Origin: Vicia villosa
Lineage: Eukaryota; Streptophyta; Magnoliopsida; Fabales; Fabaceae
Direction: 5' to 3'
Assembly: GCF_029867415.1 (NCBI RefSeq)
Contig: NC_081185.1
Location: 116,787,987 to 116,851,986, forward strand
Length of the DNA: 64,000 bases
Positions 1 through 64,000 of this stretch are shown here, one piece after another. A program made the position numbers and the translations under genes. Position 1 is the first letter of the stretch, and the number at the start of each line of letters is the position of its first letter. Under the pieces are notes generated by a model. It did not search any database. It was not told where the DNA came from and was given only the letters and a program-made list of their open reading frames with translations.

Positions 1-529
1 TTTGATGTGTGTAGATGAACACTGGTGTTTGAAACCTTTACTGGAAGGTGTACTGAATGATTCTCTCAAAATAGAATGCACCGTCAAATTAACTGAGAAC
101 TACCTTGCCCCAGGTTATGATCAAGGGTTTTAATGAAAGAAAAAACTTCTACTCCTTAGGCTCAAAGGGGGTTGACGAGGGATTATCATCCTTATATCTC
201 CACTGTTTAGGAATTGAAACAATGCCTGTACATCGTCAGCATAGTCCGCTCAAAAGCACATTGTATGAGGTTACGGTATCGTTTTCGTCATCCTCCCTCA
301 AAAGGCTTACAGCTTAGCAGGAGTTGAATAAACACCAAACATATGCAAAGTAAACACGCAATTTAAAATGAGTGATAACGAAATAATGTATTCAAGACAA
401 ACATATGCAATGCACTGATGATAATTATTAAAACAGATAATGTCTATCATGATTCGAATGTTTAAACAAACAGAATAAAATTTGTGCATGAAAGTAAATC
501 TAATGATTAAAAGTTCATCCATTTAGACA

Positions 530-925
530 TTAATCAGTCTTGTCGTGACTAGGCATAGGGGCGGTGATCACCACAGGAGTTCTCGGATGGTTGAATTTAA
601 TTTCTCCAGCATCGATCATGTCTTGAATCTTGTTTTTCAATGACCAGCAACTATTTGTATCATGACCAGGACTATCAGAGTGATATGCACACCTCACATT
701 AGGATTATAGCTACGAGCAGAAGTACTAGGATTCTTAGGGGGATCCTTTAAAGTGATCAACTCCGACTTCAGTAGGTGTTGTAATACTTGAGCCAATGAC
801 ATATTGATCTTTGTGAATTGACGCTTAGGTACGTCTAACTTGCGTCTTTGTTGTGGGACTGGTGTAGAGATCAAAATTGTCCCCACATATCGGTTGTGTC
901 CATTGCGACCTTTCAGATTGTGCAC
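530..925 (-). pseudogene. Ogre gag C-terminal fragment with zinc knuckle (copy 1)
   Basis: A 131-residue open frame. Its second half resembles the nucleocapsid end of Ogre/Tat gag: a basic stretch, then a leucine-rich run (SLAQVLQHLLKSELITL), then a Cys/His cluster (CAYHSDSPGHDTNSC at about residues 79-93), followed by KNKIQDMIDAGEI. In the family this part of gag binds RNA in the virus-like particle. Most of gag is missing upstream, and protease and pol do not follow, so it cannot make a working particle. It is duplicated at 9645-10040. The family call rests on remembered similarity. Confidence 0.7.
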
Positions 926-949
926 AGCGTTGTTCGTGATGAGAGAAAC

Positions 950-1310
950 GGGTCATACATTTAGACCATATCTGAAGAGGAATATCAGGACGAGCCATAC
1001 ATTAGACCATATCTGTTGAGGAATAGCAAAACGAGTCGTACATTAGACCATATCTGTTGAGGAATAGCAGAACGAGTCGTACATTAGACCATATCTGTTG
1101 GAATGTCAGAACGAGTCATACGTTGGACCATATCTGAGGAAGGATATCAGAACGAGTTATTCATTAAACCATATCTGAAGGAGAATACCAGAACGAGTCA
1201 TACATTAAACCATATCTGATGAATAATGCCAGAACGAGTCATACATTAGACCATATCTGACTGAAAATACCAGAACGGGTCATACATTGGACCATATCTG
1301 ATAGAGAATG
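950..1310. repeat. Tandem array A, about 41-bp units (copy 1)
   Basis: About eight diverged copies of a unit containing ACGAGTCATACATTAGACC and ATATCTG. It lies between the leader and the gag fragment. The same monomer, in opposite orientation, forms the array at 15905-16340 just upstream of the plus-strand LTR, so this family moves with Ogre 3' UTRs. The copy at 10065-10425 is its duplicate. Confidence 0.85.
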
Positions 1311-2492
1311 CTTGCTTGTTAGAGTCGATGAGTTATTTGACGAAGTTTTGGAATGTAAAAGGGCTTGTCAGAATGAATCTCCAGCTCAATTATATCTGAG
1401 AGGAATGATTTTCGAGGCGGAACCTGAAAACAAAGTTAGAAATATGCAATGTCATGAATGCAAATGAAATGTTTTCAAGGATATTTAAGGAATTTAGTTA
1501 GCAACATTGGAAAGTGATTTGGTCGCAATTTGTTTGAAGAATTCTGACCCTCGTCTTTGAACATCCTTCTTTGAGAATCAAGCTCGCCATATCGAGTGGG
1601 TCATCGCCTCTGATTCGGGATACTTCTGAATTTAAAAGTATATGGCTAGAGGAAAATAAATCCTCTTGCCCCTTGATTAGGAAATCAGTCCTTGATAGGA
1701 GTCCCTGAAATTGTGCGCCCTAAACCCCTAAGATTCTTGAAAGGGTTAGTTAAATCATGTTATGCTTATGATGTCATGATGTCATGATGTTATGCGAATG
1801 AAGTTCATTTGGCGTAGTGTGAGATAGTAAGGACAAATAAGTCCTTTTAATAAAACCTGCGAGGAAACAAAGGTTAGTAGCAGACACAAACAAGTCACGC
1901 AGGTCACACAATTTTTGGCTTAAGGCTTGCATTGAGTCTGATCAGGTGTCCTTCCCAAGGGTATTTCTATGGATAAGGAGATTTCAGCAACGGGTTCTAC
2001 CGAGTTACCCAGAATTGTCAGCCCTCCTAAAGCACCCTCGAACATGATACATACATACCATGCAATGATACTTTGAGAAAGAACCTATCTGAGCTGTAGT
2101 ATCGGGTAGCGACTATGCTCTCAACATACATCAAGAGTAGTCCCCCCACTACGTTCCTAAAAGTCAGGATGGGTTAAAGGTTACTAAAGGTCCTTAAGCT
2201 CCGACTCACCCACAGGCATCTACACGAACCTCCCTCATACAAGAGAAGCATGTAAACACCCATAGAGGCCTAACTTAAGCGTGAACTCTCATATTGACCA
2301 ATCCTCCACATACATGAAGGAGGTCGCCATGACTATGCCACTTCCTATCTTAGATGTACTTGAACCCGGGTGTAGGATTCGTCCTTCAGTTAATTCCCAA
2401 AACAACCCTGAAAAATAAAGCAAGCAAAGCAAACAATAGAAAACAATTAAGTGAATCCTAAACTTTTAAGGTAACCCCTCTTTTATCGAAAA

Positions 2493-2510
2493 TCCCCAAC
2501 AGAGTCGCCA
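2493..2510 (-). other. Primer-binding site, tRNA-Arg type
   Basis: On the minus strand TGGCGACTCTGTTGGGGA begins four bases after the LTR end (TATTACA). Ogre elements are known to prime with tRNA-Arg, and this is the expected position and sequence type. The tRNA match is from memory, not from a search. Confidence 0.75.
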
Positions 2511-2514
2511 ATTC

Positions 2515-5500
2515 TGTAATACGGTGAACTGACTTTTTATAATCAAAAATGTACGGTAAGCAAGAGTCGCCACCGACTTTTATTTTATCCAAATATCGGA
2601 AAGGCTAAAAGAACAGGAAAATACCTTTTAAAAAGATTTTGAGTTCGGGGGGTAAATTATGCAAAGGGAAGGTTTAAAAAGCACCCTTTGCATCCATGGT
2701 TTTCCATGGGCTCTTAATTTGCTTTGCTCTTTTTGTTTCAGAAATGTAGAAGAAGTGAATACGGACTTTAGCTCGTAAATGAGCGTAGCCATATTGAAGA
2801 ATTATGAGAAAGAATATTAAAAAGGTTTTAGAGCAAGGCAAAGCAATTAAGGGCAGTTTACCTTATAGTTTTGAGAATCTGTTCTTTTAGCCTTTCAGGG
2901 TGAAAGGGTCTATCCTTGCCATAAGAGGGCAGGAAGCCTTTCATTTGGAGGTTTGAAGGGTCATCGAAATATCCTTCGCCATAAGACTGACCCATGCCAT
3001 AGAGAGGCAGGTAGTCTAAGGGGAAGGACCAGAATAGCCTTCCGTAGGCAGCCAGAGGATACCTTAGCCTTTTCCGTAGGCAACTTCCGAGGGTCGAGAT
3101 CATGCATATCGAAGGCAGCATCATTAGGGACCATGATCTTAATCGAGGCAACTGGCTAAGGTATCCTCGTATTCGAGGGACTGGCTATTCTGCAAAAAAT
3201 ACACAAGGCAACAGGCAACAGGCAGCAAAGAGGTTACCCCAAAAGTGTGCGTGTGTGCAACAATCACGTGATTGGTTCAGAATATATTATCTTATAATAT
3301 TAATGATTCTAATTCAATTCAGGGTTATCACTCCCTAGGATCACTAACCACAACAATTAATATTAACAGTAATAATAGCAATATGGGGAAGGGAAATTGT
3401 AACCAGCGGGATAAGGTTTGAGACAAGTAATAATTAAGATTTGAGTTTAGGGTTACCAATTATTCGACGCTTTGGCAATTGACAAACCCTGAAAAGGTGG
3501 GAAAAATAAGAAGGCAAAGTAGGGTGAGTGCATTATCGGTTCAGCCATAAACAGGGTTAACCCTAATCAATAAAAAAAAAAAATAAGAAAGGGAAAGAAT
3601 ACTTAGCTTCAATTGACGAAGGTTGATAGACAATGGTTTGCCTCGAGCAACAAGCATTGACCCTGACCATCAAAGAATTGGCGAAAGAATAAAAGGACGC
3701 AGTGAGTGTATGGCTAATTCAATGACAATTAAAGCTAACCTTGATCAAATAAAAGAGGGCAAAATAAAATGAACCTTTAAAGAAATATGAAGTAAGACTT
3801 AGCTTTTGATTTAATCTGATATGGTTTGTAGTCGGAAGAATCTTTATTAATCCATGCATGCATGCACAAGCTATGAATGTTTGAACTCACGATGGTAGTA
3901 CCTCACAAAAACAAAAAAATGTTAATAATAATGCATAAAATCAGATGAACAAAATAAACACAAATATTAAGTCGAATAAATCATATGAAAAGAAACATAA
4001 AAAAAAGTAAATAAATATTTTTTACTTGGTTCTTTTTTAGTATAATAAAATAAAATCTAAATCCCCTTCTTTGGTATTTTTTTTCTAATCAACTAATAAA
4101 TTGAAGATGAGATTTTAGTTAATTAATTATACAATTAAAATAAGGAAAAAAAAAAAAAAAGGTACTGTCTATAAAAAAAAAAAAAAAAGTTGCAAAGACT
4201 TTAAGGACCTAAAGGCTCACTTGTTATCTCTAAAATCCTAAATTGAATCATGATTAAATAACTAAAGAAAAGAAATAAAAATCTCTTAAATTGTACAGGA
4301 GAGGCGGTGCATCTTCTTCATCACATGTTTTTGGCTTTTCAAACAAGACATCTAGATCCAATAATAATATGACACATGGCACTGAGATTAATTTAAAGAA
4401 AGAAAAAAAATGAATTGAAGAATAAAACAAGCTTTTAGCGTGGAAACCAAAATGCAGAGTTTCTGTTTCTTTCTCATCTCATCTTTCTTCACTTAACAAA
4501 CACTATGGCCCTAACTTCATCATAATAAGAAAAACACATAAAAACAAACATACAGTGGTGGTTGCATATCGGTAGCCAGTGGTGGTTCTGCAACGGCGGA
4601 AACAAGTTGTTTCCCGGTGGTGCGTCTTCGCAATGTCACGGCCAGATCTGCGTTGGAGATGCGATTGAGTCTGAATCGGAGGAGGGAGTCTGATACGATG
4701 TTGACGGTGATTTCAACATCGTGCATTACTCGTCTATTGTTGAATGCTGATGAACAGATTCGGGCTTTGTCTCAGATCTAAAGTTTCCGCGAATGTTGTT
4801 GCGTTCCTGTTAATGATGTTCTAATGTCGGGTCTCGTGTTGCGGCGATCGACGAGGAGTATGGTTGCTCGCGGCTGTACGGTGATGCTGTTGCTATGCGC
4901 CGAAGGAGGTCGACTCTGCCGCTTCTGCTTTGTTAACCTGTCAACGAGAACGACACAAGAACATAGAAAAAGTTAAAGAAACCATCGGTTTTATTTAACG
5001 ATACTGGTGTTGTTGTTAATTTGTGAAGGTTTTGATGGTGTAGCTCGAATCTGTAGGTGCGATTGCGATGCTGCTACGGATTTGCGGTTATTGGTTCTTC
5101 CATTCCTTTTCTCCAAGATTGTTGTTTTATTGATGTTGTGCGGTTTGGCTGGTGGTTATCGAAAGTAACATCCGCCATTTTCTTTTTTATTCGTGTTCCT
5201 TCAACACCTGTGAGCAAAACAAGGCAACAACAATATTGGGACATGGAAACATTAGTGAAGTCAATTTGTAAAACTCATGTATTGTTTGCGTGTTTGCTGT
5301 TCGATCCATATGATGTTGATTGATTTCGCGGATGACTCGGTTCTGAGTTGATTTGTTGTCGCGATATTGATCCTTCTTCTTTGATTTCCCTGCAATTTGA
5401 ATGCTAATTGGAAAGTTGTTGAGATTTTGATACGTGAACTTGTGAACGGTGTTGCCCAAAGTTGCCTTTTGGAGTCAATCTATGTACAGTGACAAAGAAG

Positions 5501-6074
5501 AACCTAAAATAACGTGTTGTTTTTTGTCTGTGTATGATGAAGGTGCCTTGTTCATGACAATCCGGTTTTGGTTTGTAAGAATAGGCAGAGTTTTTGTACC
5601 GATGAAATTGGTTGATCATCTCTCCCTTTTTTTTCTTAGGTTAGGATTTGTTAGTTGTTATTTATATAAAAAAGTTAGGTTAAGAAAAAAAATGGGCTTG
5701 GATTTTGGCTTATTTTCTAGATTTTGAATATGAGTAAAAAAGATTTAAAAGGTTTAATTTAAACATAAAAATTCAATTTAAATAAAACAACGTTTTTTCA
5801 AGATTTTTTTAGATATAAAATTAAGAAAGAACAAAAATAACTGTTTAAAACAAAAAGAGAATTAATTAAAAAGCTATAAAATAATTTTGCGATTTTAAGG
5901 AAAAAGCAGTTTAAAACAAAAAATAAAGTTAGTAACAGATAAAAAAATGTCAGTAGTGGGATTCGAACCCGTGACCGTGTACCTGCAAACTTTCCTCCTT
6001 ACCAATTGTGTCATGTCGTTTAATTGAAATAAAACGACATTTAATTGTATGAGGGCAAATTTTGGGGTATGACA
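2515..6074 (-). repeat. Ogre-like LTR, 3560 bp (shared between two tandem elements)
   Basis: On the minus strand the LTR starts TGTCATACCCCAAAATTTGC at 6074 and ends CACCGTATTACA at 2515, giving TG...CA termini. Upstream is a purine-rich tract, downstream a primer-binding site. It matches 11630-15187 except for a poly-A run near 3562 (12 versus 10 A). It carries a tRNA-like sequence near its start (5951-6020), AT-rich stretches, and near its end the CCATGG-containing block and GTCGGTGGCGACTC box also seen in the plus-strand LTRs ending at 20257 and 49968. Short open frames inside look like chance; I recognise no protein. Confidence 0.9.
5951..6020 (-). other. tRNA-like sequence in LTR U3 (TLS-1)
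   Basis: Read on the minus (LTR sense) strand: an A-box-like ACACAATTGG, 32 bases, then a B-box-like GGTTCGAATCC. The T-arm loop TTCGAAT is intact; its stem is partly paired (CGGG/CCCA). The 7-nt segments where an acceptor stem would be do not pair, so this is not a functional tRNA gene. It lies about 60-125 bp inside the start of the LTR. Confidence 0.7.
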
Positions 6075-6090
6075 GCTGCCCCTGTTCAAT
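6075..6090 (-). other. Polypurine tract next to the LTR
   Basis: On the minus strand GAACAGGGGCAGC directly precedes TGTCATACCCC. The same junction occurs on the plus strand at 16706-16720. It is the plus-strand priming site for reverse transcription. Confidence 0.75.
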
Positions 6091-6344
6091 TATCTTAAAC
6101 CTGAAGATGTAGAGTGGTTTGTATGCCAGTCGGTATCTGAAGGTGGAAGATGATTGAACACTAGAATACCAAGAAATTTGCCCTAGCTGAAGTAGGGACT
6201 TTTGTCGGAGATGGGCTTGAAGATGCCATCCAGGTGTTTCGAGAAGATGTATGATGGAGATGGGCTTGAAGATGCCATCCAGTAGTTGTTGGAGTATTGA
6301 TTGTTGCGCAATTTCTGCTTTTGCTGTCTTCCCTCTTTTGAATG

Positions 6345-7315
6345 TTGAGGAACCGTCAAAGGTATCGACTCAAATCTGTGTTGGGTTATTTAAGGAACCG
6401 TCAAAGGTATCGACTTAAATTCGAAGCATATTGTTGAGGCACCGTCAAAGGTATCGACTCAGATATGCGGATAGATTGTATAAGGAACCGTCAAAGGTGT
6501 CGACTTATATCTGAAGTATGTCGTTAAGGAACCGTCGAAGGTGTCGACTTAACTCTTGATGTGGGTTGTTAAGGAACCGTCAAAGGTATCGACTTAACTC
6601 CGAAGCATATCATTGAGGCACCGTCAAAGGTATCGACTCAGATATGTAGATAAATTGTATAAGGAACCGTCAAAGGTGTCGACTTATATCTGAAGTATGT
6701 CGTTAAGGAACCGTCAAAGGTGTCGACTTAACTCTTGATGTGGGTCGTTAAGGAACCGTCAAAGGTATCGACTTAACTCCGAAGCATATCATTGAGGCAC
6801 CGTCAAAGGTATCGACTCAGATATGTAGATAGATTGTATAAGGAACCGTCAAAGGTGTCGACTTATATCTGAAGTATGTCGTTAAGGAACCGTCAAAGGT
6901 GTCGACTTAACTCTTGATGTGGGTCGTTAAGGAACCGTCAAAGGTATCGACTTAACTCCGAAGCATATCATTGAGGCACCGTCAAAGGTATCGACTCAGA
7001 TATGTAGATAGATTGTATAAGGAACCGTCAAAGGTATCGACTTATATCTGAAGTGTGTTGTTAAGGAACCGTCAAAGGTGTCGACTTAACTCTTGATGTG
7101 GGTCGTTAAGGAACCGTCAAAGGTATCGACTTAACTCCGAAGCATATCATTGAGGCACCGTCAAAGGTATCGACTCAGATATGTAGATAGATTGTATAAG
7201 GAACCGTCAAAGGTATCGACTTATATCTGAAGTGTGTTGTTAAGGAACCGTCAAAGGTGTCGACTTAACTCTTGATATATTAAGGAACCGTCAAAGGTGT
7301 CGACTTAATACTTGA
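6345..7315. repeat. Tandem array B with 179-bp higher-order unit
   Basis: About 21 copies of a 44-45-bp monomer containing GGAACCGTCAAAGGTATCGA. Four monomer types recur in fixed order (ending GAAGCATATCATTG, GTAGATAGATTGTAT, GAAGTATGTCGTT and TTGATGTGGGTCGTT), giving a higher-order period of 179-180 bp; the GAAGCATATCATTG block recurs at about 6602, 6781, 6960 and 7139. It sits in the 3' UTR of the minus-strand element just upstream of the PPT, the place where Ogre-type elements are known to build satellite-like arrays. Confidence 0.9.
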
Positions 7316-7944
7316 AAATAGAGGTAGTAGTATCCTGAAAAGTAGAGGTTAGTTTTCTTAAGTCATGATGCATGCGTTTATGTGATGAGTATCTCAAAAT
7401 AAATGAGAAACTTCGTATATTATGGATTTGTTATATAGTGATGTATGCGATGTATGAATATGTTTGTGTCATATGGTATGCAAATATGATTTAGTCGAGA
7501 AAATAAATCTCCAAGTCTTTGTAATTTGGATTTCGTCTTGAAGATGCTCAGCTGGGGATTTATAATTTCTGCTTGGGGATGATCAGTAACTTGATGTTCC
7601 CTGATTGGGGATAAAGGGAAACCATGTTGGGGAGCCATGCCTTTGTCGGGGTAGGAGTGTTGGAAGACATCTTCTTAGGGATTACTCTGTGGGGATATGA
7701 TCTTGCGAAATCAGCTTTGTGGGAAGACGCGGATGTCTTGAATGTTGCCCCTAGTATTATAGTACCTGTCGTTCCTGGACCTTAATTAGGGCACGCCACT
7801 GAATGTTGATCAAGATGTCAAGCTGGACTTGTATAGATTTGCCCCGGTTAGTAGGATCTTTGGAGAGATTCGTCTCGCGAGGACTTTATGATATATGAAC
7901 CATGGGCGACATGCCCCTTAGTAACCATTGGTCCAGGACAATGC

Positions 7945-8250
7945 CCCATATTGATTGGAAATAGCTTAAGATTTATTTGGATGCATGCCCCTGATTGTTT
8001 TTGGCATCTTTGAGAGATTCTCGGAATCTTGACTTGATTTCCCCAGATTGACCGGGAAATAGTTTGACTTCCGCTTGGGATGTATGCTTTTGCCTTTTTG
8101 GCATTTGAGAGATTCTTCGAATCTTGACTTGATTGCCCCAGATTGACCGGGAAATAGTTTGACTTCCGCTTGGGATGTATGCTTTTGACTTTTTGGCATT
8201 CGAGAGATTCTTCGAATCTTGACTTGATTGCCCCAGATTGATTGGGAGAG
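7945..8250. repeat. Three-copy tandem repeat, about 95 bp
   Basis: The segment GATTGACCGGGAAATAG...ATCTTGACTTGATTGCCCC is repeated nearly three times (second-copy start 8141, third about 8236). It is part of the Ogre 3' UTR. The open frame across it on the minus strand has repeated peptides because of this array and is not taken as a gene. Confidence 0.75.
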
Positions 8251-9644
8251 ACGTGTCATGCCCCTTGTATATGTAGGAGACGTTGCCTATCGGGATAACT
8301 TTCTAGTCATTAGTTGTACCCTGTGCAAGTTCTTTCTGATGCTATCATTTGAAATTATGTAGCAGAATATGTTTAATAATGAATTCATGAGATGCAATGC
8401 ATACGTTTGTCTTGAGTTTTTTTTTTTTTTTTGAAAAACATTAAAACCAAAGATGTAAATGTGTGATGTTTGTAAAAAAACATGATATTTGTAAAAACAT
8501 GATATTTGTGACAACGTGATGTTTGTAGAAACGTGATATCAACTCGGCATTTTGGTAAACCTTAAGGAGTCGGGATACCTTTTGGTGACAGTATGCTTTC
8601 GACTAACCATGCTTCAATTAGGACTTTCAAGGGTTGTAACGTGGCTTGGTTCACGGTTTACGAAACAAAGGATAATGGCTCAAATTTTATTGTACCCACC
8701 CCTCTTCGTGATGATCTTCAGTCCTAAGCTCTGTCAATTCAACTTATGCATTCAGGTTTCAAGAGACTTTGGATTTTCCCCTTTGACAATGATGATGGTT
8801 CACAAGTAAAGAGAACTTTTGAGATGGCAGTCACTTCTTCCTTTTGGTAGTCACAACTTTGAATTGTTCAAGAATTTATTGACTTCTTTTTTCATCTTTT
8901 TGATATCCCTAACTTTTGCCTGAACTGTCTCTTTTGAGCTTACAGTCAGCGGGGTGCCTTGATTTTTGCATAAGTCGTCTTTTGATTTTTTGACTTAGCA
9001 GGCTTTTCTTTGTATATATGTTTTTTTTCATTTTTTCATTTTTGAAAGATACTGACTGCCTTGTTTGATGATTGATGAACCGTCATTGTCTTTTGATTGA
9101 CATTTCTGATACTTCTTTGATGTGTGTAGATGAACACTGGTGTTTGAAACCTTTACTGGAAGGTGTACTGAATGATTCTCTCAAAATAGAATGCACCGTC
9201 AAATTAACTGAGAACTACCTTGCCCCAGGTTATGATCAAGGGTTTTAATGAAAGAAAAAACTTCTACTCCTTAGGCTCAAAGGGGGTTGACGAGGGATTA
9301 TCATCCTTATATCTCCACTGTTTAGGAATTGAAACAATGCCTGTACATCGTCAGCATAGTCCGCTCAAAAGCACATTGTATGAGGTTACGGTATCGTTTT
9401 CGTCATCCTCCCTCAAAAGGCTTACAGCTTAGCAGGAGTTGAATAAACACCAAACATATGCAAAGTAAACACGCAATTTAAAATGAGTGATAACGAAATA
9501 ATGTATTCAAGACAAACATATGCAATGCACTGATGATAATTATTAAAACAGATAATGTCTATCATGATTCGAATGTTTAAACAAACAGAATAAAATTTGT
9601 GCATGAAAGTAAATCTAATGATTAAAAGTTCATCCATTTAGACA

Positions 9645-10040
9645 TTAATCAGTCTTGTCGTGACTAGGCATAGGGGCGGTGATCACCACAGGAGTTCTCG
9701 GATGGTTGAATTTAATTTCTCCAGCATCGATCATGTCTTGAATCTTGTTTTTCAATGACCAGCAACTATTTGTATCATGACCAGGACTATCAGAGTGATA
9801 TGCACACCTCACATTAGGATTATAGCTACGAGCAGAAGTACTAGGATTCTTAGGGGGATCCTTTAAAGTGATCAACTCCGACTTCAGTAGGTGTTGTAAT
9901 ACTTGAGCCAATGACATATTGATCTTTGTGAATTGACGCTTAGGTACGTCTAACTTGCGTCTTTGTTGTGGGACTGGTGTAGAGATCAAAATTGTCCCCA
10001 CATATCGGTTGTGTCCATTGCGACCTTTCAGATTGTGCAC
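9645..10040 (-). pseudogene. Ogre gag C-terminal fragment with zinc knuckle (copy 2)
   Basis: The translated fragment is identical to that at 530-925: a 131-residue remnant of gag with a Cys/His cluster near residues 79-93. In this copy the minus-strand order is complete: LTR (11630-15187), primer-binding site, leader, array A, this fragment, 3' UTR. Protease and RT should follow gag, but the sequence passes to 3' UTR repeats instead, which shows an internal deletion of the whole pol region. Confidence 0.7.
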
Positions 10041-10064
10041 AGCGTTGTTCGTGATGAGAGAAAC

Positions 10065-10425
10065 GGGTCATACATTTAGACCATATCTGAAGAGGAATAT
10101 CAGGACGAGCCATACATTAGACCATATCTGTTGAGGAATAGCAAAACGAGTCGTACATTAGACCATATCTGTTGAGGAATAGCAGAACGAGTCGTACATT
10201 AGACCATATCTGTTGGAATGTCAGAACGAGTCATACGTTGGACCATATCTGAGGAAGGATATCAGAACGAGTTATTCATTAAACCATATCTGAAGGAGAA
10301 TACCAGAACGAGTCATACATTAAACCATATCTGATGAATAATGCCAGAACGAGTCATACATTAGACCATATCTGACTGAAAATACCAGAACGGGTCATAC
10401 ATTGGACCATATCTGATAGAGAATG
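10065..10425. repeat. Tandem array A (copy 2)
   Basis: The same about 41-bp repeats as at 950-1310, with the same order of variants, as expected from the 9.1-kb duplication. Confidence 0.85.
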
Positions 10426-11607
10426 CTTGCTTGTTAGAGTCGATGAGTTATTTGACGAAGTTTTGGAATGTAAAAGGGCTTGTCAGAATGAATCTCCAGC
10501 TCAATTATATCTGAGAGGAATGATTTTCGAGGCGGAACCTGAAAACAAAGTTAGAAATATGCAATGTCATGAATGCAAATGAAATGTTTTCAAGGATATT
10601 TAAGGAATTTAGTTAGCAACATTGGAAAGTGATTTGGTCGCAATTTGTTTGAAGAATTCTGACCCTCGTCTTTGAACATCCTTCTTTGAGAATCAAGCTC
10701 GCCATATCGAGTGGGTCATCGCCTCTGATTCGGGATACTTCTGAATTTAAAAGTATATGGCTAGAGGAAAATAAATCCTCTTGCCCCTTGATTAGGAAAT
10801 CAGTCCTTGATAGGAGTCCCTGAAATTGTGCGCCCTAAACCCCTAAGATTCTTGAAAGGGTTAGTTAAATCATGTTATGCTTATGATGTCATGATGTCAT
10901 GATGTTATGCGAATGAAGTTCATTTGGCGTAGTGTGAGATAGTAAGGACAAATAAGTCCTTTTAATAAAACCTGCGAGGAAACAAAGGTTAGTAGCAGAC
11001 ACAAACAAGTCACGCAGGTCACACAATTTTTGGCTTAAGGCTTGCATTGAGTCTGATCAGGTGTCCTTCCCAAGGGTATTTCTATGGATAAGGAGATTTC
11101 AGCAACGGGTTCTACCGAGTTACCCAGAATTGTCAGCCCTCCTAAAGCACCCTCGAACATGATACATACATACCATGCAATGATACTTTGAGAAAGAACC
11201 TATCTGAGCTGTAGTATCGGGTAGCGACTATGCTCTCAACATACATCAAGAGTAGTCCCCCCACTACGTTCCTAAAAGTCAGGATGGGTTAAAGGTTACT
11301 AAAGGTCCTTAAGCTCCGACTCACCCACAGGCATCTACACGAACCTCCCTCATACAAGAGAAGCATGTAAACACCCATAGAGGCCTAACTTAAGCGTGAA
11401 CTCTCATATTGACCAATCCTCCACATACATGAAGGAGGTCGCCATGACTATGCCACTTCCTATCTTAGATGTACTTGAACCCGGGTGTAGGATTCGTCCT
11501 TCAGTTAATTCCCAAAACAACCCTGAAAAATAAAGCAAGCAAAGCAAACAATAGAAAACAATTAAGTGAATCCTAAACTTTTAAGGTAACCCCTCTTTTA
11601 TCGAAAA

Positions 11608-11625
11608 TCCCCAACAGAGTCGCCA
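11608..11625 (-). other. Primer-binding site, tRNA-Arg type (copy 2)
   Basis: TGGCGACTCTGTTGGGGA on the minus strand, four bases inside the end of the LTR at 11630. Identical to the copy at 2493-2510. Confidence 0.75.
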
Positions 11626-11629
11626 ATTC

Positions 11630-14600
11630 TGTAATACGGTGAACTGACTTTTTATAATCAAAAATGTACGGTAAGCAAGAGTCGCCACCGACTTTTATTT
11701 TATCCAAATATCGGAAAGGCTAAAAGAACAGGAAAATACCTTTTAAAAAGATTTTGAGTTCGGGGGGTAAATTATGCAAAGGGAAGGTTTAAAAAGCACC
11801 CTTTGCATCCATGGTTTTCCATGGGCTCTTAATTTGCTTTGCTCTTTTTGTTTCAGAAATGTAGAAGAAGTGAATACGGACTTTAGCTCGTAAATGAGCG
11901 TAGCCATATTGAAGAATTATGAGAAAGAATATTAAAAAGGTTTTAGAGCAAGGCAAAGCAATTAAGGGCAGTTTACCTTATAGTTTTGAGAATCTGTTCT
12001 TTTAGCCTTTCAGGGTGAAAGGGTCTATCCTTGCCATAAGAGGGCAGGAAGCCTTTCATTTGGAGGTTTGAAGGGTCATCGAAATATCCTTCGCCATAAG
12101 ACTGACCCATGCCATAGAGAGGCAGGTAGTCTAAGGGGAAGGACCAGAATAGCCTTCCGTAGGCAGCCAGAGGATACCTTAGCCTTTTCCGTAGGCAACT
12201 TCCGAGGGTCGAGATCATGCATATCGAAGGCAGCATCATTAGGGACCATGATCTTAATCGAGGCAACTGGCTAAGGTATCCTCGTATTCGAGGGACTGGC
12301 TATTCTGCAAAAAATACACAAGGCAACAGGCAACAGGCAGCAAAGAGGTTACCCCAAAAGTGTGCGTGTGTGCAACAATCACGTGATTGGTTCAGAATAT
12401 ATTATCTTATAATATTAATGATTCTAATTCAATTCAGGGTTATCACTCCCTAGGATCACTAACCACAACAATTAATATTAACAGTAATAATAGCAATATG
12501 GGGAAGGGAAATTGTAACCAGCGGGATAAGGTTTGAGACAAGTAATAATTAAGATTTGAGTTTAGGGTTACCAATTATTCGACGCTTTGGCAATTGACAA
12601 ACCCTGAAAAGGTGGGAAAAATAAGAAGGCAAAGTAGGGTGAGTGCATTATCGGTTCAGCCATAAACAGGGTTAACCCTAATCAATAAAAAAAAAATAAG
12701 AAAGGGAAAGAATACTTAGCTTCAATTGACGAAGGTTGATAGACAATGGTTTGCCTCGAGCAACAAGCATTGACCCTGACCATCAAAGAATTGGCGAAAG
12801 AATAAAAGGACGCAGTGAGTGTATGGCTAATTCAATGACAATTAAAGCTAACCTTGATCAAATAAAAGAGGGCAAAATAAAATGAACCTTTAAAGAAATA
12901 TGAAGTAAGACTTAGCTTTTGATTTAATCTGATATGGTTTGTAGTCGGAAGAATCTTTATTAATCCATGCATGCATGCACAAGCTATGAATGTTTGAACT
13001 CACGATGGTAGTACCTCACAAAAACAAAAAAATGTTAATAATAATGCATAAAATCAGATGAACAAAATAAACACAAATATTAAGTCGAATAAATCATATG
13101 AAAAGAAACATAAAAAAAAGTAAATAAATATTTTTTACTTGGTTCTTTTTTAGTATAATAAAATAAAATCTAAATCCCCTTCTTTGGTATTTTTTTTCTA
13201 ATCAACTAATAAATTGAAGATGAGATTTTAGTTAATTAATTATACAATTAAAATAAGGAAAAAAAAAAAAAAAGGTACTGTCTATAAAAAAAAAAAAAAA
13301 AGTTGCAAAGACTTTAAGGACCTAAAGGCTCACTTGTTATCTCTAAAATCCTAAATTGAATCATGATTAAATAACTAAAGAAAAGAAATAAAAATCTCTT
13401 AAATTGTACAGGAGAGGCGGTGCATCTTCTTCATCACATGTTTTTGGCTTTTCAAACAAGACATCTAGATCCAATAATAATATGACACATGGCACTGAGA
13501 TTAATTTAAAGAAAGAAAAAAAATGAATTGAAGAATAAAACAAGCTTTTAGCGTGGAAACCAAAATGCAGAGTTTCTGTTTCTTTCTCATCTCATCTTTC
13601 TTCACTTAACAAACACTATGGCCCTAACTTCATCATAATAAGAAAAACACATAAAAACAAACATACAGTGGTGGTTGCATATCGGTAGCCAGTGGTGGTT
13701 CTGCAACGGCGGAAACAAGTTGTTTCCCGGTGGTGCGTCTTCGCAATGTCACGGCCAGATCTGCGTTGGAGATGCGATTGAGTCTGAATCGGAGGAGGGA
13801 GTCTGATACGATGTTGACGGTGATTTCAACATCGTGCATTACTCGTCTATTGTTGAATGCTGATGAACAGATTCGGGCTTTGTCTCAGATCTAAAGTTTC
13901 CGCGAATGTTGTTGCGTTCCTGTTAATGATGTTCTAATGTCGGGTCTCGTGTTGCGGCGATCGACGAGGAGTATGGTTGCTCGCGGCTGTACGGTGATGC
14001 TGTTGCTATGCGCCGAAGGAGGTCGACTCTGCCGCTTCTGCTTTGTTAACCTGTCAACGAGAACGACACAAGAACATAGAAAAAGTTAAAGAAACCATCG
14101 GTTTTATTTAACGATACTGGTGTTGTTGTTAATTTGTGAAGGTTTTGATGGTGTAGCTCGAATCTGTAGGTGCGATTGCGATGCTGCTACGGATTTGCGG
14201 TTATTGGTTCTTCCATTCCTTTTCTCCAAGATTGTTGTTTTATTGATGTTGTGCGGTTTGGCTGGTGGTTATCGAAAGTAACATCCGCCATTTTCTTTTT
14301 TATTCGTGTTCCTTCAACACCTGTGAGCAAAACAAGGCAACAACAATATTGGGACATGGAAACATTAGTGAAGTCAATTTGTAAAACTCATGTATTGTTT
14401 GCGTGTTTGCTGTTCGATCCATATGATGTTGATTGATTTCGCGGATGACTCGGTTCTGAGTTGATTTGTTGTCGCGATATTGATCCTTCTTCTTTGATTT
14501 CCCTGCAATTTGAATGCTAATTGGAAAGTTGTTGAGATTTTGATACGTGAACTTGTGAACGGTGTTGCCCAAAGTTGCCTTTTGGAGTCAATCTATGTAC

Positions 14601-15187
14601 AGTGACAAAGAAGAACCTAAAATAACGTGTTGTTTTTTGTCTGTGTATGATGAAGGTGCCTTGTTCATGACAATCCGGTTTTGGTTTGTAAGAATAGGCA
14701 GAGTTTTTGTACCGATGAAATTGGTTGATCATCTCTCCCTTTTTTTTCTTAGGTTAGGATTTGTTAGTTGTTATTTATATAAAAAAGTTAGGTTAAGAAA
14801 AAAAATGGGCTTGGATTTTGGCTTATTTTCTAGATTTTGAATATGAGTAAAAAAGATTTAAAAGGTTTAATTTAAACATAAAAATTCAATTTAAATAAAA
14901 CAACGTTTTTTCAAGATTTTTTTAGATATAAAATTAAGAAAGAACAAAAATAACTGTTTAAAACAAAAAGAGAATTAATTAAAAAGCTATAAAATAATTT
15001 TGCGATTTTAAGGAAAAAGCAGTTTAAAACAAAAAATAAAGTTAGTAACAGATAAAAAAATGTCAGTAGTGGGATTCGAACCCGTGACCGTGTACCTGCA
15101 AACTTTCCTCCTTACCAATTGTGTCATGTCGTTTAATTGAAATAAAACGACATTTAATTGTATGAGGGCAAATTTTGGGGTATGACA
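11630..15187 (-). repeat. Ogre-like LTR, 3558 bp (5' LTR of the minus-strand element)
   Basis: TG...CA termini (TGTCATACCCC at 15187, TATTACA at 11630 on the minus strand). It differs from the LTR at 2515-6074 by two A residues in a homopolymer. Its 5' edge abuts a plus-strand Ogre 3' UTR at 15188, so the minus-strand elements were inserted there. If so, a 5-bp target duplication GGGGC should be found on the far side, left of the window. Confidence 0.9.
15064..15133 (-). other. tRNA-like sequence in LTR U3 (TLS-1 duplicate)
   Basis: Identical to 5951-6020: ACACAATTGG and GGTTCGAATCC blocks 32 bp apart on the LTR sense strand. No acceptor stem. Confidence 0.7.
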
Positions 15188-16719
15188 GGGGCATATCGCC
15201 CATAGTGAACATCTCATAAAGTCCTCGCGAGGCGAATCTTTCCAAAGTTCCTGCTAACTGGGGCAAATCTATGCAAGTCCAAATTCAAACATCTTGATCA
15301 ATACTCAGTGGCGTGTCCTGAACCAAATAGTAAGTTACTATGATACTGGGGGCAACTTTCAAGACACCCATGTCTCCCCACAGAGCCAGGTTCACAAAAC
15401 CACCTCCCCGCAGAGTAATCATTAAGAAGACATCTTTAAACATATTCGTCTCAACAAAGACATGACTCCCCAACAGAGTTTACATCTTCCGCATTACCGG
15501 TCATCCAATATGTTGCTCTTCTCCAACATGGTTTATCCCCAGTCAGGGTACATCAAGTTACTGATCATCCCTAAGCAGAAATCATAAATCCCCAGCTGCA
15601 CGTCTTCAAAACAAGATCAAATATCCAATCCACAAGGATACATAGATTTGTTTTCTCAGAACAACATCAGTCATACATCATATACATCACATACATATTC
15701 ATACTTTGTATACATTTACTTTATGATAAACATACAGGAGAAACTCGTCATACAATACATGCATCATGACATTGCATATTTCTAACTTTGTTTTCAGGCT
15801 CCGCATCGACAAACATTCCTTTCAAATATAATCGAGATGAAGATTCGTTCTGACAAGCCTTTTTTATATTCCAAAACTTCATCAACTGCAGCGTACAAGC
15901 ATTCTCAGTCAGATATGGTTAAATGTATGACTCGTTCTGGCATTATCCTTCAGATATGGTTTAATGAATAACTCGTTCTGACGTCATTCATCAGATATGG
16001 TCTAATGTATGACCCGTTCCGGTATTTCTCATTCAGATATGGTTAAATGTATGACTCGTTCTGGCATTATCCTTCAGATATGGTTTAATGAATAACTCGT
16101 TCTGACATCCTTCATCAGATATGGTCTAATGTATGACCCGTTCCGGTATTCTCAGTCAGATATGGTTAAATGTATGACTCGTTCTGGCACTATCCTTCAG
16201 ATATGGTTTAATGAATGACTCGTTCTGACACCCTCCAACAAATACGATCTAATATTCTCCAGCAGATATGGTTTAAAGCATGACTCGTTCTGACGTCCTC
16301 TATCATATATGGTCTAATGTATGACCCGTTATGGTATTCTATTTACAAGATCTAAATCTATCATCACAAACGAGGTAGATGCGATCAACTGTCAAAGTCT
16401 AAATCCTGTTACTACGAACAGAAATGACACGATTAACATTTAACAACCACTTCTCAACACTTCAAGTTCAGATATAATCTAACGTATGATTCATTCTGAC
16501 TTTCAAAACTTATCGAGACAAATGGCATCTTCAAACCCATCACAATCAAATCCCAAGAATCTGGATGGCATCTCCAAGCCCATCTCTGACAAAAATCCCT
16601 ACTTCACCTAGGGCAAATTTCTTGGTATTCTAGTGTTCAATCATCTTCCACCTTCAGATACCGACTGGCATACAAACCACTCTACATCTTCAGGTTTAAA
16701 ATAATTGAACAGGGGCAGC
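15188..16719 (+). mobile_element. Plus-strand Ogre, 3' UTR remnant with PPT
   Basis: This is homologous, in inverted orientation, to the 3' UTR of the minus-strand element (6075 to about 7920): shared blocks include the CCTCGCGAG segment near 15225, the ATCCCCAGCTG segment near 15590 and the final GAACAGGGGCAGC tract before the LTR at 16720. It differs in its tandem repeat (array A instead of array B). Its 5' half is not in the window because the minus-strand elements begin at 15187. Confidence 0.8.
15905..16340 (+). repeat. Tandem array A with three-unit higher-order repeat
   Basis: Monomers of 41-42 bp begin CAGATATGG and contain ACTCGTTCTG. Three types alternate: GGTTAAATGTATGACTC, GGTTTAATGAATAACTC and GGTCTAATGTATGACCC, giving a higher-order period near 123 bp (first type at about 15911, 16034 and 16157). 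Units degrade towards the right end. Same monomer family as 950-1310 but longer and more ordered. Confidence 0.85.
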
Positions 16720-19700
16720 TGTCATACCCCAAAATTTGCCCATACATTTTCTCCTGCACAAAATCAAATCAAAACACAAAGCTCCAAAATACACTCTCCT
16801 ATACAAGGCCCTGAATTAGGGTTTAGGTCATTCAAAAGAAAATCATTGAATCAATGGCTCAAGGTGGTTCCATAAGGTCAACAACATCCTCATAACCCTA
16901 AAATCATCATTTGATCAAGGGTTGATCATGATGATACAAGAAAAGATCAAAAGTTAAAGGTTACTATTTTGGGCATGAACTGAAAAAGTCAACCAAACTT
17001 TGAAAATTCACCAAATATTCATACTTCATCAGAAAAAATCCCACCAAAGCTCATTTTGAAGGGAATTCATTCCTCTATCCAATGGTCCAAGAATCAAAGC
17101 CCATAGGTAAATGGTTTAAGAGATATGGCTTCATACATTATAAGTCCTTTTCAAAAGTCAACAAAAAGACATGTTTTTCAAAAGGTCATAAAATAAAAAT
17201 GGAAAATGATTTTGATATGAGACCAAAGGCATTGGATAAAGGACTCTCTAAGGTTTCCAAAATGTCCTAGAACACCTCCATACCTCAAAAATTGAGGGAG
17301 ATACACCTTGTCAAAGTTGGACTATTATTGAGAAAAATGAAAGGAGAAAAGGTTCAAGATCCAAAATTTTCCAAATGGGCCTATGTTTTCTTTATCTAAA
17401 CTTCATCTTAGGCCCATGCATGCCCCAAAATATATATTTTTATATTTTATTGATATTTATGGTTTTTATTTATTAAAAACTATAATTTAATCATGAAAAT
17501 ATTAAAAATAAAAAAATATGAGTTGTTTCTTCAATTATGAGCCAAAGATTCAAGCAAATATTCTCCATAAACATTACAATTTCGTGCACTTGATTATTGG
17601 GAGAAAATTGGATCAATTTAACCATATTTGGAAAGATTCATGAACCAATTTCAATCAAATTTTGCTTAAATATCAAGTAAAGATTTCCTAAGATTCAAGT
17701 CCAAAATACAGCCCTAATTTCATCTATTATATAAACACAAACTATTCATATCAGAAGAACAAGGTTTTGCAGCCTCAAGAGAACAGAATTCGAGTACAAA
17801 AGTCAAAGAAATTCTCAAACTACAATTCTGAATTTCAGACCAATTCAAGGTATTTTGTGGATCGTAGCACGTGCCAGGGGCATCAAGAAAGCTTTCTCAA
17901 TCAAATTCAAGGCTTGAAGCATCAAAAATCGCTCTCTATCGTTCACGGTTTGTCCGAAACTAAATTGAATCGATTACGTTTATTCAAGCATCCATATTAA
18001 AATTCATTTGCATATGTGTGTTTGTCATGATATACTTATTGATTCCGGAGCTTCAATTGCGTTTCTATGCTGTTATGGACCTTCCGCCATTGTTAGGTTT
18101 TTTTAGGTTCGGTTTAGGGCTTTTGTTTGCAGGAACAATTGGCTTGAATTAGGGCCATAACTAAGTTTGTGAGGTCTGGACGATTCGATCCATGGCCTCG
18201 CGAAAAATTTTCGTCCATGTTTGCTTGTATTCGTAAGCTGCAGGGTTATAGCCATGGAAGCGTCCGTTGGTAAAGGTTGGGATCAGGGCTAATACGACGG
18301 ACGAAGGTTGAAGACGCACGCGTGTCTCCCTCTCATTCGCTGGTCTGCGCGCGCTTCAGGTTTGAATCCAGGGCGTTCTAGTGCTTTAAGACGCATGTAA
18401 GTACCGTGTGCCTTCAATATCTCTGCCATCAGATCATGTTGGCTGCGCATCTAACGCACAGGGGCTGCCAGTCTACCATGCTCCACACGCGCGCGTCCCA
18501 CAGGATCAGGAGTTAAGTTTTTTTCAATTTTTTTTATATTTTATTGCATAGCCTTTTATTTTTATCTAATTTTTGTTTTAATATTAAAAGTATGTTATTT
18601 TATTTTAATAAATTTGTTACACATATAGAAACTCTATTTTTTTATAAAAAATAATTTTTAATACTTTTAGATGTAAATATTATTATTAATAAATTAGATT
18701 TAGGTTGATTTATTAATAAGAATATTATTTCAAAATTCCGTATTAATTTTATTTTGATTCCAAAAATTCAAAAAAAAATTGTTTCATTCTCGATTTAATT
18801 TCCTGAACTTTATTTAATTAATTAGGTCGCGAGACCAATAATTAATTAAATCGATGCGTCATTACACTCTGTTCGAATCTCAATCAGGATTGATAATACA
18901 CTGATTTTGTCTTCTTTTTTGTGTCTGATCAGGGTTAGCAACATGATTCGCCCAGAGCGCGCGCCTTCAACAAACCTCAAAAGTTAAGTAATTTATTTCT
19001 AAAAATTCAATTTAGATTTTATTCATGTTATTTTATTTTAGGGTTTGCTTTGCGTTCACTTCCCTTTCTACCTTGCCTTTCAGGGTCAACCCTAAAAGCG
19101 CCAAGCAACCATATCAGATCAAATCGAACCAAAGCTAAGTAGCCTCGCTTATTTAATTATTAATTGTTATTTGTTTTATTTATCTATTCTTTATTTTCTG
19201 GTTAACCCTGCCAACCTTCGAATTAGCCATACACTCACCCAACTTTTATTTACCATCTTTTTCAGGGTTGTCGATTGCCAAAGCTACGTTATTGGTAACC
19301 CTGAACCCTATTTTTTTATGCCTTTTATTACTTGTGTCAACCCCGATAAGAGATCCGCTGGTTACACTTTCCCGCCCCCTTTACCGCTTTATGTTATTAT
19401 ATGCTGCGTGGTTAGTAATCTCAGGGAGTGCAAGCCTTAAATTGAACTAGAATAACTAATTAAAAGATAAATATCTGAATATAATCACGTGATTGTTGCA
19501 CACACGCACCCTTTTGGGTAACCCCCTGTTGCCTGTTGCCTGTTGCCTGTTGCCTTCGTGTTTTTTTGCAGAATAAGCCATGTCCCTCGAATACGAGGAT
19601 ACCTCAGCCTGTTGCCTCGATAAAAAGGTCACGACCCTAAATGATGCTGCCTTCGATACACAAAAATGACCTCGACCCTCGGAAGTTGCCTACGGAAAAA

Positions 19701-20257
19701 GGCTGAGGTATCTTCTGGCTGCCTAACGAAAAGGCTTATTCTGATCCTTGCCTCAGACTACCTGCCTCTCTATGGCATGGGACAGTCTTTTGGCAAAGGA
19801 TGCTTCGATGACCCTTCAACCTCCAAACGAAAGGCTTCCTGCCCTCTTATGGCAAGGATAGACCCTTTCATTCTGAAAGGCAAAAAGAGACCTGTCATCT
19901 GAGTTTAAGGTAATTGCCCCTAATTGCCTTGCAATGCTCAAACCTTTTATTATATTCTTTCTCATAATTTTTCAAAAGGGCAACGCTTATTCACAAGCTA
20001 AAGTCCCTATTTCTTTCATCTACATTTTCTAAACAAACGAGCAAGCAAAGCAATTAAGAGCCCATGGAAAACCATGGATGCAAAGGGTGCCTTACACCTT
20101 CCCTTTGCATAAATTACCCCCCGAACTTAGATTTCTTTTAAAAGGTTTTTTTTCTGTTTCTTTTTGCCTTTCCGAATTTGTTTGGATAAAATAAAAGTCG
20201 GTGGCGACTCTTGCTATCCGCAACATTTTCAAATAAAAGTCAGTTCACCGTATTACA
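16720..20257 (+). repeat. Ogre-like LTR, 3538 bp (3' LTR of the plus-strand element)
   Basis: Starts TGTCATACCCCAAAATTTGC after a polypurine tract and ends TCACCGTATTACA. It shares the terminal blocks of the minus-strand LTRs (CCATGGATGCAAAGGGTGCC near 20070, GTCGGTGGCGACTC near 20200, TGTTGCC heptamer repeats near 19525) but has a different middle and no clear tRNA-like sequence. Its 3' end lies in a GC-rich coding-like exon, so the insertion broke a gene-like sequence. The matching 5' LTR is outside the window. Confidence 0.88.
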
Positions 20258-20586
20258 GGGCCCTCCCGGGTAGCTGTCCTCCTGCTCATCCTCCTCCCCG
20301 GGTGGAGGGTCAACATCTGGTACCCCCTCCGGCTCGTGGTATGGCCCTGCCACCTCCTCCTCCTCCTCCTCCTCTCGCCGGCGGGAAGAAGATAATTGAG
20401 CCAGCCGAGTCCTAGATCCAGATGAAGAGGTACCCTCTCCCACGTCCACGGGAACTCGCACACGTCGTCCCCGTCCCTGCCCCCGTCCCTGTGTCGACGC
20501 CAGCTGCGCCGCCGCCCGCTCGCGTCTAGCTGACGCAGTCTGGTCTCTCTACCCTGTCTAATGCGTGCTGGTTGGTTGCCTGACAT
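20258..20586 (-). pseudogene. Plant-mobile-domain-like protein, N-terminal exon fragment
   Basis: On the minus strand the exon begins ATG at 20586 (MSGNQPARIRQGRE). A second frame carries RVPVDVGEGTSSSGSR, a poly-Glu run and GVPDVDPPPGEEDEQEDSYP before the LTR junction at 20257. The two parts are in different frames, so at least one frameshift lies near 20460-20500. This resembles the acidic N-terminus of legume plant-mobile-domain (PPP7 long-form-like) proteins, which are often carried by transposons. The rest of the protein is cut off by the Ogre insertion. GC content is much higher than the surroundings. The family call is from memory. Confidence 0.5.
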
Positions 20587-20661
20587 GTTCCTGTAAACAA
20601 TTGAAATCGATTAATATGCGAGACAAAAGAAAAAACTAAAAAAATTGCACTTCTGATACAA

Positions 20662-21212
20662 TTCGGAAGTTCATTTCCGAAACTGGGATGGAGGTGTTTT
20701 CGGAAATGAACTTCCGAAGCACCCCTGCGCAGAACTTCTCTGCAACCTCCAATGGCAGACCCCAAAATCAAACTTCAAACCTATGTCTACACATTCTAAA
20801 CATCCTAAATATAAGTACCAACCTAACCTAATACATTTTTTGCTATTTGTAAACACCCTAATATGAATTTTAATCATAGATCTAAAACTCAAAATGCTTA
20901 CCGATTGAAGAGATTGGAGTGCTTTTTAATGTAGTATAGGAAGCTTATTGGAGCCTTTGATGTAGCCTTGGAAGTGTTTGCACAAAATTTCTTCTTTGGT
21001 TGTGTTTGATGTTGAATTAGGGTAAATGAATGGGGGAGGGGGAGTGTTTTGCTAAATCTGCAAAACGCGCAGTATTTCGGAAATGAACTTCCGAAATGCT
21101 GTTTTCAAAAATGAACTTCCGAAATAAGACAATTTTTTCAAAAAAAAAAGCTTTTTCGGAGATGCATCTCCGAAAACACCTTTTTCTTGCATTTCGGAAA
21201 TGCATTTCCGAA
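20662..21212. repeat. Six 20-bp palindromes of the TTCGGA..TCCGAA type
   Basis: Copies lie at 20662, 20699, 21076, 21105, 21155 and 21193. Two are perfect palindromes (TTCGGAGATGCATCTCCGAA and TTCGGAAATGCATTTCCGAA); others have the centre ATGAACT or one damaged arm. They lie upstream of the mobile-domain-like exon, so they may be subterminal motifs of the transposon that carried it, or a dispersed legume repeat. Function unknown. Confidence 0.8.
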
Positions 21213-21229
21213 GTCAGGGGTAGTTTGGA

Positions 21230-22499
21230 TTTTTCACCAGAGGTGAACTAGAAGGTTGGAAGGTGGCCAAAGAAATTTCCTTAAAATGATGTAAATATGC
21301 TAGAAAAAAATGATTCAATAATTGCTAATATAGAGAGAAAGAGATTGCAAGATAGTGGAGTAGTGCTAATACAGAGAGAAAGAGATGGCAAGATAGTGGA
21401 GTAGTTGCTAATATAGAGAAAGAGAGAAATGGCAAGATAGTGGATAGAAGTTTCAAATTATGGTAGTTAATGATGGCAAAAATTGTTATAATTATGGAAT
21501 GAAATTTTATGAAGTATGGATTATAATGGAAGTTAACGGGTTAGTGGATTAAAGGAGACTTTTTAAAGAAAATCACAAATCAAATAAATGAATAAATATT
21601 TATATAAATATTGAAAATTGTTAGTAGGTTCATTCATTAAATCATGGAATGAATAAGTTTTTATAAGAGGCATATATAATACTATATAAACAAATAAATA
21701 AATAATATAGAAAATAGTTAGTCGGATAAATAAATATACTTAAAAAAAGAAATTGAAAAGTTAGTGAGAAAAAATAAAAAAATAAATAAAAATCATTTAA
21801 AATAATAAATAAATATTAATAAATAAAATTATTTAAGATTTAACAACTTTAATATATAATAAAAGAAATTAAAAAGTTAGTGAGAAAATACTTAATTTAA
21901 TTAATTTATTATTTATTATAGGTTTTATTTACTTAATTTAATTAATTTGTTATTATTATAGATTTTGGCGGGAAAATTGGTGGGAAGAACTTCTAGGATT
22001 ATAATTTAGTATGATGATTTGCGACTCGTGAAAAATTATTGTCAAATCATAATTTTTTAGGTAATGACTAATGATTTATAATAAATTTATATGTGGGTGT
22101 GTTTTAGAAGTGGGTTTAATTGTCGTTCCATAAAAATCATTAATTTTCACGTCATTAAAAAAATTTAAAAATAAAAAAAAATAATTTAATTAGAAATTTA
22201 GTTATGATTGATTGCTAGTGTAAAATTATTTTACATTGTCGGTGCATCACCTATTTTCTCTATAAAAATTGTTAAGAAATTGTTAAGTTGTAATTATAAT
22301 CACATTTTCCATACATAAGGAAAAAAATAATGGGAATAAAATAAATTTTAATAGTATTTATTAAATTTAATTGAAAACTTGATCAACCACATATTTATAC
22401 TCTTATGGGGAAACTAACTACGAAAAGATATGGTACCTGAAATAACAAATTAATAATAGTTCCTACAACAAAAGAGTTAATTCTATAATTTAACACCTC
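21230..22499. other. AT-rich intergenic stretch, no gene seen
   Basis: Contains a short tandem repeat of about 45 bp (GATGGCAAGATAGTGGAGTA, about three copies, 21321-21445). The rest is AT-rich with no coding frame. GTGTAAAATTATTTTACA near 22220 resembles a short inverted repeat of a small transposon end, but no partner end was found. Confidence 0.6.
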
Positions 22500-22976
22500 C
22501 CTAAAACTCAAGTGCACTTAAGTTTCATCTAAAAAATCTAGTAGAATCTATTGTCGTCATCAACAATGGTAAAAAAATTATTTGAAGCCAAGCATGGATG
22601 GGGTGGGATGGGACTCAAAATTTCCACGTGGGTTATATTAAAACAAGCCTTAGATGTTTTAGTATTGTTGTGAAAAAAAGGTCTTTTTTTTTGTTTAGAA
22701 AGAAAACAAACATCGCGGACAAAAAAGGATTAGGGAAATTTTTAATTTATATGAGTAATGGTTTCATAAAAAAGATGACCTATGGAATTATAGCATAAGC
22801 CGTAGTTATTTACAATGTGATTGTAACATCTAGAACTAATCCTATCAATATTCTAAGTAAGTTTATTAGAGTTGTGCATAAAAATGAATAGAGAGGTAAG
22901 CATGTAAATCCCATTAGATAGCTCAGCTCTACCATTATTTCTCAGGGTAAGGTTCCTCTATATGAAATATTTAGAA
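22500..22976 (-). pseudogene. Copia relic: pre-integrase and integrase start
   Basis: Minus-strand translation, with stops and frameshifts, shows the GAG-pre-integrase pattern (GHLFYETITHINLKF, then CFLSKQKKRPF) and the start of the integrase core (TIVDD). It continues the relic at 23301-24080; the MITE at 22987-23290 was inserted between them. Too damaged to code. Confidence 0.6.
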
Positions 22977-22986
22977 TAATTTAAAT

Positions 22987-23290
22987 GGGTTATTACCATT
23001 TTACCTCCTTGCCATATAGGTTTTTTCTGGTTTTGCCCCCTGTAAAAAAATTTTTTGAAAAGCAACCTTGTCATTTCAAAAAGCTAACTTTTTAGCCCCT
23101 AAAGTCAATATCCGCAAGGAAAATCTGCAGGTTTCCTGCGGATTTTCTTTCGGATTTTCCTGCGGATTTTGACTTTAGGGGCTAAAAAGTTAGCTTTTTG
23201 AAATGACAAGGTTGTTTTTCAAAAAAAAAAATTTACAGGGGGCAAAACCAAAAAAGACCTATATGGCAGGGGGTAAAATGGTATTAACCC
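22987..23290. mobile_element. Mutator-type hairpin MITE, 304 bp
   Basis: The two halves are inverted copies, starting GGGTTATTACCATTTTACC and ending GGTAAAATGGTATTAACCC, so the whole element folds into one hairpin. It is flanked by the direct repeat TAATTTAAAT (22977-22986 and 23291-23300), 10 bp, which fits a Mutator-type 9-10-bp target duplication. Its termini resemble those of the large foldback element at 57332-61040 (GGGTTAATACC...CTGCCATATAGG). The centre holds short GGATTTTC repeats. No coding capacity. Confidence 0.85.
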
Positions 23291-23300
23291 TAATTTAAAT

Positions 23301-24080
23301 ACATGGTTCAATCTAGAGCATAAGCTATTCTGGAAATGGAAATTAAATTGGTGTGAAATTCAGGGATGTACATCACATTGTCAAGGTAAAAATGTTTATC
23401 AAAGTGAATAGTGTCAGAATAAAAAGTTTTAATATAATCTCCATTAGGGAGCTTGATGATGATAGGTTTAATTTCTATCAAATGAGTAAACATAGAACTC
23501 GAATGACACACATTGTCTATGGCTCCAATGACCAAAATCCAAGCATTGTTGTTGGATTTTTAAAAAAAGAATGGTAAGTTTTAGAAATACATAGGATTTT
23601 GGAATGATGGTGTTTATCTGATGAATGAAAGTTTGTTGAGAATGTGAAACTTTCTAAATGACATCCAAGAACATTTTTTGTTGGTCTCCAGTGAAGCTTG
23701 CAACTATATTGTCCGTTGGATTTGCATCAGTAAGATCGAAAGTAGTGTTTTCATGGGATTCTTCAATAGTTAGTGCCAAATTTATTTTCTTGAGGTATGG
23801 TGGAAGTCCATTCTTGTTTAAACAAACATCTATCGTATGAATCAGTTTCTCGCAATAAGAAGAATTTTTAAAACCATTGTCTCGACTAGGAGTGATAGGT
23901 TTAGAAGTTAAGTTTTGCGAGTGAGGCTTTGGATATGATTTGTTGAGCTGAGCAACGAGTTTTTTTTAGCATAAATAGAAGAAGCATGTTGCCTTTATTG
24001 TTGGATCAGCATAGAAAACACCTTATTAATGTGAGATAGAGTTTAATTAACATGATTTAAGAATGCACTATGGTGTATTA
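23301..24080 (-). pseudogene. Copia relic: protease to pre-integrase region
   Basis: Minus-strand frames give LPNGDYIKTFYSDTIHF...FYLDNVMYIPEFHTNLISIS, the conserved stretch behind the copia protease. The protease active site has decayed (VIGAIDNVC where families usually have D-T/S-G-A). It is separated from its gag part (29264-29590) by the Reina-type insertion. Confidence 0.7.
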
Positions 24081-24438
24081 TGTTATGAGTGAGGGCAGAA
24101 TAGTCAATACAACAACTGAATCCAATGAAAATAAGGGACACTTGGCACATGATCCTTCCTTTCCGGAACCAAGACGTGGAATGCGAGAAAGGAGCTCTAA
24201 CAGAAAATATGCCACTGACTATGTTAAATAGGCCAATGATTGGCTACCAAAAGGGGGAATTGAATGAGGAAGATTATGGCTCTCTTCTCTCTCTGAAGCT
24301 TAGGCTTTTCTAGTACTATTCTTTAGATTTCATCTTTCCAATTCCTTCAAAAGATAATTGTACTGTTGCACTGATTATTAGTACAATTTTCATCACTTTT
24401 CCACTGTGTTTTCGATTCTGTTATTTCCATTCATAACA
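24081..24438 (+). repeat. 5' LTR of the Reina-type element
   Basis: Starts TGTTATGAGTG and ends TTCATAACA, so the termini are 8-bp inverted repeats. It differs from the 3' LTR at five of 358 positions by my count. Confidence 0.93.
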
Positions 24439-24463
24439 TTTGGTGCTTTCATTAGATTCCATC

Positions 24464-26701
24464 ATGGCGGAGAATACTCGCATGAAAAGTATGGAAAACT
24501 CCATAGCCGAAATGACCAAAACCTTACAAAGATTTTTGGAAGATTCAGTTCGTCGTCACAATGAGTATATGCAGCATCGCCATCTGGATCAAAGCCGCTT
24601 CGAGCGAGTGGAGAAATAGTTGAGCTCGCTTCAAATACCGCAGAACTCTGATGGAAAGGGCTCTGCTACGCCGACTCCGCCGCCATCACAACCATTTCAG
24701 GTGCGTAATATTAAGCTAGACTTTCCTCGTTTCGATGGATCTGAAGTCATGAACTGGATTTTTAAGGCTGAGCAATTTTTTTATTATTACGCGACACCGG
24801 ACATCCACCGTCTCACCATCGCCGCCGTGCACATGGAGAAGGACGTTGTCCCGTGGTTTCAGATGATTACACGAAATCAACATTTTCAATCCTGGGGAAT
24901 GTTTACTCGTGCTTTGGAAATGGAATTTGGACCTTCTCCCTATGAATCACCACGTTCAGCACTGTTCAAACTGACCCAATCCACTACTATTCATGATTAC
25001 TATTCTGCTTTTACTGTGCTAGCCAACAGGGCCCAAGGTTTAAGCCCAGAAGCTGTCCTTGATTGTTTTATCAGTGGTCTCAAAACCGACATTAAACGTG
25101 ACGTCATTGCTCAGACTCCTTCATCACTCTCATGTGCTTTCGCCCTTGCCAAACTGTATGAAGACAAATATTCTCCTACACCCCCAAATCCATCACCGGC
25201 GCCCACCCACAAACCCTACCATTTCCCAACTCCGTACCCTAACCCTCGAAATCACCCACCACCACCAATTCTTCCCTCGCCTCAAGCAAAACCACCAAAT
25301 CAACCACTCAAATCTAATCCCATTCGCAATATTACAAGAGCGGAGATGCAATTGCGTAGAGAGAAAGGCCTTTGTTATTATTGCGATGACAAATTCTCAA
25401 TTACCCACAAATGTCCAAATCGTCATTTCCTATTGCTTCAAGCTGATGAAGAGGATGTTTTTCCCCACTTTAGTGAAACCCCTGATTCACCTACACCTCA
25501 ACCTGGTCCTATTGGAGACTTTGAACACCATCTCTCTTTGAATGCATTGAATGGTTCACACGGTGCGGGTACCTTGCATTTTCATGGGCAAATACAAGGT
25601 GTTCATGTCAGTGTTTTGTTAGATAGTGGAAGCTCTAACAATTTCCTGCAACCTCGAATTGCACATTGCCTCAACCTCCCTATTCAGTCCACAGAGAAAT
25701 TCAAGGTTATGGTCGGTAATGGGAATTCTCTTGAAACTATGGGTTATATTGTTGAATTACCGGTGATTGTGCAGGGTCACACTCTCCAGCTTCCTGTCTA
25801 TTTGCTCCCTATTACTGGTGCAGATTTGGTCCTTGGAGCTCCTTGGCTAAAAACTTTAGGTCCTCACATAGCAGATTACAACGCATTATCCATCAAATTT
25901 TATTTAAAGGACACTTTTGTGACTTTATTTGGGGAAAAGCACAAAGGTCCTAGCTCTGCCCAATTCCATCACATCCGAAGACTACACAACACTCATGCTA
26001 TTGAGGCTTCATTTACACTACAATTTCAAGAAGTGGGACCATCAATAGGCAGCAAACAAGCCCCTACACATCCTGCAGTAGCATCCATTTTGTCCCAATT
26101 TTCGGAGATTTTTGTGGAACCACAGGGTTTACCACCACCCCGGTTTCAGGACCATGCCATTCCCTTGGTGAAAGGAAGTAACCCAGTTAAGGTACGCCCT
26201 TATAGATATCCGCATAGTCAAAAAGCTCAAATTGAATCTATGGTTGCTGATATGTTAGACCAAGGCATTATACAACCTAGCAATAGCCCTTTTTCATCAC
26301 CGGTGCTATTAGTTAAGAAGAAAGATGGATCTTGGCGGTTTTGTACCGATTATAGGGCCTTGAATGCAATCACTATCAAAGATAGTTTTCCAATCCCTAC
26401 TGTTGATGAGCTCCTTGATGAATTATATGGCTCCCATTACTTTTCTAAGCTTGACCTTAGGTCCGGGTACCACCAAATTCTTGTCAAAGAAGAGGACAGA
26501 CATAAAACAACATTCCGGACTCACCAAGGCCTTTATGAATGGCTGGTAATGCCCTTTGGCTTATCAAATGCACCGGCGACCTTTCAGAGTTTAATGAATC
26601 ATGTCTTCCAACCTCATCTCCGGAAATTTGTCTTGGTGTTTTTTCGACGATATTTTGGTTTACTCTCCTTCTTGGGAGACACATTTGATTCACTTGACTG
26701 A
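24464..26701 (+). pseudogene. Chromovirus gag-protease-RT, first part of the polyprotein
   Basis: The natural start is ATG at 24464. An in-frame TAG at 24617-24619 ends it after 51 codons, and the frame then stays open to 26701. After the TAG come a gag capsid region (LDFPRFDGSEVMNWIFKAEQF), a Pro-rich linker, a zinc knuckle (CYYCDDKFSITHKC, about 250 residues after the stop), an aspartic protease (LLDSGSSNNF, about residue 333) and the RT up to the catalytic centre. There a T6 tract (26639-26644) shifts the frame exactly at the FFDD motif, and translation ends with unrelated residues. Only two lesions separate this from an intact polyprotein; an assembly error in the T run is possible. Confidence 0.88.
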
Positions 26702-29051
26702 GGTACTGCACTTAATGCGTTCACATTCTCTATATGCTAAATTGTCCAAGTGTTGTTTTGGATTTACCGAAGTTGATTACTTGGGGCACACCATTTCACA
26801 CCAGGGAGTTCAAATGGATCGATCCAAAATCCAAGCCGTTTTGAATTGGCCTACCCCGGTTAATTTGAAGCAACTGTGTGGTTTCCTAGGACTGTCTGGT
26901 TACTATCGTCGTTTTGTGCGTCACTATGCAACCATTGCCGGTCCTTTGACTGAACTATTAAAGAAAGATGCGTTTACTTGGACCCTCCAAGCCACTACTG
27001 CCTTTGAGGATCTCAAACATGCCATCACCGCTGCACCCGTGCTAGCTCTACCAGATTTTCATAAGCCATTTATACTGGAAACGGATGCCTCCGGCACCGG
27101 CATTGGGGCAGTTTTGAGCCAAGACAAGCACCCCATAGCATACTTCTCCAAGAAACTCAACCCCACCATGCAGCGCAAGTCAGCTTATGTAAGAGAATTG
27201 TATGCTGTCACCGAGGCAATGGCAAAATTTCGACACTACATTCTTGGTAACAAGTTTATTATACGCACGGATCAAAAAAGCTTAAAATCCTTTACTGATC
27301 AAACCATCCAAACACCCGAGCAACAAAAGTGGTTACACAAGTTTTTGGGCTTTGATTTTTCCATTGAGTATAAACCCGGCAAAGACAACATTGCAGCGGA
27401 CGCCTTGTCCCGTTCTTTTTTTGCTATATCAGAACCTATTAATCCATTGTTGCCCTTGATTGAAGCTACTATTGATGCTGACCAGCATTTGTCCTCTATT
27501 AAACAACAATGTGAGATAGGCACTTGTTTGGACCCATTGTTCAGTGTGCACAATGGTGTTTTGTACTGGAAGCAGAGAGTAATGGTACCCCCCACGAGCC
27601 ATGTAATTCAAGTCATTTTGGAAGAATTTCATTCTTCTATGTTGGGTGGTCATTCTGGTATAGCTCGAACTAAAGCTCGAATTACGTCACAACTCATTTG
27701 GCCCTCTATGTCCAAAGATATTCGCTTGTTTGTTTCAAATTGTTTGGTGTGTCAACAAGCAAAGTCTTCCACTGCTGCACCTGCAGGGCTGCTCCAACCA
27801 CTTCCTATTCCGACCCAAATTTGGGAGGACCTCTCGATGGACTTTATAACCGGACTTCCTCCTTCGCATGGCTTCACGGTGATCATGGTGGTGGTTGATC
27901 GCTTATCTAAGTACAGCCATTTTGTTCCCCTCAAGACTGATTTTACTAGCTTCAAGGTAGCTGAAGCCTTCCTTCACAATGTGGTGAAACTGCATGGTTT
28001 TCCTAAGAGTTTGGTGTCCGATCGTGATAAAGTCTTCACAAGCTCGTTTTGGCAACATTTATTCAAACTTAGTGGAACCACTTTAGCTATGAGTTCGACT
28101 TATCACCCTCAGTCCGATGGACAAACTGAGGCAGTCAATAAGTGTCTCGAACTGTATTTACGCTGTTTTGCTGGGCAGGTATCTCAGAAATGGGCCAAAT
28201 TGATCGACTGGGCAGAATTTTGGTATAATTCTTCCTTTCAAACTAGTATTGGCATGACTCCGTTTAAAGCTGTGTACGGTAGAGAACCTCCTTCGTTGAT
28301 TAAGCATGACACCGCTACTGTTGTGGTTCCTTCTCTCCATGATATGCTAGTTGAACGCGACAATACCATTCAACTGCTGAAGAACAACTTACACAGGGCA
28401 CAACAAGTTATGAAGCGTAATGCTGATTTGAAACGACGCCTTGTGGAATTCCAGTTGGGAGATATGGTTTTGGTCAAGCTGCAACCATACCGCCAACATT
28501 CAGTGGCTTTGCATCGCAACCAGAAGCTGAGCATGCGTTACATCGGGCCTTTTCCTATCATTGAGAAGGTCGGGCCTGTGGCATACAGACTTTTACTTCC
28601 ACCCTCTGCTAAGATCCATCCTGTTTTTCATATGGTTAACTTGAAGTTGTGTAAAGGTGACCATACTACTCAATACTTTCCACTACCATTGCTCACCAAT
28701 GATACTGGCCCCCTCTTGGTTCCTGAAGCTATTTTGGATTCACGTGTGCTCATCATGAAAGGGCAAGACATGCAACAAGTCTTAGTTAAATGGGCTGAAT
28801 TTCCACAACAGGATGCTACATGGGAAAATTGGGTAGAGTTCGAGTCCAACTATCCCAACTTTAACCTTGAGGACAAGGTTAATTTTGATGGAGGGGGTAA
28901 TGTTATGAGTGAGGGCAGAATAGTGAATACAACAACTGAATCCAATGAAAATAAGGGACACTTGGCACATGATCCTTCCTTTCCGGAACCAAGACGCGGA
29001 ATGCGAGAAAGGAGCTCTAACAGAAAATATGCCACTGACTATGTTAAATAG
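26645..29051 (+). pseudogene. Chromovirus RT end, RNase H, integrase and chromodomain
   Basis: Open from the frameshift to TAG at 29049. It holds the RT catalytic Asp pair and thumb, RNase H (ETDASGTGIGAVLS), integrase with HHCC finger (H..H..CLVCQQAK) and DDE core (MDFITGLPP, VSDRDKVF, TEAVNKCLE), a GPF-type module (RYIGPFPIIEKVG) and a chromodomain (VLVKWAEFPQQDATWENW). The chromodomain directs integration to marked chromatin in this family. The last 50 codons lie in the 3' LTR (28901 onward), so LTR sequence is also coding. No start of its own is expected: it is the second half of one polyprotein. Confidence 0.9.
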
Positions 29052-29258
29052 GCCAATGATTGGCTACCAAAAGGGGGAATTGAATGAGGAAGATTATGGC
29101 CCTCTTCTCTCTCTGAAGCTTAGGCTTTTCTAGTACTATTCTTTAGATTTCATCTTTCCAATTCCTTCAAAAGATAATTGTACTGTTGCACTGATTATTA
29201 GTACGATTTTCATCACTTTTCCACTGTGTTTTCAATTCTGTTATTTCCATTCATAACA
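28901..29258 (+). repeat. 3' LTR of the Reina-type element
   Basis: Preceded by the purine tract GATGGAGGGGGTAA. Its first 151 bases encode the C-terminus of the polyprotein. Followed by the target duplication TATTA. Confidence 0.93.
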
Positions 29259-29263
29259 TATTA

Positions 29264-29590
29264 CTCATTGAGACCCTTTAGAAAATCAATGACACGGTCA
29301 GTGTCTTTGTAGACTTTGTTGAGCATGAGTAAGGAATAACACAGGTGCAGGCATGGATAGGTCAAAAATTATCAAGTTTTTGCCACGTTTTCTTCAGAGT
29401 GGTGAAGTACTCTGTAATTGTTTGATCGCCTTGGCAAATAGCATAGATATCCTCCTGTAATTCTAAAATACAAAAGATATCCCCTTGATGATATATTTCT
29501 TTAAGCTTTTCTCAAATTTCTTGTGCAATTTCCATTCTCTATGTGATTTCTGGATTGATAGAATTCATGATCCAAACCATGTTTGCTTTC
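29264..29590 (-). pseudogene. Copia relic: gag fragment
   Basis: Minus-strand translation gives the UBN2-type copia gag pattern (QGDIFCILELQEDIYAICQG, then ITEYFTTLKKTWQKLDNF) with stops. It is collinear with the relic at 23301-24080; together with 22500-22976 they are one old element split by the chromovirus and the MITE. Confidence 0.7.
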
Positions 29591-29594
29591 CTCT

Positions 29595-30017
29595 TCTTAT
29601 GCCTTATGATACTCATAAACTTGACTTCAGGTCCCCAAGAATGTCTCTTTATTTTTATTCAACCTCTCACAAAGGTTACTAGTGCTTATCCTCTAGTGGC
29701 ACATTTTACATCTCTAAAGATGTTTTATTTAATGCGTACATGTTCCATTTCTTAGAGCTTTTTCATAATTCCACGCTAACTCCTCATCTAGCAAACCCCT
29801 TACTTTATCCCTTCTATTGTTCTATCCTACTCCTTCATACTCAAGTCCATCCACTTCATCTCCTTTAGAAACCTCCTCCTTCAAAACCAACTTGCCTCAG
29901 TCTCCTAATCATGTCAATATTTCCATTCCAACAACATCTTCTAAAGCTCCCACTCATGTATCTACCTTAGTCTCTTAGTCCTCAAATGCCTCCATTTTAG
30001 TGTTTACACCTTATGAT
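29595..30017 (+). pseudogene. Copia relic: integrase end and hinge, plus strand
   Basis: Plus-strand frames with stops resemble the end of a copia integrase (LDFRSPRMSLYFYSTSHKGY, SGTFYISKDVLF), then a Ser/Pro-rich hinge (SSPLETSSFKTNLPQSPNHV). It stops where the SIRE-like LTR begins at 30018. The plus-strand RT relic at 49969-50335 could be the other half of the same element. Confidence 0.5.
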
Positions 30018-31304
30018 TGTAAGTATCAGATATGCCTAAGAGGGGGGGGGGGTTGAATTTGGTTTTCAAAAATAATCGGTTTTATGAGAATGCTTTTATT
30101 AACTTTTTGGTTAAGTGTTTGAAGGTTTTGGATGGTTCTTATATTTTTCTTGGTAATGGTGATGAAAGCGGTAAAGTGCGGAAAGGTAAAGAACACAACG
30201 ATATATACTGGTTCCCCTCACAATCCGAGAGTACTCCAGTCCCCTTTCAAACACGAAAGAGATTTCACTATAGTTAGAATGATTGTACAAGCCTATGCCT
30301 ACTATCTAACCTATAGGGTGATCAAAGGTTCTTAACACCTTTAAGATCAAGCAACACTAATGTGAATGAAGAACAATCCTCTTCAAACACACCACTTACT
30401 TCCAACAATCCTGGATAGTAAGGAAAAATATTCTTTTGAATTTATACAAGAGTTTTAGATGAAATATGGAGAGCAATATCAATCTTGGATTGATCTTCTT
30501 CTTCAAGTAAACAATTCTCAAAATGAATATAAGTGTTCACAATGTATGCATGAAACTTTGAATGATTTCTCAATGAAAATGTGTATAGAAAGTTTCACTA
30601 GAAAATTCTGGTTTGATGAACACTTGAAGATATTGAAAGATGAAGAATTTAAAGTTTATGAATTGTTAATCAAGAAGGTGTTTAATGAATATGAAAGATG
30701 TAGAATATATAGTGTGTTAAACACCCTTTTGAAAGGTTATTTTTCCATGAAGCAATGCAATGATCAAGTGGAAAGTAAACAAATTCGTTTGAATGAAAGC
30801 ATGCAATGGAAAAACACACTAGTTCAGTAGGAACCGGTTCCTGGCTGGGACAACCCGGTTCCTGCTGAACGTTACAGCAGAAATATTTGAAATTTGAACT
30901 TGGGAACCGACTCCCACCTAGGGACAACCCGGTTCCTAGTACTAAAACACAGAATTGAGAAAATGCAAAATGCTGGAACCCGGTTCCCACATAGGGACAA
31001 CCCGATTCCTAAAACCTTTATTTTGAGATTTTACTTTGAAAAAAGGTTTTAAATGAAATTTAAAGTATGACACTTTGTAGTATGTTTATGATATGCATGA
31101 GGAATATATTTGTGAACAATTATATATCAAAGTGAGTATTGTTTATACCTTTGACGCTTTAGCTCGATTCACAATTTCTTCAATGCTTGAAATGATGTAT
31201 ATTTGCTTAAGACTTGAAATACTTTTTGCACATCCTTTTATGAAAGCTTGATATCCACATTGTCTTCATCAAAACCAAATATGATTGAGAAGCTTGCAAT
31301 TACA
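30018..31304 (-). repeat. SIRE/Maximus-like copia 3' LTR, 1287 bp
   Basis: On the minus strand it starts TGTAATTGCAAGC after AAAAAGGGGGAGAA and ends GATACTTACA, with TGTAA/TTACA inverted termini. It contains a G10 run near 30042 and three GGAACC/GGTTCC-rich blocks (30829-31015). The left flank ATGAT (30013-30017) would be the target duplication; its partner is not in view. An open frame at 30459-30830 lies in it and has no recognisable domain. Confidence 0.8.
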
Positions 31305-31764
31305 TTCTCCCCCTTTTTGATGATGACAACCAAGTCTTGAAAAGTTTTTGAAAAAGTTGTTTTGTGCTTTGAAAATATGTTGAACAATGCAAGGCTCCCC
31401 CTATGTTAGTGACTCCCTCTAAATCCATGATTTCTTCTTTGATTTTATGGTGGTGAGTTCATTTGATGTTATGGCCTGTATTTTTTCTTTGAAACAAAAC
31501 AACAACAAAACATATGCATATTCTTCTCCCCCTTTGTTATTATCAAAAAGGATGGGGAAAAAGAAAGAATAGATATAAAACTTAAACATAACACGCATGA
31601 AGTAACATAAACATAACACACATAAACGATACGTAGTTTTAACGATACAACACATAACACAAATACTTAGTCTTAAACATCACAAAACATAAATAGAACA
31701 ATGTCTAGAAAGCATAAATTTAAAGACTAACAATAAAACATAAAGTAGAAATAAAAACATATAA
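31305..31764 (-). other. PPT and untranslated spacer of the SIRE-like element
   Basis: The purine tract AAAAAGGGGGAGAA (minus strand) abuts the LTR. A second similar tract (AAAGGGGGAGAAGAA) occurs near 31525. No coding frame of note. Confidence 0.65.
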
Positions 31765-32463
31765 TTAATCACTTTCATTCATTTGCTCTTCATTATCACC
31801 ATCATCTTGGTCATCTTCCTCTTCACTTCCTTCTGCTTCTTCATAGTGAGCCAAGATGCGCCTTTGAGTGCGTTGAATCTCACGGATTTGTCTCCTCATA
31901 AGATTATGTTCATAGTTGTTTTCCCGTTTGTTGTTATCAATGGAGGTTTGAATGGAGCAAAGTTTGTTGAACATCATCTCCATGGTATAGCCACCTTCGG
32001 GAGGTTGTTGAACATGAGGGCCGGTTGGCTCAAAATCAATTTTGTAGAAGAATCTTCCTTCACTATCTGTAACAATTCCGGTATTCTTAAGAGCAGTTGA
32101 TGTGGAGATAGCACACTCTTGTTCATCCATAGTCTTCTTAGGTTCCCTTTGGAGAAGGACACCGGCATTCTGAACAATGTGAGAAATTGCCCTTGCATAT
32201 GGTAAGCCTCCTTTAAGAGAAGCCATAAGTTGCATGTGGCGCATAATGGAAAGAGCCCAATTCACTTCAATGCCACGTCTTAGAGCAACCAAGACCATCA
32301 ATTCAAACTCATTGATCCTGGAATGGTTAGAATTCTTCGAAAACAAAACATAAGCAATGATAAGATGTAACATCCTATCACTTACCGATAGACTTGATCC
32401 AAACATGTTGAACTTGGTAGCAGGTTGTTGGCGAACCGTATCACGTTGAGTAGGTCGACACAT
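31765..32463 (-). CDS. Extra ORF downstream of SIRE-like pol (plant transposon-domain protein)
   Basis: A 232-residue frame downstream of pol on the same strand. The N-terminal two thirds (FGSSLSVSDRMLHLIIAYVL, RGIEVNWALSIMRHMQLMA, LPYARAISHIVQ) resemble the 'putative plant transposon protein' domain found in many retrotransposon-linked ORFs. The C-terminus is highly charged, ending in an acidic run (GSEEEDDQDDGDNEEQ). In SIRE/Maximus elements this position is taken by the so-called envelope-like ORF; I see no signal peptide or membrane segment. The similar-looking sequence continues upstream of the first ATG (to about 32580), so the true N-terminus may be lost. Function unknown. Confidence 0.6.
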   Translation of the reverse strand: MCRPTQRDTVRQQPATKFNMFGSSLSVSDRMLHLIIAYVLFSKNSNHSRINEFELMVLVALRRGIEVNWALSIMRHMQLMASLKGGLPYARAISHIVQNAGVLLQREPKKTMDEQECAISTSTALKNTGIVTDSEGRFFYKIDFEPTGPHVQQPPEGGYTMEMMFNKLCSIQTSIDNNKRENNYEHNLMRRQIREIQRTQRRILAHYEEAEGSEEEDDQDDGDNEEQMNESD

Positions 32464-32604
32464 ATCAACAAAAACATCAATCTTGCTATATGGTAGCCAA
32501 TCTTCCGGAATATTCCCTTGAGTGAGAACTAAACCCTTATATGGAACTCCTAACAGTTTTCCAAATTCTTCAACATCTTTGATTTATGATAATGAAGAAC
32601 ACAT

Positions 32605-34760
32605 TTAAACATCACTTTCATCTAAAATTCCAAGCTCTCGCCGAATTTTGTAAAACGATTCTTTTGGAAGAGGCTTGGTGAAGATATCTGCAAGTTGGTT
32701 ATGAGTATCCACAAATGTTACTTCGACATCTCCTTGAAGGACATGGTCTCGGAGAAAATGATGTCGAATGTCTATGTGTTTGGTTCTTGAATGCATGACC
32801 GGATTTTTTGTGATATTAATTGCACTTGTGTTGTCGCATCGAAGAGGAATGCATCCGAGATCAAGTCCGTAGTCACGAAGTTGTTGCTTAAGCCAAAGAA
32901 TTTGTGCACAACAACTACCCGCTGCTATGTATTCTGCTTCGGCCGTGCTAAGAGCAACACATGCTTGCTTTTTATAAGCCCATGATACTAATGCATTTCC
33001 AAGAATGTGACAAGTACCACTTGTGCTTTTACGATCAGTTTTACAACCTGCATAATCCGCGTCAGAATAACCAATTAAATTGCAAACACTACCTTTAGGA
33101 TACTATAGGCCAACGTTGGTTGTTCCTTTGAGATACTTCATGATCCTTTTAACCGCCATAAGATGTGATTCCTTTGGATTTGCTTGAAAGCGAGCACAAA
33201 GCCACACACTAAACATTATATCAGGACGGCTTGCCGTCAAATACAATAAAGAACCAATCATACCTCGATACTTAGTAATATCAATTGGAGTACCGGATTC
33301 ATCTTGATCAACATATGTACCGGAGCCCATTGGAGTATTCATTGCTTTACAGTTATCCATATCAAACTTCTTCAATAATTCTTTACAATATTTGGATTGA
33401 TTGATAAAGATTCCATCTTTGAGTTGCTTAATTTGTAGTTCAAGAAAGTAGTTCATCTTTCCCATCATAGATATCTCGAATTCTCCTTGAATCATCAATG
33501 AGAATTCCTCACACATTTCTTTGTTAGTCGATCCAAAAATGATATCATCAACATAGACTTGAACCAATAAAGTGTTACTTTTGATTTTCTTAATGAACAA
33601 AGTTTTATCAACCTTACCCTTTTCAAAACCTTTTTCACACAAAAAATTGTTAAGTCTATCATACCATGCTCTAGGTGCTTGCTTTAAGCCATAAAGAGCC
33701 TTTCTCAACTTAAAGACATGCGAAGGATTCCTGAATTCTTCAAATCCCGGGGGTTGTTTGACATAGACTTCTTCATTGATGTAGCCATTCAAGAATGCGC
33801 TCTTGACGTCCATTTGATAAAGCTGAAAATTTAATGAAGATGCATAAGCAAGTAAGAGACGAATTGCTTCTAACCTTGCAACCGGAGCAAATGTTTCTTC
33901 AAAGTCGATTCCTTCTTCTTGATTGTAACCTTGGGCCACCAATCTTTCTTTGTTTCGAACAATTATACCATTCTCATCATGTTTGTTCTTAAACACCCAT
34001 CGAGTACCTATGATGTGTTTATTACTTGGTCTAGGAACAAGTTCCCAAAATTGATTTCTCTCGAATTGATTTAATTCTTCTTGCATTGCATTTATCCATT
34101 TATCATCTCCTAAGGCTTCATCAACTTTGGAAGGTTCAATTTGAGAAACAAAAGCCATGTGTAAGCAAGCATCTTTGAGATTTAATCTTGTTGCAACTCC
34201 TTGGCTAATATCACCAATAACTTTATCAATAGGATGATCTCTATGAGTTCTCCATTCTTTTGGTAGATCATTGGTGTTTGATTCTTGTTGTACACTTTCT
34301 TGTTGAACACTTTCTTGTTGAACTTCCGGTGCCTTCACAATTGTATCATTTGAAAGTTCTTCCGGGGGTAAATCTAAAGGATCATCATCATCACAAATAA
34401 CTATTTCCTCCTTAGAGGTGTTAGTCTCATCAAAAGATACATGCATGGATTCTTCAATAGTTAAAGTTCTTTTATTATAAATTCTATATGCTTTACTAGA
34501 AAGAGAATAACCAAGAAATATACCTTCGTCGGATTTCTCATCAAACTTACCAAGATTGTCTTTGTCATTGTTGATAACAAAGCACTTGCATCCAAAAATG
34601 TGAAAGTGAGCAATGTTTGGCTTTCTTCCTTTGAAGAGTTCATATGGAGTCTTCTTTAAGATAGGTCTAATGATTACTCGATTTCCAACATAACATGCCA
34701 TACTAACCGCATCCGCCCAAAAGTATTTAGGAAGATTTGCATCACTAAGCATTGTTCTTG
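32605..34760 (-). pseudogene. SIRE-like copia pol, 3' part (integrase end, RT, RNase H)
   Basis: Minus-strand order: integrase C-terminus ([20 protein letters not shown]), RT ([28 protein letters not shown], catalytic [11 protein letters not shown]), and RNase H ending IFTKPLPKESFYKIRRELGI. A single in-frame TAG at 33103-33105 interrupts the RNase H region; the same frame then stays open to the natural end at 32605. The 5' side is cut at 34760 by the Ogre/Tat insertion, so most of integrase, protease and gag are missing here; they should resume on the far side of that element, hidden by the assembly gap or beyond. Copia type follows from RT after integrase. Confidence 0.85.
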
Positions 34761-34765
34761 CAAGT

Positions 34766-37700
34766 TGTGGTGTCGTTTTCTTTTACCTCCCCGTTTCACT
34801 TGGGAGGACGGCACGCTAGACCCTTCACGCGAAATTTGGAAGGAGAATGCGCCCGTGGTGGGATGAATTTTATTTCAGTTCTTCCTACGATATCACACGA
34901 ACTTTCTTATTTGTCCTACGAGTAGGAAAGGGGAAAAAAGATCTCAACTAAACCCTAGGAGTTTGCTAAGTGTGGGGATTTACACCTAGACTAGAAATTC
35001 TGGAGTCCGGGAGGTCGGTTATACATAGGGAAGTGTTTAAACACCCTACATATCTGTAGTACTCTACAGGAACCTTCTCTGTGTCATTGTGTTTGTGTTT
35101 ATTGCTATGATTGGGAAAGTTTCTCCTTTGTATTAGGAGAAGGAATTGAATTGATTTAAAGAAAGACAGACAGATAGACAGACTGACTATTTTTGGTATT
35201 TTATTAGCTCGCTGAGATTCCTTGTGAACCTCATGCCTACATATCCCTAGTGGAAGTCAGAGCTTAATGTAGTTCGGGGAACTAACTAGGGAAATTAATT
35301 GTTTTTGGTGCCTTGCTTGAAGCTCAAGGTTGAAGCTTGGAATTAAATCTCTGTTTACAGTAAAGAGACATGAAATCATCTCTACAGAGAGGTATTTGTA
35401 CTATTCTACCACAAACATTTAAAGGAGTGACAGAATAACTGGATTCATTTCATTCAAGAGGGGGACCTTACTTGTGTGTGTGCAAGTATGCCAGTCAGAT
35501 GCCTCTTAAATGAAAGAAAGATGCTCATCCAAATTAGGGAAAGTTACCACATGTCTGGGTTTTACTGCCAGCTCATGCCTTTCAAAATCCTAAATGGGAG
35601 ACTTGATTAAAATTGAAATTGAATGTTTGTTTGTTTGAATGTGGTAGAGTAATAAAAATATCTCTCTATAGAGATAAGCTATGTCTATCTACTGTATAAA
35701 AGATTTGAATTTAGCTGGCTTGTATGAGGCCCAAGCTTGAGGCTTTTTGATTGATTAATTAATATTATTGACTCTGGGAGATGACTCTACTGGGAATTAA
35801 TTACAGGGTATTTTTGTGTTCTGTACAAAGCCCAGAATTGAGGCTGACTCTACTTAGGGAGACTCTATTTGTGTGCCTTGTACAAAGCCCAAGGTTGTGG
35901 CTAACTATTGAGGATAATTGAATGAATGACTCTATTTTATGTGCCTTGTACAAAGCCCAAGGTTGTGGCTGACTCTAGCTAGGGAAAACACTATTTTCTG
36001 CCTTGTACAAAGCCCAAGGTTGTGGCGGACTCTTAAATGAATTAAGTATGGATGACTATATGGGGAAAGATCCTAAGTGTTAGGAATCTTTGACACATGA
36101 AAGATATGGTTTATCTGCCTTGTACAAAGCCCAAGGTTGTGGCTACTGAGTGATGAAGGACTCACTGGGGAGACTCTATTATCTGCCTTGTACAATGCCC
36201 AAGGTTGAGGCTGACTCTTGACAGGGGAGTTTTATTGTTTGGGTGCCTTGTATGAAGCCCAAGGTTGAGGCTAACTGTTTTTGTTGGTTTTAACTCTACT
36301 GGAGATTAAAAAGACTGTTTTTCTTTTGGAAGCTAACCCTTTCCAGGGATTTTGATTCAGCTGGTGAATTGGTCTATTAAAAGACTGACTTTTATCATGT
36401 TTTTTGGAGGCTAACCCTTTCCAGGGATTTTGACTCTTTTGGGGAAATTGTCTCCTAAGAGAATGAAGTCTATTATTTATTTATTAATTTTGGAGGCTAA
36501 CCCTTTCCAGGGATTTTTATTGAAATGAAGGAATGGATTGATTTTAAATGACTTTGGAGGCTAACCCTTTCCAGGGAATTTAAGATTGAAAAAAGGATGG
36601 CAGAAAGATTATCTAGTGGAGACTCTTTGTTTAAAGCCCAAGATGAAGGCTGACTCAATGCTGAGGATGACCAAAACATAGATCCTAGACTCTACTAAGG
36701 AGGATTGATGAAGATAAGGGTGACAGAGACTGTCCATGTCTCTCATTCCAAAAAGTGTACTCAATGTGAAATTGAGACAAACTTAGCTTGTTTTAAAGTC
36801 TGGTTTAAATTGGAAGAAACTCACCAGGGTAGGCTAAAAGGTGACTAAAGACCTGTTCCTATGTTTGTAAGAAACCTGATGGGTCCTTGTATACAAGCTC
36901 AAGAGGAAGCTGGAAATGCTTTTAAGAAGCCTGTGGGTCCTTGTACAAAGCCCAAGAGGAGGCTAATCGAGGGTCCTTGTTGTAGCACAAGAGAAAGCTT
37001 ATGTGGTTTTGAACTTATTTTGGCTCTAAGCAAATGGGTAAGAGGTTTCACCGGGAATAATTCCTCTTTGGGTGGATGTGTCCTATTATTTGGATTCTAA
37101 GGTTTTTGCCAAGATGTTTCACCGGGAATAATTCATCTTGGGGGTTTGAACTACAGATCTCTAATTAGGAAAGAGCCTTCACCGGGAAGACATTCTCAAT
37201 CCTAGGTCATATTCCTATAATATATATATAGTTTAACTGTCCTAAGGTTTATACTCAAACGCAGTTCTAAACTAATATATGCACAGTTTATATTTGACAG
37301 TAATTTAAATAAAGACTGTAAATTGAAAGCTTGTAAAGCCTAACCTGGATGGAGTGGAGGCCATTGAAGAAGTATGTACAGAGCCTCAACAGTATTTTTG
37401 TTGTTTTGTTGATAACAGTTGAATATATATGATAAACAGTTAATGGTTTTTGAAAACAGAAGAAGTGAAGATGGACAAAGGTCACATAGGTATCTGAAGA
37501 GTTTCACCGGGAATAATGCCCTTCAAATACCAGAAGAATGTTTTGAAAACAGAAAGAAGATTTTGAAAATACAGTTTTGAAAACAAGCTAAGAAGAGAAG
37601 GTTTTTGGGACTTACACTCTATTAGAGGCCCAATTTAAAAAATGGTTTACTGTTTATGAAAACAGTTGAAAAGATACGGGGTTCTGTTGTTTGAAAACCT

Positions 37701-40648
37701 CGATTGTCTGTTTACTTTGAAGTTTGAACATAATTTGAATTTTGACAAAAGTCAACTTAATTGAAGTACAGACAAAATCTATACCTAATTAAGACCTAAA
37801 TGATTAGGGTTTTTATCATATAATTACTCACACAATTAATTAGATTAATACAAAGTGAAAATGTATATTAAGTATTTAAGAAAATAACTTAAAACATATG
37901 ATTTTAAACCTAATTAAAATATAGGAAATAAATAATATTTTTATGATTTTTTTGATTAAACACAAAATATATGTATTAAGTGACATGTGTGTGAAAAATG
38001 AAGTAAAAATGACTTAATTTGATAGATTAAATAATTAAGTGAAGTTTGTATAAAAAAAGAAAGAAAATAAGGGGTAAAAAATTGGTTTGGCCCTAGTATG
38101 GTTCGAACCCACGCCCCTTTGGTCACACCACAAAACAATAACCAACTGAGCTGCGCGCGCAGCTTGTTATTCAGATGCAACGAATTGTTTATATTTTAAA
38201 AAGACCCATGAGATTCAAATTTCGCGCGCCACCATCTTCGTCTTCAACCTTGAGCTCAGAAATTTTGAATTTCTAACTCCCTTGTTTCTCAACCAAATGG
38301 TGTGATGTAAACATCAATTTTGCTTGATTTTGGACGAGGAACATGGCCATGGATTCAGAATTTATTTATCTTAAGTGTAACTAACTAATTTTAGCATGAA
38401 CACGAAGAACACGTAAACCCTAATTTTAAAATTAAATGATGCACAAGATGAATAAATGAATGATGATAGAGGGTTTTTAATCCTCTGATGATGCTGAACA
38501 AGATAGAATCGAGCTATTTCATAAAGAGTACTTGAATTAAGGAGCTGGAGCTTGAAAACTTACCTCTGAAAATGGAGGTCGTGAGGATGATTGAGAGCAC
38601 CTGGGCTTGTATGGATGATCTGGATAGCTTCCTTGTAACCCAGTGATGCTAACTGAATGCTTATTGTGACTTGAATCCTTCTGAATTGTTCTATGGACCT
38701 CCCTCGATTTCAGCTTCAAGTGAACATGGAGGTTGTTGAATTTGGAGTTACAGATGAGCTGCAGCCATCTGGTTAGCTTCACTATGACCAGAGGAACGTG
38801 CCTGGATGCTTGGCTTTGTTGGAAACTCTTTGAATTGCTCGATGGTCCTCCAACTGCAAGTGCTCCAAAATGAACTCGATAATGGTGTTCTTCTACTTAC
38901 AGAAGTGATCCAGGTGCTTGGATCACCTCAAATGAACCCCCTGAGGATGATAGAAGGCTTACTTTTCAAAGATGAGCCTTGGTTTGAAGAAATCGATTCT
39001 TCTTGCCAAAGAACTTTGAAAAACAATAAGCAAAAGGAGAGAATGAGAAAGCAAGTATTATGGTTGCTTTGGTGTGATTTTGAATGAGGAATGCCTCTAT
39101 ATTTATAGGCAAATGGTTCAGTACTGAAGTAGAGGAGTGAGCTTCCTTAGTGAAGTTGATTTGCTTCCTTAGCCATGAAGAAAGTTTGGAAAATATCCAA
39201 GTGCAATGATGCATTTTCGGGCTAGCTTCCCCAACCATTGATCTTGCAGGATCTTGGGGGACATTTCTGATTCAGAGGAGGGTTCCAATTGGCTAGTGAG
39301 AAGATTCCTTGATGATTCATCATTTGCCATAAATTCAAGAATGTAATCATTACTTAATCACATGGCTTGGTTTTGGAATATTCTCTTCAATCTTTATGCA
39401 ATGATGGAAATTGATGCATGGTATGTTTTCAGATGCATTAGAGGTCGTGTAGCACCACTTAGTGAAGCAAGATGCACAAAATTGCAAAGTTCCAAATTGT
39501 ACATGACCTATAATTTTAGTTTATGAGGCCAACTTTGGACAAGCATAACTCTTAGCTCAAATTGAATTTGGAGAAGGTTGAACACAATTTGGAAAGCCCT
39601 AAACATCTACTTTAAATCATTAGTTTATGTCTTCTTCAGAATCCTTTGGGAAATTTGTGAAAAATGAGGCCAAAGTTGGAAGAAAACTAGGTTAAAACAC
39701 TTAGAAAAATTTCTAAGTGTTTATGACCTAAACTTCAAAATTTCCAAAACTTCATAAATGGTTGATCTTTTGAAAAAAGTTCCTTTGTAAGATGTTGTTT
39801 TATTTTGCAAGATCTACAACTTTCATGTTGGAAGTTTTTTGAGTTGTGTAGGTGAAATTTTGAGTTCTCACCATGCCTTCAAAAACCCTAATTCCCGACT
39901 TTTCGCTCCTTGATGAATTTCTTTGAATTTCTTTGGCCAAATGACTTTGACATCCATATATTGATGATATTGATCTTTGAAAGTCATTTTTTGACCAAAA
40001 ACCTTAAAAGTCAATGATGATCCTTCACAGTTGACTTTTTCCTGACAAAGTGAATTTTTGGGTTTTTGTGTAGAAACAAGATCTTTTCCTCAAATGAATG
40101 ATGTAAATGGATTATATTGAGGTAGTAGAGATCCTTGAATCATGTCTTGAGTTTTGGATTCATTCCCTGATCAAAAGTCAACCATCTTGGTGAATTAGGT
40201 CAAAACCCTAATTTGTCGACCATGTGAAAATAATGACTGTAGACTTTGAATTGAAGTGTGATGTCCAGTAGATCTTGTAATATGAGTTATTTGAAGAAGA
40301 TTGATGTCTTTGAATGACCCTCTGGGGCTTTTTAGGGTTTCCCAAATGTGATCCCTGATTTTAGTCCTTGATAGGCTCAAAACCCTAGTCTGGTGACCTG
40401 AGTAAACCTGTACTCAGATGACTGGATGTCTAATCAATCATAGATGAGAAAAATGAAGTCTTTGAGCCCCATGATTGTATTAGAGATTAGTCTTTGTATT
40501 GATTGATCCTTTGCCTGAGCTTTCTTGTCTTTGAGCATCCTCGATTAGGTACCAGATGGAGAAATGACTGCTCTGGGTACTTGTCTTGACCTGATGAAAA
40601 ATCCTGAAGATATGTCATCTCAGGGGGGTCAAAAATTAGGGTATGACA
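34766..40648 (-). repeat. Ogre/Tat-type LTR, 5883 bp (3' LTR of the large minus-strand element)
   Basis: On the minus strand it starts TGTCATACCCTAATTTTTG at 40648 after a purine tract (AAATAGGGGCATC) and ends AACGACACCACA at 34766. Flank CAAGT (34761-34765) would be the target duplication. Near its end it has CACTTCCCTATGTATAACC, the counterpart of the block in the 3.5-kb LTRs. It contains a tRNA-like sequence (38092-38162) and several dispersed motif families: GCCTTGTACAAAGCCCAAGG (about a dozen copies, 35306-36990), GGAGGCTAACCCTTTCCAGG (four) and TTCACCGGGAATAAT (about four). The LTR is longer than the Ogre LTRs on the left and belongs to another family. Confidence 0.8.
38092..38162 (-). 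other. tRNA-like sequence in LTR (TLS-2)
   Basis: On the LTR sense strand: GCTCAGTTGG (A-box type), 32 bases, then GGTTCGAACCA (B-box type). A GC-rich dyad GCTGCGCGCGCAGC lies directly in front of or overlaps the A-box block. T-arm pairing is partial and no acceptor stem is seen. Confidence 0.7.
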
Positions 40649-43223
40649 GATGCCCCTATTTAAGTTTCTTTTATCTGGAGGGAGAGAGATTGAGATCTCG
40701 ATCTCTCCTGCGTAAAAGAGACTTAAATATCAAAGAAATGCCCGAATTTTGGGCGCTCCTGAGATGTTTGTAATTGATAAAATCTTTGCATGATTTGATC
40801 CCGTTGTCGCACTTGGCGGGGGATGAGGAGACGAACTCCTGCAGAAATACTTGATGTGGATTCTGGCGAATGGATGGCAATGTAGGATGCGCAATCCATC
40901 TTCTTTAACTAAGTGTTGATACTTAGAAAAGGTAAACAACTTCCCCCTTTGTTTCGGATGTCCAAATCTCGAAACTGGTCTTAGTTGTGTTTGGACGATA
41001 TCTCAGATAAAGAGAAAATCTCCAAAGGTTTGTTTCCTCATCAAACTTCTCATCAGCACTTGGAGACGAGACGCCATTTGATGGTAGTAAAGAAACTTCA
41101 AGGGTTTGTTTCCTCATCAAACTTCTCATCAGCACTTGGAGATGAGATGCCATTTGACGGCTGTAAAGAAACTTTACCATCTTCCCTTTTGACTTGACGT
41201 CTTTGAAAGAATGTCATATGGCCTCATGATCTTTTGAGGGGCTAATGACTTTGTTTGAAGGCGGACGAACTGTTTTCGGGGTGAAAACTGCCATTCGTCA
41301 ACTGATGCCTGGGGAATCAACGAACTGTTTTCCTAAGAGGAAAACTGCCATTCATCGACTCTGTGGGGAGTTAAGCATCCCAGAAACAGACAAACTGTTT
41401 GAAGAAACTGCCATTTGTCGATCTCTTGAGTATTTAGCAGACAAACTGTCTTTTCTTGGGAAAAGACTGCCATTTGCCAATTGCTAGGGGAGCAAACTGT
41501 CTTCTACTGGGAGAGACTGCCATTTGTCGACCTTTGTTATGATAAAGTGAGCAAACTGTCTTCTGCTGAAAGAGACTGCCATTTGCTGACTCCTGGGGAA
41601 ACAAACTGTCTTCTACTGGGAGAGACTGCCATTTGTAGACCCTGCTGTGAGAAAGTGAGCAAACTGTCTTCTGCTGAAAGAGACTGCCATTTGCTGACTC
41701 CTGGGGAAACAAACTGTCTTCTACTGGGAGAGACTGCCATTTGTAGACCCTGCTGTGAGAAAGTGAGCAAACTGTCTTCTGCTGAAAGAGACTGCCATTT
41801 GCTGACTCCTGGGGAAACAAACTGTCTTCTACTGAAAGAGACTGCCATTTGTTGACCCTGTCATGAAAGAAAGTGAGCAAACTGTCTTCTGCTGAAAGAG
41901 ACTGCCATTTGCTGACTCTGTTGGAGAATCTGAACTATCTTCTGGACGAAGACTATCATTCACTGACTCCGCTGGGGAATCATTTGTCGATCTGCTGGGA
42001 GATTCTGAATTTTCCTTTGACAAGAAGTGGCACCTCTTGACCCTGCTGGGGAAATACCAAACCTGTAGGGAGTTCTGGAATGTGAAGCAGACTATCTTAT
42101 CTGAAGAAGACTGTCGAATGTCGCTCTGCAGGAGATTTTCGGCTGAGGAATTCCAAAAGTGAACAAACTATCTCTTTGAGGGAGACTACCATTTATTGAC
42201 TTGTTTGGGGAAATCTCTCTACATGGATCATTGTCTTGAAGGAAAAAGTTTCTCCGGAACTTGCAGGGGAAACTTGAGTTCATGCCTTAATGACTTAGGC
42301 ATTCTCATGATTTAAAAGCCTAATTTGACTATGCAGTTATGATGTAATGTATGCATGAATATTATGACAATTATAAAATGTAAAGTGAATGTGAATAGAA
42401 TTGTCGCGGATGTAAAATCCTATGATACGACTTGAATTCTTGTTGATCAGAAGATGTCCTCTTCTTGGAGTTCGAACTCTGTTGGGAATACCTGGCTATC
42501 AGTTGTCCGCTGTCCGAAGTGAGTAATATGAATTGAAGTGAAGATCCGTCATCGGGAGATGTTCGCAAAGCGACCTCATGGGGAAATCTTGGTTCCCGGA
42601 GTCTCAACCGTTCTCGGAGCAACTGTTTGCATTCTTCCTATTGTTTGTAAACCTTAGGAAGAAATTTCACCTTTATTTTTGCAAGTAAATTCATTTTTAT
42701 TTTATGAAAACATTTGTTTCAAGAAAATGACTGTTTAAATTCAAAATGCATTTCAAGAAACTGAAAAAGACTAGATTGCAAAGGAAAAGCACAAGGCTCA
42801 AATTATTATATATGGAATGGTAATCAGCCAAATGCTTGATTCCATGGAGTATTTACAAAGTTGGAAATTGGTAATTTTCGGGAAAAGGGCTACGATGAAA
42901 CGTGACGACCGTTATCTTTCCCTTCCACTCCGAGTTGCGCTGTATTCGTGCTTCGTAGAAGATGACCTACTGCTGATGAATACTCCGCTATGGATTTTGA
43001 ATGATCAAGTTTGTCCTGAACACAGTTACTTGCCATATATCCCTAACTTTTGCGTAAACTACCCCTTTCGGGTTTTAAGTTTACCGGGATTGATTATTTA
43101 TTTTTTTATGTCTCTAACTTTTGCCTGAATCGCCCTTTCGGGTTTTCGATTCACCGAGACGCTCTTTTTTGCCTAAGCCGCTCTTTGCGAGTTTTCAACT
43201 TAGCGAGCTGTTCTTTTGTTTAT
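40649..43223 (-). other. 3' UTR of the large Ogre/Tat element
   Basis: Lies between pol (ends 43224) and the PPT/LTR junction at 40648. It begins with repeats of CCCTAACTTTTGCCTGAA (43030-43220), carries array C (41240-42020) and ends in a purine tract. Open frames on both strands inside the array come from its 108-bp period, which is divisible by three; none is taken as a gene. Confidence 0.75.
41240..42020. repeat. Tandem array C, 108-bp two-unit higher-order repeat
   Basis: Monomers of about 54 bp contain AAACTGTCTTCT and GAGACTGCCATTTG. Two types alternate (GCTGAAAGAGACTG and ACTGGGAGAGACTG), so the exact period is 108 bp in the core: GCAAACTG recurs at 41551, 41659 and 41767. Flanking monomers are more diverged on both sides. 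It is the 3' UTR array of this element family. Confidence 0.88.
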
Positions 43224-46200
43224 TTAGGCGAAGTATTTCTTGACTGCGTCGACGTTCACAGGACGGGTGAATTCTTCTCCATCCATAGTCGTGAGTATTA
43301 AGGCTCCTCCTGAGAAAGCTCTCTTGACCACGTAGGGGCCGTCATAATTGGGAGTCCATTTCCCTCTCGAATCTGTGAGAAAAGATTGAATCTTTTTGAG
43401 TACAAGGTCGCCTTCTTTGATTGTGCGAGGTCGAACCTTTTTGTCGAAAGCTTTCTTCATTCTTTGTTGATATAGCTGTCCGTGGCATAAAGCTGTCATG
43501 CGCTTTTCTTCGATTAAGTTCAATTCATCGAATCTGCTTTGACACCACTCGGCTTCTGTTAATTTTGCTTCCATCAAGACTCTCATTGATGGAATCTCAA
43601 CCTCTATAGGTAGGACTGCCTCCATGCCATATACAAGGGAGAAAGGAGTTGCTCCAGTCGAAGTACGTACTGATGTACGGTAACCATGAAGAGCATACGG
43701 GAGCATTTCATGCCAATCTTTGTAAGTGATGACCATCTTCTGAATGATTTTCTTGATGTTTTTGTTAGCTGCTTCTACAGCTCCATTCATCTTTGGTCTG
43801 TAAGGAGATGAGTTGTGATGTTCAATCTTGAATTCTTCACAAAGCTCCTTCATCATTTTGTTATTCAAATTTGACCCATTGTCAGTGATTATCTTGCTAG
43901 GAATGCCGTAGCGACAGATGATGTGATTCTTGATAAACCTGACGACAACTTGTCTTGTAACGTTTGCATATGAAGCTGCTTCAACCCATTTGGTAAAATA
44001 GTCTATGGCTACCAAGATGAAGCGATGTCCGTTGGACGCTTTTGGTTCGATCATTCCAATCATGTCGATTCCCCACATGGAGAAAGGCCAAGGGGAAGAG
44101 AGTATGTTGAGAAGAGATGGTGGCACATGAATTCTATCGGCGTAGATCTGGCATTTGTGACACCTCTTTGCGTACTGGTAGCAATCTGACTCCATTGTCA
44201 GCCAATAATATCCTGCTCTCAGTATTTTCCTTGTCATGGTATGTCCATTGGTGTGAGTACCAAAGGAACCTTCATGTATTTCTCTCATGAGTATTTCTGC
44301 TTCTTTTCTGTCAACGCATCTGAGCAGAACCATGTCGAAGTTTCTCTTGTACAGAACATCTTCATTCAGGAAGAATCTACAAGCTAACTTTCTCAAAGTC
44401 TTTCTATCTTTCTTTGACGCCCCAAGAGGGTACTCTTGCTTTTGAAGAAAGTTCTTGATGTCGTAGTACCACGGTTTGTCGTCGATGATTGCTTCTACTG
44501 TGAATACATGAGCGGGCCTATCCAGGCGCATAACATCGATCCGAGGAATGTCATTCCAATGATTTATCCTAATCATGGAAGAGAGTGTGGCTAATGCATC
44601 AGCCAAATTGTTTTCTTCACGAGGAATGTGATGAAAATCTACCCTGTCGAAGAATGGTAACAATCTTCTCGCGTAGTCTTTGTAAGGAATTAGCCCTGGT
44701 TGGCGTGTTTCCCATTCTCCTTTGATTTGATTGATGACCAAAGCAGAATCTCCATATACATCCAAGTGTTTGATTCTTAGATCCATGGCTTCTTCGAGAC
44801 CCATGATGCAAGCTTCATATTCGGCCTCATTGTTTGTGCATTTGAAAGTTAATCTGGCAGTAAATGGAATATGGGTACCCTGAGGTGTAACAATGATTGC
44901 CCCAATTCCTCGTCCATAAGCATTGACAGCTCCGTCAAAGATTAAGCCCCACTGGGATCCTATCTCAGGTCCTTCGTCTGGTAGTGGCTCGTCGTAATCT
45001 TTCATCTTGAGGTACATGACGTCCTCGTCCGGAAAGTCGAAACTGGTTGATTCATGACCATTGAGTGGGTGGTGAGCCAGGTGCTCAGCTAGAATGCTTC
45101 CTTTCACGGCTTTCTGTGCGTGATACTCAATGTCGTATTCTGATAACAACATCTGCCAACGGGCAATTCTCCCGGTTAAAGCAGGCTTCTCAAAGATGTA
45201 CTTGATTGGATCCATATGAGAGATCAAACAAGTAGTATGTCGAATCATGTACTGGCGGAGACGCTTGGCAGCCCAGGCCAAAGCACAACACGTCTTCTCG
45301 AGCATGGAGTAGCGGGATTCACAGTCAGTGAATTTCTTGCTCAGGTAGTAGATGGCATGCTCTTTTCTTTTTGTCTCGTCTTGCTGTCCAAGGACACAAC
45401 CCATGGAATCTTCTAAGACGGTTAAGTACATTATCAAAGGTCTTCCTTCCACTGGAGGAGATAAGATGGGTGGTTCGAGCAGATATTCCTTAATGCTGTC
45501 GAACGCTTTCTGACAATCGTCTGTCCAGACGCAACTTTGATTTTTCCGTAGAAGTTTGAAAATAGGAGCGCAAGTTGCAGTCATGAGATATATGAATCTC
45601 GAGATGTAATTCAGACGTCCAAGAAATCCTCTAACTTGTTTCTCGGTTCTGGGCGAAGGCATTTCTTGAATTGCCTTGACTTTGTCTGGATCTACTTCAA
45701 TTCCTCGTTTGCTGACAATGAAACCAAGGAGTTTTCCTGAGTAGACACCAAAGGTGCACTTGTTGGGGTTCAGGCGAAGCTGAAACTTCCGTAAGCGTTG
45801 AAATAACTTTGTCAGATTCTGTATGTGATCTTCTTCATTTTCTGATTTGGCAATCATGTCGTCCACATAGACTTCCACTTCCTTATGCATCATGTCGTGG
45901 AAAAGTGTAGTCATGGCCCTTTGATAAGTTGCCCCTGCGTTCTTTAGTCCAAAAGGCATAACACGGTAGCAGAACGTGCCCCAGGGGGTGATGAAAGCTG
46001 TTTTTTCCATGTCTTCAGGTGCCATTTTGATTTGGTTGTATCCTGAAAATCCGTCCATGAATGAGAAAACTTTGGATTTTGCTGTACTGTCTACCAACAT
46101 ATCAATATGTGGTAAAGGAAAATCATCCTTAGGGCTAGCTTTGTTCAAATCTCTGTAGTCGACGCACATGCGGACTTTTCCGTCTTTCTTAGGAACGGGA

Positions 46201-46652
46201 ACAATGTTAGCTAACCACTGAGGGTATTCTGAAGTGACGAGGAAACCTGCGTTGATCTGCTTTTGAACTTCCTCTTTGATTTTCATGGCCATCTCCGGAT
46301 GAGTTCTTCTTAATTTTTGCTTGACCGGAGGGCATTCTGCTTTTAATGGCAAGTGATGCTCCACTATACTGGTATCCAACCCTGGCATATCTTGATAAGA
46401 CCAAGCGAAGACATCTGAGAATTCTTTGAGCAGCTGTATCAAACTCTCTCTGATCTCTGAACTGAGCGAAGCTCCAATCTTAACCTCCTTTCTGTTTCCA
46501 TCGGAACCAAGGTTAATGATCTCTAGAGGCTCATTGTATGGCTGAATGGCCTCTTCCTTTTGTTGAAGTAACCGTGAAATTTCCTTTGATATTTCTTCGT
46601 CTTCTTCTTCCTCTGCCTCGAATACAGGAAACTCAAAGCTTGGAGAAGTCAT
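43224..46652 (-). CDS. pol: Ogre/Tat pol: RT, RNase H, second RNase H, integrase
   Basis: An intact 1142-residue frame. RT: CVDYRDLNKASPKDDFPLPH near residue 165, catalytic YVDD at 262-265. The first RNase H (about 405-520) lacks a clear catalytic Asp at its start (YLTVLEDSMG). A second RNase H of the archaeal/plant type follows: D573, E609, D635 and D685. Dual RNase H is typical of the Tat/Ogre lineage. Integrase: HHCC finger (H800/H804, C831, C834) and DD35E core at D863, D924 and E960, with the correct spacing. The protein copies element RNA and inserts the DNA. No stop or frameshift; all main catalytic residues are present, so this half could be functional. In Ogre it is normally joined to gag-pro by splicing. 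Confidence 0.93.
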   Translation of the reverse strand: MTSPSFEFPVFEAEEEEDEEISKEISRLLQQKEEAIQPYNEPLEIINLGSDGNRKEVKIGASLSSEIRESLIQLLKEFSDVFAWSYQDMPGLDTSIVEHHLPLKAECPPVKQKLRRTHPEMAMKIKEEVQKQINAGFLVTSEYPQWLANIVPVPKKDGKVRMCVDYRDLNKASPKDDFPLPHIDMLVDSTAKSKVFSFMDGFSGYNQIKMAPEDMEKTAFITPWGTFCYRVMPFGLKNAGATYQRAMTTLFHDMMHKEVEVYVDDMIAKSENEEDHIQNLTKLFQRLRKFQLRLNPNKCTFGVYSGKLLGFIVSKRGIEVDPDKVKAIQEMPSPRTEKQVRGFLGRLNYISRFIYLMTATCAPIFKLLRKNQSCVWTDDCQKAFDSIKEYLLEPPILSPPVEGRPLIMYLTVLEDSMGCVLGQQDETKRKEHAIYYLSKKFTDCESRYSMLEKTCCALAWAAKRLRQYMIRHTTCLISHMDPIKYIFEKPALTGRIARWQMLLSEYDIEYHAQKAVKGSILAEHLAHHPLNGHESTSFDFPDEDVMYLKMKDYDEPLPDEGPEIGSQWGLIFDGAVNAYGRGIGAIIVTPQGTHIPFTARLTFKCTNNEAEYEACIMGLEEAMDLRIKHLDVYGDSALVINQIKGEWETRQPGLIPYKDYARRLLPFFDRVDFHHIPREENNLADALATLSSMIRINHWNDIPRIDVMRLDRPAHVFTVEAIIDDKPWYYDIKNFLQKQEYPLGASKKDRKTLRKLACRFFLNEDVLYKRNFDMVLLRCVDRKEAEILMREIHEGSFGTHTNGHTMTRKILRAGYYWLTMESDCYQYAKRCHKCQIYADRIHVPPSLLNILSSPWPFSMWGIDMIGMIEPKASNGHRFILVAIDYFTKWVEAASYANVTRQVVVRFIKNHIICRYGIPSKIITDNGSNLNNKMMKELCEEFKIEHHNSSPYRPKMNGAVEAANKNIKKIIQKMVITYKDWHEMLPYALHGYRTSVRTSTGATPFSLVYGMEAVLPIEVEIPSMRVLMEAKLTEAEWCQSRFDELNLIEEKRMTALCHGQLYQQRMKKAFDKKVRPRTIKEGDLVLKKIQSFLTDSRGKWTPNYDGPYVVKRAFSGGALILTTMDGEEFTRPVNVDAVKKYFA

Positions 46653-47012
46653 ACGGTCGCACGTTTCAACGGGGTATTTTATGATTAATCTGCATATGTG
46701 TGATAAGTTTTATTTAGACAACGAGGGAAGACTCGGTGTATGCAGTTAATGAAATTTTTGATGTTTTTTAAGGGTGTTTTTTAGGATTACCAATTTCCGA
46801 AAAAAGAAAAGGAAAAACTAAACGAAGGAACAGAATGACATTTTTATTTATGGACAGTCATTTCTTGAAACAAAGACCCTATAAAACAAAACTCTATTGC
46901 TTTGGGCGAAGCAAAGAGGGACATTTTCCTAAGAAATAGTAAAATGCAAAGCCCTATGAAACATCTCTTCACCCTGGGCTATGGTGAGAGGACAAAATAA
47001 CGGTGAAAGTTC
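46653..47012 (-). other. Non-coding stretch between the upstream ORF and pol (possible Ogre intron)
   Basis: 360 bp with stops in the pol frame separate the upstream ORF (stop at 47013) from pol. Ogre elements are known to have an intron between the protease and RT regions whose removal allows pol expression. A plausible acceptor, ATATGCAG, lies near 46690 just upstream of the pol ATG; I cannot name a convincing donor. Confidence 0.45.
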
Positions 47013-47653
47013 CTACTTAGGAGTGCGAACAACAGTTGAAACTTCAACAGCTGTCCAGTAGTGGCGAACCCCATTGTGCACTAAGTAATCTGGAACCTTA
47101 GGCTTAAGCTGGCCTGTGGTAGGTCTTGATTTACCAACCACTGTCTTTGCAACACTCAGACGATCTTCTTCTACTTCAGCAGACTGAGCGGTGTGAGCAT
47201 ACCCATTTCCAAGTGGAGTATGTCGAACTTTCTTTTGAGGAAACTTCCAATCTTCTGAATGGAGAGACTCGTTGTCGGAGACACTTTCGAGATCATCCTC
47301 TTCTGTATTTTGGTCTTGCTCTTCTCCCAAGATGGCATTGACTAGATATGTGAACTCTAGATCCTTAGCCTCGGAAGGTGACTTGGGGATATAATCCTCA
47401 ATGATGACTTCACCAGATGATGATGATGAATAGCAAGGGTTATACATCTCTTTTGGCTGAGAGAGGTACTCAAAATCAATGTTCCATCCAGTTGGAACAA
47501 TGTCTTCAAGAGAGATTCTTGAACTTTCAGGAGCGGAGTATTTCACCATGTAGTCGAATTTTCCGCTTGGTTCTCCTAATGTATCCCAAGTCTCTTCGGG
47601 GATAGGAGGAACTTCTTCTGATGAACCATGACTTCTGGTGGTGAAGCTGTCAG
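47013..47653 (-). CDS. Upstream ORF of the large Ogre/Tat element, C-terminal part
   Basis: Open on the minus strand from the assembly gap to TAG at 47013 (about 213 residues visible). It is acidic and Ser-rich (EEDDLESVSDNESLHSEDW) and ends with VPDYLVHNGVRHYWTAVEVS. I see no zinc knuckle and no D-S/T-G protease motif, so gag and protease may be in the gap, or this is a separate linker domain. The N-terminus is unknown; the true length cannot be judged because the run of N is a placeholder. Confidence 0.5.
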
Positions 47654-47753
47654 NNNNNNNNNNNNNNNNNNNNNNNNNNNNNNNNNNNNNNNNNNNNNNN
47701 NNNNNNNNNNNNNNNNNNNNNNNNNNNNNNNNNNNNNNNNNNNNNNNNNNNNN
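47654..47753. other. Assembly gap, 100 N
   Basis: Exactly 100 N, the usual placeholder for a gap of unknown size. A minus-strand Ogre ORF lies left of it and a plus-strand LTR right of it, so gag, 5' LTR and possibly other elements may be missing. No reading frame should be followed through it. Confidence 0.99.
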
Positions 47754-47965
47754 AGCCTTCCATTGCTTGGTCAATATTCAAACCTCTCTCCACCACGCGT
47801 GCTAAGCCATGATTCGTTGGTCAATGATTCTGGACTCTCTCTCTCTCTTTGTGATTGGCTCATCCAGAACACGTGGGTCCAGGTTTGAGTGTTAATTGAC
47901 TTTTTTCCATTAATTCACTTGTTCTATATTTATTTATTCCAAGGTATTTCTTTAAACGAATGGAA

Positions 47966-48033
47966 AAGCAGCAGAGTTGGTAAGAGTTCAGGTGATGAGT
48001 GTGAGGGACTGGGTTCGATCCCTACCCTCAACA
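47966..48033 (+). other. tRNA-like sequence in LTR (TLS-3a)
   Basis: LTR sense strand: GCAGAGTTGG (A-box type), 31 bases, GGTTCGATCCC (B-box type). A GTGAGGG...CCCTCAAC dyad brackets the B box. No complete cloverleaf. Confidence 0.7.
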
Positions 48034-48196
48034 CTTTATTTTTAAATAACGTATGTGTTACAGATCCAGTGCAGCCAGTCCCACACGCCATGCGATGCAT
48101 TCTCCCTTGCCAGCCGTCTGATCGTTGCAAAACTTGATCCAACGCTTCAAAATACGAAGGTACATCATTCCAAGGTATTTCTTTAAACGAATGGAA

Positions 48197-48264
48197 AAGC
48201 AGCAGAGTTGGTAAGAGTTCAGGTGATGAGTGTGAGGGACTGGGTTCGATCCCTACCCTCAACA
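48197..48264 (+). other. tRNA-like sequence in LTR (TLS-3b, duplicate)
   Basis: Copy of TLS-3a in the second 231-bp unit, with the same A- and B-box blocks. Confidence 0.7.
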
Positions 48265-49968
48265 CTTTATTTTTAAATAACGTATGTGTTACAGATCCAG
48301 TGCAGCCAGTCCCACACGCCATGCGATGCATTCTCCCTTGCCAGCCGTCTGATCGTTGCAAAACTTGATCCAACGCTTCAAAATACGAAGGTACACCATG
48401 ACACCTCACAAGCAAGCCATACTAGATCAGCCCCAGGTTCTTTTCTTATTCCTTTTATTATTATTTACTTTTCTTTTATATCTAACTTGTTTTTTTTTAA
48501 CAAAACATTTTTTAGTAAAAAACAAAGATTTAGCTTCTTTAGTTCTTTTTAGTAAATTAATAATTAATTTAGTTTAGGGTTTTATAATAACTTTAACTTA
48601 ATTTTTATTTATTTTTAATCAACAAACTTAGTTTTAGGTTAACTAATTTAGCAAATTTAATTCATTAATTAATTAAACAGTTAGGATTACTTTTAGGAAT
48701 TAGTTTAATAATAAAATTAATTTAAGTTCATTTAATCTCCTTAATCTCGATTTTTTTAATACGATTCTCTTCTCACCTCATACTCATTGATTGACGCGTG
48801 TTTTTTTATTTAATTATTGCTATTTAATTTTCGTCATTATTTAAATTGTGCCTTTATTTAATCGTACTATTTATTTACTTATTTTATCTAATTTCCGTCA
48901 TTTAAAATTATAGAAAGTGTATAGGCCGCTCATCCGGTTTTTATGTAATAGTAATTAGGATTTTATTTCCTCGCATTTGCTTTCCGCATCCCCCGGTTTT
49001 TATTTTGTAATCCCTCTCCCCGAAGCCTTGTAATAGCTTAGGATTTACTTTTCTGCATTTTAATTTCCGCACCATATAATTGCTATTATCTGCGTGGTTA
49101 GTAAAATAGGGAGTGGCAAAATAATTAATCAAACGTAACTCACTAAAGATAAATATAATCGAATACAACCACCTGATTGCTACACACACTCACCTTTAAG
49201 GTAACATCCTCTTATGCTACCTTTCGATCAAATAGTCAAGTCCCTTCGAGCGTAGGGATACCTTAGCCTGCTGCCTTCGATTCAAAGTCACCACGTCCCT
49301 CCGATAAAAGATCATAGTCCCTTCGAGTTGCCTACGATAAATCTGATCTCGTCCCTCGATTAAATGGTGATAGTCCCTTCGATTGCTAAGGTATCCTTAC
49401 TGTTGCCTAAATGACTATTATATCCTTCCCTTAGACTACCTGCCCTCTTTATGGTAGGGACAGTCTTGTGGCGAACGATTATTCTCGATGACCCTTCGAT
49501 GACCCGTACATCCAATTGAAAGACTTCCTGCCCTCTCATGGTATGGATAGACTCTTTCAAACGAAAGACTTAAAGAACAAGAAAGACGAATTTAGGGTAG
49601 GTAGTTCTTAATTGCTTGCTCCATTCAAATCAAAATCAAATGCTTTTTCACACCTCTCTTTTCAAATACTTTCAAACAAGGCTACGCTTATTTACAAGCT
49701 AAAGTCCTTAACGAAATCTTTTTACTATTCACACACGACACTTTTCAAACAATTCAAACAAACAAGTGAACTAAGAATTTAAGAGCCCATGGATAACCAT
49801 GGATGCAAAGGGTGCCTTACACCTTCCCTTTGTATAACCTACCCCCGAACTCAAAATCTTTCAAAGGTCTTTCCTGTTCTTTTAGCCTTTCCTAATTGGA
49901 TAAAATAAAAGTCGGTGGCGACTCTTGCTATCCGCACATTTCAAATAAAGTCAGTTCACCGTATTACA

Positions 49969-50335
49969 AGTATTATTAACAAATTTAAGGTCAAACTGGT
50001 TGCAAAGGATTTTCATCGTAGACATGGTTTTGACTTTATAAAGATTTTTTCTCTTGTTGTTAAGCTTATCACTATTAGTGGCCTATCCAACAACTTTGAT
50101 GCCCATAATTCTTGTAATGAACTTCTTGATGAAGAGGTTTACATGAACAACCTCGAGGATTTGTGAGTTCCAATCATTCTCATGTGTAAATTGCACAATG
50201 AACTCTATGGTTTCAAACAAACCCATGGAAAATGATTTGAGAGGCTTGAGTTCAAGGCAAGTAAATGTTACCCTTCTCTCTTCACATACTTCTCCAATGG
50301 CCACACCATCTATCTCCTAGTTTATGTGAAAGATG
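49969..50335 (+). pseudogene. Copia relic: RT fragment, plus strand
   Basis: Plus-strand frames show decayed copia RT: KFKVKLVAKDFHRRHGFDF, then SNNFDAHNSCNELLDEEVYM, CKLHNELYGFKQTHGK, SNGHTIYLLVYVKDES. Stops and small deletions interrupt it. The YVDD position reads YVKD, so it is inactive. It begins exactly where the Ogre-like LTR ends. Confidence 0.7.
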
Positions 50336-51555
50336 AATCTTGATGATCTTGACTATTTCTATGCATTGAGATAAAAAAATGCTTCTCATGGCTCTCTTCT
50401 TCTCACTCAATATATATAATTAGAGTTATATAGATATTACATGCTAATAAAAAAATTCAAATTTTCAAACTTTTTTTATAAAACCATAATCACCCAAAAT
50501 TGGTTATGAGGCCCAATTCATTTTAGTTTTAAAATCATCCAAACATAGTTTACTCCATGCGTTAGACCGATTCAAACTTTTCAAGAAGAAAATTGTTAGC
50601 ATGTCAGGTGTAAAAGAAAGTGAATTGTTTCAGAAGGGGCTGCCAAGACCAAATGGTACTAAAATAAGACCTAGTCAGCCGGGAGTTTTGACGATATGAC
50701 TCATGTAATTCTAATACTTGGTCCATACTCCACAAATTACCTAATACAGTAAAAAATTATTTATAAATTTTTAAATAAATATTACTAGTAGTAATTAATA
50801 GTAGTATTATTTTTTTCGTTTGTATGAGATTGTTTGTATGATTTACAACTAATTTTAATCCATAATATAGTCGGTTAAGTCAAGTGACTTGAGCTATCTT
50901 ATCCTCAATTATTTATTAATTTTGAAACACCTTTTGAATTCTTGAGAATTTGTTTGACTTTACTTGCTTTTTTAATGGATATTTTTTATTCTTTTGGTTG
51001 CTTCATTGGGAGAAAGATGACAATTTGACTGACATCAAAAGTTTGTTTGCCACATTAACTTGACCGTCCAAAACAATTGTTGGACCAAAAAGATGATATT
51101 CCATTCTTTTAATAAAAATCCTTTTAAGACAAAAACTATTAAAGTATATTATTTTGAAGAAAAAAGAGAGTACCAAATTGAAGGTCTAATTATTTATTGT
51201 ACGTCATATAAAATAATTATAAATGTAAAATTAAAAATTATAAAGATTGAAATGGTAAATAAATTTATGGTTATTTAGAGTATGTTTGGATTGACAGTAA
51301 ATAAAATTGATTCGATAACAAAATTTATGTTTGAATATATTAATGTAAAAGTAAGTTCAATAACAAAATTCAGTGTAAAAAATAGAGATGTAAATGGATA
51401 TGTATGAAAACGGATACTATGATATTCGTGTACGTCTCGTTAGATAAATATGATATTTATATCCGTCACATATCTGTACGGATAATCCGAGGGCTTTAAG
51501 ATACTCGCGTATATTTGTAGAAATCCATTGATATATTTTTTCTAAAAATATTTTT

Positions 51556-51557
<2 letters not shown>

Positions 51558-51634
<77 letters not shown>
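51558..51634. repeat. (AT)n microsatellite
   Basis: About 38 dinucleotide units without interruption. Confidence 0.95.
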
Positions 51635-51637
<3 letters not shown>

Positions 51638-52007
51638 AACTTATTTTCAAGATACTAAAAGTTATTATCTAATAGTATTCATATAATTCACTCTCAATTT
51701 AACGATACAATTTTATCACATTAATTTTCTTCTTTTAGAAAAACATAATAGCATTCAAACATATAATATTCATACATGTTATTTTTAACCAAAGCAAATA
51801 AAATTGTGATGGTGAATTATGGTGAAAGAGCATACAAGAGAGAAATAGAAAGGGAAGCATTGGTTGGACGGAGGAATGACGATATTAGTTGATTGGAAAA
51901 TAGAATGGTTAAAATAAAATCTGGAGAATTGAAAAAGTTTGAATATGAAATGATTAAATAGAATTTGAATGGAATGTGTGAAATATTTTTTTTCAAAAAA
52001 ATTGTGC

Positions 52008-52009
<2 letters not shown>

Positions 52010-52084
<75 letters not shown>
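52010..52084. repeat. (GT)n(AT)n compound microsatellite
   Basis: A short GT run followed by more than 30 AT units. Open frames in it are artefacts. Confidence 0.95.
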
Positions 52085-52089
<5 letters not shown>

Positions 52090-52193
52090 CAATTTTAATA
52101 ATATAACAAAGTTTTTATATATGCTCTGTCTTCAATCTACCCAATTCCTCTAAATTACTTAAATTTCCGATCCTGCTTCTGCTGTTACACTTC

Positions 52194-52210
52194 TGGTATC
52201 ATCACCTGGT
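52194..52210 (+). other. Possible viral primer site (tRNA-Met type)
   Basis: TGGTATCA followed by diverged bases. Caulimovirids and many plant retroelements prime with initiator tRNA-Met through a site beginning TGGTATCA. Only eight bases match, about 540 bp upstream of the first ORF, so chance is possible. Confidence 0.35.
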
Positions 52211-52335
52211 TACGAAACTAAGGTATATTTCTTAATCCAGCTATTTGTCTATCATAATTAGTGGCTAAATTTTTTGTTGTGGGAGATTAGAGAACTTATA
52301 AGAAACTAAGTATGTAGGTGCTTATCTTGATATAA

Positions 52336-52337
<2 letters not shown>

Positions 52338-52415
<78 letters not shown>
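52338..52415. repeat. (AT)n microsatellite in the viral leader region
   Basis: About 38 AT units between the candidate primer site (52194) and the first viral ORF (52735). Confidence 0.95.
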
Positions 52416-52417
<2 letters not shown>

Positions 52418-52734
52418 TGGCAACAAATTATAAGGGTTTTTTCAAAACTAAAGATGTTTTTTAGTGTTTTCTTATATTCATCGTTTTTCCCAAGGAAGGG
52501 AGTGTTAAGATGATTTTAAAAAATAAAATTTTTGCTGAAAAACATTGGACATCTTTGATTTAGGAGATATCCTTCTATCCCTTAAGGTTGATAGTTAAAC
52601 AATGTTTTTGTTTGCAAAGATGACTTATCAGTTGTTGCCTAGATATATTTGTACTGAGAACAAGAGTTATATTTACCTACTTAGTTTTACCTAAGGTAGC
52701 TAATCGTCCACAACATCCTTAGCCAACTATATTT

Positions 52735-53433
52735 ATGGATTCTGATGATGATAATCATCAAAATAATTTGATTAAACATGAAGAACTTATGGAATATCCA
52801 AAAAAATTGGATAAACTTAATAAATGGACAATTCCACCAGTACCTTCAAATCAAATTTATAAATTTGACAAAATAGATATATTATCTCGTTTTACTGTAA
52901 AAAGTTTAGAACAAACTATTCAGATTTCTGAAAGTACTCAGACAATCAAACTTTTAACGAAAAAGGATTTACTTCCTTTTAAAAATTATAATTATATCCA
53001 TGTTGGTTTAATACAAGTTGCTGTTAAACCTTTGACTTTGCTAGGATTAAATACTAGCATCCTGGGATATATCAGGGATGGTAGATGTAAAGATTTTAAA
53101 CAATCTTTAGCTGCTTTAATTGAAACGAGTCTGTGTCATGGACCAGTTTATTTTGACGTCTCTCCCAATATAAGCTTATCCATGTCTGATAAAAATTTAT
53201 TAGACGCTCTCCAATTAACTATTCATACTAATGGTTACAATTTCAAACCTGGTAGTGAAATTATGGCTATATGTTATAGGGTTTATTACAAAGTCCTTAC
53301 CACTTTAAACCTTAAAGCTAAACAAATATCATTTCCTGGAACTACTACTTTAGTTCAAACTAATCTGCTAACCTCTAATGTTGCAACTAATAGGTTGCTT
53401 AAATGGGATGAAATTAATTTTCCAAAAACCTAG
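52735..53433 (+). pseudogene. Endogenous caulimovirid movement-protein region
   Basis: A 232-residue open frame. The central part (GLIQVAVKPLTLLGL, GYIRDGRCKDFKQSL, then HGPVYFDVSPNISLSM) is the conserved 30K-type movement-protein core of caulimovirids, which in the living virus forms cell-to-cell tubules. The same frame is open upstream from 52624 but has TAG at 52720, so the ATG at 52735 may not be the original start. TAG at 53431 ends it, while recognisable sequence continues in frame. It is the N-terminal domain of what was a long polyprotein. Confidence 0.82.
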
Positions 53434-53779
53434 AACCTCCCTCAAGCCATTGAACCAGAACCTATCCTTAATAAGGATGTTGATCAAATAATCCAATCTA
53501 GTGAAGGAGATCTAGAGATAAATTTTAGCTCTAAAAGAATTATTAAAATACCTAGATCTATGTCTAGAAGACATTCTGTAAATTCTATAAATGAATTTTA
53601 CTCTGCTCCTAGTCAATTGGCTAGACCCTCAACTTCTTAATTAAGAGAAGAAATAGAAGTCGTTGAAAATATAAGACTTAGCGAAAACAAAATTTCCCAT
53701 GGTATATATCAAAAATCAAATCCTCCTAGAGTAGAATCACCTACTCCCTCAGATATGGACTTCCCATTATAAATTTATA
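53434..53779 (+). pseudogene. Decayed linker between movement and coat regions
   Basis: In the frame of the movement protein it continues with Ser/Pro-rich sequence (SSKRIIKIPRSMSRRHSVNS) and a further stop at 53638. The frame changes near 53770, before the next open segment. Describes a break in the endogenous virus. Confidence 0.6.
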
Positions 53780-54739
53780 ATGTTAGCTTATTCTCCAAGT
53801 AGTAATCTAAGAAACCTTGTCAATGACGAGTTTCAGCATGCGAGATACACCCAATTTAGAGAATGGTTTTTTAAAACATTTTCGGCTCCTATGTTAGCAA
53901 GTTTTAAAGATGAGTACTATACTCAAATGTCTATGAACCAAGATTTCATTCCCTTTGTCAAATGGTTCATTAGTTACTATATAAGTAAACAAAAAGAAGA
54001 ATTGGTTCTCATAAAACAAGACGAACTGTTAGTTCTACAAAAGCCTTGGGAAAGTATCCAAGGAGAGAAAATAGAATCTCCTTTTCCCCGAGAACAAACA
54101 ATAAGTTTGGGTTCTCATACTGAAGCTACACCTTATCTTACCCTTCAATTACAAAGGGTTGAACAAAATCATATTACCCTTAAGGATTTAAATTCCATAA
54201 TTAGATCCAACAATTATACTAATGCCTACCCTGTTTGTCTAGGAGAACAATTTATTTCTCTAGAAAAAGAAATTTTATCTATTAAAGACCTTTTAAATAA
54301 ACAAATAGCACGTCAAAAAATTATTATTGACCTTATTAATAAGCCTAATCCTCAGGAACAAGCTTCTACATATAATATATTAGATGTTCCTATAATCCAA
54401 CCGCCTATTCCTATAGAAGGATTTAAAATGGAAACCAATGGTGATGAGTTTGTCCGTATTCTTGAGAAAAAGCTTAAGGATTTACATTTAACTATTATGA
54501 CTAATCAAGACTCTTCCAATGAAGAAGACATTAATGATTTAGCAAATATGTTTGCTGATTTAGACATTAGTAATCAAAATACTAGTGAGATAAACCATGT
54601 CTATAGCTTTAAACCCTTAGAAAAATACTATTATAAGCGTCCCTCTCCTCAAGATTTACTTTTTGAGGAACCTGAACCCTTCCAAAATTCATATTCTGGA
54701 AAAGCCATTTATGAATGGAATATTGATGGGATTAAATGA
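53780..54739 (+). pseudogene. Endogenous caulimovirid, segment between movement and coat proteins
   Basis: A 319-residue open frame (about 320 bp gap-free after the preceding break). It has FREWFFKTFSAPMLASFKDEYY at the start, a possible coiled-coil (FISLEKEILSIKDLLNKQIA) in the middle, an acidic stretch (SSNEEDINDLANMFADLDIS) and ends in YEWNIDGIK, the start of the caulimovirid coat region. The frame is lost at 54737. I cannot assign a specific function to the middle part. Confidence 0.65.
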
Positions 54740-55516
54740 CAAGCAAATCCTAGATACAATACATAGAATACTTATGTATTCAACTGTTTGTAAACAGCAT
54801 GGAAATTCCGACAGCGATATTGCCTCCTTTATATCAACTGGATTTGTTAGTCAATTAAGAGGCTGATGGGATCATTATCTCACTGAAAGTTAGAAAAAAG
54901 ATATTCTTCACCATAAGAAATTAGTTAAGTCCGAAGCTCCTGAAATCGGAGCAAGTGGTATTGCCACCACAGGTGAAGAAGATGCGGTTTATACACTGTG
55001 TCTCTCTATCCTTCAACATTTTGTTAGAACCAATATCCCTAATAGAGAAAAATTTCAAACTCTACTTCAGAATCTTAGATGTCCTTCTCTTACACATTTT
55101 AGATGGTATAAAGATACCTTTTTGTCTAGAGTTTACCAGTTAAAAACCCCTAATTCTATTCACTGGAAAGCCAAATTTATTGATGGTTTACCCCATTTCT
55201 TTTCTGAGAAGGTTAGACATTCTTTAAGAAGTAAAAATGATGGGATAAATATTAATTATCCTGATCTTACTTATGGTCAAATTCTTAGCACTTGGTTAAT
55301 GAAGGATTAACCTTATGTAATGATATTAAGCTTAGAAATCAGCTTAAAAAACAGAAACTTTCTGAAAAACACCAAATGGGTGAATTCTGCGACCAGTTTG
55401 CCTTGTATCTTGGAAGATCTTCGGAGAATAAAAGGAAGAAAGGAAAAATATTTAGAAATAAACCTCATTAAAATAATAAGGATATTTATAAAAATTCTTA
55501 TAGAAAGAATAAGAAA
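54740..55516 (+). pseudogene. Endogenous caulimovirid coat-protein region, broken in several frames
   Basis: Recognisable pieces lie in different frames: ILDTIHRILMYSTV, then FVSQLRG with TGA at 54864, EDAVYTLCLSILQHFV, LRCPSLTHFRWYKDTFLSRV, WKAKFIDGLPHFFSEKVR and LTYGQILSTW. These match the coat (capsid) region of petuvirus/florendovirus-like polyproteins. At least three frame changes and several stops show it is dead. Confidence 0.7.
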
Positions 55517-55837
55517 ATGAGTCACTTTAATAAAAGTAGACCAAAAGATAAGCCTTTTAATTATAAAGGCAAAAGAAAAGTTAAAATGCTTGATGTATCT
55601 TGCCACAAATGTGGTAAAGCTGGTCATTATGCAAATCAATGTTGGACTAAAAAAGCTCTCAATGAGATTGAGGATGAACAATTACGCTCTCAACTTGAGA
55701 AAGTTTATTTACTCATGTCTGACTCAAAGACTGATTCTTCTAATGAAGATATTGACATGATCTATGAATCATCATCAGATTATTCCTCTGATGATTCTGA
55801 CAATAATAATTGTCAATGTAATCAAATTGATTACTAG
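55517..55837 (+). pseudogene. Endogenous caulimovirid coat C-terminus with zinc knuckle
   Basis: A 106-residue open frame. It is basic at first (KDKPFNYKGKRKVK), then has a CCHC knuckle (CHKCGKAGHYANQC, about residues 34-47) that binds nucleic acid in the family, and then an acidic Ser/Asp tail (SSSDYSSDDSDNNN). TAG at 55835 separates it from the protease frame, which lies in the same frame after it. Confidence 0.82.
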
Positions 55838-55852
55838 AAGTCTATTGTTGAC

Positions 55853-56686
55853 ATGAATGGTCTTAATGTTCTTACTACAGAACAAGATGAAGCCATAAAG
55901 GCTATTGAGTCTATCTCTTATAATAAGCTTAAAAGAAAAATGCCTGAAGTTTTAATTCAAGAAAAATCTAAAAAAGAATCTCCTATTATTATTGAAGCCC
56001 CTTACCAATTAAGTGAGGTTTTATCCAGATTTCAACAATCCAATATTCGTGAAACTCCTGTTTCCCTTACTGATTTACATAGAGAAATTAATCTTTTAAA
56101 ATCTGAAATTACTCAGATAAAGAAAGATAATAAAAAATTATCTCAAAGGGTCTCCTTACTTGAAATAGATAACCTTAAAGTTGAAGAAATATCTTCTACT
56201 AGCAGTCCTTCTACTAATGATAGGTTTCTTACTCTTATTGATAGAGTAATTTCTCAAAAATGGTTTGTTAAAATAACTTTAGTTATTAATAGAACGTTTA
56301 TTTTAGAAAATGAAGTTGCCCTTATTGATAGCGGCGCTGACCTTAATTGTCTACAGGAAAGAATTGTTCCTACCAAGTATTATACGAAAACCACTCAAAC
56401 CCTTGCTCAGGCTAGTGGTGACAAATTAACGGTTAATTATAAATTACCTAATACATATGTCTGTAATCAAGATATTTGTTTACCTACCTATTTCATTTTA
56501 GTTAAAAACATGACTCATAGAGTTATTCTAGGAACTCCTTTTTTAAATAGCATCATGCCTTTAATTAATGTAGACACTAAAGGCATCACTACCATGATTA
56601 ATGGAAAAATTTTTACTTTTGAATTCATTACTGACCCTCATATTAAAATGCTTAATGAAGTTAAAAGTATTCTCTTAAATAAATAA
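55853..56686 (+). pseudogene. Endogenous caulimovirid protease region
   Basis: A 277-residue open frame. A Lys-rich helical part with coiled-coil look (EINLLKSEITQIKKDNKKL) precedes an aspartic protease: VALIDSGADLNCL (about residues 152-164, catalytic DSG present) and later HRVILGTPFLNSIMP. It would process the polyprotein. It ends with TAA at 56684 in front of the RT region, so the polyprotein is interrupted here too. Confidence 0.8.
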
Positions 56687-56773
56687 AAACAATTAGGTTT
56701 TCTTAAAGAGGAAGTTAGTTTATTAAATATTAATGAACAACTTAATAAAAATGAAATAAAAGAACAAATTAAA

Positions 56774-57331
56774 TTGATTGAGCAACAATTTAAAAAAGAA
56801 GTGTGCAATGATTTACCAAATGCTTTTTGGGATAAAAAGAAACATGTTATTTCTTTACCTTATCTTGATGACTTTAATGAAAGTCAGATTCCCACCAAAG
56901 CTAGGCCAACTCAAATGAACCATGAGTATTTGAAGTTATGCAAAAAAGAGATAGAATCTCTTTTAGAGAAAAAAACTAATAAGAAAATCCAAATCTACTT
57001 AGAGTTGCACAGCTTTTTATGTCAATAATGCTGCTGAAAAGGAACGTGGGGTCCCTAGACTTGTTATTAATTACAAGCCTCTTAATAAGGTGTTAAGATG
57101 TATTAGGTATCCTATTCCTAATAAAAAAGACCTTTTAGATAGATTAAACAATGCCTTAATCTTCTCTAAGTTTGATATGAAATTTGGTTATTGGCAAATT
57201 CAGATTAATGAATCTGATAAGTATAAAACAACCTTTACTGTGCCTTTTGGACATTATAAATGGAATGTCCTTCCTTTTGGCCTTAAAAATGCCCCTTTTG
57301 AATTTCAAAATATTATGAATGATATTTTTAA
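56774..57331 (+). pseudogene. Endogenous caulimovirid RT, first half
   Basis: Two frames: 56774-57028 (LPNAFWDKKKHVISLPYLDD) and, after a frame change near 57000, 57090-57331 with FSKFDMKFGYWQIQI and FGHYKWNVLPFGLKNAPFEF, typical RT blocks before the catalytic centre. The sequence is cut by the foldback insertion at 57332; the catalytic half is at 61041 onward. Confidence 0.85.
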
Positions 57332-57873
57332 GGGTTAATACCTATTTTCCCCCCTGCCATATAGGCGACATTTGAAAAACCCCCTGCAAAAAAAAAAGTT
57401 GCAAGAATTCCCCTAACATTTGAAGATTCTCTCATTTTAAACCTTCGTCAGATCCAGTCATCCAAAATGCTTACGTGGCATGTATTTTTTTATTTTTTTA
57501 ATTGTTTCTAATGACGTGGATGCCCAGGTGGCTTTTTATTTTATTTATTTATTAATTTTAATGCCACATGTATTTTATTTTGTTTTTATTTTTTGTTAAT
57601 ATAGATTAATATAAGAAAGGGTTAAATACTATTTACCCCCTGCCAAAGTAGCGAGATTCGGTTTTCCCCCTTATTAAAAAAAAATTTAGCCTTCGCCCCT
57701 TAGAAAACAAGATTCTGTTTCCAGGAACCCCCTATCACCTGTTTGGCTGACTGTGCTGGTGGAATCTTGCTGACTGGAATGAATCTGCATACGTGGTTGA
57801 CACGCTGGACTTATGCTTGGATGCTTGTAGAAATAGCATGCTTGTAGAAATAGCAGAAAAATTAAGATGCAAA

Positions 57874-57938
57874 AGTAAGGATTCGAACCCCTCTCCTAAA
57901 GGTAAACAAGCACAACACCAACCACTGGGCCATGAAGC
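57874..57938 (-). other. tRNA-like sequence, left end of inner element (TLS-4)
   Basis: Minus strand: TGGCCCAGTGG (A-box consensus), 32 bases, GGTTCGAATCC (B-box consensus). It faces the left terminus, 260 bp away. T-stem is only partly paired. Confidence 0.75.
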
Positions 57939-59030
57939 CTTTCTTGTTCAATACGAGGGAGGATTTCAATATGTAGCATACTTTATGTCTTTTTTTTCTT
58001 TTACAATAATACTACTAGTATATATTAATACGTATAATGTATTATTTTATTTATTTATTTATTGTTAATATTATCAATATGTTTTTTAATATTTATATAT
58101 TACTTTATTTATTTACTCTATTTTTTATTAATATTAGTAATATATTTATTACTTTATTACTTTATTTATTAGTATTATTAATATTAGTTATTTATTTATT
58201 TATTTATTAGTATTATATTAATATGTTCATTAATATTTATATATTACTGAATTTATTTACTTTATTTATTTATTAGTATTATTAATATGTTCATTAATAT
58301 TTATTTATTACTGAATTTATTTACTTTATTAAATAAATAAATAACTAATATTAATAATAAATAAAATAATACATAAAGTAATATATAAACATTTAAAAAC
58401 GTTAAAACATAAATAAATAAATAACTAACATATTAATGTTTATTAACATATTAATGTTTTTTAGTTACAGTTTATAAAAATGAAAATTAATATGTACAAA
58501 ATGAAGTGTTAATATATATACTTTTAAAAATGAATATTTTTTAAAAAAACTGAACAATAACTAGAAAGTGTTATTAAAAACATTTTTGTTTGTTTATAAA
58601 AAAAACTGTATATATTAGAACCATTATAAAAAAAATATAAAAACGATTTATAATTAATATATAGATAATTTAATAATTAAAAAAACTGAGCAAATTCCTA
58701 ACAAATATTTAAAAAGTTAATTAAAAAACTAAATAAAATTATTTAAAAAAAACGTTAATTAAAAAATTATTTAAATAAAATTATTAAAAAAAACGTTTAT
58801 ATAAACGTTTTTAAAATACATTTAAATATTTTATTAAAAAAAACGTTATAAAACTATGCATTTATATAATTATATAATTATAAAATACATTTAAAAATGT
58901 TATAAAATAATGCATTAAAATATATTTTATAATTGTATTCAGCAATGTATTTAATTATTGTATTCAGCCATGTATTTTATAATTATATTTTATAATATAT
59001 AGAACTCCATTACAATTCTAAGCAACTAAA

Positions 59031-59102
59031 CATGCATGGTCTGGTGGTAAGCTTGTAGCAATTTAGCCTTGGTGACCTGGGTTCGAATCCCAGTTTTGCA
59101 AC
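59031..59102 (+). other. tRNA-like sequence, right end of inner element (TLS-5)
   Basis: Plus strand: TGGTCTGGTGG, 32 bases, GGTTCGAATCC. The T-arm is complete: CTGGG-TTCGAAT-CCCAG. It faces the right terminus, about 127 bp away. The 7-nt flanks do not form an acceptor stem. Confidence 0.78.
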
Positions 59103-59217
59103 TTATTAATTTGCAATTTTTCAAGCATGCTTTCCAAATGCAGCAGCCACGTCCTCCAAACAAGGAGGGGAAAACCGAATCTCGCTACTTTGGCAGGGGG
59201 TAAATAGTATTTAACCC

Positions 59218-59443
59218 TATAAGAAAACATGTTAAAAATTTGTTGTTAATTTGCAATTTTTCAAGCATGCTTTCCAAATGCAGCAGCCACGTCCTCCAAA
59301 CAAGGAGGGGAAAACCGAATCTCGCTACTTTGGCAGGGGTAAATAGTATTTAACCCTATAAGAAAACATGGGGAAAACCGAATCTCGCTACTTTGGCAGG
59401 GGGTAAATAGTATTTAACCCTATAAGAAAACATGTTAAAAATT
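59218..59443. repeat. Local duplications of the inner element's right end
   Basis: The right end (GGGGAAAACCGAATCTCGC...TATTTAACCC) plus the flank TATAAGAAAACATG is repeated twice more, the second time truncated. They look like tandem duplications after insertion, perhaps by slippage or imperfect repair. Confidence 0.85.
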
Positions 59444-59449
59444 TGTTGG

Positions 59450-59514
59450 AGGTAAGAATTGAACCCACTCCCTTCCACTACAAGATGCAGCACCTAACCA
59501 CTAGACTACAAGTT
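59450..59514 (-). other. tRNA-like sequence, left end of outer element (TLS-6)
   Basis: Minus strand: TAGTCTAGTGG (as in plant tRNA-Glu/Asp), 32 bases, GGTTCAATTCT. Without the inner insertion and its duplications it would be about 310 bp from the left terminus of the outer element. Confidence 0.75.
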
Positions 59515-60691
59515 CAAAGCTAATATATGTTTACATTTAATTATTCTTATAGTATTCAACTTATTATTTGCATTTAATTAATAATTATATACAACTAATT
59601 ATATACTAGTTATATTAATTTAATTTAGTTCATATTTTCTAATTAATATTAGTTTAATTTAATTTAACATTATTTTACTATTAACGTTATATTTAAGTTA
59701 ATTAATTTAATTTAATCATTTTATATTAATTTAAACAATAACGTTATATTTTTGTTATAATTATTACTATTTTAGTTTATATTTTACTGTTTTTTCATTT
59801 TTCTGTTTTTTCATTTTTGTTATATTTTAATTTAAACAATAACGTTTTTTCATTTTTGTTATATTAACGTCATTTTTTCATTTTTCTGTTTTTTTTATTT
59901 ATTTTTTCTGTAATCTTTTTACTATTTAAATATTAAATAAAAATGTATTTAATTATTAGTTTTGAGGTTATTTATTTTCTAACATACGTTTTAATTATTA
60001 AATAAAAATGTATTTAAATATTTTTTATTTAATATTTAAACTTATTAAACAAATACAATTAAAACGTATTAAATTCAATAAAATGTATTTAAATATTAAA
60101 TAAAAACATACATTTTAATTATTAAATAAAAATGTATTTAAATATTTTTTATTTAATATTTAAACTTATTAAACAAATACAATTAAAACGTATTAAATTC
60201 AAATAAATGTATTTAAATATTAAATAAAAACATACATTTTAATTATTAAATAAAAATGTATTTAAATATTTTTTATTTAATATTTAATCTTATTAAACAA
60301 ATACAATTAAAACGTATTAAATTCAATAAAATGTATTTAAATATTAAATAAAAACATACATTTTAGTTATTAAATAAAAATGTATTTTAATATTTTTAAT
60401 ATGTATTTAAAAATGTATTTAAATATTTTTAAATTAATTAATATGTATTAATATAATTAGTTTAGTTTATTTTTAATTTATTTAAATAGCTACAGGATTG
60501 GTTTAGTATATATATTATTATTATTATTTAACGTAAATATATTATTATTATATATAAAACATAAATATTTAACGTAAGTATAGTATATATATTATTATAT
60601 ATATATTACGTAAGTATAATATATATTATATATATATACCGTAAGTATAGTATAAGAAAAATTAAAAGCAAATATATAACAAGTTTAATTA

Positions 60692-60760
60692 TCCAGACTA
60701 GTGGTCAGGCGAAGCATATCTTAAGTGGAAGGGTGTGGGTTCAACTCCCACCCAAGACAA
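60692..60760 (+). other. tRNA-like sequence, right end of outer element (TLS-7)
   Basis: Plus strand: GACTAGTGG, 33 bases, GGTTCAACTCC. T-arm complete: GTGGG-TTCAACT-CCCAC. About 290 bp from the right terminus. It shares blocks with TLS-6 (CTAGTGGT, AGTGGAAGGG, GTGGGTTCAA), so the two look like diverged arms of one long inverted repeat. Confidence 0.78.
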
Positions 60761-61040
60761 ATTTTTGGACATGAACATGCTTACTAAAAATTTATATAAT
60801 AAAAAATGCTTACTTGGCAATAAAAAAAAAATAAATAATATAAAAAGCCACATGGGCTATCCAGTCAACGAAAAAAATTAAAAAAATACATGCCACGTAA
60901 GCTTTTTGGATGACTGGATCTGACGAAGGTTTAAAATGAGAGAATCTTCAAATGTTAGGGGAATTCTTGCAACTTTTTTTTTTGCAGGGGGGTTTTTCAA
61001 ATGTCGTCTATATGGCAGGGGGCAAAATAGGTATTAACCC

Positions 61041-61925
61041 TATTTTTAATCCTTATACAGAATTTATAATTGTTTATATTGATGATATCTTGGTTTTTTC
61101 TAAAACTATAGATCAACATGTTAAACATTTGAAAATATTTAAAGGATTAATTAAACATAATAGATTAGTTATATCTGCTCCTAAAATGAAACTTTTTCAG
61201 ACAAAAGTTAGATTTTTAGGTCATGAAATTGACCAAGGAACAATAATTCCTATACAAAGAAGTATTGAATTTGCTTCAAAATTCCCCAATATTAATATAT
61301 TATTACACATAAAAAACAATTACAAAGATTTCTTCGTAGTCTTAATTACATAGCAGATTATTATGAAAATCTTGCTAAAGATACTGCCATATTACATGCT
61401 AGGCTCAGAAAAAATCCTAACCCTTGGACTAATGAACATTCTCTGGCAGTCCAAAGAATTAAAAATAAGGTTAAATGTTTGCCTTGTTTATCTCTTGCTA
61501 ACCCTAAGTATTTCAAATTTGTTGAAACTGATGCTTCAGATTTAGGCTATGGAGGAATCCTTAAACAAGTTATACTTGATACATCAAAAGAAGTTTTGGT
61601 TAGATTTACTTCTGGAAAATGAAATCCTACTCAATCTAAATATTCTACTATCAAGAAAGAAATGCTTTCTTTTATAAAATGTATTTCAAAATTTCAAGAT
61701 GATCTTCTTAATAAGAAATTCTTATTAAAAATAGATTGCAGCTCAGCTAAATCAATTATTGAAAAAGATGTTAAAAATCTTGTTGCTAAGCAAATTTTTG
61801 CTAGCTGACAATCTCAATTATCTATGTTTGAATTTGATATTCAACACATTAAAGGTGAAAATAATTCACTTGCTGACTACCTAACTCGTGAATTTATGCA
61901 GGGAAAAAATGATGACCCCATATAG
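61041..61925 (+). pseudogene. Endogenous caulimovirid RT second half and RNase H
   Basis: After the foldback element, RT continues with the catalytic block VYIDDILVFSK, then KMKLFQTKVRFLGHEI. A frame change near 61320 leads to the RNase H (VETDASDLGYGG, KKEMLSFIKC, ending NNSLADYLTREF). Premature TGA codons are at 61620 and 61806. The catalytic IDD and the RNase H Asp residues are still readable, but the frame is not. It ends TAG at 61923, overlapping the start of the next ORF. Confidence 0.85.
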
Positions 61926-62184
61926 GGGAAGAGGCCGCGGTTATGGCCGTGGTGGAAGAGGGAGTAACAATATGTTACCCCAACCCGAATCAAACATTCC
62001 TCTAATAGGGGATTGGACTACAGTTTACAAAGGGAGAAAAATGCAGCAATTACCTGCATCTTCAACAAAAAAGGAAGATATTGCTTCCTCCTCTAATAAA
62101 AATACATCCTACAAGGAAGTTGCGGTTAATAACCCAGCTCAAGAACAAATGGATTATTTTGAAAATCTGTTAGGTGCCAAATTG
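61909..62184 (+). pseudogene. Second ORF of the endogenous caulimovirid, N-terminal part
   Basis: ATG at 61909 overlaps the end of the RNase H frame by 17 bases, a typical caulimovirid arrangement. It begins with an Arg/Gly-rich stretch (YRGRGRGYGRGGRGS), which suggests RNA binding, then PLIGDWTTVYKGRKMQQ. It is cut at about 62184 by the solo LTR. The continuation is at 63378. Function unknown; the match to second ORFs of florendovirus-like elements is from memory. Confidence 0.6.
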
Positions 62185-63377
62185 TGTTAATTTCAAGTTT
62201 AGTTTGTGGCACCTTTCGACCGATTTTATCGAGTATTCGTATAATTCCTTTTAGTTTTATATAACTATTTGTAGTTTTATAATTTAGCTTTTATTTCATG
62301 TTAATATACTTTTTAGTTATGATTTTTCAAGTCTTGGCAATTTTTGGAAGCTTTGAGCTTGATTTGGCCAAGATTGAAGATTGGCTGGCAGAAGTTAGCG
62401 CGCATCGCGCGGTATTAGGGCGCGACGCGCCCTGTCTTAGATATTTTGTTGAGGATTCCAGCAGAGAAAAACGCGCGTAGCGAGCTGGGGCGGTTTGATC
62501 TACAAGTGACTTGGCGCGAAGCGCGCTAGAGGGCGCGACGCGCCCTTGACAGAAATTGGAAATGCTATATATGGATAAAATTAGATTTTGTGAAGGAGGA
62601 TGCAACTTATGAGAGCTCAATACACTATTTTCTACTGTAGCAACTGATAAGTGAAGATTCGAAGCTTTGATCGTCGATTAATCGTCGTTGATGCTTGTTA
62701 TTCTTCATCCTTTCCTTGTTGAGCGAGCTACCATGTCTATGGATAGCTAAATCTCATTTGTATCAAGACAAGATGTAATCTTCCTTTACTTTTGTATGTT
62801 TTTCTTGTGAATATTGTGTATGAACAAGTGATGATCAATATAGATGGTTTAGTTTGTTCATTAAAGTTTTTCTATGGTATAAATGTTTGAGACATCATTG
62901 TTTGTACCTGGATCTAATTTCATCATCTATCAAACTATAAATTGCAGACATGGATTTAACGTTTGATATTTACTTTGTATCGGATTATAAAACGTTATTT
63001 GTATTGTTTAAGCAGTGGAGAAATCGACGGTTAAACAATACGGTAAATCTAGCTATATCGTTGCGGACACGGACGATATAGACGTCGATACATAATTATA
63101 TTGATCGTTAACAAGTTCATATATATATTTATAGGTTGTCATACAAATTTAGGTCGGTGAAATCGAATCTTCATACATTCTCTTAACCTTAAACACTTCC
63201 AATATTTAATCTTTGCTACAAAAACAAGTGAATGATGTGTGACAAAACAACAACCAACTTTACCTTAGCTCATTACGAAATAAATTGTAGAATGGCGGTA
63301 ATATCGCAATAATCCCTGTGGAGACGATATATATATATATATATATATAAAACGTACTACCATTACGCTTTACAACA
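62185..63377. repeat. Probable solo LTR, about 1193 bp, inserted in the viral second ORF
   Basis: Starts TGTTAATTTC and ends TTTACAACA (TGTT/AACA termini). Inside are GC-rich dyads (GGGCGCGACGCGCCC twice), a TATA box (62565) and an (AT)n run near 63331. No clear 5-bp target duplication: the flanks read AATTG and AAATC, so limits could be off by a few bases or the duplication has mutated. No coding frame supported. Strand probably plus, from the TATA box. Confidence 0.6.
62565..62574 (+). promoter_or_regulatory. TATA box of the probable solo LTR
   Basis: CTATATATGG lies about 380 bp inside the LTR, directly after two GC-rich dyads (62398-62435 and 62513-62546). This is the usual layout of an LTR promoter. 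Activity unknown. Confidence 0.5.
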
Positions 63378-63897
63378 AAATCCAGTAACAGAAAAAATCA
63401 TGTATGTTGATGAAGAAGATATTAAGATAAATCCAAATGATGGATGGTCTATCAAAACGAGATACCTCAAATCGAGAGGATATCCAGGTCTTCATGGAAA
63501 ATCTAGGCCTCACCTAGAGATTCTTTTGACTGTTACCGAATCGGTAACAATTACTCACCACTACCAGAACAATAATCCTGAAAGTTTTATAAACTTCAGT
63601 AAATGCCATATTAATAAAATCTTGTTACCAAGAGAATGGGGTCTTAACCCAAATGGCGAAAAAGCAATAAGAATTGCTGAAGGAAAGTATATCTACTTTA
63701 ATTACTGGGACTATGTCCAAGCTTTTACTCAAGCTTTTTATTATCAAAATCCTATGTTGTGTAAAACGATACCAATAACAAAGTATAATAGGGAATTAGA
63801 GAGGATAAGAAGAACAGGAACACAAGAATTGGTTATAACTGCTATTCTTTCACTTTCTCTTAAAACAAGATTACAAGTTTACAAGAATAACAAATAA
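63378..63897 (+). pseudogene. Second ORF of the endogenous caulimovirid, C-terminal part
   Basis: Open from the LTR junction (NPVTEKIMYVDEEDIKINP) to TAA at 63895, about 172 residues; the first ATG is at 63400. Features: YLKSRGYPGLHGKSRPHLEI, then LLPREWGLNPNGEKAIRIAE and YIYFNYWDYVQAFTQAFYYQ, a pattern I associate with downstream ORFs of plant endogenous pararetroviruses. The last third may be frame-shifted. No known catalytic motif. Confidence 0.55.
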
Positions 63898-64000
63898 CCT
63901 CTCTCACCCTAAATTAGGATTTGCAGCTTAGCAATGATGAGAGACTAGTATGCTATTTATAATAAAACCTAACATACTAACTAATGGGCTTTTTCAGCAA
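63898..64000. other. Sequence after the viral second ORF
   Basis: About 100 bp with an AATAAAA-type polyadenylation-like signal near 63961. It may be the viral 3' region; too short to judge. Confidence 0.4.

Follow-up and report, generated by a model that had tools for sequence, protein, structure and literature searches.

Outward-facing pairs of predicted pol III genes in the arms of non-autonomous Mutator-type elements of Vicia villosa

The stretch of Vicia villosa DNA analysed here (64,000 nucleotides, referred to as the window) contains retroelement open reading frames (ORFs) as well as a viral-type movement protein and protease. The domains of the latter two belong to a caulimovirid-like insertion at 52735-63897, the reverse-transcriptase-like region of which is interrupted by the outer of two nested transposons. 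Among named proteins, the nearest homologues of one viral-type ORF come from pea (Lathyrus oleraceus, 68% identity) and from L. sativus, followed by Trifolium, and another match reaches 87%. The window also holds a direct repeat of 6,075 bp (1-6075 and 9116-15188, 99.97% identity), which may represent the LTRs of a large retroelement of very recent origin.

The inner transposon interrupts the left arm of the outer transposon (Table 1), both are flanked by target site duplications (TSDs) of 9 bp, and each arm carries a single tRNA-like module. All four modules face outward, which confirms the nested arrangement with one outward module per arm proposed in the first-pass annotation. With the inner element excised, the alignment of the outer arms extends over ~394 bp and takes in the modules, with a local score of 414 (maximum of 300 shuffles 33). 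The inner arms are identical over their first 51 bp, and the homology continues inward with gaps on the right side (score 156; maximum of 200 shuffles 124). It had been proposed that the two families combine different tips with the same layout; the layout stands, but the tips are not unrelated, as both start with GGGTTAA and have CCCTGCCA in common. The right end of the inner element is present in three tandem copies ending at 59217, 59356 and 59420, and the steps of this array (59103-59421) are 140 bp and 63-64 bp, target sequence included. Since the duplicated target follows each copy of the right end, the multiplication is later than the insertion. Matches of 100% to the inner and outer arms were also found ~370 kb off, at C6:117218677-117222098, inverted and with the same 3.4-kb layout, which points to either a recent segmental duplication or a duplication introduced by the assembly. 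A short foldback element elsewhere in the window (22987-23290) has tips of a related kind, is flanked by a 10-bp duplication (TAATTTAAAT) and is devoid of a module.

Table 1. Coordinates of the two nested elements and their parts (window positions)
Feature	Position	Strand	Description
Outer element	57332..61040	.	Non-autonomous, Mutator-type; ends GGGTTAATACC; delimited by TSD and arm alignment
Outer TSD	57323-57331 and 61041-61049		TATTTTTAA on both flanks
Inner element	57619..59217	.	Non-autonomous, Mutator-type; ends GGGTTAAATAC; delimited by TSD
Inner TSD	57610-57618 and 59218-59226		TATAAGAAA on both flanks
AT-rich core, inner element	57940..59030	.	88% A+T; longest ATG frame 57 aa
AT-rich core, outer element	59515..60690	.	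89% A+T; longest ATG frame 31 aa
TLS-4	57871..57946	-	Predicted pol III unit: CA start 57946, A box 57932-57922, B box 57889-57879, T-run 57874-57871 (start and T-run derived from the A/B-box scan and module listing)
TLS-5	59023..59097	+	Predicted pol III unit: CA start 59023, A box 59037-59047, B box 59080-59090, T-run 59094-59097
TLS-6	59437..59522	-	Predicted pol III unit: TATAAG 59551-59546, A box 59508-59498, B box 59465-59455, T-run 59441-59437
TLS-7	60680..60766	+	Predicted pol III unit: TATAAG 60651-60656, CA start 60680, A box 60694-60704, B box 60738-60748, T-run 60762-60766

The features of a type-2 pol III unit are present in the modules: an A box, a B box at tRNA spacing, a T-run terminator, an upstream TATA-like site and a CA start, the CA at -14 being replaced by TA in TLS-6. 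In TLS-4, -5, -6 and -7, respectively, the A-to-B gaps are 32, 32, 32 and 33 bp, and the T-run begins 4, 3, 13 and 13 bp past the B box. The distance from the B box to the tip is 261 and 128 bp in the inner element and 313 and 293 bp in the outer element (inner element excised), close to the 260, 127, ~310 and ~290 bp estimated earlier, and the T-runs of the window modules lie 120 to ~295 bp inside the tips. A run of at least four T residues was found 3-18 nt past the B box in all 48 listed modules (22 outer, 18 inner-type and 8 elsewhere). With the T-run located inside the arm, the predicted pol III transcript would stop there, so that transcription running outward across the terminal repeat, as initially proposed, is unlikely.

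The recurrence of this arrangement was examined in the assembly of 2,034,964,285 bases (2.03 Gb; 1,888 contigs). The 11-bp outer tip has 1,812 matches (901+911) versus 481 (253+228) for a reversed control, and the 17-bp outer tip has 1,066 matches genome-wide versus 1 for its control. Among 100 listed places of the 11-bp tip there are 26 convergent pairs: all 14 pairs 1.0-3.7 kb apart that needed end retrieval (set 1), an extra pair beside them (P15, loci L092 and L093), nine pairs of ~430 bp, one of 7.2 kb (L136) and one of 5.5 kb, which was left out. For validation, with the scan and thresholds unchanged, ten further pairs with the 17-bp tip (set 2) were taken from 11 listed pairs of 1.4-2.1 kb beyond 77 Mb, one pair with a third tip being dropped. 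In set 1, modules are present at both ends of 8 elements, at one end of 3 and at neither end of 3, with 19 of 28 ends carrying an outward module and none an inward one; in set 2, 9 elements have modules at both ends and 1 has none (outward 18/20 ends, inward 0/20). P15 has modules at both ends. Altogether, the 25 other GGGTTAATACC elements of 1.0-3.7 kb, all sampled on contig C1, comprise 18 with a module at each end, 3 with a module at a single end and 4 without any, and no inward module occurs at any of the 48 ends of sets 1 and 2. Nine inner-type elements with two ends were available among the 40 scored of 1,300 BLAST candidates; six have both modules, two have one and one has none. Five of the nine match the query only to about position 159, short of its module, and four of these five nevertheless possess a module pair, the sequence of which is unlike the module of the query. 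An additional inner-type copy with both modules lies in a sampled 10-kb stretch (L077). Exact TSDs of at least 9 bp flank 13 of 14 elements in set 1, 8 of 10 in set 2 and 6 of 9 of the inner type.

Tip and octamer patterns were counted across the whole genome. An exact 17-bp tip is followed by an outward B-box octamer 76 times in the first spacing range, which was poorly placed and missed the commonest position, and 142 times in the next. At this commonest place 142 outward octamers stand against 4 inward ones, and the end of the A box is found at the correct distance in 120 of the 142. Three octamers lie 400-430 bp from the tip, one of them being a module of L136. The B-box octamer alone is not specific for modules, since 167 octamers were counted at a control distance of 132-162 bp downstream of the tip pattern, more than in either module range; an A-box end at the right distance accompanies only 8 of these 167. 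The defined architecture suspected in the first-pass annotation is thus recurrent, paired, outward-facing and mostly fixed in place in the copies examined, and the opposite outcome considered there, namely that most copies lack the pairs or carry them at random positions and orientations, was not observed (both modules in 18/25 outer and 6/9 inner-type elements).

Modules are also absent from some longer elements and, at a relaxed threshold (A box with up to 3, B box with up to 2 mismatches), from all nine ~430-bp sister elements with the same tips (L097, L157-L164). Eight of these nine have TSDs of 8-9 bp and seven have an outward B-box octamer, which in the two fully read elements is part of a TTTTGAACCCT-type repeat. 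TSDs of 8 or 9 bp flank the module-free elements P1, P2, P6 and V6 as well as the ~430-bp group. Elements without modules have therefore moved, and the modules are not essential for transposition but helpful at most.

The modules exceed chance expectation. A scan for A/B pairs (A box with up to 2, B box with up to 1 mismatch, gap 20-70 bp) found 10 pairs in the window, whereas 30 first-order Markov sequences averaged 1.1 pairs and never exceeded 3; four of the ten are TLS-4 to TLS-7, two belong to one repeat and two to a tandem repeat. Under a stricter rule demanding a T-run and an upstream CA, which three of the four window modules pass and TLS-6 fails owing to its TA, a 200-kb sample of contig C1 gave 5 modules (two of them in one inner-type copy) versus 0 in ten 200-kb second-order Markov sequences. 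Modules of the same spacing with T-runs also occur outside these elements, in the window at 5959-6013 (-), 15072-15126 (-), 38099-38153 (-), 47969-48022 (+) and 48200-48253 (+), and beyond it at L071:329 (+), L071:4306 (-) and L087:9813 (+). Those at 5959 and 15072 lie just within one end of the 6-kb direct repeat, ~60 bp from a TGTCATACCCC end, an LTR-like placement. Modules of another kind, in which 40 bp separate the A box from the B box and tandem repeats lie nearby, were seen at L074:1745 (-) and L085:2215 (-).

No tRNA was detected in the window by ARAGORN at default settings or by Rfam at the gathering score. At a 70% threshold ARAGORN gave 20 hits within 4 kb, of which four coincide with modules, and does not discriminate there. 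In TLS-4 to TLS-7 only 1-2 of 7 acceptor positions pair, versus a control mean of 2.88, and 23 modules average 2.00 of 7 versus 2.21 with partners swapped. Genuine tRNA genes are ruled out by these results: the tRNA spacing is kept, the fold is not. In plant tRNA genes a TATA-like site precedes the CAA start by slightly less than 30 bp. The modules resemble such genes in the upstream TATA-like site, the CAA start motif, the A box, the B box at 32-33 bp and the T-run, and differ from them in the lack of an acceptor stem and of an Rfam tRNA match. With tRNA-derived SINEs they have the tRNA-type A and B boxes in common; unlike SINEs, they have a T-run right behind the B box and are set in Mutator-type arms instead of a SINE body with its own duplication. 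A T-run so close to the B box would cut a SINE RNA short, and SINE identity was dropped for this reason. The boxes at tRNA spacing could also reflect chance insertions of SINEs or tRNA pseudogenes into the arms, an account that is hardly credible considering the truncating T-run, the near-fixed place and single orientation across many elements, and acceptor pairing at control level without a match to Rfam tRNAs. The modules are very probably minimal plant type-2 pol III genes of ~86 nt, neither tRNAs nor SINEs.

By structure the elements that carry them are Mutator-type, with a putative pol III payload: 9-bp TSDs and long terminal inverted repeats are those of Mutator-like elements (MULEs). 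In maize MuDR the arms direct inward pol II transcription. No MURA-type transposase gene was found in the cores of the eight elements checked for ORFs. PF10551 domains are plentiful in the genome (150 scored of 7,041 candidates), and hand comparison of the 14 domains scored on C1 from 0.4 to 102.6 Mb placed none within 10 kb of a listed tip. The 7.2-kb pair L136, considered as an autonomous partner, has a 9-bp duplication and modules and was rejected, its sole frame of at least 90 codons being 113 codons from stop to stop. A Cassandra element was ruled out by the inverted repeats, the 9-bp duplications, the A/B-box promoters and the lack of a 5S match at the Rfam gathering score in the window. 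The tips match 69 loci in IMG/VR, and in no case do the 70 bases compared go on as they do in the element tips; two longer tip patterns gave 0 matches.

The earlier suggestion that the A- and B-box blocks are conserved and the DNA between them is variable was borne out by two alignments. In the alignment of 28 ends, unfiltered for modules and leaving out P1 and P6, the mean frequency of the commonest base is 0.80, 0.74 and 0.74 in the 10-base blocks holding the B box, the A box and the T-run, respectively, and 0.47 in the 20 bases between the boxes, the lowest value within the first 390 positions. Among 39 outer-type modules the mean pairwise identity is 0.76 for the A box, 0.87 for the B box and 0.84 for the T-run, the values for the two boxes being inflated by shared descent and by their use as the search key; the body reaches 0.42-0.44 and the segment immediately preceding the A box 0.37. 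Signals outside the search key are also kept: 38 of the 39 modules have T at -41, and 36 each have A at -40, C at -14 and A at -13. The TATA segment as a whole is little more conserved than its neighbour (0.54 versus 0.50), though two of its positions are near-invariant. In set 2, TATA near -42 was found in 15 of 17 modules, CA at -14 in 14 of 18 and a T-run 11-14 nt past the B box in 18 of 18. The putative promoter and terminator are better conserved than the body.

This pattern bears on the possibility that the RNA itself is the product, the ~86-nt transcripts or siRNAs and fragments derived from them acting in cis or in trans, for example as decoys or triggers against related elements. The uniform predicted length (85-87 nt in 23/23 modules), the conserved start and terminator and the pairing of units in opposite orientation would agree with such a role; the body, however, is the least conserved part, and the predicted RNAs fold weakly (mean z -0.90), which makes this explanation quite improbable.

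Comparison of the left and right modules addresses another alternative, in which a tRNA-derived fragment captured in an ancestral arm is a functionless passenger mirrored by the long terminal inverted repeat. Simple mirroring predicts like bodies, and in 6 of the 17 two-module elements (e.g., P13, L103 and L104) the two bodies are indeed 0.81-1.00 alike; the end-to-end alignment of the outer arms, modules included, and the TSDs of module-free elements also fit a passenger. In another 6 of the 17, however, body likeness is at the level of shuffled sequences (0.19-0.41; shuffled mean 0.40) although the A and B boxes together remain 0.73-0.86 alike, so that mirroring alone is insufficient; two elements with such unlike bodies, P10 and L099, have tips that are 0.97 and 0.96 alike. 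The remaining 5 elements are intermediate. L103 and L106 differ in module class despite tips up to 1.00 alike, and a variable body between conserved start, promoter and terminator likewise speaks against a passenger. The modules of L103, an inner-type element (303-358, -; 1658-1713, +), have an A/B gap of 34 and a AGCTCAGTTGG A box, unlike those of its relatives. In 15 of 17 outer-type elements with both halves readable, each 5' half is nearer to a half from another element than to its partner, a comparison that leans to this outcome by setting the best of many, several of them at 0.9 or above, against one. Tips are at least 0.97 alike in 8 of the 17 outer-type elements, 7 of which are among the 15 with non-partner-closest halves. 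The body and 5'-half comparisons weaken mirroring within the terminal repeat as a full explanation without removing it, and we consider the passenger account unlikely. Our reading is that the tips are homogenised and the modules diverge or are exchanged, with one unit apparently retained per arm. BLAST matches that stop at query positions 307-312 raised the idea of recombination at the B box; it is not claimed here, since a hypervariable body would by itself stop such matches.

The sequences establish the plan, the spacing, the orientation and the recurrence, together with stronger conservation of the predicted promoter and terminator than of the body and the lack of tRNA pairing. The proposed plan consists of a terminal repeat, an outward putative pol III gene, an AT-rich core of ~1.1-1.3 kb, a second outward putative pol III gene and the other terminal repeat. 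Each gene would comprise a TATA-like site, a CA start, an A box, a variable body of 32-33 nt, a B box and a T-run, and its predicted product would be a ~86-nt RNA that stops short of the terminal repeat. Use of these units by pol III is inferred from sequence, and selection on promoter and terminator may be what keeps one unit per arm; a pol III-gene anatomy together with selection on it appears somewhat more probable than the contrary. As to purpose, our preferred suggestion is that TFIIIC, TFIIIB and pol III gather where each arm meets the core and keep the arm open and less silenced, so that the ends would be reachable by a transposase supplied in trans; accessibility as the purpose of the units is speculative and, in our estimate, less probable than not.

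In yeasts and animals, TFIIIC sites have a boundary function. Chromatin boundaries, also suggested in the first-pass annotation and here serving the host or neighbouring genes, would be compatible with two outward units on either side of an AT-rich core, yet nothing in the present data links the copies to host gene borders and the window copy lies inside the viral-type insertion, which renders a boundary role very improbable. A further-reaching reading, to which we give a probability of about 0.4, is that of a large group of legume DNA transposons marked by a selected outward pair of pol III units, in which pol III occupancy and not the RNA would serve the element, as the putative promoter and terminator are kept while the body turns over.

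Among known systems, Cassandra TRIM retrotransposons are likewise non-coding plant mobile elements, both terminal repeats of which bear a promoter and a terminator for pol III (PMC7215508). Cassandra, however, is a retrotransposon with direct LTRs and a 5S-type gene, whereas the elements described here are DNA transposons with inverted arms, outward tRNA-type (A/B box) putative genes and variable bodies. In their 9-bp TSDs, long terminal inverted repeats, non-coding nature and AT-rich interior they resemble plant Mutator-like foldback or MITE-like forms such as MuTAnT (PMC4486113) and Tm1 (PMC3169594); the available portions of the literature on these hold no description of pol III genes in plant Mutator-like elements. 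A DNA transposon with paired pol III genes was not found in the available portions of the open-licence PMC literature (including PMC4524691, PMC9659126 and PMC5014426), which is no proof of absence.

The few known cases of terminal repeats bearing pol III genes, represented by Cassandra, would be extended to DNA transposons, and under the further-reaching reading the pol III pair would be, to our knowledge, a means of self-preservation new for DNA transposons. Elements with like tips and different modules, along with their module-free relatives, offer a natural experiment on how pol III occupancy affects a transposon and its silencing. Many tRNA-like signals in such legume genomes would be parts of transposons, which matters for the annotation of tRNAs, SINEs and pol III ChIP peaks.
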